From positions 1 to 64,000 of the forward strand of contig NZ_FPAT01000007.1 in assembly GCF_900116555.1 (NCBI RefSeq): a DNA stretch of 64,000 nt. Reading direction: 5' to 3'. This DNA is from Actinopolyspora lacussalsi subsp. righensis (GTDB lineage Bacteria; Actinomycetota; Actinomycetes; Mycobacteriales; Pseudonocardiaceae). A model generated the notes under the pieces. It worked only from the letters and a program-made list of their open reading frames with translations. It was not told the DNA's origin and searched no databases. Positions 1 to 64,000 of the stretch are shown in pieces. The translations under genes were made by a program, and so were the position numbers. Numbering within the stretch: position 1 is the stretch's first letter; each line of letters begins with the position of its first letter.

Positions 1-342
1 CTCAACGTGTCCGGCATGACCAGCAGCGCGAAGGGCACCACCGACAAGCCCGGCCGCAACGTCAAAGCCAAGGCCGGACTGAACCGGGCCGTCATGGACG
101 CCGCGCTGGGCGAGTTCCGGCGCCAGCTGGAATACAAGACCACCCGCGCGGGCAAGACCCTGGCCGTCGTGGACCGGTGGTACCCGTCGTCGAAGACGTG
201 CTCCGCGTGCGGACACCTGCTGCCGAGCTTGACACTCTCCACGCGGGCATGGACGTGCCCCGACTGCGGCACCCGGCACGACCGGGACCACAACGCCGCG
301 AAGAACATCCTTGCCGCTGGTCGAGCGGTAGCCGGGCCATAG
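1..342 (+). CDS. tnpB: TnpB (IS200/IS605 family) RNA-guided nuclease, C-terminal part
   Basis: The reading frame is open from the first base, so this is the 3' end of a longer gene whose start lies before the window. The visible 113 residues hold the C-terminal end typical of TnpB: a zinc ribbon with CSAC and CPDC pairs about 20 residues apart, then [10 protein letters not shown], which carries the last RuvC aspartate. TnpB proteins are omega-RNA-guided nucleases encoded by IS605/IS607 elements and act on DNA next to the element. Whether the upstream RuvC-I and RuvC-II residues, or a tnpA gene, survive cannot be seen. The visible part has no frameshift. Confidence 0.9.
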
Positions 343-472
343 TCCGGCGAAGCCTGTGGAGCCGGTGTGAGTCCGCAAGGGTCTCCTCCCTTCGGCAGTC
401 GGCTGTGAAGCAGGAACTATCGGGCGCGAGCCCGATGGGAATCCCCGCCCCCCAGGGCGCGGAGGAAGTCAA
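343..472 (+). ncRNA. Right end of the IS605-type element; probable omega-RNA scaffold
   Basis: This stretch follows the tnpB stop. It ends in the arrangement common at actinobacterial tnpB 3' ends: a CGGGCGCGAGCCCG-type hairpin (421-434), then a GC stem at about 442-462, then GGAGGAAGTCAA. In TnpB systems the omega-RNA spans the tnpB 3' end to the element edge, and the guide is the sequence just outside. If the edge is at 472, the guide would begin at about 473. The last stem has one C-C mismatch (CCCCGCCC against GGGCGCGG), which may mean decay. The 5' end of the RNA is unknown. Confidence 0.5.
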
Positions 473-552
473 TTCGTTCGCGTCGCGCGTCCGGCGGGCG
501 AGCGTCGGTATCCGTGCCCGCGCGGAAGGTGTCCCGCCGACTCGCCCGGTGC

Positions 553-558
553 TATCGT
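553..558 (+). promoter_or_regulatory. -10 element (TATCGT) of a leaderless promoter
   Basis: TATCGT lies 6 nt before the ATG at 565, and there is no Shine-Dalgarno sequence between them. This is the spacing expected for a transcript starting at or near the A of the ATG. Confidence 0.5.
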
Positions 559-564
559 CAGTCA

Positions 565-1527
565 ATGAATGGTCGATCGCCGAGGGTTCTGGTCATCGGT
601 GCCGGCGTTTCCGGGCTCACCACGGCCGTGTTGCTCGCCGAACGCGGCTGTCACGTGCGTATCAGAACCACGGAGTATCCCGGCGAGACCACCTCGGCGG
701 TGGCCGGGGCGATTTGGGGACCCATCTCGTCGGGTCCCCGTGAGCGCACCGTCGCCTGGGCGCGACGCTCCCACGGTCGGTTCCTGGAACTGGCGAACGA
801 GCCGGGCACGGGAGTTCACCTGGCCCTCGGCACGGTGGCCAGTCGGGAGCCGATCGCCGCGACACGGCCCGAGGAGACCCGGCTGATGACGGATCTGCGT
901 GCCTGCGAGCCGGGCGAACTGCCGCACGGGTTCACGGCAGGCGCGCGGGCCACGCTCCCGCTGATCGACATGCCCCGCTATCTGGACTACCTCACACGTC
1001 GGTTCCGCGAGGCGGGTGGTGAGCTGCTCCGCAGCCAGGTGCCGAGCCTCTCGGACGCCGCCGGGGAGAGCCGGATCGTGGTCAACTGCACCGGGGTGGG
1101 AGCACGTGAGCTGGTCGGTGACGCCGGTGTGCTGCCCGTGCTCGGGCAACACGTGGTCGTGGAGAACCCGGGGATCGCGGAGTACTTCGTCGAGCTCTCC
1201 GAGAGCGGCCGGTGGGCCAGTTACATGCCGCACGGCGATCGGCTGGTGCTCGGCGGTGTCGCGGTGCCGTACGCCTGGGACCGCGTTCCGGACAGGGAGG
1301 TCACGGCGGGAATCCTGCGTCGCTGTGCCGAGATCCGACCCGAGCTGCGCGACACACCCGTCCGGGAGGAGATCGTCGGCCTGCGCCCCAGGAGCGAGAG
1401 CGTACGGCTCAAGGTGGAGCACTACGAAGGCGCCCGCATCGTGCACAACTACGGCCACGGCGGCGACGGGGTGGCCGTCTCCTGGGGATGCGCCCACGAG
1501 GCGGCCGAGTTGGCCACGGACGAGTAG
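565..1527 (+). CDS. FAD-dependent D-amino-acid oxidase
   Basis: A 320-aa flavoprotein predicted to oxidise D-amino acids to 2-oxo acids, ammonia and hydrogen peroxide. The N-terminus VLVIGAGVSGLT (residues 8-19) is the Rossmann FAD-binding motif. The C-terminal NYGHGGDGVAVSWG matches the DAAO family signature, and GLRPRSESVRL near residue 275 carries the arginine expected to bind substrate carboxylate. Length is normal for bacterial DAAO. An upstream ATG at 514 would add 17 residues without homology. ATG 565 is preferred because it puts the Rossmann fold at the very N-terminus and has a -10 element 6 nt upstream. The preceding insertion element is unrelated. Confidence 0.88.
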   Translation: MNGRSPRVLVIGAGVSGLTTAVLLAERGCHVRIRTTEYPGETTSAVAGAIWGPISSGPRERTVAWARRSHGRFLELANEPGTGVHLALGTVASREPIAATRPEETRLMTDLRACEPGELPHGFTAGARATLPLIDMPRYLDYLTRRFREAGGELLRSQVPSLSDAAGESRIVVNCTGVGARELVGDAGVLPVLGQHVVVENPGIAEYFVELSESGRWASYMPHGDRLVLGGVAVPYAWDRVPDREVTAGILRRCAEIRPELRDTPVREEIVGLRPRSESVRLKVEHYEGARIVHNYGHGGDGVAVSWGCAHEAAELATDE

Positions 1528-1640
1528 CGGTGCGATTCTCATCGGGAGCTTCCGCGAGGTGCGTCGCCGGTAAGAGCGGGTCAACGGAGCCCAACCGGAG
1601 TGAATCGCTCTCGGGTCCCGGCCGGGATCGTGCGATGCAG

Positions 1641-1646
1641 TAGACT
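1641..1646 (+). promoter_or_regulatory. Putative -10 (TAGACT) for the thiamine operon leader
   Basis: TAGACT sits about 10 nt before the first base of the TPP riboswitch aptamer, as expected if transcription starts just before it. No convincing -35 hexamer was seen. Confidence 0.4.
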
Positions 1647-1655
1647 TCCGGTTCG

Positions 1656-1745
1656 CCACGGGAGTCCAGTGCGCTGGGCTGAGAGGAGGACACGGGGTCC
1701 TCGACCGTCCTACCTGAACCGGGTAATGCCGGCGCAGGGAGGCGT
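1656..1745 (+). promoter_or_regulatory. TPP riboswitch (THI box)
   Basis: The aptamer shows the conserved THI-box blocks in order: GGGAGTCC (1660-1667), GCTGGGCTGAGAGG (1673-1686), GACCGTCC, then ACCTGAACCGGGTAATGCC (1712-1730) and GGCGCAGGGA. These form the P2-P5 junctions that bind thiamine pyrophosphate. About 45 nt separate it from the TTG start of the following lipoprotein gene. It is therefore expected to lower expression of the downstream ABC importer when TPP is plentiful. The expression platform, probably translational in a high-GC actinomycete, was not resolved. Confidence 0.95.
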
Positions 1746-1791
1746 GCGATCAGCTCGGTGTCGCACTCGTGGTGTGACCACGGGAGGATCG

Positions 1792-2847
1792 TTGAGACGC
1801 AGTACCGCACGTCGAACACGTGCAACGCTGGCAGTGGCAGTCACATTACTGGTGGCCGGATGCTCACTCATGGGCACCGGCCGTGACTCGCAGGCCCCCA
1901 CCGTGACGCTGGTCACGCACGACTCGTTCGTGATCGGCGACGAATTACGGAAGAGGTTCCAGCGGGAGTCCGGCTACCGGCTCCGAGTCCTGCGCAAGGG
2001 AGACGCGGGCGAACTCACCAACGAGCTGGTGCTCACCAAGGACGCCCCGATCGGCGACGTCGCCTTCGGCGTCGACTCCACGTACCTCTCGCGCGCCGTC
2101 GACAACGGGGTGTTCGCCTCCTACCGCCCCGAGGGGGCGGGCCGCATCCCGATCAAGTACGGCTACGGCGCCAACGACAGCCCGACACCAGTCGACGCGG
2201 GCGACGTCTGCGTCAACATCGATCTGCGCTGGTTCGAACAGCACGACCTCGAACCGCCCGCCGAGCTCGCGGATCTGGCCGAGCCGCGCTACGCGGGCTT
2301 GTTCGCGGTTCCCGATCCGGCTACCTCCTCGCCCGGTCTGGCTTTCCTGCTCAACACCGTGTCCACGTTCGGTGAGCAGGGGTGGCAGAACTACTGGCGA
2401 GAACTGCTGGACAACGACGTTCGCATCTCCTCGGGCTGGCAGCAGGCCTACAAGCAGGACTTCTCCGGCTCGTCCGGCGGTGGGTCCCGTCCGATCGTGC
2501 TGTCCTACGCATCCTCACCCGCCGCCGAAGTCGGCCGGAACGGAAAACCGCGCACCAAGGCACTGCTGGACACGTGCTACCGCCAGATCGAGTACGCCGG
2601 TGTCATCGACGGGGCCACGAACCCCAAGGGAGCGCGGGAGCTGATGGACTTCCTGCTCTCGTGGAAGTTCCAGCGCCGGATGCCCGAGCAGATGTACGTC
2701 TATCCGGTGCTCATGGGAGTTGAACTGCCGGAGAGCTGGCAGGGAGTCGCCCCGCGACCGTCCGGCCCCACCGAGATGAGGCCGCAGCGGGTGGAGCGCG
2801 ACCGCGCCGAGTGGATACGCCAGTGGCGGTCCCTGACGAACCGGTGA
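1792..2847 (+). CDS. thiB: Thiamine ABC transporter substrate-binding lipoprotein (ThiB-like)
   Basis: A 351-aa extracytoplasmic binding protein. The predicted N-terminus is a basic stretch and a hydrophobic core ending in the lipobox LVAGC, with Cys24 to be lipidated. The rest is family-1 solute-binding protein sequence (TVTLVTHDSFV, GVDSTYLSRAVDNG, GYGANDSPTPVDAGDVCVN), which matches ThiB. The TTG at 1792 is chosen because GGGAGG lies 5 nt upstream and it gives a clean signal peptide; longer versions of the frame would read through the riboswitch. It is the first gene of a three-gene operon with a permease and an ATPase, behind a TPP riboswitch, which makes thiamine or its phosphates the likely ligand. 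Confidence 0.9.
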   Translation: MRRSTARRTRATLAVAVTLLVAGCSLMGTGRDSQAPTVTLVTHDSFVIGDELRKRFQRESGYRLRVLRKGDAGELTNELVLTKDAPIGDVAFGVDSTYLSRAVDNGVFASYRPEGAGRIPIKYGYGANDSPTPVDAGDVCVNIDLRWFEQHDLEPPAELADLAEPRYAGLFAVPDPATSSPGLAFLLNTVSTFGEQGWQNYWRELLDNDVRISSGWQQAYKQDFSGSSGGGSRPIVLSYASSPAAEVGRNGKPRTKALLDTCYRQIEYAGVIDGATNPKGARELMDFLLSWKFQRRMPEQMYVYPVLMGVELPESWQGVAPRPSGPTEMRPQRVERDRAEWIRQWRSLTNR

Positions 2848-4499
2848 CGGGCGACGATGCCTCGGTGAACGGGGCGACGGCGAACAAGGCCGGGCCCGAC
2901 GGCACCGCGGTTTCCGGTCCGCGCGGGCACGCCGCGTTCATCACCGTGGGCGCCGCGCTGGTGCTGGGGTTTCTCGGCGTCTTCTTCGCGTGGCCGGTGG
3001 TGGCGATCCTGCGCCTCGGACTGGGCTCGGGCCTCGGTGCGGTACTGACCGCTCCGGAAACCTGGCGGATCGTCGCCTTCACGCTCGGCCAGGCGGCGGC
3101 CTCCACCGTCCTGGCGATCGTGGCCGGGATGCCGCTGGCCTACCTGCTCGCGCGGGTGCCCGTGCCGGGAAAGGCCCTGCTGCGCGCCCTGATCACCGTC
3201 CCGTTCGTACTCCCCACCCTGGTGGTGGGAATGGCCTTCCGCGCTCTGCTCGGCACCGCCGAGCCGAACGCTTGGGCGATCGTGCTCGCCAACGCGTTCT
3301 TCAACGTCGCCGTGGTCGCCCGGACCGTCAGCGGACTGTGGACCCAGCTCGACCCGAGAGCGACCGACGCGGCCCGCAGCCTCGGGGCGGGGCCCTTCCG
3401 CGCTTTCCGCACCGTGACGCTACCCGCGTTGCGCCCCGCGCTGTGGTCGGCCGCGGCGGTGGTCTTCCTGTTCTGCTCCACCAGCTTCGGCGTGGTGCTG
3501 GTACTGGGTGGCGGGCGGTACCGGACGCTGGAAACGGAGATCTACCTGCGCACCGTGCGGCTGCTCGACCTGTCCGGCGCGGCCGCGCTGTCGCTGCTGC
3601 AGTTCGCGGCGGTGCTGGCCGCGCTGGCCGTCGCCGCGGTCGCCCGAGGCCGCAGGGAGAACGTGCTCGCACTGCGCCGGTCGCGAGCCGCCGTACGACG
3701 CCCGAGCGGCGTCGAGTGGGTACCGGTGGGCTGCGGGGTCGTCGTGCTCGGAGCTCTGGCCGCTCCGATCGTCGCCCTGCTCGTGCGTTCGGTGAACGCG
3801 CGCGGTGGTTGGAGTCTGGCCGGCTATCGGGCGTTGTCCGGCACCGGGGGAGTACTGGACGTGTCGGGGTGGCAGGCCGCGTGGAACTCGCTGCGCACCG
3901 CCACCGACGCGACGTGGATGTCGTTGCTGCTCGGTGTGCTCGCCTGCCTGGTGCTGACGAGTCTGCGCAGCCGGTGGGCGGCGGAGCTCATGGACGCCGC
4001 CCTGATGCTCCCGCTGGGAGTCTCCGCCGTCACGGTCGGGTTCGGCTACCTCGTCACGCTACACGTGCTGCCCGGCGATCTGCGGACCTCGCCGCTGCTG
4101 GTGCCGTTCGCCCAGGCCCTGGTGATCACGCCGCTGGTGATCAGGACGATACTGCCGGTCCTGCGCTCGGTGGACCGACGGGTGCGTGCTGCCGCCGCGA
4201 CGCTGGGGGCCGGACCGTGGCGGATCCGTCGCGAGGTGGACCTGCCACTGGCGGGACGGGCGGTGGTCACCGCAGCGGGCTTCGGTTTCGTCGTCGCACT
4301 GGGCGAGTTCGGCGCCACCGGTTTCCTGGCCCGCCCGGAGGCGCCGACACTTCCGGTGGCGATCAGCACGCTGCTCAGCCGGCCCGGCGAGCTGAACACC
4401 CAGATGGCCTACGCGGCCTGTGCATTGCTGATGCTGGTCACCGCCGGGGCGGTGCTGGTCATCGAAACCCTGCGTTCCGATTCGTCGGGGGAGTTCTGA
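2844..4499 (+). CDS. thiP: Thiamine ABC transporter permease (ThiP-like, fused two-domain)
   Basis: A 551-aa membrane protein with about 12 predicted membrane spans in two tandem permease halves. Each half carries an EAA-type loop that docks with the ATPase: SLGAGPFRAFRTVTLPALRP in the first and TLGAGPWRIRREVDLPLAGR in the second. The start taken is GTG 2844, whose GTGA overlaps the thiB stop and suggests translational coupling; GTG 2811 in the same frame is an alternative adding 11 residues. The gene overlaps the following ATPase by one base. The two-domain permease layout is typical of the ThiP/FbpB group, and the upstream riboswitch points to thiamine rather than iron. Confidence 0.9.
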   Translation: MTGDDASVNGATANKAGPDGTAVSGPRGHAAFITVGAALVLGFLGVFFAWPVVAILRLGLGSGLGAVLTAPETWRIVAFTLGQAAASTVLAIVAGMPLAYLLARVPVPGKALLRALITVPFVLPTLVVGMAFRALLGTAEPNAWAIVLANAFFNVAVVARTVSGLWTQLDPRATDAARSLGAGPFRAFRTVTLPALRPALWSAAAVVFLFCSTSFGVVLVLGGGRYRTLETEIYLRTVRLLDLSGAAALSLLQFAAVLAALAVAAVARGRRENVLALRRSRAAVRRPSGVEWVPVGCGVVVLGALAAPIVALLVRSVNARGGWSLAGYRALSGTGGVLDVSGWQAAWNSLRTATDATWMSLLLGVLACLVLTSLRSRWAAELMDAALMLPLGVSAVTVGFGYLVTLHVLPGDLRTSPLLVPFAQALVITPLVIRTILPVLRSVDRRVRAAAATLGAGPWRIRREVDLPLAGRAVVTAAGFGFVVALGEFGATGFLARPEAPTLPVAISTLLSRPGELNTQMAYAACALLMLVTAGAVLVIETLRSDSSGEF

Positions 4500-5635
4500 T
4501 GCGTTCCGCACTCGGGTCCCGGAAAACAGCGGCGGTGCCGGAAAACCGCCGTGAACCGGACGACGGCCTGCGACTGGAAGGACTGACGGTGCGCTACGGC
4601 GGCACCACGGCACTGTCCGGTGTGCACCTTCACGTGCCACGCGGCGAGGTGCTGGCCGTGCTGGGGCCCTCCGGCTGTGGCAAGACCACCCTGCTGCGGA
4701 GCGTGGCCGGACTGGAGCGTCCTTCGGAAGGACGGATCGCCTTCGACGGTGTCGAGCTGTCCGGGGTGCCGGTGCATCGCCGCGGTTTCGGCATGGTCTT
4801 CCAGGACGGCCAGCTCTTCGGACACCGCGACGTGGCGGGCAATGTGGACTTCGCGCTGCGGATGCGATCGGTCGGCAGGCGCGAGCGCCGCGAGACGGTG
4901 GCGCGGCTTCTCGAACTGGTCGGGCTGGCCGGTTACCAGGATCGACGAGTCACCGAGTTGTCCGGTGGGCAGGCGCAACGGGTCGCGCTGGCTCGGGCGC
5001 TGGCCGCCGAACCCCGGTTGCTGCTGCTCGACGAACCGCTCTCCGGGCTGGACCGGATGCTGCGGGAACGGCTGGCCGTGGATCTGGCACGTGTGCTCGA
5101 CCGGAATCGGATGACCGGGGTGCTGGTGACCCACGACCACGACGAGGCATTCACGCTCGCCGACCGGATAGCGGTACTCGTGGCGGGGCGGATCGAACAG
5201 CTCGACACCCCGTGGCGCCTCTGGCACCGGCCCGCCACCGAGGGGGTGGCACGCTTCCTGGGCTGCGGCACCATTCTGTCCGGTCTCGCCGATGAGGAGA
5301 CGATCCGCTGTGAGATCGGTACGCTGCCCCGTCCCTCGGACTGCCCCGTGGGGACAGTCCGAATCGGACTTCGTTCTGCGGGACTGCGGGCCGCTCCCGC
5401 CGGAGAGGAAGCCCCGGCCGGGCAGTCCCGTGCTGTGGTGCGGGAGCGGGTCCATCGGCACGACCACGTGCGCTTGACGGTGACCGTGCCGGACGCGCCG
5501 CGGCTCGAACCGCTGGAAGCCGTCACCTCGCTCGACGACGTCCCCCACCTCGACGAGGAGGTGACGCTGACCCTCGAACCGAACGGGACGGCCCTGATCA
5601 CCGAAGAGTTCCGGCATGAGGGGAAGATCCGTTGA
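4499..5635 (+). CDS. thiQ: Thiamine ABC transporter ATP-binding protein (ThiQ-like)
   Basis: A 378-aa ABC ATPase that powers the importer. It shows Walker [10 protein letters not shown] at residues 56-64, Q-loop FQDGQLFGH, signature [15 protein letters not shown], Walker [13 protein letters not shown] and the switch histidine in VTHDHDEA. It is longer than E. coli ThiQ. The extra C-terminal part of about 110 residues resembles the TOBE-like regulatory domain of the MalK/PotA class, here of unknown ligand. ATG 4499 overlaps the thiP stop as TGATG, completing a tightly coupled operon. Confidence 0.88.
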
Positions 5636-5688
5636 GTGCGGACGAAACGTCGTCGAAAACGGCTTGCCCGGAAGGCGCGATTCGCACG

Positions 5689-5694
5689 TATGAT
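5689..5694 (+). promoter_or_regulatory. Leaderless promoter -10 (TATGAT)
   Basis: TATGAT lies 6 nt before the ATG at 5701. A TTGCCC at 5664-5669 could serve as -35 with a long 19-nt spacer. The element supports ATG 5701 as start and an own promoter for the methyltransferase. Confidence 0.55.
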
Positions 5695-5700
5695 CCCGCT

Positions 5701-6528
5701 ATGCGCGAGGCCCGTAACACTGCCGATCTGATCGACGAGAACAGACGCCACTGGGAAGAGCGGGTTCCGCTTCACACCGCGAGCACGTTCTACGACCTTG
5801 ACGGCTTTCGCGCGGGAGATGAGGTCCTCGACCGGTTTCAACTCGAGGAAGTAGGTGACGTCGCCGGTCTGGAGCTGGCCCATCTGCAGTGTCACATCGG
5901 ATTGGACACACTGGGATGGGCGCGTCACGGGGCTCGCGTCACCGGTCTGGATTTCTCCGCCTCGGCGATCAGCACCGCGACCGACCTCGCCACCCAGGTA
6001 GGACTCTCCCACCGGGCGCGTTTCGTAGCCGCCGATCTCTACCAAGCGGTGGACGAGCTCGGGGCTGGGGAGTTCGACATCGTCTACACCGGCAGTGGTG
6101 CCCTGATGTGGTTGCCCGACATCGCTCGGTGGGCGCGCATCGTGGCAGGGTTGCTGCGTCCCGGCGGTCGACTCCATCTGGCCGAGTTCCATCCGTTGAC
6201 CGAGATTCTCGACGACGAACAGGGCCTTACCGTCAACCGCGACTACTTCACGCGTCATCCCCGTACCTACGACTCACCGGGCTCTTATGCCGACTGGGAA
6301 GCCGAGACCGCGCACAACACCGTGACCGAGTGGCACCACACCCTCGGTGACGTCGTCAGTGCCCTCGCGGGTGCCGGGTTGCGGATCGAGTTCCTGCACG
6401 AGCACGACACGATTCCGTTCCAGCGCTACGCGACGCTGGTCCACGACGGTTCGCACTTCCGCTACCCCGGGCGATCGGCACGCTCGCCGCTGATGTACTC
6501 GCTGGCCGCCGCCAAACCCGCACGGTAG
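5701..6528 (+). CDS. Class I SAM-dependent methyltransferase
   Basis: A 275-aa cytosolic protein of the small-molecule methyltransferase type. The motif LAHLQCHIGLDTLGWARHGA around residues 58-77 is a variant of SAM-binding motif I (a family with QCHxGxDT instead of GxGxG), followed by VTGLDFSASAI with the acidic residue that contacts SAM ribose. FDIVYTGSGALMWLPD is motif IV-like. The substrate is unknown. A TTG at 5632 overlapping the thiQ stop is in frame, but ATG 5701 fits a leaderless promoter and drops a non-conserved 23-residue leader. It may still be read from the thi operon. Confidence 0.8.
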   Translation: MREARNTADLIDENRRHWEERVPLHTASTFYDLDGFRAGDEVLDRFQLEEVGDVAGLELAHLQCHIGLDTLGWARHGARVTGLDFSASAISTATDLATQVGLSHRARFVAADLYQAVDELGAGEFDIVYTGSGALMWLPDIARWARIVAGLLRPGGRLHLAEFHPLTEILDDEQGLTVNRDYFTRHPRTYDSPGSYADWEAETAHNTVTEWHHTLGDVVSALAGAGLRIEFLHEHDTIPFQRYATLVHDGSHFRYPGRSARSPLMYSLAAAKPAR

Positions 6529-6551
6529 TCCGTTCCTGTGCGAGGATCTGC

Positions 6552-6578
6552 CGTCCCGGCGCTTCGGGGACCGGGACG
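6552..6578. terminator. Bidirectional stem-loop between convergent genes
   Basis: CGTCCCGG (6552-6559) and CCGGGACG (6571-6578) form an 8-bp perfect stem with an 11-nt loop. It sits between the methyltransferase and the convergent geosmin synthase. No U-tract is present, as is usual in actinobacteria. Confidence 0.6.
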
Positions 6579-6596
6579 AACAGTCCTCCCGGCCTG

Positions 6597-9131
<2,535 letters not shown>

Positions 9132-12086
9132 TCAGACTCGGCGGTGGTCCGGCGAGCGGTGTCGAAGTTGCTCGCGGGAACCGAGCTTGAGCTTGCGCAG
9201 CACGTTGGCGACGTGCTGCTCGACCGTGCGCGTCGAAAGGAACATGACCCGCGCGATCTCGCGATTGGTGTTTCCGTCCCGGACGAATCGACACACCTCT
9301 TCTTCCCGAGGCGACAGCTGCTCGCCGTATCCACGTCTGCCGCGCCGCGAGGACTGCGTGACACCGTGCTCCCGCAACGCGTACCGGCAGCGGGCGGCGT
9401 CATGGGTGGCCCCGAGCGCGTCGAACTCCTCGGCCAACGCTCCGAACGCCGCGGGATCCGCACAGCCGTCCGCCGATTCCGCGGTCCTGTCCCGGTCAGT
9501 TCGGGCACGCTCGACGCGCCATCGGCACAATCGCTCCGCCGCGAGCGCGGCGAAGTACGGCGCGGGTAGGTTGACAGCACGATCACGTGCCTCTTCCAAC
9601 AACCGGCCTGCTCGTTCGTCCCCGCACCGCGCCGCCAGCAGACCACGGCACATCGGACGCGCGGCCCTCGCGGCCGGAGCGTCGAGGCCGGCCACCGCCG
9701 TGTCGAACGTTTCGGCCACCCGCTCGGCCGCCGCCACGCGTCCGACCCGCAGTTGAGCCGCGACGGCTCCGGGAACCAGTTCGGCGGCCCAAACCCACGC
9801 CTCTTTGCGGCGCACCAGTCGGATACCGATATCCGCGATCTCCGCGGCCCTGTCGTGCTCCCGCTGCGCCGACAGCATACGTAACGTGGCCGCATAGGCG
9901 TTGACGACCACGGGGGCGTAGGCGTTGTTCGGCTCGTCCATACCGGTGTCACGCAGATGTCGTTCGGCACGCTGCCACTGTCCGGTCGCCACGGCCAGGC
10001 ATCCCATGATCAGGGAGAGTTCGCTGGCCACGGGCAGCAGGTCGCGGTACTCCTCGTGCAACGTCGCCGCGCGTTCGGCCAGGCCGTGCCAATGGCCGGT
10101 CACCCAGTCCAGATGTGCTCGTGTCGCGCGTGCCGTACTGACTATGAACGGTGCTCCGCAGTCGTTGGCCAGGCGGATCCCGCTGTTCAGATAACCTCGC
10201 GCCGTTTCGAAGTGGCCGACCCAGGAACAGGAATCCGCGATGTTGCAGTGCGCCCTCGCGAGATCGCGTTGTTCGTGTGAGGTGTCCGTGCTCGTGGGCA
10301 GCCGTTCGATCGCCCGCCACGCCGAGGGCTCTCCGATCATGAGTTGGGCCGGCGCGTTGTTGGCGAGCATGCTCAGTCGAAACGACGCATCGGGCTCGTC
10401 CTCGACGGCCCTGTCGACTTCACCCATCCAAGCCCGATGTTCGCCGAGTGCGACGGCACCGATGTAGGGCTGCGCGAGCACCGACATCGCCTTCACCCAC
10501 AGTTGGGGGCGCCCGGTCAGCTCGTCGATAGCGTTGGTGATCGCGGTGCGGCCGGATTCGAGTCCACCGGACTGTCTGCTGAGCAGCAACCCCAGTGCCA
10601 GCCGTACCTCACCGCGTACCGAGGCGGGCAGGCGAGAGTCGGAGAGCAGCCGCTCCAACGCCGCCGTGACCTCGTGCTGATTGAGGCCGGTGTAGGCCAC
10701 CCGGCTCAGTTTGCCCGCGAGCCTGCCCACGTCCGACGGGGCGAGGTCTGCTTCGTCGAGCAGCGCCTGTAGCGAGCTCGTCGCCGTGGCCGCGTCACCG
10801 ACTTCACCCGCCTGGTCGGAGGCGGCTTCGGCGTAGTACAGCCAATCCTCGTGTGCGCCCGCGTATCGACTGTGCTCGGCGAGCCGCACCAGCGGTTGTG
10901 GGACGGCACGAGCGAGCTCGGTCGCCGCGCGCGCGTGCAGCCGCTCCCGATCGGGGCCGGGTAGCGTCCAGTACACGGCCTGGCGTGCCAACGCGTGTCG
11001 GAACCCGTAGCGCGCTCGACCGCATTCGAACAGGATTCCGGCTTCGATCGCTTCGGTCAGGGCGGCACGTACGTGCTCAGCGGAAAACGCCGTCATATCG
11101 CCGAGCAGCCGCGTCGAGGCCGGGATTCCCAGTACGGCGGCTGTCTGGGTGGTACGTCTGGCGGAGTCCGAGAGTCGGGACAGCCGCTCCAGCGCGGCTT
11201 CGCGGAGCAGCGCTGGCACCTCGGCCTCCTCCAGCAGGCGGCGTGCCCGAACACCGTCCGTTCGCACCGCTCCCGCCGGATCACGCAGTGCCCGAAGTGT
11301 TTCCTCCAGCACGAACGGGATGCCCGCGGTTCGTTCGTGGAGCCGTGCGGCGAAGTCGGGTGAGACGAAGCAGTCACCGAGGATGGCGGCGGTCAGCCGC
11401 TGCACGCCGGACACGTCGAGCGGTCCGACGACGACCGTGGCGGTTTTGTCCGAAGCGGATGAACGGCAAGCGGGACCGAGCGGCATGCCGCCCGCTACTT
11501 CCTCGCGTCGATAGGTGACCAGCAGCGTGAAGTGACTCGGCAGTTCGGCCAGCAGGAAGCGGAGCAGATCGCGCGAATCCTCGTCGGCCCAGTGCAGGTC
11601 CTCGACGATCAGCACGGTGTGACCGAACGCGTCGAGCAACTCGCGAACCGCACGGAAGAGGCGGTGCCGTTCGGCACGTGTGTCGTGGAGTTGTTCCGGG
11701 GCCGGTGGCAGTATCCCGGCCAGTTCCGGAAGGTAGCTCCGCAGTACCCCCGTCACCGGACTCAGCTCGGTGACGGGGGTGATTCGGTTGCCCGCCGCGC
11801 GCAGTGCGTCCAGTAGGACACCGTAGGGGAACGGTTCGCGCATGGGTTGGCAGTGCGCGGTCAGGAATCGTTTTCCCGCCAGTCGGGAGTGCTCGATCAG
11901 TTCGTGCACGATGCGGGTCTTTCCGACACCCGCTTCACCTTCCACGAAAATCGCCGAGGGTGAGTCGGTCGCGTAATCGAGCAGCGTGTTCAGTTCCGCC
12001 GTTCGGCCGACCAGTACCGGTGAGGTCGTGCGCACCGTCGTGTGGTGAGAAGTGTGCCCAGCGGAAGAACGTACCGCGTTCGCCAT
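9132..12086 (-). CDS. LuxR-family large ATPase transcriptional regulator (LAL)
   Basis: A 984-aa regulator. The N-terminal AAA-type domain has LVGRTAELNTLL and Walker A GEAGVGKT (residues 50-57), with Walker B-like VLIVEDLHWADEDS. A long helical TPR-like middle follows. The C-terminal LuxR DNA-binding domain begins LSPREEEVCRFVRDG and includes STRTVEQHVANVLRKLKL. LAL proteins bind ATP and usually activate secondary metabolism or catabolic genes on sensing a small molecule. ATG 12086 is chosen for GGAGG about 5 nt upstream; ATG 12143 is an alternative adding 19 residues. It is divergent from the S8 protease gene, which is one possible target; geoA downstream is another. Confidence 0.9.
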   Translation of the reverse strand: MANAVRSSAGHTSHHTTVRTTSPVLVGRTAELNTLLDYATDSPSAIFVEGEAGVGKTRIVHELIEHSRLAGKRFLTAHCQPMREPFPYGVLLDALRAAGNRITPVTELSPVTGVLRSYLPELAGILPPAPEQLHDTRAERHRLFRAVRELLDAFGHTVLIVEDLHWADEDSRDLLRFLLAELPSHFTLLVTYRREEVAGGMPLGPACRSSASDKTATVVVGPLDVSGVQRLTAAILGDCFVSPDFAARLHERTAGIPFVLEETLRALRDPAGAVRTDGVRARRLLEEAEVPALLREAALERLSRLSDSARRTTQTAAVLGIPASTRLLGDMTAFSAEHVRAALTEAIEAGILFECGRARYGFRHALARQAVYWTLPGPDRERLHARAATELARAVPQPLVRLAEHSRYAGAHEDWLYYAEAASDQAGEVGDAATATSSLQALLDEADLAPSDVGRLAGKLSRVAYTGLNQHEVTAALERLLSDSRLPASVRGEVRLALGLLLSRQSGGLESGRTAITNAIDELTGRPQLWVKAMSVLAQPYIGAVALGEHRAWMGEVDRAVEDEPDASFRLSMLANNAPAQLMIGEPSAWRAIERLPTSTDTSHEQRDLARAHCNIADSCSWVGHFETARGYLNSGIRLANDCGAPFIVSTARATRAHLDWVTGHWHGLAERAATLHEEYRDLLPVASELSLIMGCLAVATGQWQRAERHLRDTGMDEPNNAYAPVVVNAYAATLRMLSAQREHDRAAEIADIGIRLVRRKEAWVWAAELVPGAVAAQLRVGRVAAAERVAETFDTAVAGLDAPAARAARPMCRGLLAARCGDERAGRLLEEARDRAVNLPAPYFAALAAERLCRWRVERARTDRDRTAESADGCADPAAFGALAEEFDALGATHDAARCRYALREHGVTQSSRRGRRGYGEQLSPREEEVCRFVRDGNTNREIARVMFLSTRTVEQHVANVLRKLKLGSREQLRHRSPDHRRV

Positions 12087-12143
12087 ACAGCCTCCGGTGA
12101 CTACGCCGAACGGTGCATGAAGTGTGTCACCAACCATAGCCAC

Positions 12144-12159
12144 ACCTTCGTGTGAAGGT
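12144..12159. promoter_or_regulatory. 6-bp inverted repeat, candidate operator
   Basis: ACCTTC and GAAGGT separated by GTGT lie about 60 nt upstream of the LAL start in the divergent region. They could be a regulator site or a leader hairpin. No family assignment is possible. Confidence 0.3.
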
Positions 12160-12203
12160 AACCCACTTTAGATTGATATCCGCCCCGGAATTCTCGCCTT
12201 AAA

Positions 12204-12219
12204 TACGTATCGGTACGTA
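12204..12219. promoter_or_regulatory. Palindromic TACGTA pair, candidate operator
   Basis: TACGTA occurs twice 10 bp apart (12204-12209 and 12214-12219). Because each hexamer is self-complementary, the whole 16 bp is a dyad with a 4-nt centre. It lies roughly mid-way between the divergent LAL and S8 protease genes and could bind the LAL regulator or another dimeric protein. Confidence 0.35.
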
Positions 12220-12342
12220 GTAGTCCCCGGATTGTTCCTAGCGGTTTCACCTCCAAGAGTGATCTATCGCGTGGCACTGAGTAAGCGTTAATCGGTTGCC
12301 GCGCCGTATCGCACACCAGATCGATGGCTATTGGAGCACCCG

Positions 12343-13902
12343 ATGAAGGAACACCGTCGGTCCCTGAGACGCACCGCGGGGGCGTGCGCGTTGTCAGGAG
12401 CCACTGCCGTGGCCGCATTCGCGGCGGGTGGCACCGCTGTCGCTCAACAGTCCGCGGCGGACGGCCAGATCCGAGGTCTCGACGACCCCGCTGCCATCTC
12501 GGAGAACTACATCGTCGTATTCGAGGACGGAGCCGGGACGCGGTCGGTCGGCGCCAGGGCACGCTCGCTTTCCGACGAACACCGCGGGCAGTTGCTGGCG
12601 ACGTACGACACGGCACTGAACGGTTTCTCGGCGCGGATGAGCGAGCAGCAGGCGCGTGATCTCGCCGGTGAGCCCGGAGTCGCCTACGTCGAGCAGGACT
12701 CCGCCGTCCACACGATGGACAACCAGAACAATCCCACGTGGGGACTCGACCGTAGCGACCAGTCGGAACTGCCGCTCGACGACACCTACTCCTACCCGAC
12801 GAGCGCGGGCAGCGGTGTCACCAGCTACATCATCGATACCGGGGTGCGAACCAGCCACGACGAGTTCGAGGACCGTGCCCGAAGCGGGTACGACTTCGTC
12901 GACGACGACCCCGACGCAGGGGACTGCAACGGACACGGAACCCACGTGGCGGGCACTATCGGCGGCGAGACCTACGGAATGGCGAAGGAGACGACGCTGG
13001 TCGGGGTTCGGGTTCTCGGTTGTGACGGCCGGGGAGCCTGGTCGCAGGTCATCTCCGGTATCGACTGGGTCGCCGAGAACGCGGACGGGCCCGCCGTGGC
13101 CAACATGAGCATCGGCGGCAGCCCGAACGAGTCGGTGGACGACGCGGTCGCGGGCGCTGTGGAATCGGGAGTGACGGTTGCCGTGGCGGCAGGCAACTCC
13201 GGAAAGGACGCTTGCGACGTGACACCTGCCCGGACCCCGAACGCGATCACCGTCGGAGCCTCCAACGGCAGCGACGAGCGCTCCACGTGGCCCGCGATCC
13301 CGGGTGCCGAATCCAATTACGGTAGCTGCCTGGACATCTTCGCCCCCGGAACCGACATCACCTCCGCGTCGAATTCGGGTGACTCCGCCACGGAGTCCAA
13401 GAACGGCACGTCGATGGCCTCGCCGCACGTCGCGGGTGCCGCCGCCCTGCATCTCGGGGAGAATCCGAACGCGACACCTCGGCAGGTCAGCGAAGCGCTG
13501 GTGAACAACGCGTCCGCCGGCCGACTCACCGGCATCGGGCAGGGTTCGCCGAACAGACTGCTCAAAGTCTCCTATCTGAGCGACGGCGGAGGCGAGCCGG
13601 ACCCCGATCCCGGCGAGGGCCGTGCCCCCAGCGCGTCCTTCACCGTGAACTGTGGATGGAGCGAGTGCGCTTTCGACGCGAGTGAAAGCACCGATGCCGA
13701 CGGCGACATCACCGGATACGCCTGGAACTTCGGTGACGGCGAAACCGCCACCGGCGCGACGGTCGACCACGCTTTCCCCGCCGCCAACGGCTCCTACACC
13801 GTCGAGCTGACCGTGACCGACAGCAAGGACAACTCCGATTCGGCCACGCGAGAGGTGGACTGCTGGAACTTCAGCGGCAGCGCCTACTGCTTCGCGGGCT
13901 GA
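12343..13902 (+). CDS. Secreted subtilisin-like (S8) serine protease with C-terminal PKD domain
   Basis: A 519-aa exported preproprotease of the proteinase K/aqualysin type. In order it has a Sec signal peptide (basic start, hydrophobic to about AVAQQ at 36), an I9 inhibitor prodomain (about 55-124), and a catalytic domain with Asp165 (YIIDTG), His198 (NGHGTHVAG) and Ser357 (NGTSMASPHVAG), plus oxyanion Asn285. An Asp/Pro/Gly linker (about 417-429) and one PKD domain (about 430-505) follow, ending in a CWNF..SAYCF tail. ATG 12343 has GGAG 6 nt upstream. The mature enzyme is rich in Asp/Glu, as in extracellular proteins of salt-tolerant actinomycetes. It is followed by a stem-loop and then by the M14 peptidase with a matching tail. 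Confidence 0.93.
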   Translation: MKEHRRSLRRTAGACALSGATAVAAFAAGGTAVAQQSAADGQIRGLDDPAAISENYIVVFEDGAGTRSVGARARSLSDEHRGQLLATYDTALNGFSARMSEQQARDLAGEPGVAYVEQDSAVHTMDNQNNPTWGLDRSDQSELPLDDTYSYPTSAGSGVTSYIIDTGVRTSHDEFEDRARSGYDFVDDDPDAGDCNGHGTHVAGTIGGETYGMAKETTLVGVRVLGCDGRGAWSQVISGIDWVAENADGPAVANMSIGGSPNESVDDAVAGAVESGVTVAVAAGNSGKDACDVTPARTPNAITVGASNGSDERSTWPAIPGAESNYGSCLDIFAPGTDITSASNSGDSATESKNGTSMASPHVAGAAALHLGENPNATPRQVSEALVNNASAGRLTGIGQGSPNRLLKVSYLSDGGGEPDPDPGEGRAPSASFTVNCGWSECAFDASESTDADGDITGYAWNFGDGETATGATVDHAFPAANGSYTVELTVTDSKDNSDSATREVDCWNFSGSAYCFAG

Positions 13903-13947
13903 CGCCGCTCACCGATGACACCCCGGTGCCGGTCGCATCCGGGGACG

Positions 13948-13982
13948 GGTCGGGTGGTGCCGCCGCGCGGTACCACCCGACC
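13948..13982 (+). terminator. Stem-loop after the S8 protease gene
   Basis: GGTCGGGTGGT (13948-13958) and ACCACCCGACC (13972-13982) form an 11-bp perfect stem with a 13-nt loop. There is no U-tract. It lies 45 nt after the stop and just before the ribosome site of the M14 gene, so it could partly separate the two transcripts. Confidence 0.65.
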
Positions 13983-14011
13983 ACCTGTTCAACCGTATAC
14001 GGGAGAACTCG

Positions 14012-15877
14012 ATGATCAAAAGAATAGTGGCCGCCGGTATCGGCCTCGCCCTGCTGACCCCCGCCGCCGCGCAAGCGGAACAGCGAGCCGCTGATGTTCC
14101 GAACCCGAGCGGCACGGCCGTGGCGACGGAGTCCGGTGCCGGTTCCCCCTCCGGAAACGCGCCGACGTCGGACATCTACCGCGTGCTCGGGGTGGACACC
14201 AAGGAAGAACGCACCAGTATCGCCCGTACGGGCTCCTCCATCGAGGGCGTCGACGAGCACACGGTCACCATCACCGCTTTACCGAGGGAGCTGAGCTCGG
14301 TACGGCGACTCGGATTCGAAACCGAGCGACTCGCTCGAACCCAGGACTTCCCCCCGGAGGACTCCGGATATCACGACTACGGCGAGATCGTGGCCGAACT
14401 GGACCGGATCGCCTCCGAACACCCGGATCTGTCCGACCGCTTCACGGTGGGGCAGACCTACGAGGGCCGGGACATTCCGGGAATCAAGATCAGCGACAAC
14501 GCCGAGGCCGACGAGAACGAACCCGAAGTGCTCTTCACCGCGAACCAGCACGCTCGCGAGCATCTCACTCCCGAGATGGCGCTCTACATCGCCGATATGC
14601 TCACCGAGTCCTACGGTTCGGACAGCCGCGTCACCGAGCTGGTGGATTCCAGGGAGGTCTGGATTCTGCCCATGGTCAATCCGGACGGTGTCGAATACGA
14701 CATCGACGGCAGTCGGTACCGTTCCTGGCGCAAGAACCGTCAGCCGAACGAGGGGGCCGTCGGTACCGATCTGAACCGGAACTGGGCCTACCAGTGGGGC
14801 TGCTGCGGAGGTTCCTCGGGGAACCCGAGCAGCAACACATACCGGGGCCCGAGCCCCGAATCCGCTCCCGAAGTCAGCGCGGTGGCAGACTTCGTGCGCG
14901 GTCGTGTGGTCGACGGTGAGCAACAAATCGAGGCCCACATCGACTTCCACACCTACAGCGAGCTGGTGCTGTGGCCGATGGGCTACACCTATGACGACAC
15001 CGGTTCGGACATGTCGCGGGACGCGCACGAGACGTTCGTGACGATAGGTGAGGAGATGGCGGCGACGAACGACTACACGCCGCAGCAGTCCAGTGATCTC
15101 TACATCACCGACGGTTCGGTCAACGATTGGATGTGGGCCGAGCAGGGTATCTTCTCGTTCACCTTCGAGATGTATCCGGAATCCAGCAGTCCCGGCTTCT
15201 ACCCACCGGACGAGGTGATCGATCGCGAGACCGAACGCAATCGTGAAGCCGTGTTGTCGCTGCTCGACTACTCCGACTGCCCTTACAGCGCCATCGGCGA
15301 GGAGGAGAAGTACTGCGGCGGTGGGAACGGCGCTCCCACGGCCCGGTTCTCGGCTGAATGCTCCGACTCCGAAGCCGTCTGCTCCTTCGACGCCTCGGCG
15401 ACGAGGGACCCGGACGGTTCGGTGCGCTCCTACGAGTGGACCTTCGGTGACGGTGCCACCGGAACCGGCGTGCGCCCCTCGCACAGTTACGCCGAGGCCG
15501 GTGAGTATCGGGTGACACTCACGGTCACCGATGACGCGGGCAACACCGACGAGGTGACGAAGACGGTCGATGTCGGGACACCGCCCGGTGCCGGTGAGCC
15601 GCCCTCGGCCTCGTTCATCGTCAACTGCGACTACGGTGAATGCTCGTTCGACGCGGGCGAGAGCACCGATCCGGACGGTGACATCGTCGAGTACGGCTGG
15701 AACTTCGGTGACGGGGACAGCGGCAGTGGAGTGACGACGGACCACGCCTATCCGGCCGCGACCGACAGCTACACCGTCGAGTTGACCGTGACCGACGGCA
15801 ATGGCCACTCGGATTCCGCGACGCGAGGGGTGGACTGCTGGAACTTCGGCGGTAGCGCCTACTGCTTCGCGAGCTGA
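14012..15877 (+). CDS. Secreted M14 zinc carboxypeptidase with two PKD domains
   Basis: A 621-aa exported metallocarboxypeptidase (carboxypeptidase T-like) that removes C-terminal residues from peptides. The signal peptide is [22 protein letters not shown]. After a propeptide, the M14 domain has zinc ligands His180 and Glu183 (NQHAREH), His313 (IDFHTYSE), substrate-binding NRNW, and catalytic Glu386 (FTFEMYP). Two PKD repeats follow at about 443-525 and 530-610, then a tail [13 protein letters not shown] almost the same as in the preceding protease. GGGAGA lies 6 nt before ATG 14012. It probably acts with the S8 protease in extracellular protein breakdown. Confidence 0.93.
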
Positions 15878-15905
15878 CTCCGGGAGGCGAGACGGGTCAT
15901 CCCGA

Positions 15906-15940
15906 GACCGCCCCGTTCGTAACCTTCGACCGGGGCGGTC
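15906..15940. terminator. Bidirectional stem-loop after the M14 gene
   Basis: GACCGCCCCG (15906-15915) pairs perfectly with CGGGGCGGTC (15931-15940) around a 15-nt loop. It lies between the M14 gene and the convergent ABC-2 permease. Confidence 0.65.
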
Positions 15941-16035
15941 GTGCGTCCTCGGTGGCTTTCGGCGAGGTCATCCGGAACACCGCAACGACCGATGGACGGT
16001 CGTGGTGGGATTCGCAGCTCGTCCGGTTCGAGCGA

Positions 16036-16896
16036 TCAGGTGTCCTTGGTGGCCATCCGTGTCACGGCCGCCGAAAAGCCCACCAGCATGTAGCAACCGG
16101 CGCGCCACAGTCCGTCCACCAGATTGTTCCAGCGGATCGGATCGCTCAGTACATCGCTGATGGAGTACCAGTCGGCGGTTATGAAGATCGGCTTGAGCCA
16201 CTCCAGGGAAGGAATGGCCTCCAGCACCCCGAACACGATCAACCCCCCCACCGTGGCGATGAGTACCAGCAGCGAGTGCTCCGTCGTCGCGGATATCGCC
16301 AGCGCGACCGCGCCGACCGCGGCCATCTGCACCGCGCACCAGCCCGTCGCCAGTGCGACCCTGCCCAGTGCTTCCCCCAGCGGGAGAGTGGTGCCGGACA
16401 GAGTGACGAGACCGTCGCTTCCGACGATCAGCAGTCCGGTCAGCACTCCGCTCAACGCGACGACACCGACGGCGAGCACCACCATCAGCAGCACGCCCAG
16501 CGCCTTGACCACCACCAGCCGCACCCTGCCGACCGGTGCCAGCAGCAGTCCGCGCAGCGTGCCGTTGGCCGCCTCGCCCGCCAGCCCGTCGGCGGCCACC
16601 ATCGCGGTGATCAGCGGCAGCAGCAGGTTCTGCGTCAGCATCAGGGCCAGTACCGGCAGGACCAGTCCGTTGCCCGCCACCGCCGAGAACAGTCCCGTGC
16701 CGCCGGAAGGCCCTCCGGTTATGGCGAGCACCGTTCCGATCAGGACGGGAATCACCGCCAGCCCGAGCAGCGCGAGCAGATTGCGCGGCCGGTGCAGTAT
16801 CCAACTCAGTTCGGAGCCGACCACTCGCCCGAACGGCGCCGAAGCACGCTGCCGGACGCCGGACGGCAGCTCGACTCGTGAGGCCGTTCCCGTCAT
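16036..16896 (-). CDS. ABC-2 type transporter permease
   Basis: A 286-aa integral membrane protein with about six predicted spans (for example LLALLGLAVIPVLIGTVLAI, LLMVVLAVGVVALSGVLTGLL and LLVLIATVGGLIVFGVL). It is the membrane half of an exporter whose ATPase is encoded just upstream; ATG 16896 overlaps the ATPase stop as ATGA. Substrate is unknown. The presence of a LolA-like protein as first gene of the operon suggests handling of a lipid or lipoprotein-like molecule at the envelope. Confidence 0.85.
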   Translation of the reverse strand: MTGTASRVELPSGVRQRASAPFGRVVGSELSWILHRPRNLLALLGLAVIPVLIGTVLAITGGPSGGTGLFSAVAGNGLVLPVLALMLTQNLLLPLITAMVAADGLAGEAANGTLRGLLLAPVGRVRLVVVKALGVLLMVVLAVGVVALSGVLTGLLIVGSDGLVTLSGTTLPLGEALGRVALATGWCAVQMAAVGAVALAISATTEHSLLVLIATVGGLIVFGVLEAIPSLEWLKPIFITADWYSISDVLSDPIRWNNLVDGLWRAGCYMLVGFSAAVTRMATKDT

Positions 16897-17873
16897 GACT
16901 CCCCCTCGGTGAGTCGGGCGAAGATCTCCTCCAGGCCGGCACGGTCCCGGCGTGCCTCGTGTACCCCGATCCCGGCGTGCACCAGTGCCGCGATCACTTC
17001 GGGTGCGTCCGTTTCGGACAACTCCACTCGTAGCTCTCCCCGCTCCACGCGAGCCGGTATGCCGCTCTGCCGCAGCGCTTCCAGCCCCGAGTCGTTGTCG
17101 GAGACCCGGAGCAGCAGATTGGGTCCGCCGGACTCCAGCAGGGTCGCCAACTCGCCCTGGGCGATCAGCGAGCCCGCCTGCAGCACGGCCGCATGGGTGC
17201 AGGTCGCCTCCACCTCGGACAGCAGGTGTGAGGAGACCACCACCGTTGTCCCGTTCGCGTGCAGCTCCGCGATGATTCGACGTATTTCCCTGGTGCCGGC
17301 CGGATCCAGACCGTTCGTGGGTTCGTCGAGCACCACGAGGTCGCGCGGCACGAGCAACGCCGCGGCCAGCCCGAGCCGCTGCTTCATGCCCAGCGAGTAG
17401 GAGCGGTACTTGCGCTCCGCGGCCTCGACGAGCCCCACTCGCTCCAGTGCCTGCCGCACCGCCGTGGCGATGTCCGAGCCGTACAGCGCGGGCTCCATTG
17501 CGGCACAGCGGAGCAGGTTCCGCCTACCCGACATGAAGGGGTGAAACCCCGGTCCTTCCACCAGGGCTCCCACCGAAGGCAGTGCACGACCGCTCTGGTC
17601 CGGCATGCGGTGCCCGAGCAGTTCGACCGATCCGGAGGACGGCTCGGTCAGCCCCAGCAGCATCCGGATCGTGGTGGTCTTGCCCGATCCGTTCGGACCG
17701 AGCATGCCGACCACCGCACCGCGAGGTACCCACAGGTCCACATCGGCGACCGCCACTGTCCCGCCGTAGGTCTTGCGTAGCGAGCTGGTGCGCAGTGCGG
17801 GTTCCGGTTCGTCCCGCCCGGAGGCGGGGGCGCTCGTGGCCCCCGCCTCGGCGGTGTCAGCGGGTCCTGTCAT
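16893..17873 (-). CDS. ABC transporter ATP-binding protein (exporter type)
   Basis: A 326-aa ATPase with Walker A GPNGSGKTT (59-67), signature YSLGMKQRLGLAAALL, Walker B LVVLDEPTNGLDP and switch VVSSHLLSEVEATC. The C-terminal 90 residues form the domain usual in CcmA/DrrA-type exporter ATPases. ATG 17873 overlaps the LolA-like stop by one base (TGATG); the longer frame to 17993 lies inside that gene and is rejected. It pairs with the downstream ABC-2 permease. Confidence 0.9.
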   Translation of the reverse strand: MTGPADTAEAGATSAPASGRDEPEPALRTSSLRKTYGGTVAVADVDLWVPRGAVVGMLGPNGSGKTTTIRMLLGLTEPSSGSVELLGHRMPDQSGRALPSVGALVEGPGFHPFMSGRRNLLRCAAMEPALYGSDIATAVRQALERVGLVEAAERKYRSYSLGMKQRLGLAAALLVPRDLVVLDEPTNGLDPAGTREIRRIIAELHANGTTVVVSSHLLSEVEATCTHAAVLQAGSLIAQGELATLLESGGPNLLLRVSDNDSGLEALRQSGIPARVERGELRVELSETDAPEVIAALVHAGIGVHEARRDRAGLEEIFARLTEGES

Positions 17874-19021
17874 CAGGCGTCCCGCAGTGCCTCGATCAGT
17901 ACCTGTTGCGGAACCGCACCGGCGACTACCCGGCCGTCGGAGGTCAGTATCGCCGAGCCGACCGAGGTGTTGATCACCCAGCCGTGACCCCACGATCCGC
18001 TGACCGGCGATCCCATGCGTTCGGCCATGGCGCGAACACCGGTTTCCCCGGATTCGGCCGCACCGGCTCCGGACTGTTCACCGTCACCGGCGGACGAACG
18101 CATCGCGTTCTCCGGCAGGCGGCTCAGCACCACCGTGTCCCAGCCGGTTCCCTCGGTCCTGAGGCGGTTGCCGTCGCCGGAGTCGGGGTCCTCCTCCCGG
18201 GAGGGAACGGAACTCCGCTCCTCGGGCTTTTCGGGCGTGCGCACCTTCGCGTTCTCCGGCGGGGTGAACTGGAACAGCTCCGCGTCCTGCTCGCCCGTGC
18301 TCAGTTCGGAGAACCCGGCCCGCAGCGCTGGATCGCTCGAACCGTTGGTGTTGACCTCCACCCGCAGCGGGATCCGATTCTCGGCTCCCACGGCGATCCG
18401 GACCTCCCGCAGCTTGGTGCGCTCGTTCGGTTTCGGTGTCAGCACCAGCTCGTAGGCGTTCCGTCCCGCGACGCTCGCGGTGCCGTCCACCTGCACGGTG
18501 CTGGTCTCCCGCAGTTTGCCGACGAGCCGCTGGGCGATCTCCGAGGGCTGGGTGAGCTCCGAGGGGTCCGCCGGAGTGCCCGCGTCCGGACGTTCCGTCC
18601 CGGACTCCCCCCGGGAGGAATCCCCGTGGGAGTACTTGACCACGGTGCGCTCGGCGGAGTCCCACTTCCACACCGTGTTGCCGTCGTCGACCACGGTGGT
18701 CTCGTCGCTGCCGTTGGACATCGAGATCCGTTGCCGCTGCTGACCGTCGTACCAGACCCGCATCGACTTGTCGCCACCCGAGAGCAGCTCGCCCGCCTCG
18801 CCCGCTCCGGGGAGAGCGGGTAACCCGAGCTCGTTGTGCACGGTGATCCTGCCCGCGAGCGCCGGTGGATCCGATTCCATCACCGAAGCGACCAGCTCGT
18901 CGGCGGACACCTGGGGAAGCTGGGGGCTCTGCGCGCCGGCGGGAAGCGTCATGGAGGTGAGTCCGAGCGCTCCGGCGGCGACTCCGGCCGAGGCGGTAAG
19001 CGCGATGTTCCTGCGTCTCAT
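17873..19021 (-). CDS. LolA-like secreted/periplasmic protein
   Basis: A 382-aa exported protein with a signal peptide (RRRNIALTASAGVAAGALGLTSMTLPAGA) and a body typical of the LolA/RseB-like fold found in actinobacteria (VWYDGQQRQRISMSNGSDETTVVDDGNTVWKW beginning near residue 90, described here by its first residues only in part). The fold usually binds a lipid or acyl chain. A central acidic, low-complexity stretch (RTPEKPEERSS onward) is not conserved-looking. ATG 19021 is preferred over 19057 because it starts the signal peptide directly. It leads an operon with an ABC exporter and has a tandem response-regulator-like box 52-68 nt upstream. Confidence 0.7.
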   Translation of the reverse strand: MRRRNIALTASAGVAAGALGLTSMTLPAGAQSPQLPQVSADELVASVMESDPPALAGRITVHNELGLPALPGAGEAGELLSGGDKSMRVWYDGQQRQRISMSNGSDETTVVDDGNTVWKWDSAERTVVKYSHGDSSRGESGTERPDAGTPADPSELTQPSEIAQRLVGKLRETSTVQVDGTASVAGRNAYELVLTPKPNERTKLREVRIAVGAENRIPLRVEVNTNGSSDPALRAGFSELSTGEQDAELFQFTPPENAKVRTPEKPEERSSVPSREEDPDSGDGNRLRTEGTGWDTVVLSRLPENAMRSSAGDGEQSGAGAAESGETGVRAMAERMGSPVSGSWGHGWVINTSVGSAILTSDGRVVAGAVPQQVLIEALRDA

Positions 19022-19072
19022 CCGAGTCCCTTCGAATTCCTTGCGGTCGACACCCACCTTGCACCCGTCCCG

Positions 19073-19089
19073 CTGAGATGATCCTGAGA
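19073..19089 (-). promoter_or_regulatory. Tandem CTGAGA box upstream of the LolA-like operon
   Basis: CTGAGA occurs at 19073-19078 and 19084-19089, 11 bp start to start, one helical turn, the classic layout for an OmpR-family regulator dimer. Read on the coding strand it is TTCTCAGGATCATCTCAG. The same box occurs upstream of sigE at 48388-48404. It sits between the LolA-like operon and the divergent two-component genes. Confidence 0.55.
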
Positions 19090-19236
19090 ATACGGCCGGG
19101 GCTTTCGTTCGGGCTCGTGTGCGGGCATCCGCGCCCCGGTGGGCGGGGCGGACGCCGACGACCCGTCAATGGTGGACCGTGCCGTCCACCGCGATGGAAA
19201 CCGGGCGTGCGATGCGTTGTCGACGGTGTCGCGGGC

Positions 19237-19944
19237 ATGCTGAGAGTCGTGAACCATGAGAACACTCCCGTCCGAGTACTGGTGGTCGACGACGAAGCGG
19301 GTGTCCGGACCGCCCTGCGTCGCGGCTTGTCCGCCGAAGGTATGGAGGTCACCGTTTGCGCGGAGGGGCACGAAGCGCTCCGGCTGGGCGCGACGGGATC
19401 GTTCGACGTCATTCTGCTGGACGTGCTGCTTCCCGGCCTGTCCGGTTACCGGGTGCTGGAGCGGTTACGGCATCGCGGGATACACACACCGGTGCTGCTG
19501 GTATCGGCCAAGGACGGTGAGTTCGACCAGGCCGACGGGCTGGATCTGGGAGCCGACGGCTACGTGGTCAAGCCGTTCTCGTTCGTGGTGCTGGCCGCGC
19601 AGGTGCGGGCGCTCGTTCGCAGGGGTGACATCCCCGCCAGGCAGGAAAGCCTCCGGGTCGGTGAACTCGAGATCGACCGCTCCGGACGCAAGGTCAGCTG
19701 GGCCGGTGATCCCATCGCGTTGTCCCCCAGGGAGTACAAACTGCTGGTGGCGTTGGCGAGTCGCCCGGGCACGGTGCTGACCAAGGAGGACCTGCTGCAG
19801 GCGGTGTGGGGCAACGACCAGGAGGTCACCCGCAACGTGGTGGAGGTCTACGTCGGTTATCTGCGGCGCAAGCTCGACGCGGTCGGTGCGGGAGAACTGG
19901 TGGAGACGGTGCGCGGCCACGGGTACCGGATGAACGATGCGTGA
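19237..19944 (+). CDS. OmpR-family response regulator (MprA-like)
   Basis: A 235-aa DNA-binding regulator. The receiver domain has the acidic pair in VLVVDDE, phospho-acceptor Asp62 (ILLDVLLPG), Ser90 and Lys112 (VVKPFS). The C-terminal winged helix (SPREYKLLVALASRPG, TRNVVEVYVGYLRRKL, VRGHGYRM) binds DNA. It is followed 57 nt later by its kinase. ATG 19237 is used; GTG 19249 is an equally short alternative, and the frame upstream to 19078 has no homology. The nearby CTGAGA tandem box and its second copy before sigE support assignment to the MprA group, which in mycobacteria controls sigE; that is inference. Confidence 0.88.
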   Translation: MLRVVNHENTPVRVLVVDDEAGVRTALRRGLSAEGMEVTVCAEGHEALRLGATGSFDVILLDVLLPGLSGYRVLERLRHRGIHTPVLLVSAKDGEFDQADGLDLGADGYVVKPFSFVVLAAQVRALVRRGDIPARQESLRVGELEIDRSGRKVSWAGDPIALSPREYKLLVALASRPGTVLTKEDLLQAVWGNDQEVTRNVVEVYVGYLRRKLDAVGAGELVETVRGHGYRMNDA

Positions 19945-20001
19945 AGCACGGCGTCGGTTCGGCCCCGCTGTTCCAGCCCGGCACGAAGGGCGTGCCACCT
20001 C

Positions 20002-21396
20002 ATGAGACGCCGTTTCCGGTTCGTGGCCGGTCGCGGTCCCCGTGCCTGGTGGAGGCGGCGGACCGTGCAGTTCCGCACCAGCGTCGCCGCCGTGTTCGCC
20101 TCGCTGCTCGGGCTGGCCGTGATCGTGTCCATCAGCGGTGCGTTCATCGGGCTGCTCTCGCTGGAGTCGGTGGACACGAGGCTTCGCACCGAGTCGCGTG
20201 CCGCCGCGGCGAACCTGACCGGGGGTTCCGCTCCCGGGCGGGTCGCCGGAGACGGCATCCGGGTGCTGGACACCGCGGGCAACCCGGTGGACGGACGGGG
20301 GGCCACCGCGCTGCGGCCGTGGGAGATCAACAGTCTGAAAGCGGGCAAGGGCGTCACCAGAGCCGGTGGAAGTGGTGGTTCCGGTGCGGGAGTGCGCTGG
20401 GTGGGTCGTGTGGTGGCCGCGCCGAGCGGCAAACCCCTGCTGGTGCTGGCCCGGACGGACCTCTCGGCCTATCGCGACGTTCGCACCACCGCGAACCGGG
20501 TGCTCGGGCTCGGATCACTGGTGGTCGCGCTGATGGTGGGCACGGCGACCTGGTCGGCCGTACGCGGGGCGCTTCGCCCGGTGCGCCGGATGCGGTTGGC
20601 CGCGGCGCGACTGCCGGTGGGGGAGCGACTGCCGCTGCCGGAGGCCGACGACGAGCTGCGCTCGCTCGCGCGGGCGACCAACGACATGCTCGCCCGGCGT
20701 GACGCGGACACCGAGCGACTGAGCAGGTTCACCGGGGACGCGGCGCACGAACTGCGCAATCCGGTGGGCTCGATCCGGGCACAGGCGGAGGTCGCGGTGG
20801 TTCACCCCGATCCGGAACTGGCCCAGGAGACGCTGCGGCAGATCGAGCAGGAGGCCCGACGCCTGTCCGAGCTGGTGGAGGGGCTGCTGGCGCTGGCGCG
20901 CTCGGACACCGCGACACCTCCTGAAGGGGAACCGGTGGAACTCGTGGCGGCCGCACGCCTGGTGGTGGACCGGTCGAACACGGCGGGCACCGGAACCAGG
21001 GTGCGACTGGCCACACCACTGTCCGCCGTCACCGTGTGGTCCACGCCCGCCGAGGTCGCCACCGTGCTGGACAACCTCATCGCGAACGCGCTGCGCTACG
21101 CACGGGCCATCGTGCGTGTCTCCGTGCTGCCGACCTCGCGGGGCGCGCGGCTGCTCGTGGACGACGACGGGCCGGGCATAGCACCGGAGCATCGCCCCCA
21201 CGTGTTCGAGCGGTTCTACCGTGCCGAACCCGATCGCGCACGCGACGGTGGTGGCTCGGGGCTGGGACTGGCGCTGGTCGCCGAAGTGGTCCGACGACGC
21301 GGCGGATCGACACAGGTGGGGACTTCTCCGGAAGGGGGCGCGCGGTTCGAGGTTCGCCTTCCCGACCGGGGCGGTGACCGGACTCGGGGGTTGTGA
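20002..21396 (+). CDS. Sensor histidine kinase (MprB-like)
   Basis: A 464-aa membrane kinase with two spans (about 28-53 and 168-190) flanking a ~115-residue extracytoplasmic sensor. A HAMP domain (about 190-240), the phospho-acceptor His249 in DAAHELRNPVGSIRAQ, an N-box (VLDNLIANALRYA) and G-boxes (DDDGPGI, GGGSGLGLAL) follow. The sensor contains a Gly/Ser-rich stretch (AGGSGGSGAG). It should phosphorylate the response regulator encoded just upstream. The signal it detects is unknown; cell-envelope stress is inferred from the linked LolA/ABC operon and the shared box at sigE. Confidence 0.9.
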   Translation: MRRRFRFVAGRGPRAWWRRRTVQFRTSVAAVFASLLGLAVIVSISGAFIGLLSLESVDTRLRTESRAAAANLTGGSAPGRVAGDGIRVLDTAGNPVDGRGATALRPWEINSLKAGKGVTRAGGSGGSGAGVRWVGRVVAAPSGKPLLVLARTDLSAYRDVRTTANRVLGLGSLVVALMVGTATWSAVRGALRPVRRMRLAAARLPVGERLPLPEADDELRSLARATNDMLARRDADTERLSRFTGDAAHELRNPVGSIRAQAEVAVVHPDPELAQETLRQIEQEARRLSELVEGLLALARSDTATPPEGEPVELVAAARLVVDRSNTAGTGTRVRLATPLSAVTVWSTPAEVATVLDNLIANALRYARAIVRVSVLPTSRGARLLVDDDGPGIAPEHRPHVFERFYRAEPDRARDGGGSGLGLALVAEVVRRRGGSTQVGTSPEGGARFEVRLPDRGGDRTRGL

Positions 21397-21462
21397 CCGG
21401 AGCGGGGAGTGGCGGACTGCCCGAACCGTCGGTGTTCCGGCGTGTTCTCGCCCCGGGGAAAT

Positions 21463-21479
21463 CGCCCCGCACCGGGGCG
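21463..21479 (+). terminator. Short GC stem-loop after the kinase gene
   Basis: CGCCCCG and CGGGGCG are separated by CAC, giving a 7-bp stem. It would lie inside the next frame if that gene began at 21393, which is one reason to favour a start at 21495. Confidence 0.35.
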
Positions 21480-21494
21480 GGCACGATTCCTGTC

Positions 21495-22352
21495 GTGCTG
21501 GAATCCGCTTTCGCCGTCGACGCTCCCGTCCACGTGGTCGCCGCGGCGCTGCGGCACACCCGTACCGTGACCGGATTTCTCGGCGCGACAGCGGAACGAG
21601 CGCCCGAAGCGGTGGGGGAGCTGTTGCTGGCCGGCGATCGGTTTCCAGTCGCCGTCGGTGCGGGTGACGCGGCGGACCCCGATGACGCGGGCGGTGAAAG
21701 TGTCGGGGTGGGAACCGTGCTGCGTGCCGACGAGACGGGGCTGCGGTTGCGCCTCGACTCGCCCGCGGTCGATGGTTCGGCGCTGCTGGAGTTCAGGCCG
21801 GAGGAGCGTACGACGGGTAACCGGTCCCGTTGCGAGGTTCACCTGGCGGGGGATGGCCTCCCCGAGTGGTTGTGCGGGCGAGTGAGCGCCTGTCTCGCAG
21901 CGGTGCGGGAGCTCGTCTCGGAGTGGGCGCCCCGGCCGGTCGTGGTGGGTACCGCGCTCGTCGAGGACGGGATGTTGCTCGCGCAGCAGCGGCGTTATCC
22001 CGCTCACCACGCGGGCAGCTGGGAACTACCCGGCGGCAGGGTCGAACCGGGTGAGGGCGAGCCGGAGGCGGTGGTGCGGGAGTGCCGCGAGGAGCTCGCC
22101 ACCGAGGTGGTTCCGCTGGGGAGAGTGGGAACCGACATTCCGCTGTCAGCGGGGTCCGGCATGTCGCTGCGGGTTTGGCGGGCACGGCTGGCGGCGGGTG
22201 CGCGCCCGCCCGTTCCGGTGGAACACCGGGCGCTGCGCTGGATCGAACTCTCCCAGTTGGTGGGATTGGAATGGCTGGAGGCCGACCGGCTGTTGCTCGA
22301 CTCGCTGCGGAGGATCATGGTTGCCGAAAGCGGAAAACATGATCCAAAATAG
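21495..22352 (+). CDS. SRPBCC-like/Nudix hydrolase fusion protein
   Basis: A 285-aa two-part protein. Residues 1 to about 145 resemble a START/SRPBCC ligand-binding domain (LESAFAVDAPVHVVAAAL). Residues about 148-280 are a MutT-like Nudix domain with the box GRVEPGEGEPEAVVRECREE (181-200), close to GX5EX7REUXEE; the usual Gly after it is Ala. MutT-like enzymes hydrolyse nucleoside diphosphate-X compounds; the start of the domain (VVVGTALVEDGMLLAQQRRYP) fits 8-oxo-dGTP diphosphatases. GTG 21495 begins the fold directly; GTG 21393, overlapping the kinase stop, would add 34 residues without visible domain. Confidence 0.75.
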   Translation: MLESAFAVDAPVHVVAAALRHTRTVTGFLGATAERAPEAVGELLLAGDRFPVAVGAGDAADPDDAGGESVGVGTVLRADETGLRLRLDSPAVDGSALLEFRPEERTTGNRSRCEVHLAGDGLPEWLCGRVSACLAAVRELVSEWAPRPVVVGTALVEDGMLLAQQRRYPAHHAGSWELPGGRVEPGEGEPEAVVRECREELATEVVPLGRVGTDIPLSAGSGMSLRVWRARLAAGARPPVPVEHRALRWIELSQLVGLEWLEADRLLLDSLRRIMVAESGKHDPK

Positions 22353-22460
22353 CCCGAAGCGGATTCGCGACTAAATTTCGGATTTGTCTGAAATGTTCTT
22401 CCGGTTGGTCGAATAGTGTGGCGTTGTACGACGTTGCTCGCCTCGATTGTCGATCGGCGC

Positions 22461-22466
22461 TATCGT
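22461..22466 (+). promoter_or_regulatory. Leaderless promoter -10 (TATCGT)
   Basis: TATCGT ends 6 nt before the ATG of the YCII-domain gene, the same hexamer and spacing as in front of the D-amino-acid oxidase gene. Confidence 0.5.
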
Positions 22467-22472
22467 GAAAGA

Positions 22473-22778
22473 ATGTACGTAGTTCTGGTGCATTACACGG
22501 CCCCGTTGGCGGATGTGGACGCGCTGTTGCCGGATCATTCCGAATGGCTGTCCCATCATCAAGACTCCGGAGACTTCGTGGCTTCGGGAAGGCGGCACCC
22601 CCGAACCGGCGGAGTCATCATCGCGCGGTCCATGTCGCGTGGGCAGCTGGACGCCATCCTGGCGACCGACCCGTTCGTCGTGCACAAGGTGGCCAGTCAG
22701 GAGGTGATCGAGTTCCAGGCGCTTCGAACCATCCCGGAACTGGCCGATTACGCCGATCATCTGACCCCGGCGGAGTAG
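22473..22778 (+). CDS. YCII-related domain protein
   Basis: A 101-aa protein made up of one YCII domain (MYVVLVHYTAPLADVDALLP at the start, HSEWL with the conserved His, and ATDPFVVHKVASQEVIEF). The fold is a dimeric ferredoxin-like alpha/beta barrel. Members have a putative His-Asp active site, but cellular roles are mostly unknown. The start at 22473 is favoured over the upstream 22416 by the domain start and by a -10 element 6 nt upstream. Confidence 0.8.
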   Translation: MYVVLVHYTAPLADVDALLPDHSEWLSHHQDSGDFVASGRRHPRTGGVIIARSMSRGQLDAILATDPFVVHKVASQEVIEFQALRTIPELADYADHLTPAE

Positions 22779-23002
22779 CGAGCGGGCCGCCTCGGTTCGC
22801 GGCACCGTTCGCACGGTGTCGGGTTCCGGGGTGCTCGCGGGGCGGACAGCCCTGGTGCGCGTTCCTGGGGTGGACGGTTCGGGTGTCCCGGAGCCGGATG
22901 TCCTGGGGGCGGACGCTTCGGATCCGGATGCCGGAATTCGGGTTCCGGGTTTCGGGGGCCGGATGCGGGGTGCTCCGCGTAGTGACGTCCTCGGTTGGGG
23001 TG

Positions 23003-23191
23003 TTATTGCTCGGTCGTTTCGAGGGCCGCTTTCTTCTCCTTCTTTTTCCGCTTCTTGCGGGCTTTTTCGGCTTCCGCCGCCTTGGACTCCCGGAGTGCTT
23101 CGCGTAGTACCACGATCGGGCAGGTTTTGCACGCTGATTTCGAGTGGCAGCACTTTCGTTTCACCTTGATGGTGTCTTTCTTCTTTCCCAC
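23003..23191 (-). CDS. Small Cys/Lys-rich protein of unknown function, likely iron-regulated
   Basis: A 62-aa protein starting at a GTG with a strong AGGAGG 5 nt upstream, which makes it a convincing gene. The N-terminal part is basic and carries four cysteines plus His (KCCHSKSACKTCP; Cys14, 15, 21, 24), a plausible metal site. The C-terminal part is a charged helix (KAAEAEKARKKRKKKEKKAA). No enzyme domain is recognised. I recall similar short KCC..C..CP proteins in other actinobacteria but cannot name a family. It is divergent from typA, and its promoter is covered by a near-consensus iron box, pointing to control by an IdeR/DmdR-type repressor. Confidence 0.75.
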   Translation of the reverse strand: MGKKKDTIKVKRKCCHSKSACKTCPIVVLREALRESKAAEAEKARKKRKKKEKKAALETTEQ

Positions 23192-23223
23192 GTGGTCCTC
23201 CTGCGGGGAGCGGCGGTCAAGGG

Positions 23224-23242
23224 TGAGGATAGGCGAACCTAA
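23224..23242 (-). promoter_or_regulatory. Putative iron box (IdeR/DmdR site)
   Basis: The 19-mer TGAGGATAGGCGAACCTAA matches the consensus TTAGGTTAGGCTAACCTAA at 16 of 19 positions. On the minus strand it overlaps a -10 TATCCT (23226-23231) with TTGACC (23251-23256) as a possible -35 (19-nt spacer). Binding here would block transcription of the small Cys-rich gene 33 nt downstream when iron is plentiful. Confidence 0.6.
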
Positions 23243-23479
23243 CCCTGGTGGGTCAACCGTTGGCCGATGGTGTCGAGCCACACGACCGAATGACCGCCTC
23301 GGTGCACTACCCTGGGGGAGAAGAAGCAGGCCGCCGGAAGGGGAGCACGCCGCTGGCGTGTGATCACGAATTCGATTCCGCGGTGGCCACACCCGCCGGT
23401 TCCGTCGCGGGCGAACCATCCGGGTGGTTTCCGAAACGAAGCCGTTACCACGACCCGTACGACAGCCAGGAGTTCCTGC

Positions 23480-25387
23480 GTGTCCGCCACCAGTGTCGCC
23501 AGCCCGAACCAGCGCACCCGTACCGATCTGCGCAACATCGCGCTCGTCGCGCACGTCGACCACGGCAAGACCACCCTGGTGGATGCCATGCTCCGGCAGT
23601 CCGGCGCGTTCTCCGAGCGCACCGAGCCCGTTGACCGCGTGATGGACTCCAATGACCTGGAGCGGGAGAAGGGCATCACGATCCTGTCCAAGAACACCGC
23701 GATCCGGCGGGTGACTCCGGAGGGGTCGACGACCATCAACGTCATCGACACCCCGGGCCACGCCGACTTCGGCGGTGAGGTGGAACGTGGCCTGTCGATG
23801 GTCGACGGCGTCATGCTGCTGGTCGACGCCAGCGAGGGGCCGCTGCCACAGACCAGGTTCGTGCTGCGCAAGACCCTCGCGGCCGAGCTTCCGGTGATCC
23901 TGGTCGTCAACAAGGTGGACCGGCCGGACTCCAGGGTCGCCGAGGTGGTCGACGAGACCCACGAACTGCTGCTCGAACTCGCGGCCGAGGTCGGTGCCGA
24001 CGAGTCGGTGCTGGACATCCCCGTCGTCTACGCCTCCGCGAAGGCCGGGCGCTCCGACATGACCGCCCCGGCGCTGGGTGAGGTCCCCGAGAGCGACCTC
24101 ACACCGCTGTTCAACACCCTGCTCGAGCACGTGCCCGCTCCGAAGGGGGATCCGCAGGCTCCGCTGCGCGCGTTGGTCACCAACCTCGACGCGTCCTCGT
24201 TCCTGGGCAGGATCGGCATGTGCCGGATCCACGCCGGTGAGCTGCGCAAGGGGCAGACCGTCGGGTTGTGCCGCGAGGACGGCAGCGTGGAGAAGGTGCG
24301 GCTGACCGAGCTGATGGTCACCGAGAACCTGGAGCGGGTCAACGCCGACTACGCCTCGGCCGGTGACCTGGTCGCCATCGCGGGGATTCCCGACATCAAC
24401 ATCGGTGACACCCTCACGGATCCGGAGCAGCCGGATCCGTTGCCGCGCATCACGGTCGACGCCCCCGCCATCTCGTTGACGATCGGTACCAACACCTCGC
24501 CCACCGCGGGGCGCAACGGCGGTAGCAAGGTCACCGCCCGGCTGGTCAAGAACCGCCTGGACTCCGAGCTCGTCGGCAACGTCAGCCTGCGTGTCGTGGA
24601 CACCGAACGCCCGGACACCTGGGAGGTGCAGGGCCGTGGCGAGCTGGCCCTGGCCGTGCTGGTGGAGACCATGCGCAGGGAGGGATTCGAACTCACCGTG
24701 GGTAAGCCCGAGGTGGTCACCAAGACCATCGACGGCAAACTGCACGAGCCCTTCGAGCGCCTCTCCCTGGACATCCCGGAGGACCACCTGGGCGCGGTGA
24801 CCCAGTTGCTGGCCAGTCGCAAGGGCAAGATGGAGACCATGGACGGGCACGGCACCGGCCGGATCAAGCTCGACTACGTGGTTCCCGCGCGCGGACTGAT
24901 CGGTTTCCGCACCGAGTTCCTCACCGAGACCAGGGGAGCGGGAATCGCCAACCACGTCTTCGAGGGCTACTACCCGTGGGCGGGTGAACTGCGCACCCGC
25001 AACAGCGGATCGCTCGTGGCCGACCGCACCGGTCCGGTCACCAACTACGCCCTGATGCAGCTGTCCGACCGGGGGACCTTCTTCGTCGAGCCCGGTGACG
25101 AGGTCTACGAGGGAATGGTTGTCGGGGAGAATCCCAGGGCCGAGGACCTGGACCTCAACGTCACCAAGGAGAAGAAGCTCACCAATATGCGCTCGGCCGG
25201 TTCCGAGGAGCTGGAACGGCTCGCTCGCCCGCGCAAGCTGGGCCTGGAGGAGGCGCTGGAGTTCTGCTCCGCGGACGAGTGCGTCGAGGTGGGACCCAAG
25301 GCGTTGCGCATTCGCAAGGTCACCCTGGACGGCACCCAGCGCGGCAGGGAACGCTCCCGGGCCAAGTCCAGGGACTCGCAGGGCTGA
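23480..25387 (+). CDS. typA: GTP-binding translation factor TypA/BipA
   Basis: A 635-aa ribosome-associated GTPase of the EF-G-like family that aids ribosome assembly and stress growth. The G domain shows AHVDHGKTT (G1), KGITILSKN (G2), DTPGHADFGGEVER (G3) and NKVDRPD (G4). Domain II, the EF-G III/V-like domains and the BipA-specific C-terminal domain follow (RGLIGFRTEFLTETRG; NSGSLVADRTGPVTNYA). GTG 23480 is chosen for AGGAG 7 nt upstream and the TDLRNIALVAHVDHG start typical of the family; the longer frame to 23360 has no homology. In M. tuberculosis typA likewise neighbours lpqW. Confidence 0.97.
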   Translation: MSATSVASPNQRTRTDLRNIALVAHVDHGKTTLVDAMLRQSGAFSERTEPVDRVMDSNDLEREKGITILSKNTAIRRVTPEGSTTINVIDTPGHADFGGEVERGLSMVDGVMLLVDASEGPLPQTRFVLRKTLAAELPVILVVNKVDRPDSRVAEVVDETHELLLELAAEVGADESVLDIPVVYASAKAGRSDMTAPALGEVPESDLTPLFNTLLEHVPAPKGDPQAPLRALVTNLDASSFLGRIGMCRIHAGELRKGQTVGLCREDGSVEKVRLTELMVTENLERVNADYASAGDLVAIAGIPDINIGDTLTDPEQPDPLPRITVDAPAISLTIGTNTSPTAGRNGGSKVTARLVKNRLDSELVGNVSLRVVDTERPDTWEVQGRGELALAVLVETMRREGFELTVGKPEVVTKTIDGKLHEPFERLSLDIPEDHLGAVTQLLASRKGKMETMDGHGTGRIKLDYVVPARGLIGFRTEFLTETRGAGIANHVFEGYYPWAGELRTRNSGSLVADRTGPVTNYALMQLSDRGTFFVEPGDEVYEGMVVGENPRAEDLDLNVTKEKKLTNMRSAGSEELERLARPRKLGLEEALEFCSADECVEVGPKALRIRKVTLDGTQRGRERSRAKSRDSQG

Positions 25388-25421
25388 CCGAACGTTGCCG
25401 CCGGCCCGAACCGGTTCCGGT

Positions 25422-25449
25422 CCGACCCCGGGGTTTCGGGGGTGGTCGG
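25422..25449 (+). terminator. Imperfect stem-loop after typA
   Basis: CCGACCCCG (25422-25430) can pair with CGGGGGTGGTCGG (25437-25449) with a small bulge around GGGTTT. It lies 35 nt after the typA stop. Confidence 0.4.
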
Positions 25450-25636
25450 CAGGGGACTCCGCTCCCGCGCCGACCGTCTCGCGGAGTCGCCGGGTGGAAC
25501 CGGTTCGGAATGTGGCATGGTCGTGTCCGTTCGGAACCATGTGACGGCAGGGCGGCGGGTAGAACGACGTCGCCCGTGTGGGGGCGTCCGTGAGGGTCGT
25601 GGTTCCGGCCGGATCCGCAACGGAGGTTCGTCCAGC

Positions 25637-27385
25637 GTGTACCGAACTCGGCGTCGTGTGCTTCCCGTCGTGTCACTGCTGTTGGTCTCGTTGACCGTGC
25701 TCGCGGGTTGCACGAACGCGCCGCCACCACCGCTGGTCGAGTCGACCTCGCCGAGCCCCAGCTCCGAACCCCCGAGCGAACCACCCAAACCCAAGGTCGT
25801 CGTGGCGAGCGTCGACGAACTGCGCGGTGGTTTCAACCCGCACGTGCTGGCCGACCAGTCACCGGTCACCGACGCGCTGGCCGAACTCATGCTTCCCTCG
25901 GCGTTCGTGCCCGGCAAGAACGGTGAACGGGTGCTCAACGAGACGTTGCTGGAATCGGCCGAGGTGGTCGAGGACGCCGAGAAGTTCACCGTGCGCTACC
26001 GGATTCGCACCGCGGCGGGCTGGTCGGACGGCGCGCCGATCGCGGCGGAGGACTTCGTCTACCTCTGGGAGCAGCTCCGCAGCCAGCCCGGGGTGATCAA
26101 TCCGGTGGGCTACCGGCTGATCTCGAACGTGGAGTCCCGTCAGGGCGGAAAAACCGCGCGGGTCACCTTCGACAAGCCGTATCCGGGCTGGAAATCGCTG
26201 TTCGACCACCTGCTGCCCGCGCATCTGCTCAAGGACGCTCCCGGTGGGTGGGTGGACAACCTGGACTACGGATACCCCGCTTCCGGCGGACCGTTCGCCA
26301 TACGCACGTTCGACCTCGACCGTGGCGAGGTCGTGCTGATGCGCAACGAGCGCTACTGGGGCGACCCCGCCCAGTCCAACCGCATCGTGCTGCGCAAGGC
26401 GGCACGTGCCGAGAACATAACCGCGCTGCGCAGCGGGAACGTGCAGGTGGGGATGTTCTCGGCCGATGCCGCCACGATGGATGCGCTGCGCGGTCTCGGT
26501 GAGGACGTCCAGCTGACCACGATGCCCCGTCCGGTGAGCAGCACACTGTTGCTGCGGCCGAACAGTCCACAGCTCGGCGACGTTCGGGTACGCCGAGCCG
26601 TGCTGGCCGCGCTGGACCGGCAGGAGCTGATCGACACCGGGACCGGTGGCGGCCCGGCCGCGAACCTTCCCGCCCACGCCCAGGTGCTGGCCCCCTCCCA
26701 GCCCGGCTACGTTCCCACCGAGCCCTCCGGCGACTACACGGAAGATCCCTCGCCGAAACGCGTCGAGCAGCTGCTCACCAAGGCGGGATACCAGCACAGC
26801 GGTGGTAGCTGGGTGCGGAACGGCTCACCGCTGAACCTGGTCATCGCCGCCCAGTTCCGGGAGGACTCCCACGAGGCGATCGCCAACTCCGTGGCGGAAC
26901 AGCTCAACGAACAGGACATCCAGACCACCGTTGTCACCCCCAAGGGTGATGAGCTCTACCGCACCATGCTCACTACGGACCCCGATGTGCAGGACCCACC
27001 GAGTTCCGCCGGTATCGACCTCGCGGTCGTCTCCCGGCCGGTGAGCACCGATCCCGCCGCCACCTTGGCCGCACAGTGGGGTTGTCCTGCGGTCGATCCC
27101 GACACGGGACGGACGCGCCGGTTCAACATGGTCGGTTTCTGCGATCAGCTACTGCAGCCGACGATCGAGGCGGCCACGACCGGAGAGGCTCCCTTCCGAC
27201 GCGCCTCCGAGCGGGTCGAGCCCGCCCTGTGGTCCGAGGCGGTCGCACTGCCGCTCTACCAGGAGGCGCAGGTGCTCGCCGTGCGGCGGGAGGTCAGCGG
27301 AGTGCACGACGGTCCCGGGTTCGCGGGTCCGTTCAGCAGTGCGGGTGAGTGGGTGGGAACACCCGGTGAGAGCTACGACTGGTGA
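25637..27385 (+). CDS. LpqW-like family 5 solute-binding lipoprotein
   Basis: A 582-aa lipoprotein with lipobox LAGC (Cys25), a Pro/Ser-rich linker (APPPPLVESTSPSPSSEPPS) and an SBP_bac_5 (DppA/OppA-type) body (GWSDGAPIAAEDFVYLWEQL; SGGPFAIRTFDLDRGEVVLMRNERYWG). No permease or ATPase gene is nearby. An orphan of this family directly after typA matches the place of M. tuberculosis LpqW, which helps regulate mannosylated lipid synthesis rather than import peptides; this role is inferred from synteny. GTG 25637 has GGAGG 10 nt upstream and gives a clean signal peptide. Confidence 0.8.
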   Translation: MYRTRRRVLPVVSLLLVSLTVLAGCTNAPPPPLVESTSPSPSSEPPSEPPKPKVVVASVDELRGGFNPHVLADQSPVTDALAELMLPSAFVPGKNGERVLNETLLESAEVVEDAEKFTVRYRIRTAAGWSDGAPIAAEDFVYLWEQLRSQPGVINPVGYRLISNVESRQGGKTARVTFDKPYPGWKSLFDHLLPAHLLKDAPGGWVDNLDYGYPASGGPFAIRTFDLDRGEVVLMRNERYWGDPAQSNRIVLRKAARAENITALRSGNVQVGMFSADAATMDALRGLGEDVQLTTMPRPVSSTLLLRPNSPQLGDVRVRRAVLAALDRQELIDTGTGGGPAANLPAHAQVLAPSQPGYVPTEPSGDYTEDPSPKRVEQLLTKAGYQHSGGSWVRNGSPLNLVIAAQFREDSHEAIANSVAEQLNEQDIQTTVVTPKGDELYRTMLTTDPDVQDPPSSAGIDLAVVSRPVSTDPAATLAAQWGCPAVDPDTGRTRRFNMVGFCDQLLQPTIEAATTGEAPFRRASERVEPALWSEAVALPLYQEAQVLAVRREVSGVHDGPGFAGPFSSAGEWVGTPGESYDW

Positions 27386-27482
27386 TCCGTTCAGGTCCGG
27401 CGTCGCTCGGAAATCAGGTGGTCCCGCACGGCCTGGTCGGTTAGGTTGACCGGGGTCGGCACACCGAAGGGAGCGAACCGTC

Positions 27483-28712
27483 TTGACCGCAGTGATCCCG
27501 GGTTCGGATCCGCACGACGCCGCCGGGAACTCCTCCGGCACTCCCTTGCTCCTAGGGCTGCGCTGCGTCCGGTGCGGCGCGCGTGGCGAACCGCGCGAGG
27601 ACACCGCGGGCTGTCCGGACTGCCGGGCCGAGGGCGTGCCCGCCGCGATGCTTGCCGAGCACGATCTCACCGGAACGGACGGTGTGGAACTGGCACGGCG
27701 CTGGGCGGCGAGGCGCGAGGGCATGTGGTCCTACCGCGAATTGCTGCCGGTGGCTCGCGAACACGCGGTTACCCTGCGTGAGGGCGGCACCCCGCTCGTC
27801 CCGCTGGCGGTGGGAGCGCACGAGGGCAGCCACCGGATGCTGCTCAAGGACGAGCGCCGCAACCCCACCGGCAGCTTCAAGGACCGGTTCTACAGCGCCG
27901 CCGTCTCCCGAGCCGCACAACACGGTTACGGCACGGTGGCGCTGGCCTCCAGCGGCAACGCCGGGGTCTCTGCCGCGGCCTATGCCGCGCTGGCGGGGCT
28001 GGACTGCGTCGTGGTCACCGCGCCCGGAATTCCCGACGTGTGGCGCGGCCTCATCGAGCTGCACGGCGGCCGAGTGCTCCGGGCCGCCGACGTCGACCAG
28101 CGGTGGGAGCTGCTTCGTGACAGGGCAGCGGTGGAAGGCTGGGCGGTGCTCACCAACACCTCGACGATCCCGGTGGCCAGCCACTGGGCAGGCATCGAAG
28201 GTTACAAGACGATGGCCTACGAGATCGTCGAGGAACTCGGTGATTCTCCCGAGGCGGTGGTCGTGCCCGTGTCCCGGGGCGACGGTTTCGCCGGACTGTG
28301 GCTGGGGTTCCGGGAGCTGCACACGCTCGGCATCGTGCGGCGCACGCCCCGCATGATCGCCGCGGAGCGCTACCCCTCGTTGTCCACCGCGTCGCGGCTG
28401 GATCTGGAACTGCCGCCCGAACAGCCGGTCGACCCCGACAGCTTCGCATCGTCGATCGGCAACCCGCAGGGCACGGTCATGTCGCTGCGAGTGCTGCGCG
28501 AGTCCGGAGGAACGGCGGTCGTCTGTTCCGAGGCGGAGCTCCGCGCGGCCACCGATCGACTCGCCGCGGCCGGTGTGGCGGCCGAACTCAGCTCCGCTGC
28601 TCCGCTGGTGGCCGCCGATCGCCTGTGGCGCGAGGGCGAGTTCTCACCCGAGGACCGGGTGGTGAGCCTGATCACTTCGCACGCTTCGCACCAGCCCGCC
28701 ACCCTGCCGTGA
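27483..28712 (+). CDS. Threonine synthase-like PLP-dependent enzyme
   Basis: A 409-aa fold-type II PLP enzyme. A short N-terminal zinc-ribbon-like segment (CVRCGARG, CPDC) precedes the catalytic domain, in which KDERRNPTGSFKDRF carries the PLP lysine and LASSGNAGVSAAAYA the phosphate-binding loop. The architecture matches the threonine/cysteate synthase group with a Cys-rich N-terminus. Substrate cannot be decided: the sequence lies between lpqW-like and mshB genes, not with homoserine genes. TTG 27483 is used (GTG 27492 is close); GGGAG lies about 11 nt upstream. Confidence 0.75.
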   Translation: MTAVIPGSDPHDAAGNSSGTPLLLGLRCVRCGARGEPREDTAGCPDCRAEGVPAAMLAEHDLTGTDGVELARRWAARREGMWSYRELLPVAREHAVTLREGGTPLVPLAVGAHEGSHRMLLKDERRNPTGSFKDRFYSAAVSRAAQHGYGTVALASSGNAGVSAAAYAALAGLDCVVVTAPGIPDVWRGLIELHGGRVLRAADVDQRWELLRDRAAVEGWAVLTNTSTIPVASHWAGIEGYKTMAYEIVEELGDSPEAVVVPVSRGDGFAGLWLGFRELHTLGIVRRTPRMIAAERYPSLSTASRLDLELPPEQPVDPDSFASSIGNPQGTVMSLRVLRESGGTAVVCSEAELRAATDRLAAAGVAAELSSAAPLVAADRLWREGEFSPEDRVVSLITSHASHQPATLP

Positions 28713-28756
28713 CCGGTTCGGTGACCGGTTGCCTCCGGTGAACCGCCACGGAGTCC

Positions 28757-28762
28757 TAACCT
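28757..28762 (+). promoter_or_regulatory. Leaderless promoter -10 (TAACCT) of mshB
   Basis: TAACCT lies 6 nt before the GTG at 28769, with no ribosome-binding site between them. Confidence 0.55.
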
Positions 28763-28768
28763 GGACCA

Positions 28769-29704
28769 GTGACATCGACGACTGAACCGAGCTTGCTGCT
28801 GGTGCACGCGCACCCGGACGACGAGACGCTCTGGACCGGCGGCACCATCGCCCGCTACGCCGCCGCCGGAGTGCGGGTGACCCTGGTCACCTGCACGCTG
28901 GGTGAGGAGGGCGAGGTCATTCCCGACGAACTTCGCGGGTTGGATTCCGAGGGGGCCGACCAGCTGGGCGGCTACCGCATCGGCGAACTGCGTCGTGCCT
29001 GCGCCTCGCTGGGAGTCACCGAGCAGCGCTTCCTCGGCGGCATCGGGTGTTGGCGCGATTCCGGGATGGTGTGGCAGGAGCACGGCAAGACCGCCACCGC
29101 GGCACCGCGAAGCCACCCCCGCTCACTGGTCGCGGGCGATCCCGCCGAGCAGACCGCCCAGCTGGAAGCCGCGCTGCGCGAGGTCCGCCCCCAGGTGGTG
29201 GTCACCTACGCCTCGGACGGCGGGTACGGCCACCCGGACCACGTTCGGGCGCACGAGCTGACCGTGGCGGCCACCCAACGGGTGCCCGAGGTGCGCAGGT
29301 TGTTCTACGCGGTCCGGTCCGTGGCCGATCTCCGGGCGGGACTGGAACGGCTCGGTGAGTCCTCCGACGTGCCGTTCCCGCTGCCCGACGCCGCGGAACT
29401 ACCGGCCGTCGAACCCGACGAGATCACCACCTCTGTCGATGTCGCGGAACAGCTACCCGCCAAACTCGCCGCATTGCGGGAGCACCGCACCCAGGTGCGA
29501 GTCTGGACCGGCGACTCGTCCGGGGGCGTCGGAACGGCTGCCTACGCGTTGTCCAACGGGATCGGCCAGCCGGTGTCGACCACCGAGTACTACGCACTGG
29601 GCAGCGGCGACGAGCCGGCACCGAGCACGGACCTGTTCGCCGGGCTGAACACGACCTCGGAGCGGGCCGCGACTTCTGAACAGGCGGGAAGCCATGACGA
29701 GTGA
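28769..29704 (+). CDS. mshB: N-acetyl-GlcN-inositol deacetylase, mycothiol biosynthesis
   Basis: A 311-aa zinc deacetylase of the PIG-L family that removes acetate from GlcNAc-Ins in mycothiol synthesis. Zinc ligands are visible in AHPDDE (His15, Asp18) and GHPDHVRAHE (His158 expected as third ligand, in 155-158). The family segment GEEGEVIPDELRGLDSEGADQ is typical of MshB rather than of the mycothiol conjugate amidase Mca. The GTG start fits a leaderless promoter. It overlaps the next membrane gene by 11 nt, as expected of co-transcription. Confidence 0.93.
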   Translation: MTSTTEPSLLLVHAHPDDETLWTGGTIARYAAAGVRVTLVTCTLGEEGEVIPDELRGLDSEGADQLGGYRIGELRRACASLGVTEQRFLGGIGCWRDSGMVWQEHGKTATAAPRSHPRSLVAGDPAEQTAQLEAALREVRPQVVVTYASDGGYGHPDHVRAHELTVAATQRVPEVRRLFYAVRSVADLRAGLERLGESSDVPFPLPDAAELPAVEPDEITTSVDVAEQLPAKLAALREHRTQVRVWTGDSSGGVGTAAYALSNGIGQPVSTTEYYALGSGDEPAPSTDLFAGLNTTSERAATSEQAGSHDE

Positions 29705-30080
29705 GCACACCACGAAACAGCCGGAGCACGGCCTGATCGCGCTGCTGGCGCTGGACGCGCTGCTGCTCGCGATCCTCGAACTGTTCTTCCTGCCCTCGTA
29801 CCTGGGCCCGGTGCAGTTCCCGATAACCGCTGCCGTGGCGGCCGTGACCAACCCCCTGCTGGTGGCGGTGACGGCCAAGAGCACCCCGAACGGTGCGGCC
29901 TGTTGGGTGCCGGTGCTGGTGTGGTTTCTCACCGTGTTCGTGCTGGGGGTGTTCGGCCCGGGTGGCGACGTGCTGCTGCCCGCGCAGGACTGGCGCACTT
30001 ATCTGCTGATCGCGGCCGGGGTGCTGCCCGCGGCGGCCATGATCGGCATCGTGCGGAACGCTCCGCCGGGTGCGAGGTGA
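29694..30080 (+). CDS. Small membrane protein downstream of mshB (Rv1171-like)
   Basis: A 128-aa protein with about four predicted membrane spans (GLIALLALDALLLAILELFFL; FPITAAVAAVTNPLLVAVT; VPVLVWFLTVFVLGVFG; TYLLIAAGVLPAAAMIGIV, each given only in outline). No catalytic motif is seen. Its place directly after mshB, overlapping it by 11 nt, is shared with an uncharacterised membrane gene in mycobacteria as I recall. Function is unknown. Confidence 0.75.
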   Translation: MTSEHTTKQPEHGLIALLALDALLLAILELFFLPSYLGPVQFPITAAVAAVTNPLLVAVTAKSTPNGAACWVPVLVWFLTVFVLGVFGPGGDVLLPAQDWRTYLLIAAGVLPAAAMIGIVRNAPPGAR

Positions 30081-30086
30081 GCCACC

Positions 30087-30956
30087 GTGGCCGAGGTGAT
30101 CACCGACGAACGACTCGCCGAGGTGCTGCGGCCGTTCGTGCGTGCCTGCGATCCGGTGCTGCGCGCGCTGCGGGAGTCCGACCCGTTCCGGCTGCGCGGC
30201 AGGTTCGATCCACAACCCACCGGGGACGACCTCCGCGCCGGTGCGGACGGCGCGAGCGGCCGAGCCACCGGCGAACTCGAATCGGTGACGGATCACCGAA
30301 CGGATGCGGCGGACGGTTCCCGGCGGAAGAACGTCGCGGGGTTGCTGCGCAGGCTCGACGGTATGCGGGTTCCCGGCAGCTCGGCCTGGGACGCGATGAC
30401 CGTCTCGCAGCGCTGCGACTGGTGGTCGCTGCGGGTGGGCAGATTCCTCGCCGCGATCGTCGGGCTGCCCCGTTTCGGTGGGGTCATCACTTCCAAACTG
30501 CCCCTGCGCAACGCGCTGGGAACGGTCGCGCAGGTACTCGTCCTCGTCGCCGTCGCAGGTGAACACGGACTGCACGACCGGACGGAGCAGGTCAGGATGA
30601 TCGCGCACGTGATGCTCGGTCGCGATATTTCCCGCGAGGTCGCGGCGGGCGGCGGTACCGAGCAGCAGCGGGCCGAAGAGCGGCGGGCGGCCGAGCTCAC
30701 CGGTGAACTGACGGACGGGCGGCGCTCCCGCCCCAGGGCGCTCGCACGGGCGGTGTGGCGAATGGCACGTGCGCTCTGGGAGGTGCACGCCGCGCTGGAC
30801 GCGCGCCCGCAGGGAAGGCTGCACCACGAGGTGCTCGGCTCGCTGCCCGTGGTCGGTGTCGTAGGCGGTTACCTGGGAGAACGAGCCGCGCTGCGGGGTA
30901 TCGCGCGGAAGGCGAGCAAATGGATCAACAAGCGAGGTAGGTTGTCAACCGACTGA
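30087..30956 (+). CDS. Conserved hypothetical protein
   Basis: A 289-aa protein, not recognised. The N-terminal half is helical and polar with an Arg/Asp-rich insertion. The middle has a hydrophobic stretch (LGTVAQVLVLVAVAGEHGLHDRTEQVRMI, in part), and the C-terminus has a Gly/Val hydrophobic segment (SLPVVGVVGGYLGERAAL) followed by a basic tail, resembling a membrane-associated region. GTG 30087 lies 6 nt after the previous stop, so it is probably the third gene of the mshB operon. Confidence 0.65.
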   Translation: MAEVITDERLAEVLRPFVRACDPVLRALRESDPFRLRGRFDPQPTGDDLRAGADGASGRATGELESVTDHRTDAADGSRRKNVAGLLRRLDGMRVPGSSAWDAMTVSQRCDWWSLRVGRFLAAIVGLPRFGGVITSKLPLRNALGTVAQVLVLVAVAGEHGLHDRTEQVRMIAHVMLGRDISREVAAGGGTEQQRAEERRAAELTGELTDGRRSRPRALARAVWRMARALWEVHAALDARPQGRLHHEVLGSLPVVGVVGGYLGERAALRGIARKASKWINKRGRLSTD

Positions 30957-31136
30957 GTACTCACGGTGTCGCCACGGCGCGTGGCCGTTTACCGGCGAGT
31001 GCGGGGCCGAGTACCCTCATCGTGGCTCCCGCGCTGTGGAACCATCTATGTGTACGGGGCGCTTCCGAGGGATACTGGCGTCAGCCGCGCGGAAACCGGC
31101 GCGGGACGAGAAAACGTACCAAGCAGGAGAGCAATC

Positions 31137-31457
31137 GTGACCTACGTGATCGCCGAGCCCTGCGTCGACGTGCTCGACAAGGGATGCATCGAGGAATGCC
31201 CCGTCGACTGCATCTACGAGGGCGGGCGGATGCTCTACATCCATCCGGACGAGTGCGTCGACTGCGGTGCCTGTGAACCGGTCTGCCCGGTGGAGGCCAT
31301 CTACTACGAGGACGACGTTCCCGACGAGTGGGCCGCCTACACGCAGGCCAACGTGGACTTCTTCGACGACCTGGGCTCACCGGGCGGTGCAGCCAAGGTG
31401 GGCAAGGTCAACAAGGACGTCGAGCCCGTGTCCAGCCTGCCCCCACAGGGCGAATGA
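31137..31457 (+). CDS. fdxC: Seven-iron ferredoxin [3Fe-4S][4Fe-4S]
   Basis: A 106-aa soluble electron carrier. Cysteines at 9, 17, 21 and 25 ([17 protein letters not shown]) and the second set [13 protein letters not shown] follow the pattern of actinobacterial 7Fe ferredoxins. The C-terminal extension [18 protein letters not shown] is typical of the FdxA/FdxC group. GTG 31137 has GGAGA 6 nt upstream. Its stop overlaps the start of dapC (ATGA), a pairing also found in M. tuberculosis (fdxC with the neighbouring aminotransferase). Confidence 0.93.
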
Positions 31458-32599
31458 GTGTCGACGGTTTGTCCGGCGGTGTCGCGGTAACCGGGCAGTC
31501 ATCGCCCGAGCCGCGGGGCCCCCGGCTGCCCGAGTTCCCGTGGGACTCGCTCGCCTCGGCCGGTGAGCTGGCGCGTTCGCATCCCGACGGTGTGGTCAAC
31601 CTGTCGGTGGGCACCCCCGTCGACTCGGTGCCGCCCGTGTTGCGTGAAGCCCTCGCCGCCGGGGCGGACTCGCCCGGTTATCCGGCGACGCACGGTACGG
31701 CGGAACTCCGTTCCACCGCCGTCGAGGCCCTGCGGCGCAGGCACGGCGTGACCGGGCTCGACACGGAAGCCGTGCTGCCCACGGTCGGCTCCAAGGAGTT
31801 CGTCGCCTGGCTGCCCACCCTGTTGGGAGTCCGTCCCGGGGACGTGGTGGCGATTCCCGAACTGGCCTATCCCACCTACGAGGTGGGGGCCCGCCTGGCC
31901 GGTGCCGAGATCGTTCGGCTGGCTCCCGGACAGGCCCCGCCCACCGGGACCGCCCTGGTGTGGCTGAACTCGCCGTCCAATCCCACCGGGCGGGTCGACA
32001 GTGCCGCCACGATGGCCGAATCGGTGCGCGCGGCACACGAGGTCGGTGCCGTGGTCGCCTCCGATGAGTGCTACCTGGACCTGGGGTGGCGGAACCGGCC
32101 GGTGTCCGTACTGGACCGCGCGGTGTCCGGGGAGTCGCCGGACGGGGTGCTGGCGGTTCACTCGCTGTCGAAGACCTCCAACTTCGCGGGCTACCGAGCG
32201 GGCTTCGTCACCGGTGATCCGCGGCTGGTAGGCAACCTGCTGGAAGTGCGCAAGCACGCCGGAATGATCATGCCCCGGCCCGTGCAGGAGGCCATGACCG
32301 CCGCGCTCGGCGACGACGAGCACGTGCGGCAGCAGTACGAGCGCTACCGCGCGCGGCGCGAGCGGCTGTGGAGCGCGCTGGAGGGCGCCGGGTTCCGGAT
32401 CGACCACTCCGAGGCCGGGCTCTACCTGTGGGCGAGCGGCGGCACGGGCGCCTGGAGCACGGTGGACTGGCTGGCTCGGCGCGGGATCCTGGTGGCCCCC
32501 GGCACGTTCTACGGCCCCTCCGGTGAGCAGCACGTGCGGGTGGCGCTGACCGCTTCCGACGAGCGGGTCGAAGCCGCCACGCGACGTCTCGCCGAATAG
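31454..32599 (+). CDS. dapC: Succinyldiaminopimelate aminotransferase
   Basis: A 381-aa fold-type I PLP aminotransferase. The PLP lysine is Lys240 in [16 protein letters not shown]; other landmarks are NSPSNPTGR and the aspartate in ASDECYLDL. It is assigned to DapC (N-succinyl-2-amino-6-ketopimelate to succinyl-DAP, lysine and peptidoglycan pathway) because actinobacterial DapC has this sequence type and follows fdxC, with dapD and dapE close by. The ATG overlaps the ferredoxin stop by 4 nt. Confidence 0.88.
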
Positions 32600-32625
32600 T
32601 GGCTGTTCCGGGGCGGGGACGGTTC

Positions 32626-32654
32626 GGCGCGGCGATTTCGCGAGAAATTGACGC
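32626..32654. repeat. 29-nt palindromic intergenic repeat (copy 1)
   Basis: Centred on GATTTCGCGAGAAATT, this 29-nt sequence recurs identically at 54171-54199, and a closely related, perfectly self-complementary version lies at 44389-44414. It forms a 10-bp stem with one G-T and one mismatch around CGCGAG. Here it lies between the convergent dapC and CHAD genes. Confidence 0.8.
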
Positions 32655-32785
32655 GCCGTCGGGATGCCGGTTCACGTCCCCTTCCCGAGTGCGTCGAATC
32701 GGCACGGTACCGCGAACCGGCGAGAACTCCGCACGGAATCCCGGTTCTGGCGAACCGGTCCGCGCCCCATCGCCGTAAGGACCCG

Positions 32786-33766
32786 CTAAAGCTCCAACCG
32801 CCGCAGCTTCCGCCAGGCGGGCCACCACGCCTCGCGCTGTTTCACCCTGCGAGCCCGCGCTCGCTCGGCCAGTCGCCCCGCCACGAACACGACCTCGGGA
32901 TCCCGGACGGGAGCCGGTCCCGAGCCGTCCTCATCGCCGTGGGTCAACCACCACAGCCACTCCTCGGTCACCACCGCGTCCTGGTGCACCCCGAGCACGT
33001 CCTGCAACTTCTCGGCGGCGGCGAGCACCTCCCCGACGACGCCGTCGAACACCGGCACCGCCAGTTCCGCGCAGTAGCGGAGCCGTTTGGTCTCGATCCG
33101 CAGCGCGTGCAGCCGCTCGTCCGTCGGCGGATCACCCAGCCGACCGACAGCGCGCTCGACGGTCCGCACGCCGTCACGCACCAACTCGTACAGCGCGTCG
33201 GACTCGGCGGGCGGATCCGAGGCGATCGGCGGGCCGCCGTGCACCGCCTCGCCCAGCGACCACAGCAACCGCCGGTAGCGCTCGGCCCGCATCATCTCCA
33301 GCAGGTCCGCGCGAGCGGACTCGCGCCGCTCGGTCAGCTCGTCGACAAGACGATCAGCGGGTACCCGCTCGGCCTCGTCCAGCTCCTCGCGTTCCTCGCG
33401 AAGTCCTGCCAGCTGGACGTCCAGGTCCCGAACCGGCCCCAGTCCGCGTCCCAGCCAGCCGAGCTCGGCCCGCAGCGCTCGGCACCAGTCCTGTTCGAGC
33501 CAGCTCCGCCCGGCCTTGAGCACCGCCCGCATCCGGCGAACCGACACCCGCATCCGGTGCAGGTCCTCGGGATCCGAGCCGGAACGCGTCCCCGGGTCAT
33601 GTGCCAGCAGCGCCCTGGTCCTGGTGTCCAGCGCGGCGCGGATGTGCTCGACGACCGACGCGCCGTGCGCGGCGCGCACCGGCTCGACGGGCAGACCGAT
33701 GTCGATCGGATCGGTCCCCGTCGAGGTCCGGTTGCGCGCGTCGTTCCGAGCGTCGTCCGAGGACAT
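32786..33766 (-). CDS. CHAD domain protein
   Basis: A 326-aa helical protein with one CHAD domain (histidine-rich alpha-helical domain that binds polyphosphate or other polyanions). Typical motifs are HRMRVSVRRMRAVLK near residue 55-70 and HALRIETKRLRYCAEL in the second half, both carrying conserved His/Arg/Lys. No CYTH triphosphatase domain is attached. ATG 33766 is chosen over 33841 because a TACCAT -10 lies 6 nt upstream; the longer N-terminus is Cys/Arg-rich without homology. Confidence 0.88.
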   Translation of the reverse strand: MSSDDARNDARNRTSTGTDPIDIGLPVEPVRAAHGASVVEHIRAALDTRTRALLAHDPGTRSGSDPEDLHRMRVSVRRMRAVLKAGRSWLEQDWCRALRAELGWLGRGLGPVRDLDVQLAGLREEREELDEAERVPADRLVDELTERRESARADLLEMMRAERYRRLLWSLGEAVHGGPPIASDPPAESDALYELVRDGVRTVERAVGRLGDPPTDERLHALRIETKRLRYCAELAVPVFDGVVGEVLAAAEKLQDVLGVHQDAVVTEEWLWWLTHGDEDGSGPAPVRDPEVVFVAGRLAERARARRVKQREAWWPAWRKLRRLEL

Positions 33767-33772
33767 GCCGTC

Positions 33773-33778
33773 ATGGTA
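33773..33778 (-). promoter_or_regulatory. Leaderless promoter -10 (TACCAT) of the CHAD gene
   Basis: On the minus strand TACCAT is followed by 6 nt and then the ATG at 33766. Confidence 0.5.
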
Positions 33779-33837
33779 GTGCCGACACGACCTTCCCGGC
33801 CCGGTTTCCGGGGCGTGTTCGCGGCAGGACGACTCAC

Positions 33838-33886
33838 CCACCCGATGTCGGGCCGCCCGGAGCGGGAACCCGCGTGAGGTTCCGTC
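33838..33886 (-). repeat. Half copy of the structured intergenic repeat
   Basis: Read on the minus strand, this matches the left half of the repeat found at 44236, 49401 and 53998: CGGAACCTC, then CGCTCCGGG, then GGCCCGACATCGGGT. The right half, needed to close the hairpin, is absent. It lies 30 nt after the dapD stop. Confidence 0.65.
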
Positions 33887-33915
33887 GAGCGAGCAACCCG
33901 ACCGGAAAGCCTCGA

Positions 33916-34905
33916 TCAGTCGTTGGCGTGCAGCGCGGCGTTGAGCTCCACCTTGCCGCCGGTGCGTGCCATGACCTCGACGGCGCCGGTGTTCGAGTTG
34001 CGCCGGAACAGCAACCCGTCCGCGCCGGACAGCTCCGCGGCCTTGGTCAGCTTGCCGTCCTCCAGGGCGACCTTGGTGCCCGCCGTGAGGTACAGTCCCG
34101 CCTCCACGACACAGTCGTCGCCCAGCGAGATGCCGCAGCCGCCGTTCGCGCCGATCAGGCAGCGCTCGCCGACCGAGATCACCTCACGACCGCCACCGGA
34201 CAGCGTGCCCATGATCGAGGCGCCGCCCCCGACGTCCGAGCCGTCACCGACGACCACGCCCGCCGAGATACGCCCCTCCACCATGGAGGCACCCAGTGTG
34301 CCCGCGTTGAAGTTGACGAAACCCTCGTGCATCACGGTGGTGCCGCTGGCCAGGTGGGCACCCAGCCGAACCCGGTCGGCATCGCCGATACGGACCCCCG
34401 ACGGGATGACGTAGTCCACCATGCGGGGGAACTTGTCGACGCTGTAGACCGTCACCGGGCCACGCGCGCTGAGTCGCAGCCTGGTGGCCTCGAAGCCCTC
34501 CACCGGGCACGGGCCGTGGTTGGTCCAGACCGCGTTGGACAGCAGGCCGAACATGCCCTCCAGGTTCTGTCCGTGCGGGCGCACCAACCGGTGCGAGAGC
34601 AGGTGCAGCCGCAGGTAGAGATCGTGGGTGTCGGCGGGGGCGTCGGCGAGCTTGCCGATGCCCGTGCGCACGGCCACCACCTCCACACCGCGCGCCTCGT
34701 CGCGGCCGAGCAGTTCCGCTCCGGCGTCCCCCAGCGACTCGGCCGCCTCGGCAGTGGTCAGTCGGCTGCTGCCGACCTGCTCGGGTTCACCGAGCCGGAC
34801 GGTCGGGAACCAGGTGTCGAGCACTGTTCCGTCGTCGGTGATCGTGGCGATTCCCACACCGTGGGCGCCGGTAACCTGCGGGTCCGGAGTGTTCGGGCTG
34901 CTCAT
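33916..34905 (-). CDS. dapD: Tetrahydrodipicolinate N-succinyltransferase
   Basis: A 329-aa enzyme that succinylates tetrahydrodipicolinate using succinyl-CoA in DAP/lysine synthesis. The C-terminal part is a left-handed beta-helix of hexapeptide repeats ([40 protein letters not shown]), with a conserved Glu-containing MVEGRIS segment. It is the long actinobacterial DapD type. ATG 34905 has GGAGAA 4 nt upstream; the upstream extension of the frame is not coding. It is divergent from dapE (139 nt apart). Confidence 0.95.
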
Positions 34906-35031
34906 CGTTCTCCAATCGGCTTTGAACTCGGCATTCGAGCCGAGCGGGAGAGTCTTCCCGGGACTCGTGCGGCCACACCCGGGGCCGTGAAAACGGTAAT
35001 CGCCGCGCCGGTACCGTCTCGCAGTGGGCGG

Positions 35032-35037
35032 TAGGGT
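35032..35037 (+). promoter_or_regulatory. Leaderless promoter -10 (TAGGGT) of dapE
   Basis: TAGGGT lies 7 nt before the GTG at 35045, with no ribosome site. Confidence 0.5.
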
Positions 35038-35044
35038 GCCGGAC

Positions 35045-36136
35045 GTGACGCCGCGATTGGATCTCACCACCGACCCGGTCGAACTCACCGCCGCCCTGGT
35101 CGACATCCAGAGTGTTTCCGGTTCCGAGGACGAGCTGGCCGACGCCGTGGAACGGGCGCTGCGTACGGACGCCCCGGGGCTGGAGGTCGTACGCAGTGGA
35201 AACGCCGTGCTGGCCCGCACGAACCTCGGTCTGGAGTCCAGGGTGGTCCTCGCCGGACACCTGGACACCGTTCCCGTCAACGACAACCTGCCGCTGCGCC
35301 GTTCCGGTAGCGCGGACGAGGAGATACTGCACGGCTGCGGGACGGTGGACATGAAGGGCGGCGACGCGGTGATGCTGCACCTCGCCGCGACGCTCGACCG
35401 GCCGAAGCACGACCTGACCTTCGTGTTCTACGACTGCGAGGAGGTCTCCGCCGACCGCAACGGGCTCAACCGGATCGAGCGTGACCTGCCCGACTGGATG
35501 GACGGTGGGCTCGCGGTGGTGTGCGAGCCGTCCAACGCGGCCGTCGAGGCGGGGTGCCAGGGGACGCTGCGGGTCGAGGTGCGAACCCGCGGGGTTCGGG
35601 CGCACTCGGCACGCGCCTGGATGGGGGAGAACGCCATCCACGCGGCCGAGCCGGTGCTGCGCAGACTCACCGAGTACACCCCGCGTGAACCCGAGATCGA
35701 CGGGTTGCGTTTCCACGAGGGGCTGCAGGCGGTCGGCATCAGCGGCGGTGTGGCGGGCAACGTGGTGCCGGACGAGTGCGTGGTCACCGTCAACCACCGG
35801 TTCGCCCCGGACACCTCGTTGGCCGAGGCGGAACAGCGGGTCCGGGAGGTGTTCGAGGGGTTCGAGGTGACCGTGGTCGACGCCGCCAGGGCAGCGCACC
35901 CCGGTCTGGCCGAGGATGCGACCAGCGAGTTGGTGCGCGCCTCCGGAGCCTCGCCGGTCGCCAAACTCGGCTGGACCGATGTGGCGCGGTTCGCCGCGCG
36001 CGGCATGCCCGCCGTGAACTTCGGTCCCGGTTCGCCGACCCTGGCCCACACTCAGCAGGAGAACGTCGCCGCGGCCGACGTTCGGCACTGCGCCGAGGTG
36101 CTGCGTCGGGCGCTGGGGGACGGCGTGCGGGACTGA
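35045..36136 (+). CDS. dapE: Succinyl-diaminopimelate desuccinylase
   Basis: A 363-aa M20-family zinc hydrolase that releases succinate from succinyl-DAP. Metal and catalytic motifs are visible: LAGHLDTVP (first His and catalytic Asp), [10 protein letters not shown] (bridging Asp), DCEEV (catalytic and ligand Glu) and a late His in [10 protein letters not shown] dimerisation domain interrupts the catalytic domain ([10 protein letters not shown]). GTG 35045 fits a leaderless promoter. It completes the dapC/dapD/dapE set in this window. Confidence 0.93.
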
Positions 36137-36229
36137 ACCCGCCACGCGAGGTGCCTTTTTCCCACGGGGCGGGGTGCCGAGGCACGGGACGGCCACCCGA
36201 CCAAACGAGCACGGTTCGTGGGCGGATTC

Positions 36230-37234
36230 CTACCCGGTGGGGCCGGCGCGTGGGGAGTCCGATTCCTCGGCCCGCTCGTGGGTGTCCCGCTGTTCCGGCA
36301 CGTGCGGTGGTGACTCCGCTTCGACTCCGCTGGTTCGAACGGACACACCACCTCCGGCGTCGTCCGGCAGTTCGTACCATTCCTCGGCCGTGGAACGGCG
36401 CTGTTCGGTCTCTCCGCCGTCCTCGGCCCTGGAGTGGCCGTTGCCCGAGGTGTCCATCGCCGCGGGGGCCGCTTCGGTGGCACCGTCCCGCGTGCGGTCC
36501 ACGAAGCGCAACAGCTCGACCGGGAACGGCAGCACGAGGGTGGAGTTCTTCTCGGCGGCCACCTCGACCACGGTCTCCAGCAGTCGCAGCTGCAGCGCGG
36601 CCGGGGTCTGCCCCATCACCGCCGCGGCCTCCGAGAGCTTGCGGGAGGCCTGGAACTCGCCGTCGGCGGAGATGATCCGCGAACGGCGTTCCCGTTCCGC
36701 CTCGGCCTGTCGCGCGATCGAGCGTTTCATCGCCTCGGGCAGTGAGACGTCCTTGATCTCGACCCTGTCGATGTGCACGCCCCAGTTCAACGCGGGGCTG
36801 TCGATCATGACCTCCAGCCCCTGATTGAGCTTCTCCCGGTCCGACAGCAGGTCGTCGAGATCGCTCTTGCCGATGATCGAGCGGAGCGAGGCCTGGGCCA
36901 CCTGGCCCATGGCGAACAGGTAGTCCTCCACGTTGATGACGGCCCTGGCGGGGTCGGTGACGTTGAAGTAGACCACCGCGTCCACCTTCACAGTCACGTT
37001 GTCCCTGGTTATCCCCTCCTGGCCCGGTACGGGCATCGTGATGATCTGCATGTTGACCTTGCGCAGTCGATCGACCCCGGGCATGATCGCCGTCAGCCCA
37101 GGAGGTCTGACGGTGCGTTGCAGCCGCCCGAAGCGCAGCACCACACCGCGCTCGTACTGCCTGATGATCCGCACACTGGAAGCAGCGACGAGCGCGAGAA
37201 CGACCAGTACGCCGATGAGTACTTCGATGATCAT
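36230..37234 (-). CDS. SPFH/band 7 (slipin-like) membrane protein
   Basis: A 334-aa protein with an N-terminal membrane anchor (MIIEVLIGVLVVLALVAASS) and an SPFH domain (VRIIRQYERGVVLRFGRLQ; NVTVKVDAVVYFNVTDPARA; RSIARQAEAERERRSRII). Such proteins form large rings or scaffolds in membrane microdomains. The last ~85 residues are an acidic, Gly/Ser/Glu-rich tail of low complexity. ATG 37234 has GGGAG 6 nt upstream. No NfeD partner gene is adjacent, unlike many slipin operons. Confidence 0.88.
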   Translation of the reverse strand: MIIEVLIGVLVVLALVAASSVRIIRQYERGVVLRFGRLQRTVRPPGLTAIMPGVDRLRKVNMQIITMPVPGQEGITRDNVTVKVDAVVYFNVTDPARAVINVEDYLFAMGQVAQASLRSIIGKSDLDDLLSDREKLNQGLEVMIDSPALNWGVHIDRVEIKDVSLPEAMKRSIARQAEAERERRSRIISADGEFQASRKLSEAAAVMGQTPAALQLRLLETVVEVAAEKNSTLVLPFPVELLRFVDRTRDGATEAAPAAMDTSGNGHSRAEDGGETEQRRSTAEEWYELPDDAGGGVSVRTSGVEAESPPHVPEQRDTHERAEESDSPRAGPTG

Positions 37235-37475
37235 TTCCGGCTCCCTGCGGCGGCGAGATTCCGTCCCGGCCCTTCCGCCGCTCGTCGGGACGGGGAGACC
37301 ACGCCGACGACTCGTGCGCGCCACCGCCGTGCGGTGGCGGTACGGATCGCTTGCCCAGGATGTTACTCCGCTCACGGCTTTCGGGGGCGCCGAACGCGTC
37401 CGGAAGCGGTAGTGGGTTGAGCCGATCGCCCGTCGTCTGTTCCGGGGACATCATCTCGGGTTCACGCGGAGTGCA

Positions 37476-37481
37476 TAAGCT
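37476..37481 (+). promoter_or_regulatory. Leaderless promoter -10 (TAAGCT)
   Basis: TAAGCT lies 7 nt before ATG 37489 of the first LOG gene. Confidence 0.45.
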
Positions 37482-37488
37482 CGGCGGC

Positions 37489-38358
37489 ATGACGATCGAC
37501 GGTCAGCGACACCACGGTCCGGAAGGCAACGGAGCACATCACCCGGAAAGCGAGGAACAGCAATCGGTGGGAGAGGTTCTCGGCGGTGACGGTGAGTATC
37601 CGAACGGGGACGAACACCCCCACGAAAAGCAGCGCGGTCCCGTAGTGCTGCGCCGCTCCAGGATGGGTGAGCCGACGACCACCGACCAACGGCTGCTCGA
37701 TTCCAGGGGTCCCGCCGACTGGGTGCACACCGACCCCTGGCGGGTGATGCGGATCCAGGCCGAGTTCGTCGAGGGATTCGGCGCGTTGGCCGAGGTTCCC
37801 CGTGCCACCACCGTGTTCGGTTCTGCCCGCACGCCACGGGAGCACGAGGAGTACCGGGAGGGAGTGCGGCTGGGATCGGCCCTGGCGGGAACCGGATCCG
37901 CCGTGATCACCGGTGGTGGGCCCGGCACCATGGAGGCGGTCAACCGAGGGGCCTCCGAGGCGGGCGGGCTGTCCATCGGACTGGGGATCGAGCTCCCCTT
38001 CGAGCAGGGGCTGAACCCGTGGGTCGACCTCGGGGTGAACTTCCGGTACTTCTTCACGCGTAAGACGATGTTCGTCAAGTACGCCCAGGCGTTCGTGTGC
38101 CTGCCCGGTGGGTTCGGGACGATGGACGAACTGTTCGAGTCGCTGACCCTGGTGCAGACGAAGAAGGTCACCAAGTTCCCCGTGGTGATGTTCGGCCGTT
38201 CGTACTGGCGCGGGCTCTACGAGTGGATCCGCGACACCATGCACTCCAGCGGTAAGATCGGTGATCAGGAACTGGGGCTGCTCCACCTGACCGATGACGT
38301 CGACGACGCGGTGCGGGTGGTGGAGGAGGCGTACGCCGCCTGGGACGCGACCCACTGA
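37489..38358 (+). CDS. LOG-family protein with N-terminal extension
   Basis: A 289-aa protein of the TIGR00730/LOG family (Rossmann-fold nucleoside-5'-monophosphate phosphoribohydrolases related to cytokinin-activating LOG). The signatures are GGGPGTMEAVNRGA and PGGFGTMDELFE, the second carrying the catalytic Glu. Residues 1 to about 85 are a non-conserved His/Glu/Gly-rich leader. Unlike the next gene, it has the longer type of LOG core (FRYFFTRKTMFVKYA). It lies 23 nt before the second LOG gene, so they are probably co-transcribed. Confidence 0.88.
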   Translation: MTIDGQRHHGPEGNGAHHPESEEQQSVGEVLGGDGEYPNGDEHPHEKQRGPVVLRRSRMGEPTTTDQRLLDSRGPADWVHTDPWRVMRIQAEFVEGFGALAEVPRATTVFGSARTPREHEEYREGVRLGSALAGTGSAVITGGGPGTMEAVNRGASEAGGLSIGLGIELPFEQGLNPWVDLGVNFRYFFTRKTMFVKYAQAFVCLPGGFGTMDELFESLTLVQTKKVTKFPVVMFGRSYWRGLYEWIRDTMHSSGKIGDQELGLLHLTDDVDDAVRVVEEAYAAWDATH

Positions 38359-38381
38359 AAGGCTTCGCAGCCGGAGGCAGC

Positions 38382-38951
38382 ATGACACAGCACATCGAGG
38401 GACAAGGGGCGAGCGGACAGGTCACCGTGTGCGTCTACTGCGCCTCGCGTCCGGTCCCGGAACGCTACGTACGCCTCGCGGGAGAGGTGGGTTCCGGGAT
38501 CGCCGAACGTGGCTGGAGGCTGGTTTCCGGCGGCGGGCGGGTGTCCATGATGGGCGAAGTCGCCCGGGCCGCCCGCTCGGGCGGAGCCCGTACCGTCGGC
38601 GTCATCCCCCGCGAGCTGGTCGACCGCGAAGTGGCCGACACCGAGGCGGACGAGCTGCTGGTGGTCGACACGATGCGGGAACGCAAGGGGCTCATGGACG
38701 CGCACGCCACGGCCTTTCTCGCGCTGCCGGGCGGTATCGGTACCTGCGAGGAGCTGTTCGAGGTGTGGACATCGCGCTACATCGGCATGCACACCAAACC
38801 CGTGGTGCTGCTGGATCCGGACGGGCACTACCGCGGCCTGCTGGACTGGACCCGTGAACTCGCGGAATCCGGCTTCGCCTCGCGGGAGTCGCTGGACGCG
38901 CTGACAGTGGTCGGGGACGTGGACTCGGCGTTGCGGGCCTGTTCGGGCTGA
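38382..38951 (+). CDS. LOG-family cytokinin riboside phosphoribohydrolase-like protein
   Basis: A 189-aa compact LOG protein. It has VTVCVYCASRP at the N-terminus, SGGGRVSMMG, MRERKGLMDAHATAFLALPGGIGTCEELFE with the family RxxLM and PGGxGTxxE motifs. This is the Rv1205-like form, which in M. tuberculosis makes cytokinins from AMP-linked precursors. GGAGG lies 7 nt before the ATG. It overlaps in function with the preceding longer LOG protein. Confidence 0.9.
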   Translation: MTQHIEGQGASGQVTVCVYCASRPVPERYVRLAGEVGSGIAERGWRLVSGGGRVSMMGEVARAARSGGARTVGVIPRELVDREVADTEADELLVVDTMRERKGLMDAHATAFLALPGGIGTCEELFEVWTSRYIGMHTKPVVLLDPDGHYRGLLDWTRELAESGFASRESLDALTVVGDVDSALRACSG

Positions 38952-39083
38952 CTCCCGGTGCCCCGATCGGGGTTCGAGAGTTCGCTGTGACGCGACTCAT
39001 CCTCACCGGGGTGTGGACGGGACCTAAGTCTCTTGCGGGAAATTCGGTGACAGTGTCCATCCGGGAACGTAGAGTGGCTACCT

Positions 39084-39419
39084 GTGAAAGCTGATGCGCT
39101 CCGCGGTCATTTGGACGGACTGCTGCTGGCCACACTGGACGGCAAACGGCTGCACGGCTACGCGATCATCGAGGCACTGCAACAGCGCAGTGGTGGCGCC
39201 GTGTCGTTGCCGACCGGGACCGTGTACCCGGCGCTGCGGCGACTCGAACGAGCGGGTTACGTGCGCAGCGAGTGGAGCACCGTCGGTGGCAGGCAGCGGC
39301 GGACGTACAGCCTGACCCCTTCCGGGATGCGAACGCTCAACGACGAACGGCGTGCCTGGCGCGAGTTCACGGCGGCCATCGACGGTGTGCTCGGGTCGCC
39401 CGCCGCATCGGTCCGATAA
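39084..39419 (+). CDS. PadR-family transcriptional regulator
   Basis: A 111-aa winged-helix regulator. LLLATLDGKRLHGYAIIEAL and LPTGTVYPALRRLERAGYV are the PadR DNA-binding core, followed by a basic wing (VGGRQRRTYSLTPSGM). The C-terminal helix for dimerisation is short, so this is a PadR-s1 type member. A TAGAGT 8 nt before the GTG suggests a leaderless transcript. Its target is unknown; the usual linked transporter gene is absent. Confidence 0.88.
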   Translation: MKADALRGHLDGLLLATLDGKRLHGYAIIEALQQRSGGAVSLPTGTVYPALRRLERAGYVRSEWSTVGGRQRRTYSLTPSGMRTLNDERRAWREFTAAIDGVLGSPAASVR

Positions 39420-39454
39420 CGCCGCGCGGGAAGTCACGTGCCACGATCTGTGCT

Positions 39455-39928
39455 GTGGCAAGTGCACTCATCTACGTCGTGATCGTGCTCGCGGTGGCGG
39501 CGGTGGTCTATCTGCTGGCCGTGCTCGTGTTCGGACGCGGTGAGGAACTGGAACCGTTGCCGCCGGGGGCCACCCCGACCCGGTTGCCGCCCCCGCCGGT
39601 GACCGGGGAAGATGTCCGATCGCTGCGTTTCCAGCAGGTCTTCCGCGGCTACAAGGCCTCCGAGGTCGACTGGGCGTTGGATCGGTTGGCCGACGAGCTC
39701 GACGACACGCGGCAGCGCGTCGCGTTGCTCGAACAGTCACTTCGCGAGGTCGAGAGCCGCGCGACGCGCGGCGAAGGGCCCGAACGGTCACACGGCGAAG
39801 CGGACCGGCCACACGCGGAAGAGGATCGGTCCGACGGCGGTGAGGGCCAGTCCGACGGCGGTGAGGAGCAGCCGCACGGGGGAGAGGACCCGGCAGGCCG
39901 GGAAGGTGACAACCATGATCGAACGTGA
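39455..39928 (+). CDS. Membrane-anchored DivIVA-domain protein
   Basis: A 157-aa protein with an N-terminal membrane span (ALIYVVIVLAVAAVVYLLAVL), a proline-rich linker (LPPPPVTGEDV) and a DivIVA-like segment (LRFQQVFRGYKASEVDWALDR) with a short coiled coil. The last 40 residues are an acidic repeat-like tail (GEAD, GGEG, GGEE, HGGED). Similar proteins precede tag in mycobacteria (Rv1209 as I recall). A role at the cell pole or in wall growth is inferred from the domain. The GTG start is chosen to include the membrane span. Confidence 0.75.
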   Translation: MASALIYVVIVLAVAAVVYLLAVLVFGRGEELEPLPPGATPTRLPPPPVTGEDVRSLRFQQVFRGYKASEVDWALDRLADELDDTRQRVALLEQSLREVESRATRGEGPERSHGEADRPHAEEDRSDGGEGQSDGGEEQPHGGEDPAGREGDNHDRT

Positions 39929-40376
39929 ACTGCGGTCCACGATATCGGTTCCCCACGCTCCCGAGGTGGTCTGGGCCGCGGTGACCGACTGGTCCAGGCA
40001 GGGCGAGTGGATGTTGGGAACCCGGGTGTGGATCGCGGGAGGTGGTGGGGACCGCCCCGGTTCGGAACTGGCGGCCTTCACCGGGGTCGGTTCGCTGGGG
40101 GTGCTCGACACGATGCGGATCGAGGTCTGGCAACCACCCGAGAAGTGCTCCGTGCGGCACACCGGGGCGCTGGTGCGGGGCACCGGTGGTTTCGTGGTGG
40201 AGCCCGACGCTGCGGGTGGTAGCCGGTTCCGCTGGTGGGAACGCTTCGAGCTTCCCACGGTGTTCGCGGTCGGTTGGCCGCTGGCCGCACCCGCCGTCGA
40301 GTGGGGCCTGCGTCGTTCGCTGCGCTCCTTCGTCGCGTTCTGCCGGAACTACGAGACCGAGTGGGGAGAACGGTGA
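39915..40376 (+). CDS. SRPBCC family protein
   Basis: A 153-aa START/SRPBCC-fold protein (ISVPHAPEVVWAAVTDWSRQGEWMLGT at the N-terminus, in part; GGSRFRWWERFELP in the middle). The fold makes a deep hydrophobic pocket; ligands vary and are unknown here. It overlaps the DivIVA-like gene by 14 nt and the following tag gene by 4 nt, so the three are one transcription unit. Confidence 0.85.
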   Translation: MIERELRSTISVPHAPEVVWAAVTDWSRQGEWMLGTRVWIAGGGGDRPGSELAAFTGVGSLGVLDTMRIEVWQPPEKCSVRHTGALVRGTGGFVVEPDAAGGSRFRWWERFELPTVFAVGWPLAAPAVEWGLRRSLRSFVAFCRNYETEWGER

Positions 40377-40942
40377 GTGCGATCGTCGGCGAGGACGGCA
40401 AACCGCGTTGTTCGTGGGGTGCGGACCCGCCGGACTACCGGGAATACCACGACACCGAGTGGGGCAAGCCCGTGCACGGGCAGCACGCGTTGTTCGAGCG
40501 ACTTTGTCTGGAGTCCTTCCAGTCCGGGCTTTCCTGGTTGACCATTCTGCGGAAACGCCCGGCCTTTCGGGCGGCCTTCGCGGACTTCGATCCCCGGCGG
40601 GTCGCCGAGTTCGACGAACGAGACCGGCAGCGACTGCTCTCCGACCGCGGGATCGTGCGGAACAGGGCCAAGATCGACGCCGCTATCGGCAATGCCCGTG
40701 CCGTGCTCGAACTGGACCTACCGTTGGACGAGCTGCTCTGGTCCTTCGCACCTGACCCGGCCACGAGGACACGCCCGGCCACCACGGCGGAGGTGCCTGC
40801 CAGCACCCCGGAGTCCGCCGCGATGGCCACTCGACTGCGCGGCCGTGGTTTTCGGTTTCTCGGCCCCGTCACCTGCTACGCGTTGATGCAGGCGACAGGA
40901 ATGATCGACGATCACGTCGCCGGGTGCTGGCTCGCCCGGTGA
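40373..40942 (+). CDS. tag: DNA-3-methyladenine glycosylase I
   Basis: A 189-aa base-excision repair glycosylase that removes 3-methyladenine. RCSWGADPPDYREYHDTEWG carries the N-terminal zinc Cys and His; the catalytic segment LFERLCLESFQSGLSWLTILRKR (in part) has the conserved Glu and Trp; MIDDHVAGCW supplies the C-terminal zinc His and Cys. GTG 40373 overlaps the SRPBCC stop (GTGA). Confidence 0.95.
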   Translation: MSAIVGEDGKPRCSWGADPPDYREYHDTEWGKPVHGQHALFERLCLESFQSGLSWLTILRKRPAFRAAFADFDPRRVAEFDERDRQRLLSDRGIVRNRAKIDAAIGNARAVLELDLPLDELLWSFAPDPATRTRPATTAEVPASTPESAAMATRLRGRGFRFLGPVTCYALMQATGMIDDHVAGCWLAR

Positions 40943-40950
40943 GCACCACG

Positions 40951-40978
40951 TGGCTCTCGGCGCGTGCGTCGGGAGCCA
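40951..40978. terminator. Bidirectional stem-loop between tag and the enoyl-CoA hydratase gene
   Basis: TGGCTCTCG (40951-40959) and CGGGAGCCA (40970-40978) form a 9-bp stem with one G-T pair and a 10-nt loop between convergent genes. Confidence 0.6.
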
Positions 40979-41027
40979 GGCAGCCGCGTGGGCGTTGTCG
41001 CGCGAGCCCGGGGCGACGCCGGGTCGC

Positions 41028-41816
41028 TCACTGACCGGTGAACTCCGGGGAGCGTTTCGCCACGAAGGCGTCCACGGCCTCCCGGTGATCCCTGGTGCCG
41101 CCGCACTGGTTCTGCGCCCCCGCTTCCACGGCGAGGGCCTCGTCCAGCCCCTCGGCGGCCGCCGCCAGCATCGTTTCCTTGATCCTGGCATAGGCGCTGG
41201 TGGGGCCGGTGGCCATGCGTCCCGCCAGTTCCGTGGCGTTGTCCACCGCCTCGTCGCGGGGCACCACGCGGTTGACCATGCCCATCCGCTCCGCCGCTTC
41301 GGCGGTTACGGCCTCTCCCAGCAGCAGCAGTTCCATCGCGCGTCCGTAGCCGATGAGCCGGGGCAGGGTCCAGGAGGCCCCCGAGTCGGTGGAGAGCCCC
41401 ACGTCGGCGAACGACATCACGAACTTGGCGTTCTCCGCCGCGATGCGAAGGTCGCAGGCGTACGCGATCGAGGCGCCCGCTCCGGCCGCGACACCGTTGA
41501 CCGCCGCGATCACCGGTTTGGGCAGTGTGGTTATCGCACGGATCAGTGGGTTGTAGTGCTCCTCCACGGTGTGCATCGGTGTGCTGTCGCCGGAGTCCAG
41601 CTGACTGATGTGCTCCTTGAGGTCCTGACCGGCGCAGAACGCCTTGCCCGCACCGGTGATCACCACCGCCCGGACCGAGTCGTCGGCCGCCGCCGCTCGG
41701 AAGGCTTCGATCAACCGTTCCTTGAGCTCCACGGTGAGCGAGTTGTACGAGTCGGGCCGATTGAGTGTGATTCGGCGCACACCATCGATGTTTTCGGTCA
41801 GCAGTACCTCGGTCAC
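41028..41816 (-). CDS. Enoyl-CoA hydratase/isomerase family protein (PaaG-like)
   Basis: A 262-aa crotonase-fold enzyme. The oxyanion-hole segments are GAGKAFCAGQDLKEH and AAVNGVAAGAGAS. In the catalytic region, DVGLSTDSGASWTLPRLIG has Asp where classical hydratases have the second Glu, as in PaaG-type isomerases of the phenylacetate pathway, so isomerase activity on an aromatic- or ring-derived CoA ester is likelier than simple hydration. No other paa genes are in the window. The GTG start has GGGAG 7 nt upstream. Confidence 0.82.
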   Translation of the reverse strand: MTEVLLTENIDGVRRITLNRPDSYNSLTVELKERLIEAFRAAAADDSVRAVVITGAGKAFCAGQDLKEHISQLDSGDSTPMHTVEEHYNPLIRAITTLPKPVIAAVNGVAAGAGASIAYACDLRIAAENAKFVMSFADVGLSTDSGASWTLPRLIGYGRAMELLLLGEAVTAEAAERMGMVNRVVPRDEAVDNATELAGRMATGPTSAYARIKETMLAAAAEGLDEALAVEAGAQNQCGGTRDHREAVDAFVAKRSPEFTGQ

Positions 41817-42265
41817 GCCACATCTCCCTAGTCATCGGCGTGGACGGTGGCCCGTCCCCGGTTCGTTGTGATACTCACCACGGTGGAGTCGTTCGCCTCT
41901 CGCTCCACAGTAGACCTGGTTTCGTTCGGTGAGTAGCCGTGCGTACCCGTCCGCCCCCGTCACCTCGGCAGTGTGCACCGCGGGAACACGGGCGGTGATT
42001 CGTGGTTGTGGTGGGATGTCCGCTGTGGTGCCCACCCGTCGTGGATGTGGCCGACCGGAACGGCGACGCGCCCGAAAGGTCTTCGACTCGCCGATCGGCG
42101 GGACAGGATGATGGAGTTCGCAGCCTGGGCGCATCGTTCGAGCAGCGCAGCACGGACGGAAGTTGATCGGTTCGGTTTCGCGGGTGCGTCCGGATGGGGG
42201 AGAATGTAGGACAAAGGCTGGTCCGGTGACCAGTCGGTGGGATGAGTTCACGGAGGGAGCACGCT
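41817..42265. other. 449-nt gap before the DUF3117 gene
   Basis: No convincing gene is seen. The left side should hold the enoyl-CoA hydratase promoter. Near the right end CTGGTC (42218-42223) and GACCAG (42228-42233) form a 6-bp inverted repeat with loop CGGT, about 32 nt before the DUF3117 start, which may be an operator or leader hairpin. Confidence 0.4.
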
Positions 42266-42433
42266 ATGGCGGCCATGAAGCCCCGGACCGGTGACGGTCC
42301 CCTCGAGGTGACCAAGGAGGGACGCGGAGTCGTGATGCGCATCCCGCTCGAGGGTGGTGGGCGTCTTGTCGTCGAAATGACGATGGAGGAGGCCACGAAT
42401 CTGAGCGAGGCTCTAAACTCGGTCACCGGTTGA
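42266..42433 (+). CDS. DUF3117 family small protein
   Basis: A 55-aa protein (MAAMKPRTGDGPLEVTKEGR at the start, then VVMRIPLEGGGRLVVEM and a short helix). It matches the highly conserved actinobacterial DUF3117 family (Rv1211-like). Function is unknown; the sequence suggests a compact beta-hairpin plus helix. ATG 42266 has GGAGGG 6 nt upstream. As in mycobacteria, it lies downstream of tag. Confidence 0.92.
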   Translation: MAAMKPRTGDGPLEVTKEGRGVVMRIPLEGGGRLVVEMTMEEATNLSEALNSVTG

Positions 42434-42628
42434 GGCCGCCGTGAGGTGACCGGCGAGCGTCCGCTCGCCCCGCCATGCGAGCGATCCCGGCGCCGGTGGG
42501 TGCCGGGGTCACTTTCCGGCGCGCCGGTACGGGCCGGGACGATACCCGGTTATGGTCTCGATCGAGTGATCGTTTTGGTCCCACGACAGCACGAACCAAC
42601 CGAACAACCAGGTCAGGAAGGTGCCGCA

Positions 42629-44203
42629 GTGCCCGGTTCCGCTCCCGCGGCTTCGAACCCGGAAGCCGTTCTTCCCGTGATTCCGACCGCTTTGGTCGAG
42701 GTCGACGTCGTCGAACGATGGGGTGAGGGAATCCCGGCCGCGGTACCGGTGGCCGACATCGACGGCGAACCGGATCTGGAAACCGCCGCCGAGAACCTCG
42801 GTGTCGACACCGCGACCCTGCGAGCACTGGACGTCAGTGGCAAGGCGGGTGAAGTCCGCGCGGTTCCGCTTTCCGAGGGGCGACTCGGCTGGGCTGTGGG
42901 CATCGGTGACGGTGAGCCGTTCCGCTGGCGCACCGCTGGTGGTGAACTGGCCAGGGCGATTCGCGCCCGTATCGGTGACTCCGGTGGTGAGGGAGCCGAT
43001 CCCCGCGATCTGGGTGAGGCGCTGGACGTGGAGTACGTGCAGTTCCGGCTGCCCTCCGGGGTCACCCCGGAGCTCGTCAGCGCCCTCACGCTGGGTGTGG
43101 CACTGGGGGAATACCACTTCAGGGTGAGTGCGCGTCCGACACCGCCCCGCGTGCGCAAGGTTCTGCTGGTGGCTCAGCCGGGTGAGGACGTCACGCGGCT
43201 GCGCGAGACCGCCCGACGCGCCCGGGAATGGGCCTCGGCGACCTCGGTCGCACGCGACCTCGCCAACGCGCCTTCCAACGTCAAGAGCCCGGCATGGCTG
43301 GCCGAGACCGCCGCTGCCATGAGCGGCTCCGTAACCGGGCTCAACGCGACGGTGCGGGACGAGAAATGGCTGGCCGGGCAGGGATTCGGTGGTGTGCTCG
43401 CGGTCGGTGGTGGCTCTTCCAGGCCGCCGCGGCTCCTCGAACTCACCTGGCAGGGTTCCGGTAACGGCGATTCCGGGACCCGCCATGTCGTGCTGGTGGG
43501 CAAAGGGATCACTTTCGACACCGGCGGGATCTCGTTGAAACCCGCCGAGGGCATGGAAATGATGCGCACCGACATGGCGGGTGGCGGTGCCGTGATCGGC
43601 GCCATGCTGGCCATAGCCAGGCTGGAGCTTCCCGTCCGGGTGACCGCGTTGGTCCCGATGGCCGAGAACCACGTCTCCGGGTCCGCCTACCGCCCCGGTG
43701 ACGTGGTGCGTCACTACGACGGGACCACGACCGAGGTAGCCAACACCGACGCCGAGGGGCGCATGGTGATGGCTGACGCGCTCGGCTACGCCGTTCGCAA
43801 CCACGAGCCCGATCTGATCGTGGACGTCGCCACGTTGACCGGTGCGATGAAGGTCGCGCTCGGGCTGCGAACCGGTGGTGTGTTCAGCAGCGACGAGAAA
43901 CTCGGTGAACGGGTGCGTGACGCCGGGCGGCGTGCCGGTGAGAACTGGTGGCCCATGCCGCTGTCCGAGGACCACGCCACCGACGTCCGCGGCACCACGG
44001 CCGACGTCAAGCAGGCAGCACAGGGCCCTGGTGCGCTGATGGCGGCACTGTTCCTCCGCGAGTTCACCGGCGAGTTGCCGTGGGCGCACCTCGACATCGC
44101 CGGTCCCGCGCGCGCCGACAAACCCTACGACGAGGTGGTCGCGGGGGCCACCGGGTTCGCCGCCCGAACCCTCGTCGAATTCGTCGCCGGGCTGCAGGAG
44201 TAG
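42629..44203 (+). CDS. pepA: Leucyl aminopeptidase (M17)
   Basis: A 524-aa cytosolic metallo-aminopeptidase. The C-terminal catalytic domain shows VGKGITFDTGGISLKP (metal Lys/Asp), MRTDMAGGGAV, and NTDAEGRMVMADAL with metal-binding Asp and Glu and the bicarbonate-binding Arg. The N-terminal ~190 residues form the regulatory domain. GTG 42629 is chosen for GGAAGG 7 nt upstream and normal M17 length; GTG 42566 (behind a TATGGT) would add 21 residues. The gene is followed by a copy of the structured repeat. Confidence 0.93.
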   Translation: MPGSAPAASNPEAVLPVIPTALVEVDVVERWGEGIPAAVPVADIDGEPDLETAAENLGVDTATLRALDVSGKAGEVRAVPLSEGRLGWAVGIGDGEPFRWRTAGGELARAIRARIGDSGGEGADPRDLGEALDVEYVQFRLPSGVTPELVSALTLGVALGEYHFRVSARPTPPRVRKVLLVAQPGEDVTRLRETARRAREWASATSVARDLANAPSNVKSPAWLAETAAAMSGSVTGLNATVRDEKWLAGQGFGGVLAVGGGSSRPPRLLELTWQGSGNGDSGTRHVVLVGKGITFDTGGISLKPAEGMEMMRTDMAGGGAVIGAMLAIARLELPVRVTALVPMAENHVSGSAYRPGDVVRHYDGTTTEVANTDAEGRMVMADALGYAVRNHEPDLIVDVATLTGAMKVALGLRTGGVFSSDEKLGERVRDAGRRAGENWWPMPLSEDHATDVRGTTADVKQAAQGPGALMAALFLREFTGELPWAHLDIAGPARADKPYDEVVAGATGFAARTLVEFVAGLQE

Positions 44204-44235
44204 CTCGGGGGATCGGTTTTCGTAGCTGGTCGCTT

Positions 44236-44350
44236 GGCGGAACCTCTGACACGGCTCTCGCTGCGGGGAGGCCCGACATCGGGTAGCGATCTACACAACG
44301 TCGGGCCTTCCTCGCGAGAGCCGCACCGGAGAACCCGCGGCGGTGCCGAT
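44236..44350 (+). repeat. Structured intergenic repeat, copy A
   Basis: A long nested hairpin. The outer stem is CGGCTCTCGC (44252-44261) with GCGAGAGCCG (44314-44323). The middle stem is GGCCCGAC (44270-44277) with GTCGGGCC (44300-44307). The inner stem is GTAG with CTAC around CGAT. It starts at GGCGGAACC and ends at GGTGCCGA. Similarity to copy C extends leftward to about 44214. No reading frame is conserved, so it looks like a non-coding or bidirectional terminator element. Confidence 0.85.
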
Positions 44351-44388
44351 TTCGAGGGTGGTGGGAGTTCGGCCTGCCTCGAAGCCGC

Positions 44389-44414
44389 GCGTCGATTTCG
44401 CGAGAAATCGACGC
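44389..44414. repeat. Perfect palindromic repeat (copy 2)
   Basis: GCGTCGATTT (44389-44398) and AAATCGACGC (44405-44414) pair fully around CGCGAG. It is related to the 29-nt repeats at 32626 and 54171. Confidence 0.8.
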
Positions 44415-44444
44415 CGCGAATCGACGCCGCGAATCGACGCCGCG
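44406..44444. repeat. 13-bp tandem repeat, three units
   Basis: AATCGACGCCGCG is repeated three times without change. The first unit begins inside the palindrome at 44389-44414, suggesting it arose by slippage from it. Confidence 0.85.
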
Positions 44445-44505
44445 CTACGTCCGGTGCTCGCTCGGGGTGGGGCTGTTCCGGCCGTAAGGTGGTGTAGCCG
44501 CTCGG

Positions 44506-44913
44506 TCAGGTGGCGTCGGAGTCGAACGGTGGGCGTTCGCCCGGATCCAGCGGCTTTTCCCGACGGAACGACGGGGGAGCGTCCGATCTCGGTTTGTGCC
44601 CGTTCGTACCCGAACCCCGATCGTTGGTGACCCCGTCCAGCGGGTTCTCGTCGTCGAACAGATGCTTGCTCACCGCCCGCTTGGGGTCGAAATCGCGGAT
44701 GCCGCGCAGATCCTCCAACGGCTTGCGCAGATCGTCGAACTCCGGTCCCAGCTCGGAACGCAGTTGGTCCCGTGCTCCGGTGGCGTACTCGCGGACCTGA
44801 CGAACCGTCTTACCCAGCCAGGCCGCCGCGGAAGGCAGCCGTTCGGGTCCGAGGATGAACAGACCGGCGACGATGAGAACCAGGATCTCACCCCAGCCGA
44901 TGCTATCGAACAC
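44506..44913 (-). CDS. tatB: Sec-independent translocase subunit TatB
   Basis: A 135-aa membrane protein of the twin-arginine export system. [20 protein letters not shown] is the N-terminal span with the TatB-type Gly and Glu residues, LGPERLP is the hinge, and a long amphipathic helix ([20 protein letters not shown]) follows. The C-terminal third is charged and disordered. It lies downstream of htrA on the same strand, the same order as sigE-rseA-htrA-tatB in M. tuberculosis. Confidence 0.93.
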
Positions 44914-45003
44914 CTCGACTCCTTCCGGGGCGTCGCGTCGGTGCCCGCACTGTGGGGTGAGCGGGAACCGCTGTCCGGACTCAGCCTATCCAAACTCGGC
45001 GCG

Positions 45004-46593
45004 CTATTGGAGGGTGACGTCCAGGACGAGTTCGTTGCCATCGCGAACCACGGTCACCGGAACGACCGCACCCACGTCGTGCTCGTCCACCGCGACCTGC
45101 AACTCGTCGGCCCCGGTGATCTCACGGTCGTCCACCTTGGTGATCACGTCGCCCTCGACGACCCCGGCCTTCTCTGCGGCGCTGCCCTGCTTCACGTTCT
45201 GGACCTGGGCGCCGTCGGCGATGCCGTCGGTGACCGACTTGGTGTTCACGCCGAGCTCGGCGTGCTGTACCTCACCGGTGCGGATGAGCTGTTGGGCTAT
45301 CTGGCGAACCTTGTCGATCGGTACCGCGAACCCGAGACCGATCGATCCGCTGCTGCCGCCCGCGCCTAACGTCCTGATGGCCGTGTTGATGCCCACCACG
45401 GCTCCGTTCCCCGACACCAATGCTCCACCCGAGTTGCCCGGGTTCACGGCCGCGTCGGTCTGAATGGCGTCGATCACGGCGTTGGTGTCGGTGCCCTCAC
45501 CGGCGAGTCGCATCGGCCGATCGAGCGAACTGACGATGCCGCTGGTGACGGTGTTGTCCAGCCCCAGCGGGGAACCGATGGCCAGCACCTCGTCCCCGAC
45601 GCGCAGATCCTCCGAGGACCCCAGCCGCGCGACGGTCGGATTGCTGACCTCCACCTTGAGCACCGCGAGGTCGGTTTGCGGATCGCGTCCGACGATTCGA
45701 GCCGATGTCCTGGTGCCGTCCGAGAAAACCGTGAATATCTTCGCGTTCGGTGTATCCGCGGCCATCGAGACCACGTGGTTGTTCGTCACGACGTAGCCGT
45801 TGCCGTCGATCACGACACCCGAACCGGTGCCCCCCTCGGAACCTATCCTCACCTCGACAGAGACCACAGCGGGCACCACGCGAGAGGCGACTCCCGAAAC
45901 AGAACCCGCGGGGCGGTCGTTGCCCGGCTCCACACTGGCCAGCGTCACGTCCGGATTGGTGAGCGGATTGCCCTCCTCGGCGGTGATACGCCCCACGAAT
46001 CCCCCGGCCGCTCCGAGCAGCAACACCACCAGCCCAAGGGTGAGCAGGGAACGGGGACGAACCCTGCGTCCGAACAGCACTTCCCGCGCACTGAGCAGCG
46101 GACCCTCACCGGGGGTCGTCCCCGACTCCGAGCGGTTCTCCTCCAGCGCGGGGCCACCGAGTACCGCTCCGGAGGTGGGATCGCGCCAGGGGTCCCGTTC
46201 GCCCTGCTCGTTCCAGAAGACCGGTTCGTCGGTGCCGTCCTCGCCCGACTGTCGCGCTCCCGTTTCCCACGGTGCGCGTTGTAATGGTTCCGAGGCGCCC
46301 GCCGGACGACCGAACGCGTGCGCCAGTGATTCCGGGGTCGGTGGCGCGTGATTCATCCGGGGAGTGCTGTCGGTATCCCGGTGGTCGAAGCTGCCTCGAA
46401 CTCCCTCGGGCCTGCCGAAGACGACGGCCTCGGGCGGATGCTCTTCCGAGCCGTTCCCGGCCGAGGAGTACCGAGGCGCTGTGTCCCGGTGTGTCGTCGG
46501 CTCATCGTGCTCGACGCTCGCAGCGGGTCCATCCGTGCCCGAATGCTCTCCCGGATCCCCCTGATGCGCGGATGTCCTCGGCTGCTCGCTCAT
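45004..46593 (-). CDS. htrA: HtrA-family membrane serine protease with PDZ domain
   Basis: A 529-aa envelope protease. A long acidic, disordered cytosolic part (about 1-175) precedes one membrane span (SLLTLGLVVLLLGAAGGFVG). The extracytoplasmic S1C domain has the triad His (TNNHVVS), Asp (TDLAVLKV) and Ser (NPGNSGGALV), and a C-terminal PDZ domain runs from about residue 440. The family degrades or refolds damaged exported proteins. It belongs to the sigE-rseA-htrA-tatB set, implying SigE-linked expression; 208 nt separate it from rseA. Confidence 0.93.
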   Translation of the reverse strand: MSEQPRTSAHQGDPGEHSGTDGPAASVEHDEPTTHRDTAPRYSSAGNGSEEHPPEAVVFGRPEGVRGSFDHRDTDSTPRMNHAPPTPESLAHAFGRPAGASEPLQRAPWETGARQSGEDGTDEPVFWNEQGERDPWRDPTSGAVLGGPALEENRSESGTTPGEGPLLSAREVLFGRRVRPRSLLTLGLVVLLLGAAGGFVGRITAEEGNPLTNPDVTLASVEPGNDRPAGSVSGVASRVVPAVVSVEVRIGSEGGTGSGVVIDGNGYVVTNNHVVSMAADTPNAKIFTVFSDGTRTSARIVGRDPQTDLAVLKVEVSNPTVARLGSSEDLRVGDEVLAIGSPLGLDNTVTSGIVSSLDRPMRLAGEGTDTNAVIDAIQTDAAVNPGNSGGALVSGNGAVVGINTAIRTLGAGGSSGSIGLGFAVPIDKVRQIAQQLIRTGEVQHAELGVNTKSVTDGIADGAQVQNVKQGSAAEKAGVVEGDVITKVDDREITGADELQVAVDEHDVGAVVPVTVVRDGNELVLDVTLQ

Positions 46594-46801
46594 CGCTCCC
46601 CGGTTTTACGCACGTGTCGGTTCTCGGCCGGCTGCCCTGAGTGCATCACACGAAGGAGACATCGCGCTCACCGGAGTGGGATAGCCGTTCGGCGAATCCT
46701 CCGGCCGTCTCCCGCGCTCGACACTTCGGTGCACGTGCCATGTTGCCCGAGCGGGAGTGAAGTCCTCGTTGGCTTCGGCGCGTGAACTCGGTGCGTGGCG
46801 G

Positions 46802-47545
46802 TTACGAAGCCGGGTCGGGAGCGGGGACGGAACTCCTGTCCGGCGCGTTCGGCCGCACGGAGACACTGGCGGCCGGGGCTGTCGTCGACTCGGCCGTGGG
46901 AATCGTCGCCGCGGTGCTCGGGGCGTCCTCGCTCGGCGTGGTCGAGCTGCCCGCCTCCTCGACGGCTCCGCCCGGTGACATCGGATCGGGCACCGTGTTC
47001 ACCGGGTTACGTGCTCCGTCCGTCGGGGTGTTCATGAATGCCAGCGCCCCCAGCACGAGGCCGGAGAACACCACGCCCGCACTCTGTTTGGCGCGACGTC
47101 CGCCGAGCCTCGACTGCTGCGTCCCCGTGTCGGTCGGGAGCGAGCCGCCCTCGGAGACGGATCCGACTCGACCGGAACCTTTTCCCAACGGGGTACTCGT
47201 CCCTAATGGCGCGGATTTCGAGCTCCCCGGACGCCGGTTGAGCGTGACGAGCTGTCCGTCCTCGCTCAGCGCCAGGTTGTCCGGCTGCTCGGGTAGCTCG
47301 GCGGTCGCGGGGATCGACTGCAACGACTGCAGTAGTTGTGGGGAGATCGAAGGTGTCGACGCGGTTCGTACGGCCGAACGTGCCTGCCGCTGTGCGTCCG
47401 CCTCCGTGGCACAACTCGGGCAGGTGGCCAGGTGCGCGGCGGCGCGGTCGTGCGCCCCCGGACTGAGCTCGCCGTCCACGAAAGCCACCAGTGCGTCCAG
47501 CGCCAGATGCTGCTCAGGCAGCCCCCACCCTCGAAGACCGGTCAT
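46802..47545 (-). CDS. rseA: Anti-sigma factor of SigE (RseA-like, zinc-binding)
   Basis: A 247-aa single-span protein. The N-terminus holds a zinc-binding anti-sigma domain with H38xxxC42xxC45 (AHLATCPSC), the pattern of ZAS anti-sigma factors that bind ECF sigma factors. A membrane span lies near residue 160-180 ([17 protein letters not shown]), followed by a Ser/Thr/Pro-rich extracytoplasmic tail. The ATG overlaps the sigE stop by 4 nt, tying its synthesis to that of the sigma factor. Confidence 0.88.
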
Positions 47546-48216
47546 GCTGTTTCCTCCCGAGTGAGCTCACGACGAGCCTCCAGGGCCGACTTCAGCAACT
47601 GCCGCCCGCGGTGGATGCGGCTACGTACGGTTCCCAGCTTGATGCCCAGCGTGGCACCGATCTCCTCGTAGGAGAGACCTTCGACGTCGCACAGCACGAT
47701 CGCCGCACGGAACTCCGGAGAGAGCTCCTCCAGGGCAGCCTGCAGGTCCGGATCCAGATGGGTGTCCTGGAAAACCTGCTCCGGGCTCGGGCCCCGTCCC
47801 GGGATGCGATCGGTGTCCTCCGGCAGTCCCTCCATGCGCAGCCTGGAGCGCCTGCGTGCCATGTCCAGGAAGAGGTTGGTCGTGATGCGGTGCAGCCATC
47901 CCTCGAAAGTGCCGGGACGGTACGACGCCAGCGACCGGAACACCCGGATGAAGGTCTCCTGAGTGAGATCCTCCGCGTCGTGCTTGTTGCCGGAGAGCCG
48001 GAATGCCAACCGGTACACGCGGTCAGCGTGTTCCCGGACCACTTCCTCCCACGAGGGGGGCGTCCAGTTGGCGGCGGTCTCCTCGGGGGAAACCACGGGT
48101 TGTTCGCCGTGCTCTTCCGAATCCACCGACCGGGGGGCCGTGGCTCCGCTGTCGGAACGTGCCGTCCCCGCGGTGTTCGGTGGAATCGGGCTCGGTGCTG
48201 CCGTGTGGGTGGCCAT
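47542..48216 (-). CDS. sigE: ECF RNA polymerase sigma factor SigE
   Basis: A 224-aa ECF sigma factor for envelope stress. Region 2 is [20 protein letters not shown] with [19 protein letters not shown]; region 4 is [20 protein letters not shown] with a helix-turn-helix ([20 protein letters not shown]). A ~55-residue Pro/Ser-rich leader precedes region 2. ATG 48216 is preferred over GTG 48231 because the latter overlaps the AGGAGG; the 12-14 nt spacing is long, so the start is not certain. A tandem CTGAGA box lies 172-188 nt upstream. Confidence 0.92.
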
Positions 48217-48682
48217 GTGGCGAGAAGGCACCTCCTGCGGGCGGTTGCGCCCGGTAGAACGATCGCCTCGGCCGGTTTGTTCCCGACACCGCGGCTTCGT
48301 GGGGACGTAGCGGCGATGCGTCGCAAATCCTGCCGACTGTCACCCTTCGAGTGTGCTTCCCGGGGATTAGGTGACCGTGATAAGAGCCTGAGAAGCTCCT
48401 GAGAACTTGTTCTCACCCGTCGGTCCGCCTTCCGGTGAGCACCGGGGTTCCCCGCGAACGGTCCGGCCCGCCGGGGCCGCGGTCGGGTTCCGCGCGTAAC
48501 CGATCCCTTCCGAACTCGTTTCGCTCTGTTGTGGGTGGAATTCGGAAATTCGTGGGTCGGGAGCTGCCGGAGCGGTGCGTACGCGGACTCCCGGAGCGTT
48601 ACCCGGCGGTGGGCAGAGGTTACGCGATCGTTGTACCCCACCTCGCCGAGTAGCCACTCCCACAACGATAACCTGTGCAATT
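48217..48682. other. 466-nt divergent region between sigE and the Rv1220c-like gene
   Basis: No gene is seen here. It holds the tandem CTGAGA box (48388-48404), a 14-bp palindrome GAGAACTTGTTCTC (48401-48414) overlapping it, and a TAACCT -10 (48669-48674) for the rightward gene. The first 180 nt upstream of sigE probably form a long leader. Confidence 0.5.
48388..48404 (-). promoter_or_regulatory. Tandem CTGAGA box upstream of sigE
   Basis: CTGAGA at 48388-48393 and 48399-48404, 11 bp apart, is the same arrangement as at 19073-19089 and followed in both by AA. On the sigE coding strand it reads TTCTCAGGAGCTTCTCAG. In M. tuberculosis sigE is a direct target of the response regulator MprA. Confidence 0.55.
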
Positions 48683-49360
48683 GTGCAACCCGAGATTTCC
48701 TCCTCCGTGCCGATGGGTAGTGGCCCTCCGCCACCCCGCGACCGCGGCGGGGGTATACCCGGCCGCGTCCGGAACTCCGCTCGCGCTCCCGTGGAGCTGG
48801 TCGGGGAGCCGCCGATGACCGACGGGGTCGTGGCGGAACGGTTCGGGTCGCCCGAGGCGATGTTGCGTTTCCTGGCATCGGCGTTGCGCGCCAGGGCGGC
48901 GGTCGAGGTCGCCGGTTCGTCGTCCACGGCGCTCGCCCTGTGCGAGGGAATGATCCCGGAAGGCACCCTGACGTGTATCACACTCGACACCGAGGCGCAG
49001 CGGACGACCCGCGAGGCGGTCGCCGAAGCCGGACTGTCGGGCAACAAGCTCCGGATGATCACCGGTGTGGGGGCCGAGGTGCTGCCCAGGCTGGCCGAGG
49101 ACGCCTACGACCTGGTGCACATCGTGGTCGGGAACTCGCCCCTGGCGGAGCTGTTGGAACTGGCCACGCCGTTGCTGCGCCCCGGTGCGACGTTGCTTCT
49201 CAACGGGGCGTTTCGGTACGCCGCTGGTGACAGGGTGTTCGATCCCGACGGCGGTCCGCAGATGCCCCGCGACATCCTGAACGCGATTCACGCCGATCCC
49301 AGGCTGGTCCCGGTCGCCCTGCCCATCGGCAGTGGGCTGCTGGCCATCGCCCGCACCTGA
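48683..49360 (+). CDS. O-methyltransferase-like protein (Rv1220c-like), SAM motif altered
   Basis: A protein of about 225 aa divergent from sigE, as Rv1220c is in mycobacteria. The overall layout fits class I O-methyltransferases (GTLTCITLDTEAQR; RMITGVGAEVLPRLAEDAYDLV; LLRPGATLLLNGAFR). The expected SAM loop (EVGTGxG) is AVEVAGSSST, and the acidic segment usually reading FIDAD is HIVVGNS, so SAM binding and metal catalysis are doubtful. GTG 48683 is proposed from a TAACCT 8 nt upstream; ATG 48815 is the shortest alternative. Confidence 0.6.
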   Translation: MQPEISSSVPMGSGPPPPRDRGGGIPGRVRNSARAPVELVGEPPMTDGVVAERFGSPEAMLRFLASALRARAAVEVAGSSSTALALCEGMIPEGTLTCITLDTEAQRTTREAVAEAGLSGNKLRMITGVGAEVLPRLAEDAYDLVHIVVGNSPLAELLELATPLLRPGATLLLNGAFRYAAGDRVFDPDGGPQMPRDILNAIHADPRLVPVALPIGSGLLAIART

Positions 49361-49398
49361 GCGTGACCTTGCTCCACCCGGTCCGCACAGCGGTGCGG

Positions 49399-49643
49399 GT
49401 GGCGGAACCTCGCGCACGGCTCTCGCTCCGGCGAGGCCCGACATCGAGTAGCCACCTACGCCACGTCGGGCCTTCCTCGCGAGAACCGCACGCGAGAACC
49501 CGCGGCGGTGCCGACTACGAGGGCGGCGGGAGTTCGGCCTGCGGGAGTGGTGGGAGTTCGGTGCCGCGCCGTCCCACCGCCGGGCCATCGACGCAGGTCG
49601 AACCCCGACCACTTACGTCGGCACCGCCGCGAGGTTCCGCCAC
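49399..49643. repeat. 245-bp element with 16-bp terminal inverted repeats
   Basis: GTGGCGGAACCTCGCG (49399-49414) is the exact reverse complement of CGCGAGGTTCCGCCAC (49628-49643). The structured repeat copy B occupies its left half. No target-site duplication was found, and there is no coding frame. It looks like a small non-autonomous (MITE-like) element or a large cruciform. Confidence 0.65.
49401..49515 (+). repeat. Structured intergenic repeat, copy B
   Basis: The same nested stems as copies A and C: outer CGGCTCTCGC (49417-49426) with GCGAGAACCG (49479-49488, one C-A mismatch); middle GGCCCGAC (49435-49442) with GTCGGGCC (49465-49472); inner GTAG with CTAC around CCAC. Confidence 0.85.
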
Positions 49644-49680
49644 GAAACCAGCCACGCGAACCGGTCGGACTCCCGCTGTC

Positions 49681-50820
49681 TCATGCGGGGGAGACGGAGA
49701 GCAACTGCCCCGCCAGTCCCCGTGCCCTGGTCGACAGCTTCTTGGCGACGTCGGCCAGCACCTGGCTCGCGGGCGAGTCGGGATCCTCCAGCACCAGGGG
49801 GGAGCCGCTGTCCCCGGCCTCGCGAAGGCGGGTGTCCAGCGGTACCTGTCCGAGCAGCGGGACGTCCGAACCGACGGAGCGGGTCAGCGAGTCCGAGACG
49901 ATCTGACCGCCGCCGGTGCCGAAGACCTCCACGCGCTGGCCGTCGGGCAGTTCCATCCACGACATGTTCTCCACGACACCGGCGATGCGCTGTCGGGTCT
50001 GCATCGCGATGGCGCCCGCCCGCTCGGCCACCTCGGCCGCGGCCTGCTGTGGCGTGGTGACCACCAGGATCTCCGCGTTCGGGATCAGCTGGGCGGTGGA
50101 CAGTGCGACGTCGCCCGTACCCGGTGGCAGGTCCAGCAGCAGCACGTCCAGGTCCCCCCAGAAGACGTCCGAGAGGAACTGCTGCAACGCGCGGTGCAGC
50201 ATCGGGCCACGCCAGACCACCGGCGTGTTTCCCGGGGTGAACATGCCGATCGAGATCAGCTTGACCCCGTGCGCCTGCGGCGGCATGATCATGTTCTCGA
50301 CCTGGGTGGGCTTGCTCTCGGTCCCCAGCATTCGTGGCACCGAGTGGCCGTAGATGTCGGCGTCGACGACACCGACGGACAGGCCGCGCTCGGCCATCGA
50401 GGCCGCGAGGTTGACGGTCACGCTGGACTTGCCGACGCCGCCCTTGCCGGAGGCGACGCAGTAAACCCGGGTGAGCGACCCCGGTTCGGCGAAGGGAATG
50501 CGGGGTTCCTCGGAGTCACCGCGCAGCTGCTTGCGCAGCTCGGTGCGCTGCTCATCACTCATCACGTCGAGTTCCACCTCGACTGAGCTGACCCCGGTGA
50601 CCTCGGAAACGGCTGAGTCGACCCGCTGGGTGATGGTCTCCCGCATCGGACAGCCCTGCACCGTCAGGTACACGCCGACCTTGACGTCACCCTCGGAGCC
50701 GATGGTCACGTCCTTGACCATGCCGAGATCGGTGATCGGCTTGTGGATCTCCGGGTCCTCCACCTGGGTGAGGGCCTGCCGCACCGCGTCCTCGGTGGGA
50801 GTGGGCTGCGTAGTGGTCAC
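49681..50820 (-). CDS. mrp: Mrp/NBP35-family P-loop ATPase (Fe-S carrier type)
   Basis: A 379-aa protein. The N-terminal MIP18-like domain has DPEIHKPITDLGMV and Cys57 in VQGCPMR. The ATPase domain has deviant Walker A GKGGVGKS (125-132), DADIYGHSVPRMLG and LLLDLPPGTGDV. Mrp proteins carry or assemble Fe-S clusters. The CxxC found after VENMS in many family members is missing here (VENMSWMELPDGQ), which seems usual in actinobacteria. GTG 50820 gives the family N-terminus. It follows the DUF1003 gene on the same strand. Confidence 0.92.
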   Translation of the reverse strand: MTTTQPTPTEDAVRQALTQVEDPEIHKPITDLGMVKDVTIGSEGDVKVGVYLTVQGCPMRETITQRVDSAVSEVTGVSSVEVELDVMSDEQRTELRKQLRGDSEEPRIPFAEPGSLTRVYCVASGKGGVGKSSVTVNLAASMAERGLSVGVVDADIYGHSVPRMLGTESKPTQVENMIMPPQAHGVKLISIGMFTPGNTPVVWRGPMLHRALQQFLSDVFWGDLDVLLLDLPPGTGDVALSTAQLIPNAEILVVTTPQQAAAEVAERAGAIAMQTRQRIAGVVENMSWMELPDGQRVEVFGTGGGQIVSDSLTRSVGSDVPLLGQVPLDTRLREAGDSGSPLVLEDPDSPASQVLADVAKKLSTRARGLAGQLLSVSPA

Positions 50821-50916
50821 GGTTACGCGACACCGACCTTTCCTGAGCTGGTGTGCCGACACTTATGTTACGGACGAGTACCCGAGGATTCACAGCCCGA
50901 CCGGAAATCGTTCCGT

Positions 50917-51465
50917 TCAACCCTGCTCCACGGCTCCGGAGTTGTCGGGTCCCTCACCCCGTGCGCTGCTTCGTCGTCGCCTGCTTTCCGGGCTTTCCGT
51001 GCCGGGGAGGTCGTCACGCAACCGATCCAGTTCGCCGCGCAGGTAGTCCCGTGTGGCGACCTCGCCGACAGCCAGTCTAAGGGCGGCGAGTTCCCGAGCG
51101 AGGTACTCGGTGTCGGCTTTGGTCCGCTCGGCCCGCGCGCGGTCCTCCTCGAGCGATACCCGGTCCCGGTCGTCCTGTCGGTTCTGCGCCAGCAGGATCA
51201 ACGGTGCCGCGTAGGCGGCCTGCGTGGAGAACGCCAGGTTGAGCAGGATGAACGGGTAGGGGTCCCAGGCCAGCCGTACCGCCACGAGGTTGACCGTGAT
51301 CCAGCTTATGACGAGCACGGTCTGCCAGAACAGGAACTTGCCGGTGCCGAGGAACCTCGCGATCCGTTCGGAGAACTTGCCGAACAGCTCCGGGTCGACC
51401 TCGAAGGCCGGGCGGTGGCGTCTGCGTGGCTGGTCGAGCCGTCTGCGCGGGAAGAGCTCAGGCAT
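50917..51465 (-). CDS. DUF1003 family membrane protein
   Basis: A 182-aa protein with two membrane spans (FLFWQTVLVISWITVNLVAV and FILLNLAFSTQAAYAAPLIL) joined by the DUF1003 signature WDPYPFILLN, and a helical, coiled C-terminal tail (DRVSLEEDRARAERTKADTE). Function is unknown. ATG 51465 overlaps the MgtE-like stop by 8 nt; the longer frame to 51576 is antisense noise. The coupling to an MgtE-like regulator domain protein suggests a role in divalent cation handling (inference). Confidence 0.85.
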   Translation of the reverse strand: MPELFPRRRLDQPRRRHRPAFEVDPELFGKFSERIARFLGTGKFLFWQTVLVISWITVNLVAVRLAWDPYPFILLNLAFSTQAAYAAPLILLAQNRQDDRDRVSLEEDRARAERTKADTEYLARELAALRLAVGEVATRDYLRGELDRLRDDLPGTESPESRRRRSSARGEGPDNSGAVEQG

Positions 51466-52756
51466 GCTCACCGTCCGTCCCCGGCTCGAACTCCGGGGTC
51501 CCGGCGTCGGGAAGACCTCCCTCGCGCCAGTTCTCCGGGAGCAGGTGGTCCAGCACGTCGTCGACGGTGACGGCACCGAGCAGATGTTCCTGGTCGTCCA
51601 GCACCGGTCCGCAGACCAGGTTGTAGGCGGCGAAGTAGCGGGTGATCTCGGCCAGTTTGGCTCCGGTGGTCAGGCTGGCGAGGTCGGTGTCCACCGCCCC
51701 GGCGACGAGGTTGGAGGGGGGTTCGCGCAGCAGCCGCTGGATGTGGACGCATCCGAGATACGGGCCCGTCGGGGTCTCCGAGGGCGGGCGGCAGACGAAG
51801 ACCATGCTCGCCAGCGCGACCGGCAGTTCCGCGTTGCGCACGCGGGCGAGGGCCTCCGCGACGGTGGCGTCCGGTGCCAGCACCACCGGATCGGGGGTCA
51901 TCAGACCGCCCGCGGTGTCGGCCGAGTACGCCAGCAGTCGTTTGACGGGCTCGGACTCCTCGGGGGCCATCAGGTTGAGCAGCCGTTCCTTGTCCGGTTC
52001 GGTCAGCTCGGCCAGCAGGTCGGCGGCGTCGTCCGGGTTCATCGCCTCGAGCAGGTCGGCCACCCGGTCCTCGTCGAGGTGGGCCACCAGGTCCTTCTGG
52101 TCCTCCTCGGGGAGTTCCTCGACGACGTCGGCCAACCGCTCGTCGTCCAACGCCTCCGCGACCTCGTACCGCCGCTTCTCCGGCAGGTCGTGCAGCGCGC
52201 TGGCCACGTCGACCGCGCGCATCTCGTCGAGGACGCCGAGCAGCTCGTTGACCTCCTGCGGTTGCTCCGTCAGCTGTGCCGTGGCCGGTCCGGCGACCTG
52301 GTCCCAGGCCAGCACCTGTATCGGCCCCTTGCGCCCCAGCGGCCCGCTGCGCACGTGCACGGCTACCTTGCCGAGCTGCCACTCCCGGTTGCGCTGCTGT
52401 TCCAGCGCCGCGTCGACGAGCACGGCCGACCTGCCCGAGGGGAGCAGCGTCACCCGCGCGTCCAGCAGTTGGCCGAGCACCAGCACCTCGTTCGGACGCT
52501 GGTGGAACCGACGCATGTTCACGCTGCCGGTGGAAAGCAGCACCGCATTGGACTCGATACCGGTGACCCGCAGCATGGGGACGAAGATGCGGCGGTGGGT
52601 GGCGACCTCGACCACGATCCCCAGCACGCGTGGTGGGTGCCGGTCCTTGCGCAGCCCCGCCACGACGTCGCGCACCTTGCCGATGGACTGCCCGTCGGGT
52701 CCGAAGACGACAAGGCCGGACATGCGCGCCGCGAATACTCTGCTGCTGCCAGCCAC
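51458..52756 (-). CDS. MgtE N-domain/CBS protein without membrane domain
   Basis: A 432-aa soluble protein (Rv1232c-like). Residues about 1-90 look like a PRC-barrel-type start (MSGLVVFGPDGQSIGKVRDV). A helical MgtE_N domain follows (DLPEKRRYEVAEALDDERLA; LEAMNPDDAADLLAELTEPD), and then a CBS pair (MTPDPVVLAPDATVAEALARV; VTVDDVLDHLLPENW). The Mg2+-channel part of MgtE is lacking. In MgtE these domains sense cytosolic Mg2+; here they may act on the overlapping DUF1003 membrane protein. The GTG start is supported by a TAACCT 7 nt upstream. Confidence 0.85.
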   Translation of the reverse strand: MAGSSRVFAARMSGLVVFGPDGQSIGKVRDVVAGLRKDRHPPRVLGIVVEVATHRRIFVPMLRVTGIESNAVLLSTGSVNMRRFHQRPNEVLVLGQLLDARVTLLPSGRSAVLVDAALEQQRNREWQLGKVAVHVRSGPLGRKGPIQVLAWDQVAGPATAQLTEQPQEVNELLGVLDEMRAVDVASALHDLPEKRRYEVAEALDDERLADVVEELPEEDQKDLVAHLDEDRVADLLEAMNPDDAADLLAELTEPDKERLLNLMAPEESEPVKRLLAYSADTAGGLMTPDPVVLAPDATVAEALARVRNAELPVALASMVFVCRPPSETPTGPYLGCVHIQRLLREPPSNLVAGAVDTDLASLTTGAKLAEITRYFAAYNLVCGPVLDDQEHLLGAVTVDDVLDHLLPENWREGGLPDAGTPEFEPGTDGEHA

Positions 52757-52763
52757 GCCGATC

Positions 52764-52769
52764 AGGTTA
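52764..52769 (-). promoter_or_regulatory. Leaderless promoter -10 (TAACCT) of the MgtE-like operon
   Basis: On the minus strand TAACCT is followed by 7 nt and the GTG at 52756. It probably drives MgtE-like, DUF1003 and mrp together. Confidence 0.5.
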
Positions 52770-53003
52770 GTTGTTCCGACCGGGCTGAGCAGCGGCGAAA
52801 CGCGGCGCGGACCGCGTGCCGGTCGCCTCGTGGTAGACAAAACCCGGTTCGCGGCGGTTCGTGGTGACACCTCGCCCGGAATCGCCGACGTGACCACTCG
52901 ATGCCTTCGCCCGTCCGCATGGTGGGACCGGCCCGCTTCCGCCCGGCGACCCCGGCGGGCGGAGGATCGGACAGCAGTGTTCCCGCGCGAAGGAGTGCCC
53001 GAC

Positions 53004-53963
53004 GTGGCCGATCCGCAACGTTCCCGCCGCAGCTGTCTCGCGGTGCCCGGCTCCAGCCCGAAGATGATCGACAAGGCCAGGGGGCTGGGGTCGGACCAGT
53101 TCTTCCTCGATCTGGAGGACGCGGTCGCCCCGTTGGCCAAGGCCCAGGCACGCGAGAACGTCGTCGCCGCGCTGAACGAGGGAGGCTGGGGAGACCGGAT
53201 CCGCACCGTCCGGATCAACGATCCGGAAAGCCAGTGGGCCTATCGTGACGTGGTGGACGTGGTGGAGGGGGCGGGCCGGTCGCTGGACACCGTCATGCTC
53301 CCCAAGGTCACCGGTCCCGAGCAGGTGAGTTGGCTCGACCTCACGATCACCCAGATCGAACGGGCACTGGGACTCGCCGCGGGGTCGATCGGTATCGAGG
53401 CGCAGATCGAGGACGCCAAGGGGCTGACCTCGGTCGACTCGATAGCCGCCGCCTCGGGTCGGTTGCGTGCGCTGGTGTTCGGCCCGGCCGACTTCATGGC
53501 CTCCATCAACATGCCCTCGCTCGTGGTCGGTGAGCAGCCTCCCGGATACGACGTGGGTGACGCCTACCACCACGTGCTGATGCGGTTGCTCACCGCGGCC
53601 CGTGCCAACGGTCTGCAGGCCATCGACGGGCCGTACCTGCAGATCAAGGACATCGAGGGTCTCCGCCGGGTGGCGGGTCGTTCCGCCGCGCTCGGTCTGG
53701 ACGGCAAGTGGGTGCTGCACCCCGACCAGGTCGAACCCGTCAACGAGGTGTTCTCGCCGCGACAGCGGGACTACGAGCGGGCGGAGAACATCCTCGACGC
53801 CTACGCCTGGTACACCTCGGAAGCCGGTGGCAGGCGTGGTGCCGCCATGCTGGGTGACGAGATGATCGACGAGGCCTCCCGCAAGATGGCGCTCGTGGTG
53901 GCCGCCAAGGGGCGTGCCGCCGGGCTCCCCAGACAAGAACCCTGGCAACCTCCTGAGAGCTGA
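53004..53963 (+). CDS. HpcH/HpaI-family CoA ester lyase (CitE/malyl-CoA lyase-like)
   Basis: A 319-aa TIM-barrel lyase. RRSCLAVPGSSPKMIDKARG is the typical start, DQFFLDLEDAVAP carries the metal-binding acidic residues, and IGIEAQIEDAKGL and VFGPADFMASINM are conserved barrel segments. The size (about 320 aa) and the C-terminal HPDQVEPVNEVFSP fit the malyl-CoA/methylmalyl-CoA lyase group better than CitE of citrate lyase; no other citrate lyase subunits are present. GTG 53004 has AGGAG 8 nt upstream. Confidence 0.85.
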   Translation: MADPQRSRRSCLAVPGSSPKMIDKARGLGSDQFFLDLEDAVAPLAKAQARENVVAALNEGGWGDRIRTVRINDPESQWAYRDVVDVVEGAGRSLDTVMLPKVTGPEQVSWLDLTITQIERALGLAAGSIGIEAQIEDAKGLTSVDSIAAASGRLRALVFGPADFMASINMPSLVVGEQPPGYDVGDAYHHVLMRLLTAARANGLQAIDGPYLQIKDIEGLRRVAGRSAALGLDGKWVLHPDQVEPVNEVFSPRQRDYERAENILDAYAWYTSEAGGRRGAAMLGDEMIDEASRKMALVVAAKGRAAGLPRQEPWQPPES

Positions 53964-53997
53964 GTTCATCCGGCTCGGTTGTCGTAGGTGATCGCGT

Positions 53998-54110
53998 GGC
54001 GGAACCTCTGGCACGGCTCTCGCTCCGGGAGGCCCGACATCGGGTAGTTACTACACAACGTCGGGCCTTCCTCGCGAGAGCCGCACCGGAGAACCCGCAG
54101 CGGTGCCGAC
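53998..54110 (+). repeat. Structured intergenic repeat, copy C
   Basis: Outer stem CGGCTCTCGC (54014-54023) with GCGAGAGCCG (54074-54083), middle stem GGCCCGAC (54031-54038) with GTCGGGCC (54060-54067), inner GTAG with CTAC around TTA. Stems are kept while the loop changes in length compared with copies A and B. Similarity to copy A extends left to about 53976. Confidence 0.85.
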
Positions 54111-54170
54111 TGCGGGCGTGGTCGGGGCTCGGTCTGTGAGGGTGGTCGGGGCTCGGCACTGCGTCGTACC

Positions 54171-54199
54171 GGCGCGGCGATTTCGCGAGAAATTGACGC
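54171..54199. repeat. 29-nt palindromic intergenic repeat (copy 3)
   Basis: Identical over 29 nt to the sequence at 32626-32654, more than 21 kb away and also in a gene-free gap. Confidence 0.8.
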
Positions 54200-54307
54200 C
54201 CGCCCGGTCCGGGGTCGCACCGCGTCCGCCGTTCCAGGGTGTGTAATCGAGTGTTGGGGATTCGTTAATCCGGTGTGGGTGGCTCTCCTTCCCGCCGGTG
54301 AAGCAGG

Positions 54308-54826
54308 GTGTGCGCATCTGCTCATCGGGACCGGGAGCCCTTTGCCGTGTACGACGATCCGAATCGTGCCGTGGTGCTGGGTTGGAGCGGCACCCTCGTC
54401 CAGTACCACTGTGGCCGCGCCCGGCTGGTTCCCGGCGCCGATACCGCGCTGTTGGGGGCGCGCCTCGCCTCGATCCCGGTGATCGTGCTCACCGAACAGC
54501 CGTTGCGAGAAGTCGCGTCCCAGGCACGCGGACTACGCGTCGCCGACCGGTTGTCCATTGTGATCCCGGGTAGTCGCGACAGGGTGACCGAACTGGCGAA
54601 GCTGCGCGTGGAGTACCCTCGGCTGGCTTTCGTGGGAAGCACCGAGGAGGAGATCGTCGCTGCCCGCAGTGCGGGCGTGCTCGCGTTCGGGTTCTCCGGC
54701 GGGGGTCGCGCGGGCAGACTGCTGCGCGCGGCAGGCGCGGAAGCGGTTTTGTCCAAAATGGACCGCTCGTTGGCGCTGCGGGTCACCGAGCAGCGCTTGT
54801 TCACCGCTTCGGGAGATGCCGGGTAA
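54308..54826 (+). CDS. HAD-like protein lacking the catalytic aspartates (putative pseudo-enzyme)
   Basis: A 172-aa protein (159 aa if it starts at GTG 54347). The order of motifs resembles a HAD hydrolase: VVLGWSGTLV in place of DxDGTL, IVLTEQP with the motif II Thr, a Lys in TELAKLRVEYP, and FVGSTEEEIVAARSAGV in place of the VGDxxxD motif IV. The nucleophile and general-acid Asp and the metal-binding Asp are all missing, so phosphatase activity is unlikely. It lies between repeat copy C and the pst operon. The assignment is by pattern only. Confidence 0.5.
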   Translation: MCASAHRDREPFAVYDDPNRAVVLGWSGTLVQYHCGRARLVPGADTALLGARLASIPVIVLTEQPLREVASQARGLRVADRLSIVIPGSRDRVTELAKLRVEYPRLAFVGSTEEEIVAARSAGVLAFGFSGGGRAGRLLRAAGAEAVLSKMDRSLALRVTEQRLFTASGDAG

Positions 54827-55138
54827 CCGTCGCCGCGCCCGAGGCGAAGTCCGCGGCACGAACCGTCGCACGGGTGCCGTTCCCCTGACGAGCCGGTGTG
54901 TCGGTTCTCGTCCCCCCGGGGCGCGAGTTTTTCGGCTCTCCCGGGGGTGCGTGTTTCCCGGTTTTCGGTTACGCTTTGTGTCGCGTTGAAAACAGGGTGT
55001 CCCGAAAAGGGATCATCGTGCTGTCCGGATCGGGGTCGCGGAAAACCACTGGGTGCGGTGTTACCGCGGTTTTCGCTTCGTGGTTGTTTCGTGATTCATC
55101 CGTGATGAGTGATTTCTGTGGTTCGCTATTCCCCTGCT

Positions 55139-55167
55139 GTTCATCTGAGTTGATTCGGCACGTCACC
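55139..55167 (+). promoter_or_regulatory. Putative PHO-box-like repeats
   Basis: GTTCATC (55139-55145), GTTGATT (55149-55155) and CGTCACC (55161-55167) are spaced 10-12 nt apart and resemble degenerate PhoP repeats (GTTCACC-type). They end about 10 nt before the -10, a position suited to activation. Confidence 0.35.
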
Positions 55168-55176
55168 TTTTCGCTC

Positions 55177-55182
55177 TAGTGT
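55177..55182 (+). promoter_or_regulatory. Putative -10 (TAGTGT) of the pst operon
   Basis: TAGTGT lies about 65 nt upstream of the pstS start and just after the PHO-box-like repeats. Confidence 0.4.
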
Positions 55183-55247
55183 CATTCCCGCCAGTGCAGA
55201 AGACGGCCGGTGCCCATCGGCCGCAGCAGCGTGAAAAGGGGCTACCT

Positions 55248-56342
55248 GTGCAGCGCAGTATTGTCAGACGTACTGCCGCCGGTGCGGCGGCAGCAGCGCT
55301 GACCGTGGTTCTCGGAGCGTGCGGCGCCGCCAACGAGTCCTCGGGCAACTCGGACCAGGGGTCGGGACTCTCCGGAACGCTCGACGGGGCGGGAGCCAGC
55401 TCCCAGGAGGCCGCACAGCAAGCCTGGCGCGCGGCCTTTTCCGAGCAGAATCCCGATTTGACGATCAACTACTCGCCGATCGGTTCCGGCGGTGGCCGGG
55501 AGCGTTTCGTCAACGGGGCGAGCGATTTCGGTGGCACCGACGCCGCGCTGGAGGGTGAGGAACTCGAGGGCGCCAAGCAGCGTTGCGGCACCCTCGTCGA
55601 GGTGCCCGCCTACGTTTCGCCGGTCGCCGTGTCGTTCAATCTCGACGGCATCGACGAACTGAAACTGACTCCGCAGACGATCGCCAAAATCTTCAACCAG
55701 AAGATCACCAAGTGGAACGCCGAGGAGATCAGGAAAACCAACCCGAACGCCGATCTTCCCGATCTGCCCATCACGCCGGTGAACCGTTCCGACGAGTCGG
55801 GCACGACAGAGAACTTCGTGGACTACCTGTCCACCGCCGCCCCGAACGCCTGGCCGCACGAGGTCAGCGGTAACTGGCCGGTTTCCGGCGGTGAGGCCGC
55901 CAAGGGAACCTCCGGTGTGAAGAGCGCCATCGAAGCCGGGCAGGGAACCATCGGTTACCTCGACGCCAGCCAGGCCGGTGACCTCGGCAAGGTCGCGGTC
56001 GGTGTCGGTGAGGAGTTCGTCTCCTACTCGCCCGAGGCCGCTGCCAAGGTGCTGGAGGTCTCGGAGCGCAAGACCGGCCAGGGCGAGCACGTCTACGCCT
56101 ACGACCTGGCGCGGGACACCACCGAATCCGGTACTTACCCGATCGTGCTGGTTTCCTACGCCATGGCCTGCGGCAGCTACGACGACGCGAACACCGGTGA
56201 GCTCGTCCGCAACTACTTCCAGTACGTCATCAGCGAGGAAGGGCAGCAGGCCGCCGCCGACGCTGCCGGCTCGGCCCCGATCTCGGCCGGACTGCGCGAG
56301 AAGCTGCAGCCCGCGATCGAGGCGATCGGCGCGAACAGCTGA
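55248..56342 (+). CDS. pstS: Phosphate ABC transporter substrate-binding lipoprotein PstS
   Basis: A 364-aa lipoprotein that captures phosphate outside the membrane. The lipobox is VLGAC (Cys25). Phosphate-binding loops typical of PstS are visible: GAGASSQEAAQQAW, GSGGGRERFVNGASDFGGTD and VNRSDESGTTENFVDYL. GTG 55248 has AAAGGGG about 6 nt upstream and gives a normal signal peptide. It is the first gene of pstSCAB. Confidence 0.95.
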   Translation: MQRSIVRRTAAGAAAAALTVVLGACGAANESSGNSDQGSGLSGTLDGAGASSQEAAQQAWRAAFSEQNPDLTINYSPIGSGGGRERFVNGASDFGGTDAALEGEELEGAKQRCGTLVEVPAYVSPVAVSFNLDGIDELKLTPQTIAKIFNQKITKWNAEEIRKTNPNADLPDLPITPVNRSDESGTTENFVDYLSTAAPNAWPHEVSGNWPVSGGEAAKGTSGVKSAIEAGQGTIGYLDASQAGDLGKVAVGVGEEFVSYSPEAAAKVLEVSERKTGQGEHVYAYDLARDTTESGTYPIVLVSYAMACGSYDDANTGELVRNYFQYVISEEGQQAAADAAGSAPISAGLREKLQPAIEAIGANS

Positions 56343-56358
56343 ACCACGCCAACCACGG

Positions 56359-56390
56359 TTCCGGGGATCACCGCGAGGGTGACCCCGGAA
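56359..56390 (+). terminator. Attenuator-like hairpin between pstS and pstC
   Basis: TTCCGGGGATCACC (56359-56372) pairs with GGTGACCCCGGAA (56378-56390) with one bulged A and loop GCGAG: 13 pairs. It would let pstS be expressed more than pstCAB, a need common to binding-protein operons. Confidence 0.6.
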
Positions 56391-56457
56391 TCTTGGTCGT
56401 CGGCGATCGAGGAATTTTCGCCCGCCCCACCACAGGTCAACCCCGAAGGGATCGCTC

Positions 56458-57405
56458 GTGAGCAATACCGGGCAAGGTGCCGCGACCGCCCGTCGAGTAC
56501 GTAAGCGGCCCGCCGACCAGGCGTTTCGTGGGATAACCACCGGTGCCGGTGTGCTGATCCTGGTGGTGCTGGCCGGAGTCGCGGCGTTCCTGCTGATCGA
56601 GGCCTGGCCTTCCTTCGTGGCGCCCGCCGAGGAGATTCCGGGTGAAGGTGGACTCGTCCTCTACATATGGCCGCTGGTGTTCGGCACGCTGCTGGCCTCC
56701 GTGCTGGCACTGGTGATAGCCGCCCCCTCGGCGGTGCTCATCGCCCTGTTCATCACGCACTACGCGCCGCGCAAGCTCGCGCAGTTCCTCGGTTACGTCG
56801 TGGATCTGCTCGCCGCGGTGCCGAGCATCATCTACGGCCTGTGGGGATTCACCGTGCTGGCACCCGCTACCCGAGGACCCGCGGAGTGGCTGCACGAGTA
56901 CCTCGGTTTCGTCCCGCTGTTCGCCGGACCCCCCTCGACCACCGGCAGAACCATGCTCACCACGGCACTGGTGCTCGCGGTGATGATCCTTCCCATCGTC
57001 ACGGCCGTGATCCGCGAGGCGTTCCTGCAGACCCCCAAACTGCACGAGGAGGCCTCGCTGGCGCTGGGAGCCACCAGGATGGAGATGATCCGCATGGCGG
57101 TGCTGCCGTTCGGCAGCTCCAGCATCATCAGTGGCTCCATGCTCGGACTCGGGCGCGCGCTGGGGGAGACGATGGCGGTGGCGATCGTGCTCTCCGCCTC
57201 CGGCGGGGTCACGTTCAACCTGATCAGCTCCGGTAACCCGGCCACGATCGCCGCCAACATCGCCCTGGAGTTCCCCGAGTCCTCCGGTGTCGCCATCGAC
57301 ACCCTCATCGCGTCCGGCCTGGTGCTGTTCGCCATCACGCTGGTCGTGAACATGATCGCCCGCGCGGTCATCAACCGCCGCACCGACTTCTCCGGAGCCA
57401 GTTGA
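56458..57405 (+). CDS. pstC: Phosphate ABC transporter permease PstC
   Basis: A 315-aa integral membrane protein with about six spans. The conserved loop LHEEASLALGATRMEMIRMA is the EAA motif that contacts PstB, and VDLLAAVPSIIYGLWGF is typical of PstC/PstA. GTG 56458 starts the charged N-terminus. It overlaps pstA by one base. Confidence 0.95.
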   Translation: MSNTGQGAATARRVRKRPADQAFRGITTGAGVLILVVLAGVAAFLLIEAWPSFVAPAEEIPGEGGLVLYIWPLVFGTLLASVLALVIAAPSAVLIALFITHYAPRKLAQFLGYVVDLLAAVPSIIYGLWGFTVLAPATRGPAEWLHEYLGFVPLFAGPPSTTGRTMLTTALVLAVMILPIVTAVIREAFLQTPKLHEEASLALGATRMEMIRMAVLPFGSSSIISGSMLGLGRALGETMAVAIVLSASGGVTFNLISSGNPATIAANIALEFPESSGVAIDTLIASGLVLFAITLVVNMIARAVINRRTDFSGAS

Positions 57406-58493
57406 TGAGCACCACCACTTCTCCGCCCACCCCAACGGAAAGCGTCGAACCGTCGAACGGGACGAAGTCGCTGGTCCGGGGCACCCTACCGAGATGGGCC
57501 TCCTGGGGCGTTCTCGGCGCGGCGGCCGTGCTCGCGGCCCTGATCGCCCGGCTGCTGGGTTTCGGTGTCGCCCCGTTCGTGCTGTTGACCGCGGTGCTCT
57601 ACGCGGTCGGGATCTCCGGCTGGTCGCGCTGGATCGAGGGCGGCAGGAAAGCAACCGACCGCGCGTTCACCGCCGTTGTCACCTCGGCGTTCCTGCTGGC
57701 GCTCACTCCGCTGGTCTCGGTGGTCGTCACCGTCATCTCGAAGGGGATGGAACGCTTCGACGGGCGGTTCTTCACCTATTCGATGCGCGGCGTGGTGGGC
57801 GACGGCGGCGGCGCGTACCACGCGATCATGGGAACGCTGATCACCAGCGGTCTCGCCACGCTGATGTCGGTGCCGATCGGGTTGGCCACCGCGATCTACC
57901 TGGTGGAGTACGGACACGGCAGGCTCGCCCGTGCGATCACCTTCTTCGTCGACGTCATGACCGGTATTCCCTCCATCGTCGCCGGGTTGTTCGCCTACGC
58001 GTTGTTCGCGCTGGTTTTCGGGCCGGGCACCGTCAACGGGTTCGCCGGTGCCGTCGCGCTGAGCGTGCTGATGATCCCGATCGTGGTGCGTTCCAGCGAG
58101 GAAATGCTCAAGATCGTTCCGGACGATCTGCGAGAGGCCGCCTTCGCGCTGGGGACTCCGAAGTGGAAGGTGATCCTGCGTGTCGTGCTGCCGACCGCCG
58201 TGGCCGGTATCAGCACCGGAGTCACCCTGGCCATCGCACGCGTGGTGGGGGAAACCGCGCCGCTGCTCATCGCGACGGGTGCCACCGGCAGCACCAATCT
58301 CAACCCGTTCTCGGGGCAGATGGCGACCCTTTCGGTGTTCTCCTACTACGAGTACGCCAGCCCGGGGGTCCCGTTCGAGCCGTCGCTGGACCGCGCGTGG
58401 ACGGCCGCGCTGACGCTCATGCTCATCGTGATGGTGCTCAATCTGGTGGCCCGATCGATATCGCTGTTGTTCGCACCGAAAGCGGGGCGCTGA
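57405..58493 (+). CDS. pstA: Phosphate ABC transporter permease PstA
   Basis: A 362-aa membrane protein, longer than average PstA because of an extra hydrophobic N-terminal region of about 90 residues (two or three spans). The family segments are VDVMTGIPSIVAGLFAY and LREAAFALGTPKWKVILRVV (EAA motif), plus GETAPLLIATGA. ATG 57405 forms TGATG with the pstC stop. Confidence 0.95.
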   Translation: MSTTTSPPTPTESVEPSNGTKSLVRGTLPRWASWGVLGAAAVLAALIARLLGFGVAPFVLLTAVLYAVGISGWSRWIEGGRKATDRAFTAVVTSAFLLALTPLVSVVVTVISKGMERFDGRFFTYSMRGVVGDGGGAYHAIMGTLITSGLATLMSVPIGLATAIYLVEYGHGRLARAITFFVDVMTGIPSIVAGLFAYALFALVFGPGTVNGFAGAVALSVLMIPIVVRSSEEMLKIVPDDLREAAFALGTPKWKVILRVVLPTAVAGISTGVTLAIARVVGETAPLLIATGATGSTNLNPFSGQMATLSVFSYYEYASPGVPFEPSLDRAWTAALTLMLIVMVLNLVARSISLLFAPKAGR

Positions 58494-58583
58494 GTCGCCA
58501 CCGCCGCGCCGCGAGGTACAGCGGCGCGGCGAACAGCCGCACCGACGCTTTCCCGCCGTGTTACTGATAGGAGCCGAGGGGCT

Positions 58584-59363
58584 ATGGCAAAACGCATCGA
58601 CGTCAAGGATCTGGACATCTACTATGGCTCCTTCCGCGCGGTGCGCAGCGTGTCCATGACGATCCAACCGCGCGCCGTGACCGCCCTGATCGGTCCTTCC
58701 GGCTGTGGCAAGTCGACCTACCTGCGGGCGCTGAACCGGATGCACGAGTTGATCCCCTCGGCCCGGGTGGAGGGAAAGGTCGTAATGGACGACCAGGACC
58801 TCTACGCCCCGGGGATGGACCCCGTGGACGTGCGCAAGCACGTCGGCATGGTGTTCCAGCGTCCCAACCCGTTCCCCACCATGTCGATCTACGACAACGT
58901 AGCCGCGGGACTGCGGTTGAACAACAAGCGGCTGCGCAAGTCCGAGACGGACGAGGTGGTCGAGGAGTCGCTGCGCGGTGCCAACCTCTGGGAGGAGGTG
59001 AAGGACCGGCTGCGCAAGCCCGGATCCGGCCTGTCCGGTGGGCAGCAGCAGCGGTTGTGCATCGCGCGTGCCATCGCCGTGCGGCCGGACGTGCTGCTGA
59101 TGGACGAGCCCTGCTCCGCGCTGGACCCCATCTCCACGCACGCCGTGGAGGATCTGATGGCCCAGCTCAAGGAGAACTACACGATCGTCATCGTCACGCA
59201 CAACATGCAGCAGGCCGCCCGGGTCAGCAACTACACCGGTTTCTTCAACATCGCCGGGACCGGTCAGCCCGGTGAGCTGGTGGAGATCGACGAGACCCCC
59301 ACCATCTTCTCGACCCCGACGCACACGGCCACCGAGGAGTACATCTCCGGCCGGTTCGGCTGA
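58584..59363 (+). CDS. pstB: Phosphate ABC transporter ATP-binding protein PstB
   Basis: A 259-aa ATPase. Walker [11 protein letters not shown]-loop FQRPNPFP, signature [15 protein letters not shown], Walker [14 protein letters not shown] and switch [12 protein letters not shown] all match PstB; the SALDP form is diagnostic. It lies 90 nt after pstA. No phoU gene follows directly. Confidence 0.97.
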
Positions 59364-59383
59364 TCGAACCGTGCCGATCACCT

Positions 59384-59430
59384 CGGCGGATGGTTCTTCG
59401 GCGCTCACGGCGCCGAAGAACCATCCGCCG
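59384..59430. terminator. Perfect 20-bp bidirectional terminator hairpin
   Basis: 59384-59403 and 59411-59430 are exact reverse complements (20 bp, core GGTTCTTCGGCG), with the 7-nt loop CTCACGG. It lies between the convergent pstB and MFS genes and has no U-tract. Confidence 0.85.
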
Positions 59431-59490
59431 CTCGGCGGGCACCTGCTCGGCGGGCACCCAACGCGGTGAATCCCGTTCGGCGAACTCCGC

Positions 59491-60966
59491 TCAGGTCGTG
59501 GCCTCGCCGACGGGTGCCTTCTCCTCGGCCGCTCGCGTCCCCGAGCCTTCCGAGACCGAACGCTGCCTCGGCAGGAAGGCCGCGATGAGCAGGGCGACGA
59601 GGGCCGCGCCCGCGCCGATGCCCATCACCAGCCGGAATCCGGTCTGCGAGGGGAAACTCACCGGTCCGAACGAAACGGTCATCTGGGCGAGGATCACGCC
59701 CGCGATAGCGCTGGCGCTCGAGGTTCCGATCGAGCGCATCAGGGTGTTGAGGCTGTTCGCGGCACCCGTCTCGGAGACCGGCACCGCGGCCATGATCAAG
59801 GCGGGCATGGCGCCGTAGGCCAGTCCCACCCCGACACCGATCACGCTGGAGATCAGCACCAGGTGCCAGATGGCCGACATGAGCACGATGTTGAGCGCGT
59901 ATCCGAGCGCGACCACCACCGCGCCGATCATCAGGGTGACCTTCGGGCCGTACGACTTCGAGATCCGTGCGGAAACCGGCGCCATGGCCATCATCACCAG
60001 GCCGGACGGCGCCATGACCAGGCCCACGACCACCATGCTCCGGCCCATGCCGTAACCGGCGGCCTCCGGCAGCTGCAACAGCTGCGGGATCACCAGCGAC
60101 ATCGCGAACATCGCGAAGCCGAACACCGTGGAAGCCAGGTTGGTCAGCAGCACCTGACGACGCGCGCTCACGCGCAGGTCCACCAGCGGTCGCGTGGAGC
60201 GGGTCTCCCACAGGCCCCACAGCAGCAGCACGATCACCGCGGCGACGAACAGGCCGACGACAGAGCCGCTGCCCCAGCCCCAGTCGCCTCCCTTGGAGAT
60301 CGGCAGCAGCAGGCAGATCAGCCCGATCGAGAGTCCCACCGCCCCCAGCAGGTCGAACCGCCCGCCGGTGCGGACCGAGGACTCGGGCACCACCGCTAGT
60401 ACCACGAGGGCGGCCACGGCACCGAGCGCACCGGAGGTCCAGAACAGCACGTGCCAGTCGGTGTACTCGGCCAGGAACGCCGCGGCGGGCAGTCCGAGCG
60501 CGCCGCCGATTCCGAGCGAGGCGCTCATCAGGGCGATCGCCGAGCCGAGCCGTTCGGACGGCAGTTCGTCGCGCATGATGCTGATGCCCAGCGGGATGAC
60601 ACCGGCGGACAGGCCCTGCAGCGCACGCCCGACGATCATCGGTGCCAGCGAGTCGCTCAGCGCCGCGATCACGGAACCGACGGTCAGCAACACCAGGCTG
60701 GCCAGTAGTACTCGCCGCTTGCCGTACATGTCGCCGAGTCGTCCGGCGGACGGGGTGGCCACGGCGGAGCCGAGCAGCGTGACGGTGACGACCCAGGCGG
60801 TTCCCGTGGCCGGGGCGTCCAGCAGCCGGGGGAGTTCGGGAACCAGCGGGATCACCAGGGTCTGCATCAGCGAGACCACGATCCCGCCGAACGCCAGCAC
60901 CACCACGACGAGGTTCGTCGGTGGTGCGGCGGCGCCCCGTTCGGGGGCGGTTTCGGCATGCGACAC
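59491..60966 (-). CDS. MFS drug-efflux transporter (DHA2, 14-TM type)
   Basis: A 491-aa proton-coupled exporter of the EmrB/QacA class with about 14 predicted spans. Motif A is GRLGDMYGKRRVL and motif C-like sequence is ALGLPAAAFLAEYTDWH. The C-terminal tail is polar and acidic. GTG 60966 has AAAGGA 7 nt upstream. It is divergent from the P450 operon across a palindromic operator, so the exporter and the P450 are probably controlled together by the TetR protein encoded downstream. Confidence 0.88.
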   Translation of the reverse strand: MSHAETAPERGAAAPPTNLVVVVLAFGGIVVSLMQTLVIPLVPELPRLLDAPATGTAWVVTVTLLGSAVATPSAGRLGDMYGKRRVLLASLVLLTVGSVIAALSDSLAPMIVGRALQGLSAGVIPLGISIMRDELPSERLGSAIALMSASLGIGGALGLPAAAFLAEYTDWHVLFWTSGALGAVAALVVLAVVPESSVRTGGRFDLLGAVGLSIGLICLLLPISKGGDWGWGSGSVVGLFVAAVIVLLLWGLWETRSTRPLVDLRVSARRQVLLTNLASTVFGFAMFAMSLVIPQLLQLPEAAGYGMGRSMVVVGLVMAPSGLVMMAMAPVSARISKSYGPKVTLMIGAVVVALGYALNIVLMSAIWHLVLISSVIGVGVGLAYGAMPALIMAAVPVSETGAANSLNTLMRSIGTSSASAIAGVILAQMTVSFGPVSFPSQTGFRLVMGIGAGAALVALLIAAFLPRQRSVSEGSGTRAAEEKAPVGEATT

Positions 60967-61011
60967 GGTTCGTCCTTTCGGTTTGTCGTGAATGGGGGCT
61001 ACGAGAAATTC

Positions 61012-61031
61012 TAAATCAATCGATTGACTTA
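61012..61031. promoter_or_regulatory. 20-bp palindromic operator, probable TetR site
   Basis: TAAATCAATCGATTGACTTA is a perfect dyad except for one base pair (positions 4/17). The core TCAATCGATTGA is perfect. It overlaps a TAGAAT -10 for the leftward MFS gene and a TTGACT that may serve the rightward P450 gene. AT-rich palindromes of this size between divergent genes are typical TetR-family sites. Confidence 0.7.
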
Positions 61032-61091
61032 AGTTAGCATCTGCGGTTGACTGGTCGGCAACAGAGACACGAATCACCCGGAGGGAGCGCG

Positions 61092-62312
61092 ATGGTCAAC
61101 AGCGAGGGCGAGCGGACGCTGAGCTACCCGATTCCGAATCCGGCGCCGCTGGATCCGCCGGAGGAGTGGGAGCGGCTCCGCGGTGGATGCCCGGTGGCGG
61201 GCGTGCGGCTGCCCAGCGGGGACGAGGCCAAGCTGGTGACCCGCTACGAGGACGTCAAGCAGGTGCTGTCCGACCCCCGGTTCACCCGCCAGCTCGACGC
61301 CGACGACGCGGCGCGGGTCGCCGACAACGAATCCGGCGGCGTTTTCAACACCTCGATGTCCTCCGCGCTGCCGCAGACCGGTGAGGGACACCTGCGCTGG
61401 CGGCGGATGGTCGGCAAGTGGTTCACCGCCAAGCGCATGATGGCGCTGCGGCCGGGCATCGAGGAAATGGCCGAGCGGCTGATCGACGAGATGGTCGAGC
61501 AGGGGCAGCCCGCCGATCTCAAGGCGAGCCTCGGCTTCCCGCTGCCGGTCTACGTGATCTGCGATCTGCTGGGCGTGCCCGCCGCCGACCGCGACAGGTT
61601 CTCCCACTGGTCGGACACGCTGCTGAACATGACCCGCTACGGCGAGCAGGAGATCGCCGCGGCGCAGCGCGAGTTCGTCGAGTACATGGCGGCCCACGTC
61701 GAGAGCAAGCGTGCCGAACCCGGTGACGATCTGATCAGCTCACTGCTCGTCGAGACGGATTCCGAGGGGCGGGGGATGTCGAACGAGGAGCTGGTGGCAA
61801 CCGGTCAGGGACTGCTGGTCGCCGGACACGAGACCACGGCCAACATGATCGGCAAGATGGTTTGCATGCTGCTGGCCGACCGGCGGCGCTGGGAACGCCT
61901 GCTGGATGATCGATCGCTCGTACGCGGCACCGTCGAGGAGGCGCTGCGGTTCGACGCCAACCCGGGGTTCGGGATGCCCCGCTACATCACCGAGGAGTCC
62001 GAGATCGGTGACACCTCCCTGCCCAGGGGGACGACCGTGGTGTGCAGCATGGCCTCGGCCAACCGCGACGAGTCCGTCTTCGAGGGCGCCGACGACATGG
62101 TGCTGGACCGCGGCCCCAATCCGCACCTGGCCTTCGGCGCGGGAGCGCACTCCTGCCTGGGGCAGTCGCTGGCCCGCACCGAGCTGCAAGGAGTGCTGGA
62201 GGTGCTGCTCCGCAGGCTTCCCTCGCTCGAACTCGCCGTTCCCGCCGAGGAACTGCGGCAGGTCGAAGGGCTGGTCGTCGGCGGGCTGCGTGAAGTACCG
62301 GTGCGATGGTGA
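61092..62312 (+). CDS. Cytochrome P450
   Basis: A 406-aa soluble heme monooxygenase. The I-helix is LLVAGHETTANMIG, the ExxR motif is in VEEALRFDANPGFGMPR, and the heme loop FGAGAHSCLGQSLAR has the ligand Cys355. This is the bacterial CYP105/107-like arrangement. The substrate is unknown. GGAGGG lies 7 nt before ATG 61092. The TetR, ferredoxin and reductase genes follow on the same strand, giving a near-complete redox chain. Confidence 0.95.
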   Translation: MVNSEGERTLSYPIPNPAPLDPPEEWERLRGGCPVAGVRLPSGDEAKLVTRYEDVKQVLSDPRFTRQLDADDAARVADNESGGVFNTSMSSALPQTGEGHLRWRRMVGKWFTAKRMMALRPGIEEMAERLIDEMVEQGQPADLKASLGFPLPVYVICDLLGVPAADRDRFSHWSDTLLNMTRYGEQEIAAAQREFVEYMAAHVESKRAEPGDDLISSLLVETDSEGRGMSNEELVATGQGLLVAGHETTANMIGKMVCMLLADRRRWERLLDDRSLVRGTVEEALRFDANPGFGMPRYITEESEIGDTSLPRGTTVVCSMASANRDESVFEGADDMVLDRGPNPHLAFGAGAHSCLGQSLARTELQGVLEVLLRRLPSLELAVPAEELRQVEGLVVGGLREVPVRW

Positions 62313-62317
62313 GAGCC

Positions 62318-62965
62318 ATGACTGGCAGAACCGTACGGGAAGAACGCATCAACGCCACGCGGCAGGCGATCCTGCTCGCGGCGGAACGACTGTTCGCCGA
62401 GCACGGCGTACTGGCCGTGTCCAACCGGCAGATCAGCGAGGCCGCCGAACAGGGCAACAACACCGCGGTCAGCTACCACTTCGGGACCAAGGCGGACCTG
62501 GTCCGGGCCATCGTGCGCAAGCGCAACGAACCGGTCGAGGGGCTGCGCATCGAGTGGCTGAAGGAGATCGGCGACAGTCCGCGGGTCCGGGACTGGGTCA
62601 CCTGCCTGGTGCGTCCCAGCGCCGACAACCTGGCGGCGCTGGACAGCCCCACCTGGTTCGCCAGGTTCAGCGCGCAGGTGATGACCGAGCCCTCGCTGCG
62701 GAACATCGCCGTCGAGGAGTCGCTGAGCTCTCCGGCCATGCACCGCATCCTCGACGGACTGCACCGGTGCCTTCCCGAACTGCCGGACGAGGTACGGGCC
62801 GAGCGCTCCGACATGGCCAGGCAGCTGATCGTGCACACCTACGCCGAACGGGAACGTGCCCTCGCGGAGGGAACCCCCACCCCACGGGCCAGCTGGCAGG
62901 AGGCGGCCACCGGGCTGATCGACGCCATCACCGGACTGTGGTTGGCACACGTCACCGAGTCCTGA
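62318..62965 (+). CDS. TetR-family transcriptional regulator
   Basis: A 215-aa repressor. The N-terminal helix-turn-helix is TRQAILLAAERLFAEHGVLA with VSNRQISEAAEQGNNTAVSYHFGTKADL (given in parts), the standard TetR DNA-binding domain. The C-terminal half is a helical ligand-binding domain (WLKEIGDSPRVRDWVTCLV). It is probably translated with the P450, whose stop lies within a few bases; ATG 62306 (overlapping) is an alternative start adding four residues. Its likely site is the palindrome at 61012-61031. Confidence 0.9.
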   Translation: MTGRTVREERINATRQAILLAAERLFAEHGVLAVSNRQISEAAEQGNNTAVSYHFGTKADLVRAIVRKRNEPVEGLRIEWLKEIGDSPRVRDWVTCLVRPSADNLAALDSPTWFARFSAQVMTEPSLRNIAVEESLSSPAMHRILDGLHRCLPELPDEVRAERSDMARQLIVHTYAERERALAEGTPTPRASWQEAATGLIDAITGLWLAHVTES

Positions 62966-63027
62966 GCACCTGCCGGGCTCCACGGTCGCGTGGCGGGCGA
63001 GACCGATACGACGAGAAGGGAGTACCA

Positions 63028-63228
63028 GTGAAGATCGCTGTCGACGAGGAGAAGTGCTGCGGTGCCGGGCAGTGTGTGCTGCTCGCTCCGGAGGTGTTCG
63101 ACCAGCGCGACGACGACGGAGTGGTGATCCTGCTGGACGAGCGGCCTCCCGAGAACCTGTACGGCCCGGTCCGGGAGGCCGCGGCCGTCTGCCCGGCCGC
63201 CGCCATCGAAGTGGGCGAGGGCGCATGA
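63028..63228 (+). CDS. [3Fe-4S] ferredoxin, P450-associated
   Basis: A 66-aa ferredoxin. The cluster cysteines are in KCCGAGQC (Cys10 or 11, Cys16) and AAAVCPAAAI (third Cys). The adjacent Cys11 stands where P450 ferredoxins usually have Ile or another residue. GAAGGGAG lies upstream of the GTG. It should pass electrons from the reductase encoded next to the P450. The reductase start overlaps its stop. Confidence 0.9.
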   Translation: MKIAVDEEKCCGAGQCVLLAPEVFDQRDDDGVVILLDERPPENLYGPVREAAAVCPAAAIEVGEGA

Positions 63229-64000
63229 GCGAGCCGAGCAGTGTGCTGGTGGTCGGTGCCTCGGCAGCCGGGCTCGCCACGGTGGAGTCCCTGCGACGCG
63301 GCGGGTACTCGGGAACGGTCACGGTGGTGGGTGAAGAGGAACACGCGCCCTATGACCGACCACCCCTGTCCAAACAGGTCCTCTCCGGCAGCTGGAACCC
63401 CGAGCGCAGCAGGCTGCGCACGGAGTCCGCGCTGGTCGAAACCGGCGCCGAGTTCGTCCTCGCCGACCCGGCGGTCCGGCTGGACCCGGCCGACCGCACC
63501 GTCCACACCGCATCCGGTCGCACGCTGCGCGCCGAGGCCGTCGTGCTCGCCACGGGACTTCGGCCGAAGCGGCTACCCGGTTGGGACGCGGCGGGTGTTC
63601 ACGTGCTGCGCACCCTCGACGACTCGCTGCGGCTGCGGGCAGAGCTGGCGCGGGCGCGACGTGTCGTGGTCGTCGGCGACGGCGTGCTCGGATCGGAGAT
63701 CGCCGCCACCGCCCGCGGCACGGACTCGGGCGTCACCCTGGTGGGGCCGCAGGCCGCACCCATGACCGACCAGCTCGGTCCGCGTGTCGCCGGGATGCTG
63801 GGCGAGCTGCACGCCGAACGGGGCGTTCGACTCCGCCCCCGTGCCGGTGTCGAGGCGCTGGAGGCGGACCACGGCCGGGTGACGGGGGTTCGGCTGGAAA
63901 CCGGCGAGACGCTGCCCGCCGACGCCGTGGTGGTGGCGATCGGCGCCGCCCCCGCCACGGACTGGCTCGCCGACAGCGGACTTCGACTCGACGACGGGGT
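63225..64000 (+). CDS. Ferredoxin reductase (FAD/NAD(P)-binding), truncated by the window end
   Basis: The first 258 residues of an FAD-dependent pyridine nucleotide-disulphide oxidoreductase-type ferredoxin reductase. VLVVGASAAGLATVESLRRG is the FAD Rossmann motif, YDRPPLSKQVLSG is typical of the class, LATGLRPKRLPG follows, and VVVVGDGVLGSEIAATARG is the NAD(P)H Rossmann motif. ATG 63225 overlaps the ferredoxin stop (ATGA). The rest lies beyond the window. It supplies electrons from NAD(P)H to the ferredoxin and P450. Confidence 0.92.
   Translation, partial: MSEPSSVLVVGASAAGLATVESLRRGGYSGTVTVVGEEEHAPYDRPPLSKQVLSGSWNPERSRLRTESALVETGAEFVLADPAVRLDPADRTVHTASGRTLRAEAVVLATGLRPKRLPGWDAAGVHVLRTLDDSLRLRAELARARRVVVVGDGVLGSEIAATARGTDSGVTLVGPQAAPMTDQLGPRVAGMLGELHAERGVRLRPRAGVEALEADHGRVTGVRLETGETLPADAVVVAIGAAPATDWLADSGLRLDDG

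Follow-up and report, generated by a model that had tools for sequence, protein, structure and literature searches.

A family of long hairpin repeats found shortly behind stop codons in Pseudonocardiaceae

Three copies of a structured repeat of about 115 nt lie in gene-free gaps of a stretch of 64,000 nucleotides from Actinopolyspora lacussalsi subsp. righensis (contig NZ_FPAT01000007.1, positions 1 to 64,000; hereafter the window), and they raise the question of what such a repeat is and what keeps it there. The initial annotation of this DNA offered three options, namely a bidirectional terminator, a REP-like element or a structured RNA. The question reaches beyond one locus, since the repeat represents a large element family sitting exactly where transcripts end in Pseudonocardiaceae, a bacterial family known for antibiotics. 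We put at roughly one in two the probability that it is a REP-like, selfish and non-coding palindromic DNA family of Pseudonocardiaceae, the copies of which are kept in gene orientation shortly behind stop codons; its probable role is that of a two-sided 3'-end structure.

Architecture of the copies in the window

The sequence at 44236-44350, 49401-49515 and 53998-54110 matches the description given in the initial annotation. The nested stems CGGCTCTCGC/GCGAGA(G/A)CCG, GGCCCGAC/GTCGGGCC and GTAG/CTAC are present in all three copies, the terminal loops vary as reported (CGAT, CCAC, TTA), and each copy is 3' of a stop codon, two in convergent gaps and one in a codirectional gap. The positions thus hold, but the limits were drawn slightly too tight, as conservation begins ~20 nt further upstream. 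The element core is ~135 nt long and comprises a ~20-nt head followed by one long imperfect hairpin (~103 nt). As a full model match of head and hairpin on the plus strand, copy 1 occupies 44215-44350 (R1 151.9 bits, R2 132 bits) and starts 12 nt past the stop codon at 44201-44203, with its hairpin at 44236-44338 and the apex GTAGCGATCTAC at 44283-44294. Copy 2, also on the plus strand, extends over 49380-49515 (R1 133.7 bits, R2 120.2 bits), 20 nt past the stop codon at 49358-49360, with the hairpin at 49401-49503 and the apex GTAGCCACCTAC at 49448-49459. Copy 3 covers plus-strand positions 53977-54110 (R1 155.9 bits, R2 134.6 bits), 14 nt past the stop codon at 53961-53963, with the hairpin at 53998-54098 and the apex GTAGTTACTAC at 54044-54054. 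Genes were called throughout with a home-made codon-model script, which misplaced at least one gene of the window, the plus-strand gene ending at 53963; Pfam finds HpcH/HpaI in the plus frame there and MgtE_N in an overlapping minus frame. Downstream tails follow on the plus strand: one repeat of the 24-nt type and a hairpin B (core TTTCGCGAGAAA, 44396-44407) behind copy 1 (44351-44415), 24-nt repeats in which hairpin B was not found behind copy 2 (49516-49561), and two 24-nt repeats with hairpin B (core 54181-54192) behind copy 3 (54110-54200). A remnant or hairpin-less copy on the minus strand at 49617-49662 (R1 29.0 bits), 3' of the convergent gene ending at 49681, had been overlooked; its 46 nt cover the ends of the model (1-135) and are also visible as inverted arms.

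Three internal loops are fixed within the hairpin, namely AAC/AAC, a CGCTsCGGGA side opposite TCCTCGCG, and a loop beneath the GTAG apex. Paired changes, seen at 27 of 38 pairs, alter the stems while these loops stay nearly invariant. The covariation score is 0.406, against 0.109 after shuffling, and in an alignment fitted to the structure pairing is kept in 93.3% of 2794 cells, against 74.8% when shuffled and 38-50% in slid controls. In an alignment that was not fitted to the structure, changes on both sides occur in 18 pairs versus 4.8. Base-pair covariation, the mark of a structured RNA element, therefore exceeds the controls. One of the covariation tests used an alignment (A4) that includes three opposite-strand matches; a later alignment (A5) and model R2 were built at a stricter E-value, with none of the three in the table. 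In the window, both strands of every copy fold better than their dinucleotide shuffles, with z from -3.6 to -7.4 on the plus and from -6.1 to -9.1 on the minus strand, and none of 200 shuffles equalled any copy.

Whether this structure acts as RNA bears on the view that the element is a structured RNA or mRNA element that 3' UTRs would release and that would either bind a specific protein or act in trans. The strong covariation and the nearly invariant internal loops resemble protein-binding RNAs, and among 33 Actinopolyspora copies, 23 have the better fold on the minus strand, versus 7. However, the 36 copies taken from other genera have no excess of G-U cells (18, with one fixed pair set aside) over A-C cells (30), which is unlike the constraint on a one-strand RNA, and the better-folding strand is evenly divided (16 versus 16 when folded as RNA, 15 versus 14 as DNA). 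The three opposite-strand matches were excluded from both comparisons. Single-strand RNA constraint is thus not supported by these counts, and the minus-strand advantage belongs to Actinopolyspora and is not general. Rfam 15 gave a single match on the window, a TPP riboswitch elsewhere than the copies; across six loci searched with E up to 5, the best hit on a copy was mir-5879, at 20.9 bits against a cut-off of 97. Taken together, a structured RNA is an unlikely explanation.

Copy number, distribution and placement

The genome of origin holds 138 matches to covariance model R2 (150 candidates scored), while BLAST against it listed at least 42 matches, two of which are the other strand of listed copies (40 candidates scored). 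Given both searches, the repeat in the window is not a product of chance. As support for a functional element, the initial annotation had named a large number of copies at gene ends that show compensatory changes, and this is what the searches and alignments show; the contrary outcome, only three copies and no covariation, is excluded by the 138 matches and the measured covariation. Relatives are present in 41 of 150 Pseudonocardiaceae genomes and in 13 of 46 genera, with subfamilies that differ from species to species, whereas sampled genomes of the other 33 genera gave no match, nor did any of 196 genomes sampled from the class outside this family. Copy number varies widely: genome G021 has 132 matches, a few of them possibly opposite-strand readings, G149 and G165 have at least 150 each, and the congener G006 has only 2-3. 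Spread by plasmid or phage was rejected, as no match was found in the plasmid or phage collection; the one IMG/VR contig that matched exactly over 18 nt scored only 15.5 bits.

Placement relative to genes is narrow. In the three genera measured, the hairpin base is mostly found 36-46 nt beyond a same-strand gene, counted from the first base of its stop codon. Within 0.864 Mb, a same-strand gene precedes 26 of 33 matches above 50 bits, and does so at 6-26 nt in 23 of the 26; this count used 56 of 99 R1 rows, with opposite-strand readings and the weakest rows omitted. A set of 60 sites was drawn from G021 (40 of the 45 best-scoring places) and G020 (the 20 best-scoring places), two genomes chosen since both looked biased, and here a same-strand gene precedes 55 sites, at no more than 38 nt in 43 of them. 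Convergent and codirectional gaps contain 26 of 28 intergenic matches above 60 bits. A functional role accounts more readily than selfish insertion for such tight spacing to stop codons and for the fixed orientation.

This placement is the main argument for a plausible, if tentative, alternative, that of a cis-acting host 3'-UTR element which is selected, homogenised by gene conversion and not selfish, and which would serve chiefly as a two-sided terminator without a T-tract or as a protector of mRNA 3' ends. It would account for the same-strand position at a narrow distance, for the preference for convergent and codirectional gaps, and for fixed loops within co-varying stems. At one of the three orthologous window sites, moreover, G001, G002, G005 and G006 have no copy and carry another strong hairpin in its stead (first 80 nt, z from -3.0 to -7.3). 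At the other two sites the same genomes have no such hairpin (z from -0.6 to 1.3), so that equivalence to a terminator at copy-free orthologous sites held at only one of three and was rejected. The absence of matches from the sampled genomes of 33 genera, and their near absence from G006, also count against a host element, as does the lack of a T-tract: the T-run 3' of the hairpin that an intrinsic terminator requires is missing, and none of eight terminator-like sites in 42000-56000 falls on a copy. Among the three options of the initial annotation, the best fit is to a two-sided structure with REP-like spread, while the T-tract of an intrinsic terminator is absent.

Replication direction and the proposed means of spread

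A replication-direction bias is seen in some genomes. With coordinate 0 taken as the origin, which GC skew supports in G021, the genome in which the origin was checked, copies are co-oriented with the fork at 71 of 89 places in G021 (89 of the 91 listed places, out of 132 matches), compared with 58% of its genes. The corresponding counts are 27 of 28 in G020 (28 of 46 places), 24 of 29 in G003 (29 listed places) and 6 of 7 in G022 (all seven). Little or no such bias is seen in G110 (10/20), G149 (37/59) and G131 (13/18) among the matches listed, with assumed origins and with all 150 listed places, a part of the matches, entered, and the bias was rejected as a universal rule. In convergent gaps of G021 and G020, 27 copies stand behind the leading-strand gene and 3 behind the lagging one (21 versus 3 where the gene is within 60 nt). 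The count becomes 27 versus 4 once G021 place 875804, one of five passed over, is entered; this place is on the opposite strand, 0.2 kb away from 875585. Such a lean is unexpected for a terminator that both genes need. Among 37 copy-free gaps of G021, 24 have their stronger hairpin behind the leading gene, and the difference from 27 versus 4 reaches only P = 0.05.

A true REP or REPIN element, mobilised by a RAYT (Y1) transposase, would be high in copy, extragenic, palindromic with conserved irregularities and located behind genes, as is this element, which also has a GTAG motif at its apex and, in some genomes, the replication-direction bias that single-strand transposition would give. This membership was nevertheless rejected because Y1_Tnp (PF01797) is missing in many carriers, being absent from G002 and G008 among nine Actinopolyspora species genomes tested and from 15 of 21 further carriers, including G021; the GTAG is moreover apical and not at the foot, and we consider this explanation very improbable. 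An origin from a reverse transcriptase, group II intron or retron was also rejected, since RVT_1 does not track the element: among the nine Actinopolyspora species genomes eight lack it and G002 alone carries it, G021 lacks it as well, and many non-carrier genomes have it. Searches for Y1_Tnp and RVT_1 thus yielded no mobilising gene, and reading by eye of the open frames at three loci recognised no element-borne transposase between neighbouring copies. In the orthologous gaps of nine relatives, also read by eye, we recognised neither a cleanly empty site nor terminal inverted repeats or a duplicated target, and the flanks have diverged too far for ends to be called. Two strains of one species share 6 of 7 sites and none is occupied only in the other strain, which indicates that recent jumping is rare.

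For the preferred REP-like selfish family, we infer that the element spreads as DNA, or is copied anew through gene conversion, possibly by way of a single-strand or cruciform form arising at the replication fork. Once in place, its hairpin, of similar strength on either strand, would mark the 3' end of the transcript, by two-sided termination or by a block to decay. A bolder version, in which a stop-codon-directed, replication-coupled mobile hairpin with a putative enzyme other than Y1/RAYT prefers leading-strand genes, is doubtful; if true, it would remodel the 3' ends of more than 100 transcripts per genome. With stems free to change in pairs, fixed loops, tight stop-codon spacing and, in some genomes, a link to replication direction, the element allows a direct test, in strains that can be cultured, of the long-standing question of whether REP-like repeats are selfish or functional, or both.

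Comparison with known systems

A listing-level literature search found no published description of the family, which is also absent from Rfam, and the portion of PMC3610266, a source of S. erythraea RNA-seq, available to us does not describe this repeat. As far as the accessible parts of PMC3733652, PMC6006769 and PMC8266576 describe them, REP, REPIN and BIME elements with RAYT are likewise numerous extragenic palindromes behind genes, with conserved stem mismatches and species-specific subfamilies. The REP-like option of the initial annotation stands in copy number (138, above the >100 extragenic palindromic copies per genome of REPs) and in position at gene ends, but fails in size, GTAG foot and RAYT gene: REPs are 20-40 bp with GTAG/GTGG at the 5' foot, whereas this element has a core several times that length with GTAG in the apical stem, many carriers without a Y1 gene, and a narrow spacing to the stop codon with fixed orientation. 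BOX repeats have a modular make-up. In the part of PMC3049150 available, BOX and RUP of pneumococcus are, like the element, small dispersed chromosomal repeats; they come from another phylum. Reading the copies by eye, we noticed no RYYYAAC/GTTRRRY boxes of the integron attC type, which goes with an integrase array. E. coli REPs near stop codons, as presented in the accessible part of PMC12306157, also place a hairpin shortly behind the stop codon, but the class relevant to translation control lies within 15 nt, compared with 36-46 nt for the hairpin base here. Compared with actinobacterial terminators that lack a T-tract, the element is much longer and forms a sequence family with fixed loops across 13 genera. 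Those terminators consist of a strong G+C hairpin behind genes.

Structure of the element and its copies in the window

The three hairpin copies proposed in the initial annotation, at 44236-44350, 49401-49515 and 53998-54110 on the forward strand (copies 1, 2 and 3), were confirmed by sequence check, and each copy beats all 200 dinucleotide shuffles in folding on both strands. Their places stand; conservation starts about 20 nt upstream of the annotated limits and continues downstream into a tail. This tail consists of 24-nt repeats, which in Actinopolyspora lie immediately 3' of the hairpin in variable number (44337-44372, 49502-49561 and 54097-54156 in the window), and copies 1 and 3 additionally carry a short second hairpin, B, with the core TTTCGCGAGAAA. 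Many copies from other genera have a short AAGCGGC/GCCGCTT-like hairpin in place of the 24-nt repeats. As had been described, two copies occupy convergent gaps, copy 1 between M17 peptidase and TatA-like genes and copy 2 between O-methyltransferase-like and Mrp-type ATPase genes; copy 3 lies behind a gene with a plus-strand frame matching HpcH/HpaI (Pfam).

Read 5' to 3' along the gene, the element comprises a GGTTTGCGTAGCGGTGCGGGTG-like head, GCGG, a loop AAC and a long stem, P1, starting with CTC, followed by a loop around CGCTsC opposite C, GGGA/TCCT, a bulge, stem P2 and a loop beneath the GTAG/CTAC apex, with the return arm ending in GAGAACCCGCGGCGGTGCCG. P1 and P2 can differ wholly in sequence between genera, with the loops nearly unchanged, and in one orthologous gap the relatives G003 and G008 carry a copy with stems unlike those of the copy in the genome under study (G000). 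The compensatory changes that had been predicted were found: a MAFFT alignment, not fitted to structure, has both-sided changes in 18 pairs versus 4.8 when shuffled, its paired fraction dropping from 91.8% to 36-48% in slid controls, and a structure-fitted alignment has a covariation score of 0.406 versus 0.109 shuffled.

If a single RNA strand were under constraint, G-U cells should outnumber A-C cells. The 36 distinct copies from genera other than Actinopolyspora have 51 G-U cells, 33 of them in one fixed pair, against 30 A-C cells; the 33 Actinopolyspora copies have 58 G-U cells (32 in this pair) against 54 A-C cells (39 in two adjacent pairs). The fixed pair aside, G-U is not favoured. In folding energy the strands are even outside Actinopolyspora, and the minus strand is favoured within it. 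The strand data thus suit a hairpin at the DNA level, or an RNA role on both sides, better than a one-strand RNA.

Hairpin B ranks first among k-mers in the 0.864 Mb sampled, where it has 59 cores, and 45 of these fall between convergent or codirectional genes; in the window its cores lie at 32636-32647, 44396-44407 and 54181-54192, the first isolated and shortly 3' of a gene ending at 32599. A second structured gene-end family, GTGAGTCGGC...CTTGAGTAGnnnnCTACGC...CCGACTCACGCAC, has the GTAG apex in common with the element, and each of its diagnostic motifs occurs 9-11 times in 0.864 Mb; it is found on contig 3 of G000 near 80128 and, in the conspecific genome G061, in the gap orthologous to window 49360-49681 (locus L156). 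The window also holds a TPP riboswitch (RF00059, 1648-1757, 61.6 bits in Rfam) and a 275-nt direct repeat, 79% identical, at 13633-13907 and 15608-15882, probably encoding repeated domains within one protein; its sub-repeat resembles a PKD-type motif (YxWNFGDG) by eye.

Extent and turnover of the family

The covariance-model search suggested at the outset, covering the own and related genomes, recovered many copies beyond the three. BLAST gave 42 places in G000 among the matches listed (40 candidates scored). A first model, from 56 sequences, has 32 matches above 60 bits in 0.864 Mb of this genome, opposite-strand readings of element copies reaching up to 59.5 bits, and a broader model, from 78 sequences, has 138 matches genome-wide, out of 150 scored candidates. 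The core pattern is also present in assemblies of A. mzabensis, A. xinjiangensis and A. alba. With the broader model, the element occurs in 41 of 150 Pseudonocardiaceae genomes and 13 of 46 genera, and in none of 196 further genomes sampled across the class, the 20 rows listed all being from other families. Copy number varies widely, from 3 matches in the congener G006 to 46 in G020, 132 in G021 and at least 150 each in G149 and G165. Phage and plasmid collections gave no BLAST match, and no Rfam family reaches cut-off on any copy examined.

In a syntenic comparison of nine relatives over two 20-kb stretches each (one shorter in G008), the copy 1 site is occupied in G061, G007, G004, G003 and G008, and the copy 2 and copy 3 sites in fewer relatives, partly with another repeat family there; G001, G002, G005 and G006 have no copy at any of the three window sites. 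Truncated and hairpin-less copies exist, one within the window. At some common gene pairs (loci L170 and L171), copy-poor G006 has far shorter gaps than other Actinopolyspora; two convergent stops, for instance, are 4 bp apart in G006 and 320 bp apart in G000.

G000 and G061 are 97-99% identical in the long aligned stretches from 16 to 147 kb, and 66 of 80 gaps are equal in length to within 8 nt. The element is present in both at six of seven sites above 60 bits, the seventh being another repeat family in G061, which has no additional element site in the region compared. Several common sites diverge far more than the adjoining genes. Mostly shared sites with such excess divergence fit frequent jumping less well than gene conversion or the replacement of alleles. 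The two genomes differ strongly just 3' of some stop codons (window 44203-44506 and 49360-49681; contig 3 at 93011 and 118121), a picture that would suggest hot spots of recombination at gene ends.

Position behind genes and replication direction

Mapped against gene ends from our in-house gene caller, copies mostly lie a short distance behind same-strand stop codons: a same-strand gene precedes 26 of 33 matches above 50 bits (0.864 Mb), and in 23 of these 26 the model starts 6-26 nt past the stop codon. Likewise, GCGGAACC occurs 38 times at 433 gene ends with free space, in 26 cases 35-49 nt after the stop codon's first base. Matches above 60 bits fall in convergent (13), codirectional (13) and divergent (2) gaps or overlap called genes (4); of the divergent cases, at least that of copy 3 is a gene-caller error. 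G020 and G021 have like spacing (43 of 55 within 38 nt); there the stop-to-element sequence is partly common within subfamilies and stop triplets are most frequent 40-44 nt upstream of the hairpin base, and hence the unit may start at the stop codon itself. In other genera stop codons lie at a similar distance on inspection by eye.

With coordinate 0 assumed to be the origin, 234 of 303 entered copies in nine genomes are co-oriented with the fork: G021 71/89, G020 27/28, G003 24/29, G022 6/7, G165 27/31, G084 19/22, G131 13/18, G149 37/59 and G110 10/20. The bias is strong in some genomes and weak or unproven in others. GC skew in G021 is positive in 9 of 10 first-half stretches and negative in 8 of 10 second-half stretches, and only 58% of its genes (186/319) are co-oriented. 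Every convergent gap has two gene ends, one leading and the other lagging; in G021 and G020, picked for showing fork bias, 27 copies lie behind the leading gene versus 3 behind the lagging one (two-sided binomial 8e-6), or 21 versus 3 with a gene within 60 nt (3e-4) and 27 versus 4 with one passed-over copy included (3e-5). In copy-free gaps of G021 the leading gene is the one followed by the stronger hairpin in 24 of 37 cases, and Fisher's test against 27 versus 4 gives P = 0.05, so the lean may in part be a general one.

Mechanism and relation to known repeats

We give a probability of about 0.5 to a REP-like element that would spread or be re-copied as DNA and would form a two-sided structure within 3' UTRs. 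This accounts for the uneven distribution, the swings in copy number, the species-specific subfamilies, the decayed copies and the orientation with the fork. The main rival, a host 3'-end element maintained by selection, accounts for the tight stop-codon distance, and we regard it as less likely. Movement of the RAYT type, by the Y1 transposase of REPs, is unsupported, as is movement driven by reverse transcriptase. The lagging-strand template is the sense strand of a leading-strand gene. The nearest known routes coupling a folded element to that template are IS200/IS605 single-strand transposition and the ssDNA substrates of TnpA-REP (PMC6006769, PMC8266576).

In a literature search covering few subscription papers, no listed title or abstract opening names such a repeat in Actinopolyspora or Pseudonocardiaceae. 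Most REPs are found downstream of coding regions (PMC3733652), and in E. coli some of them act close to stop codons (PMC12306157). The element has this habit in common with them but departs from REPs in the size, GTAG-foot and RAYT tests.
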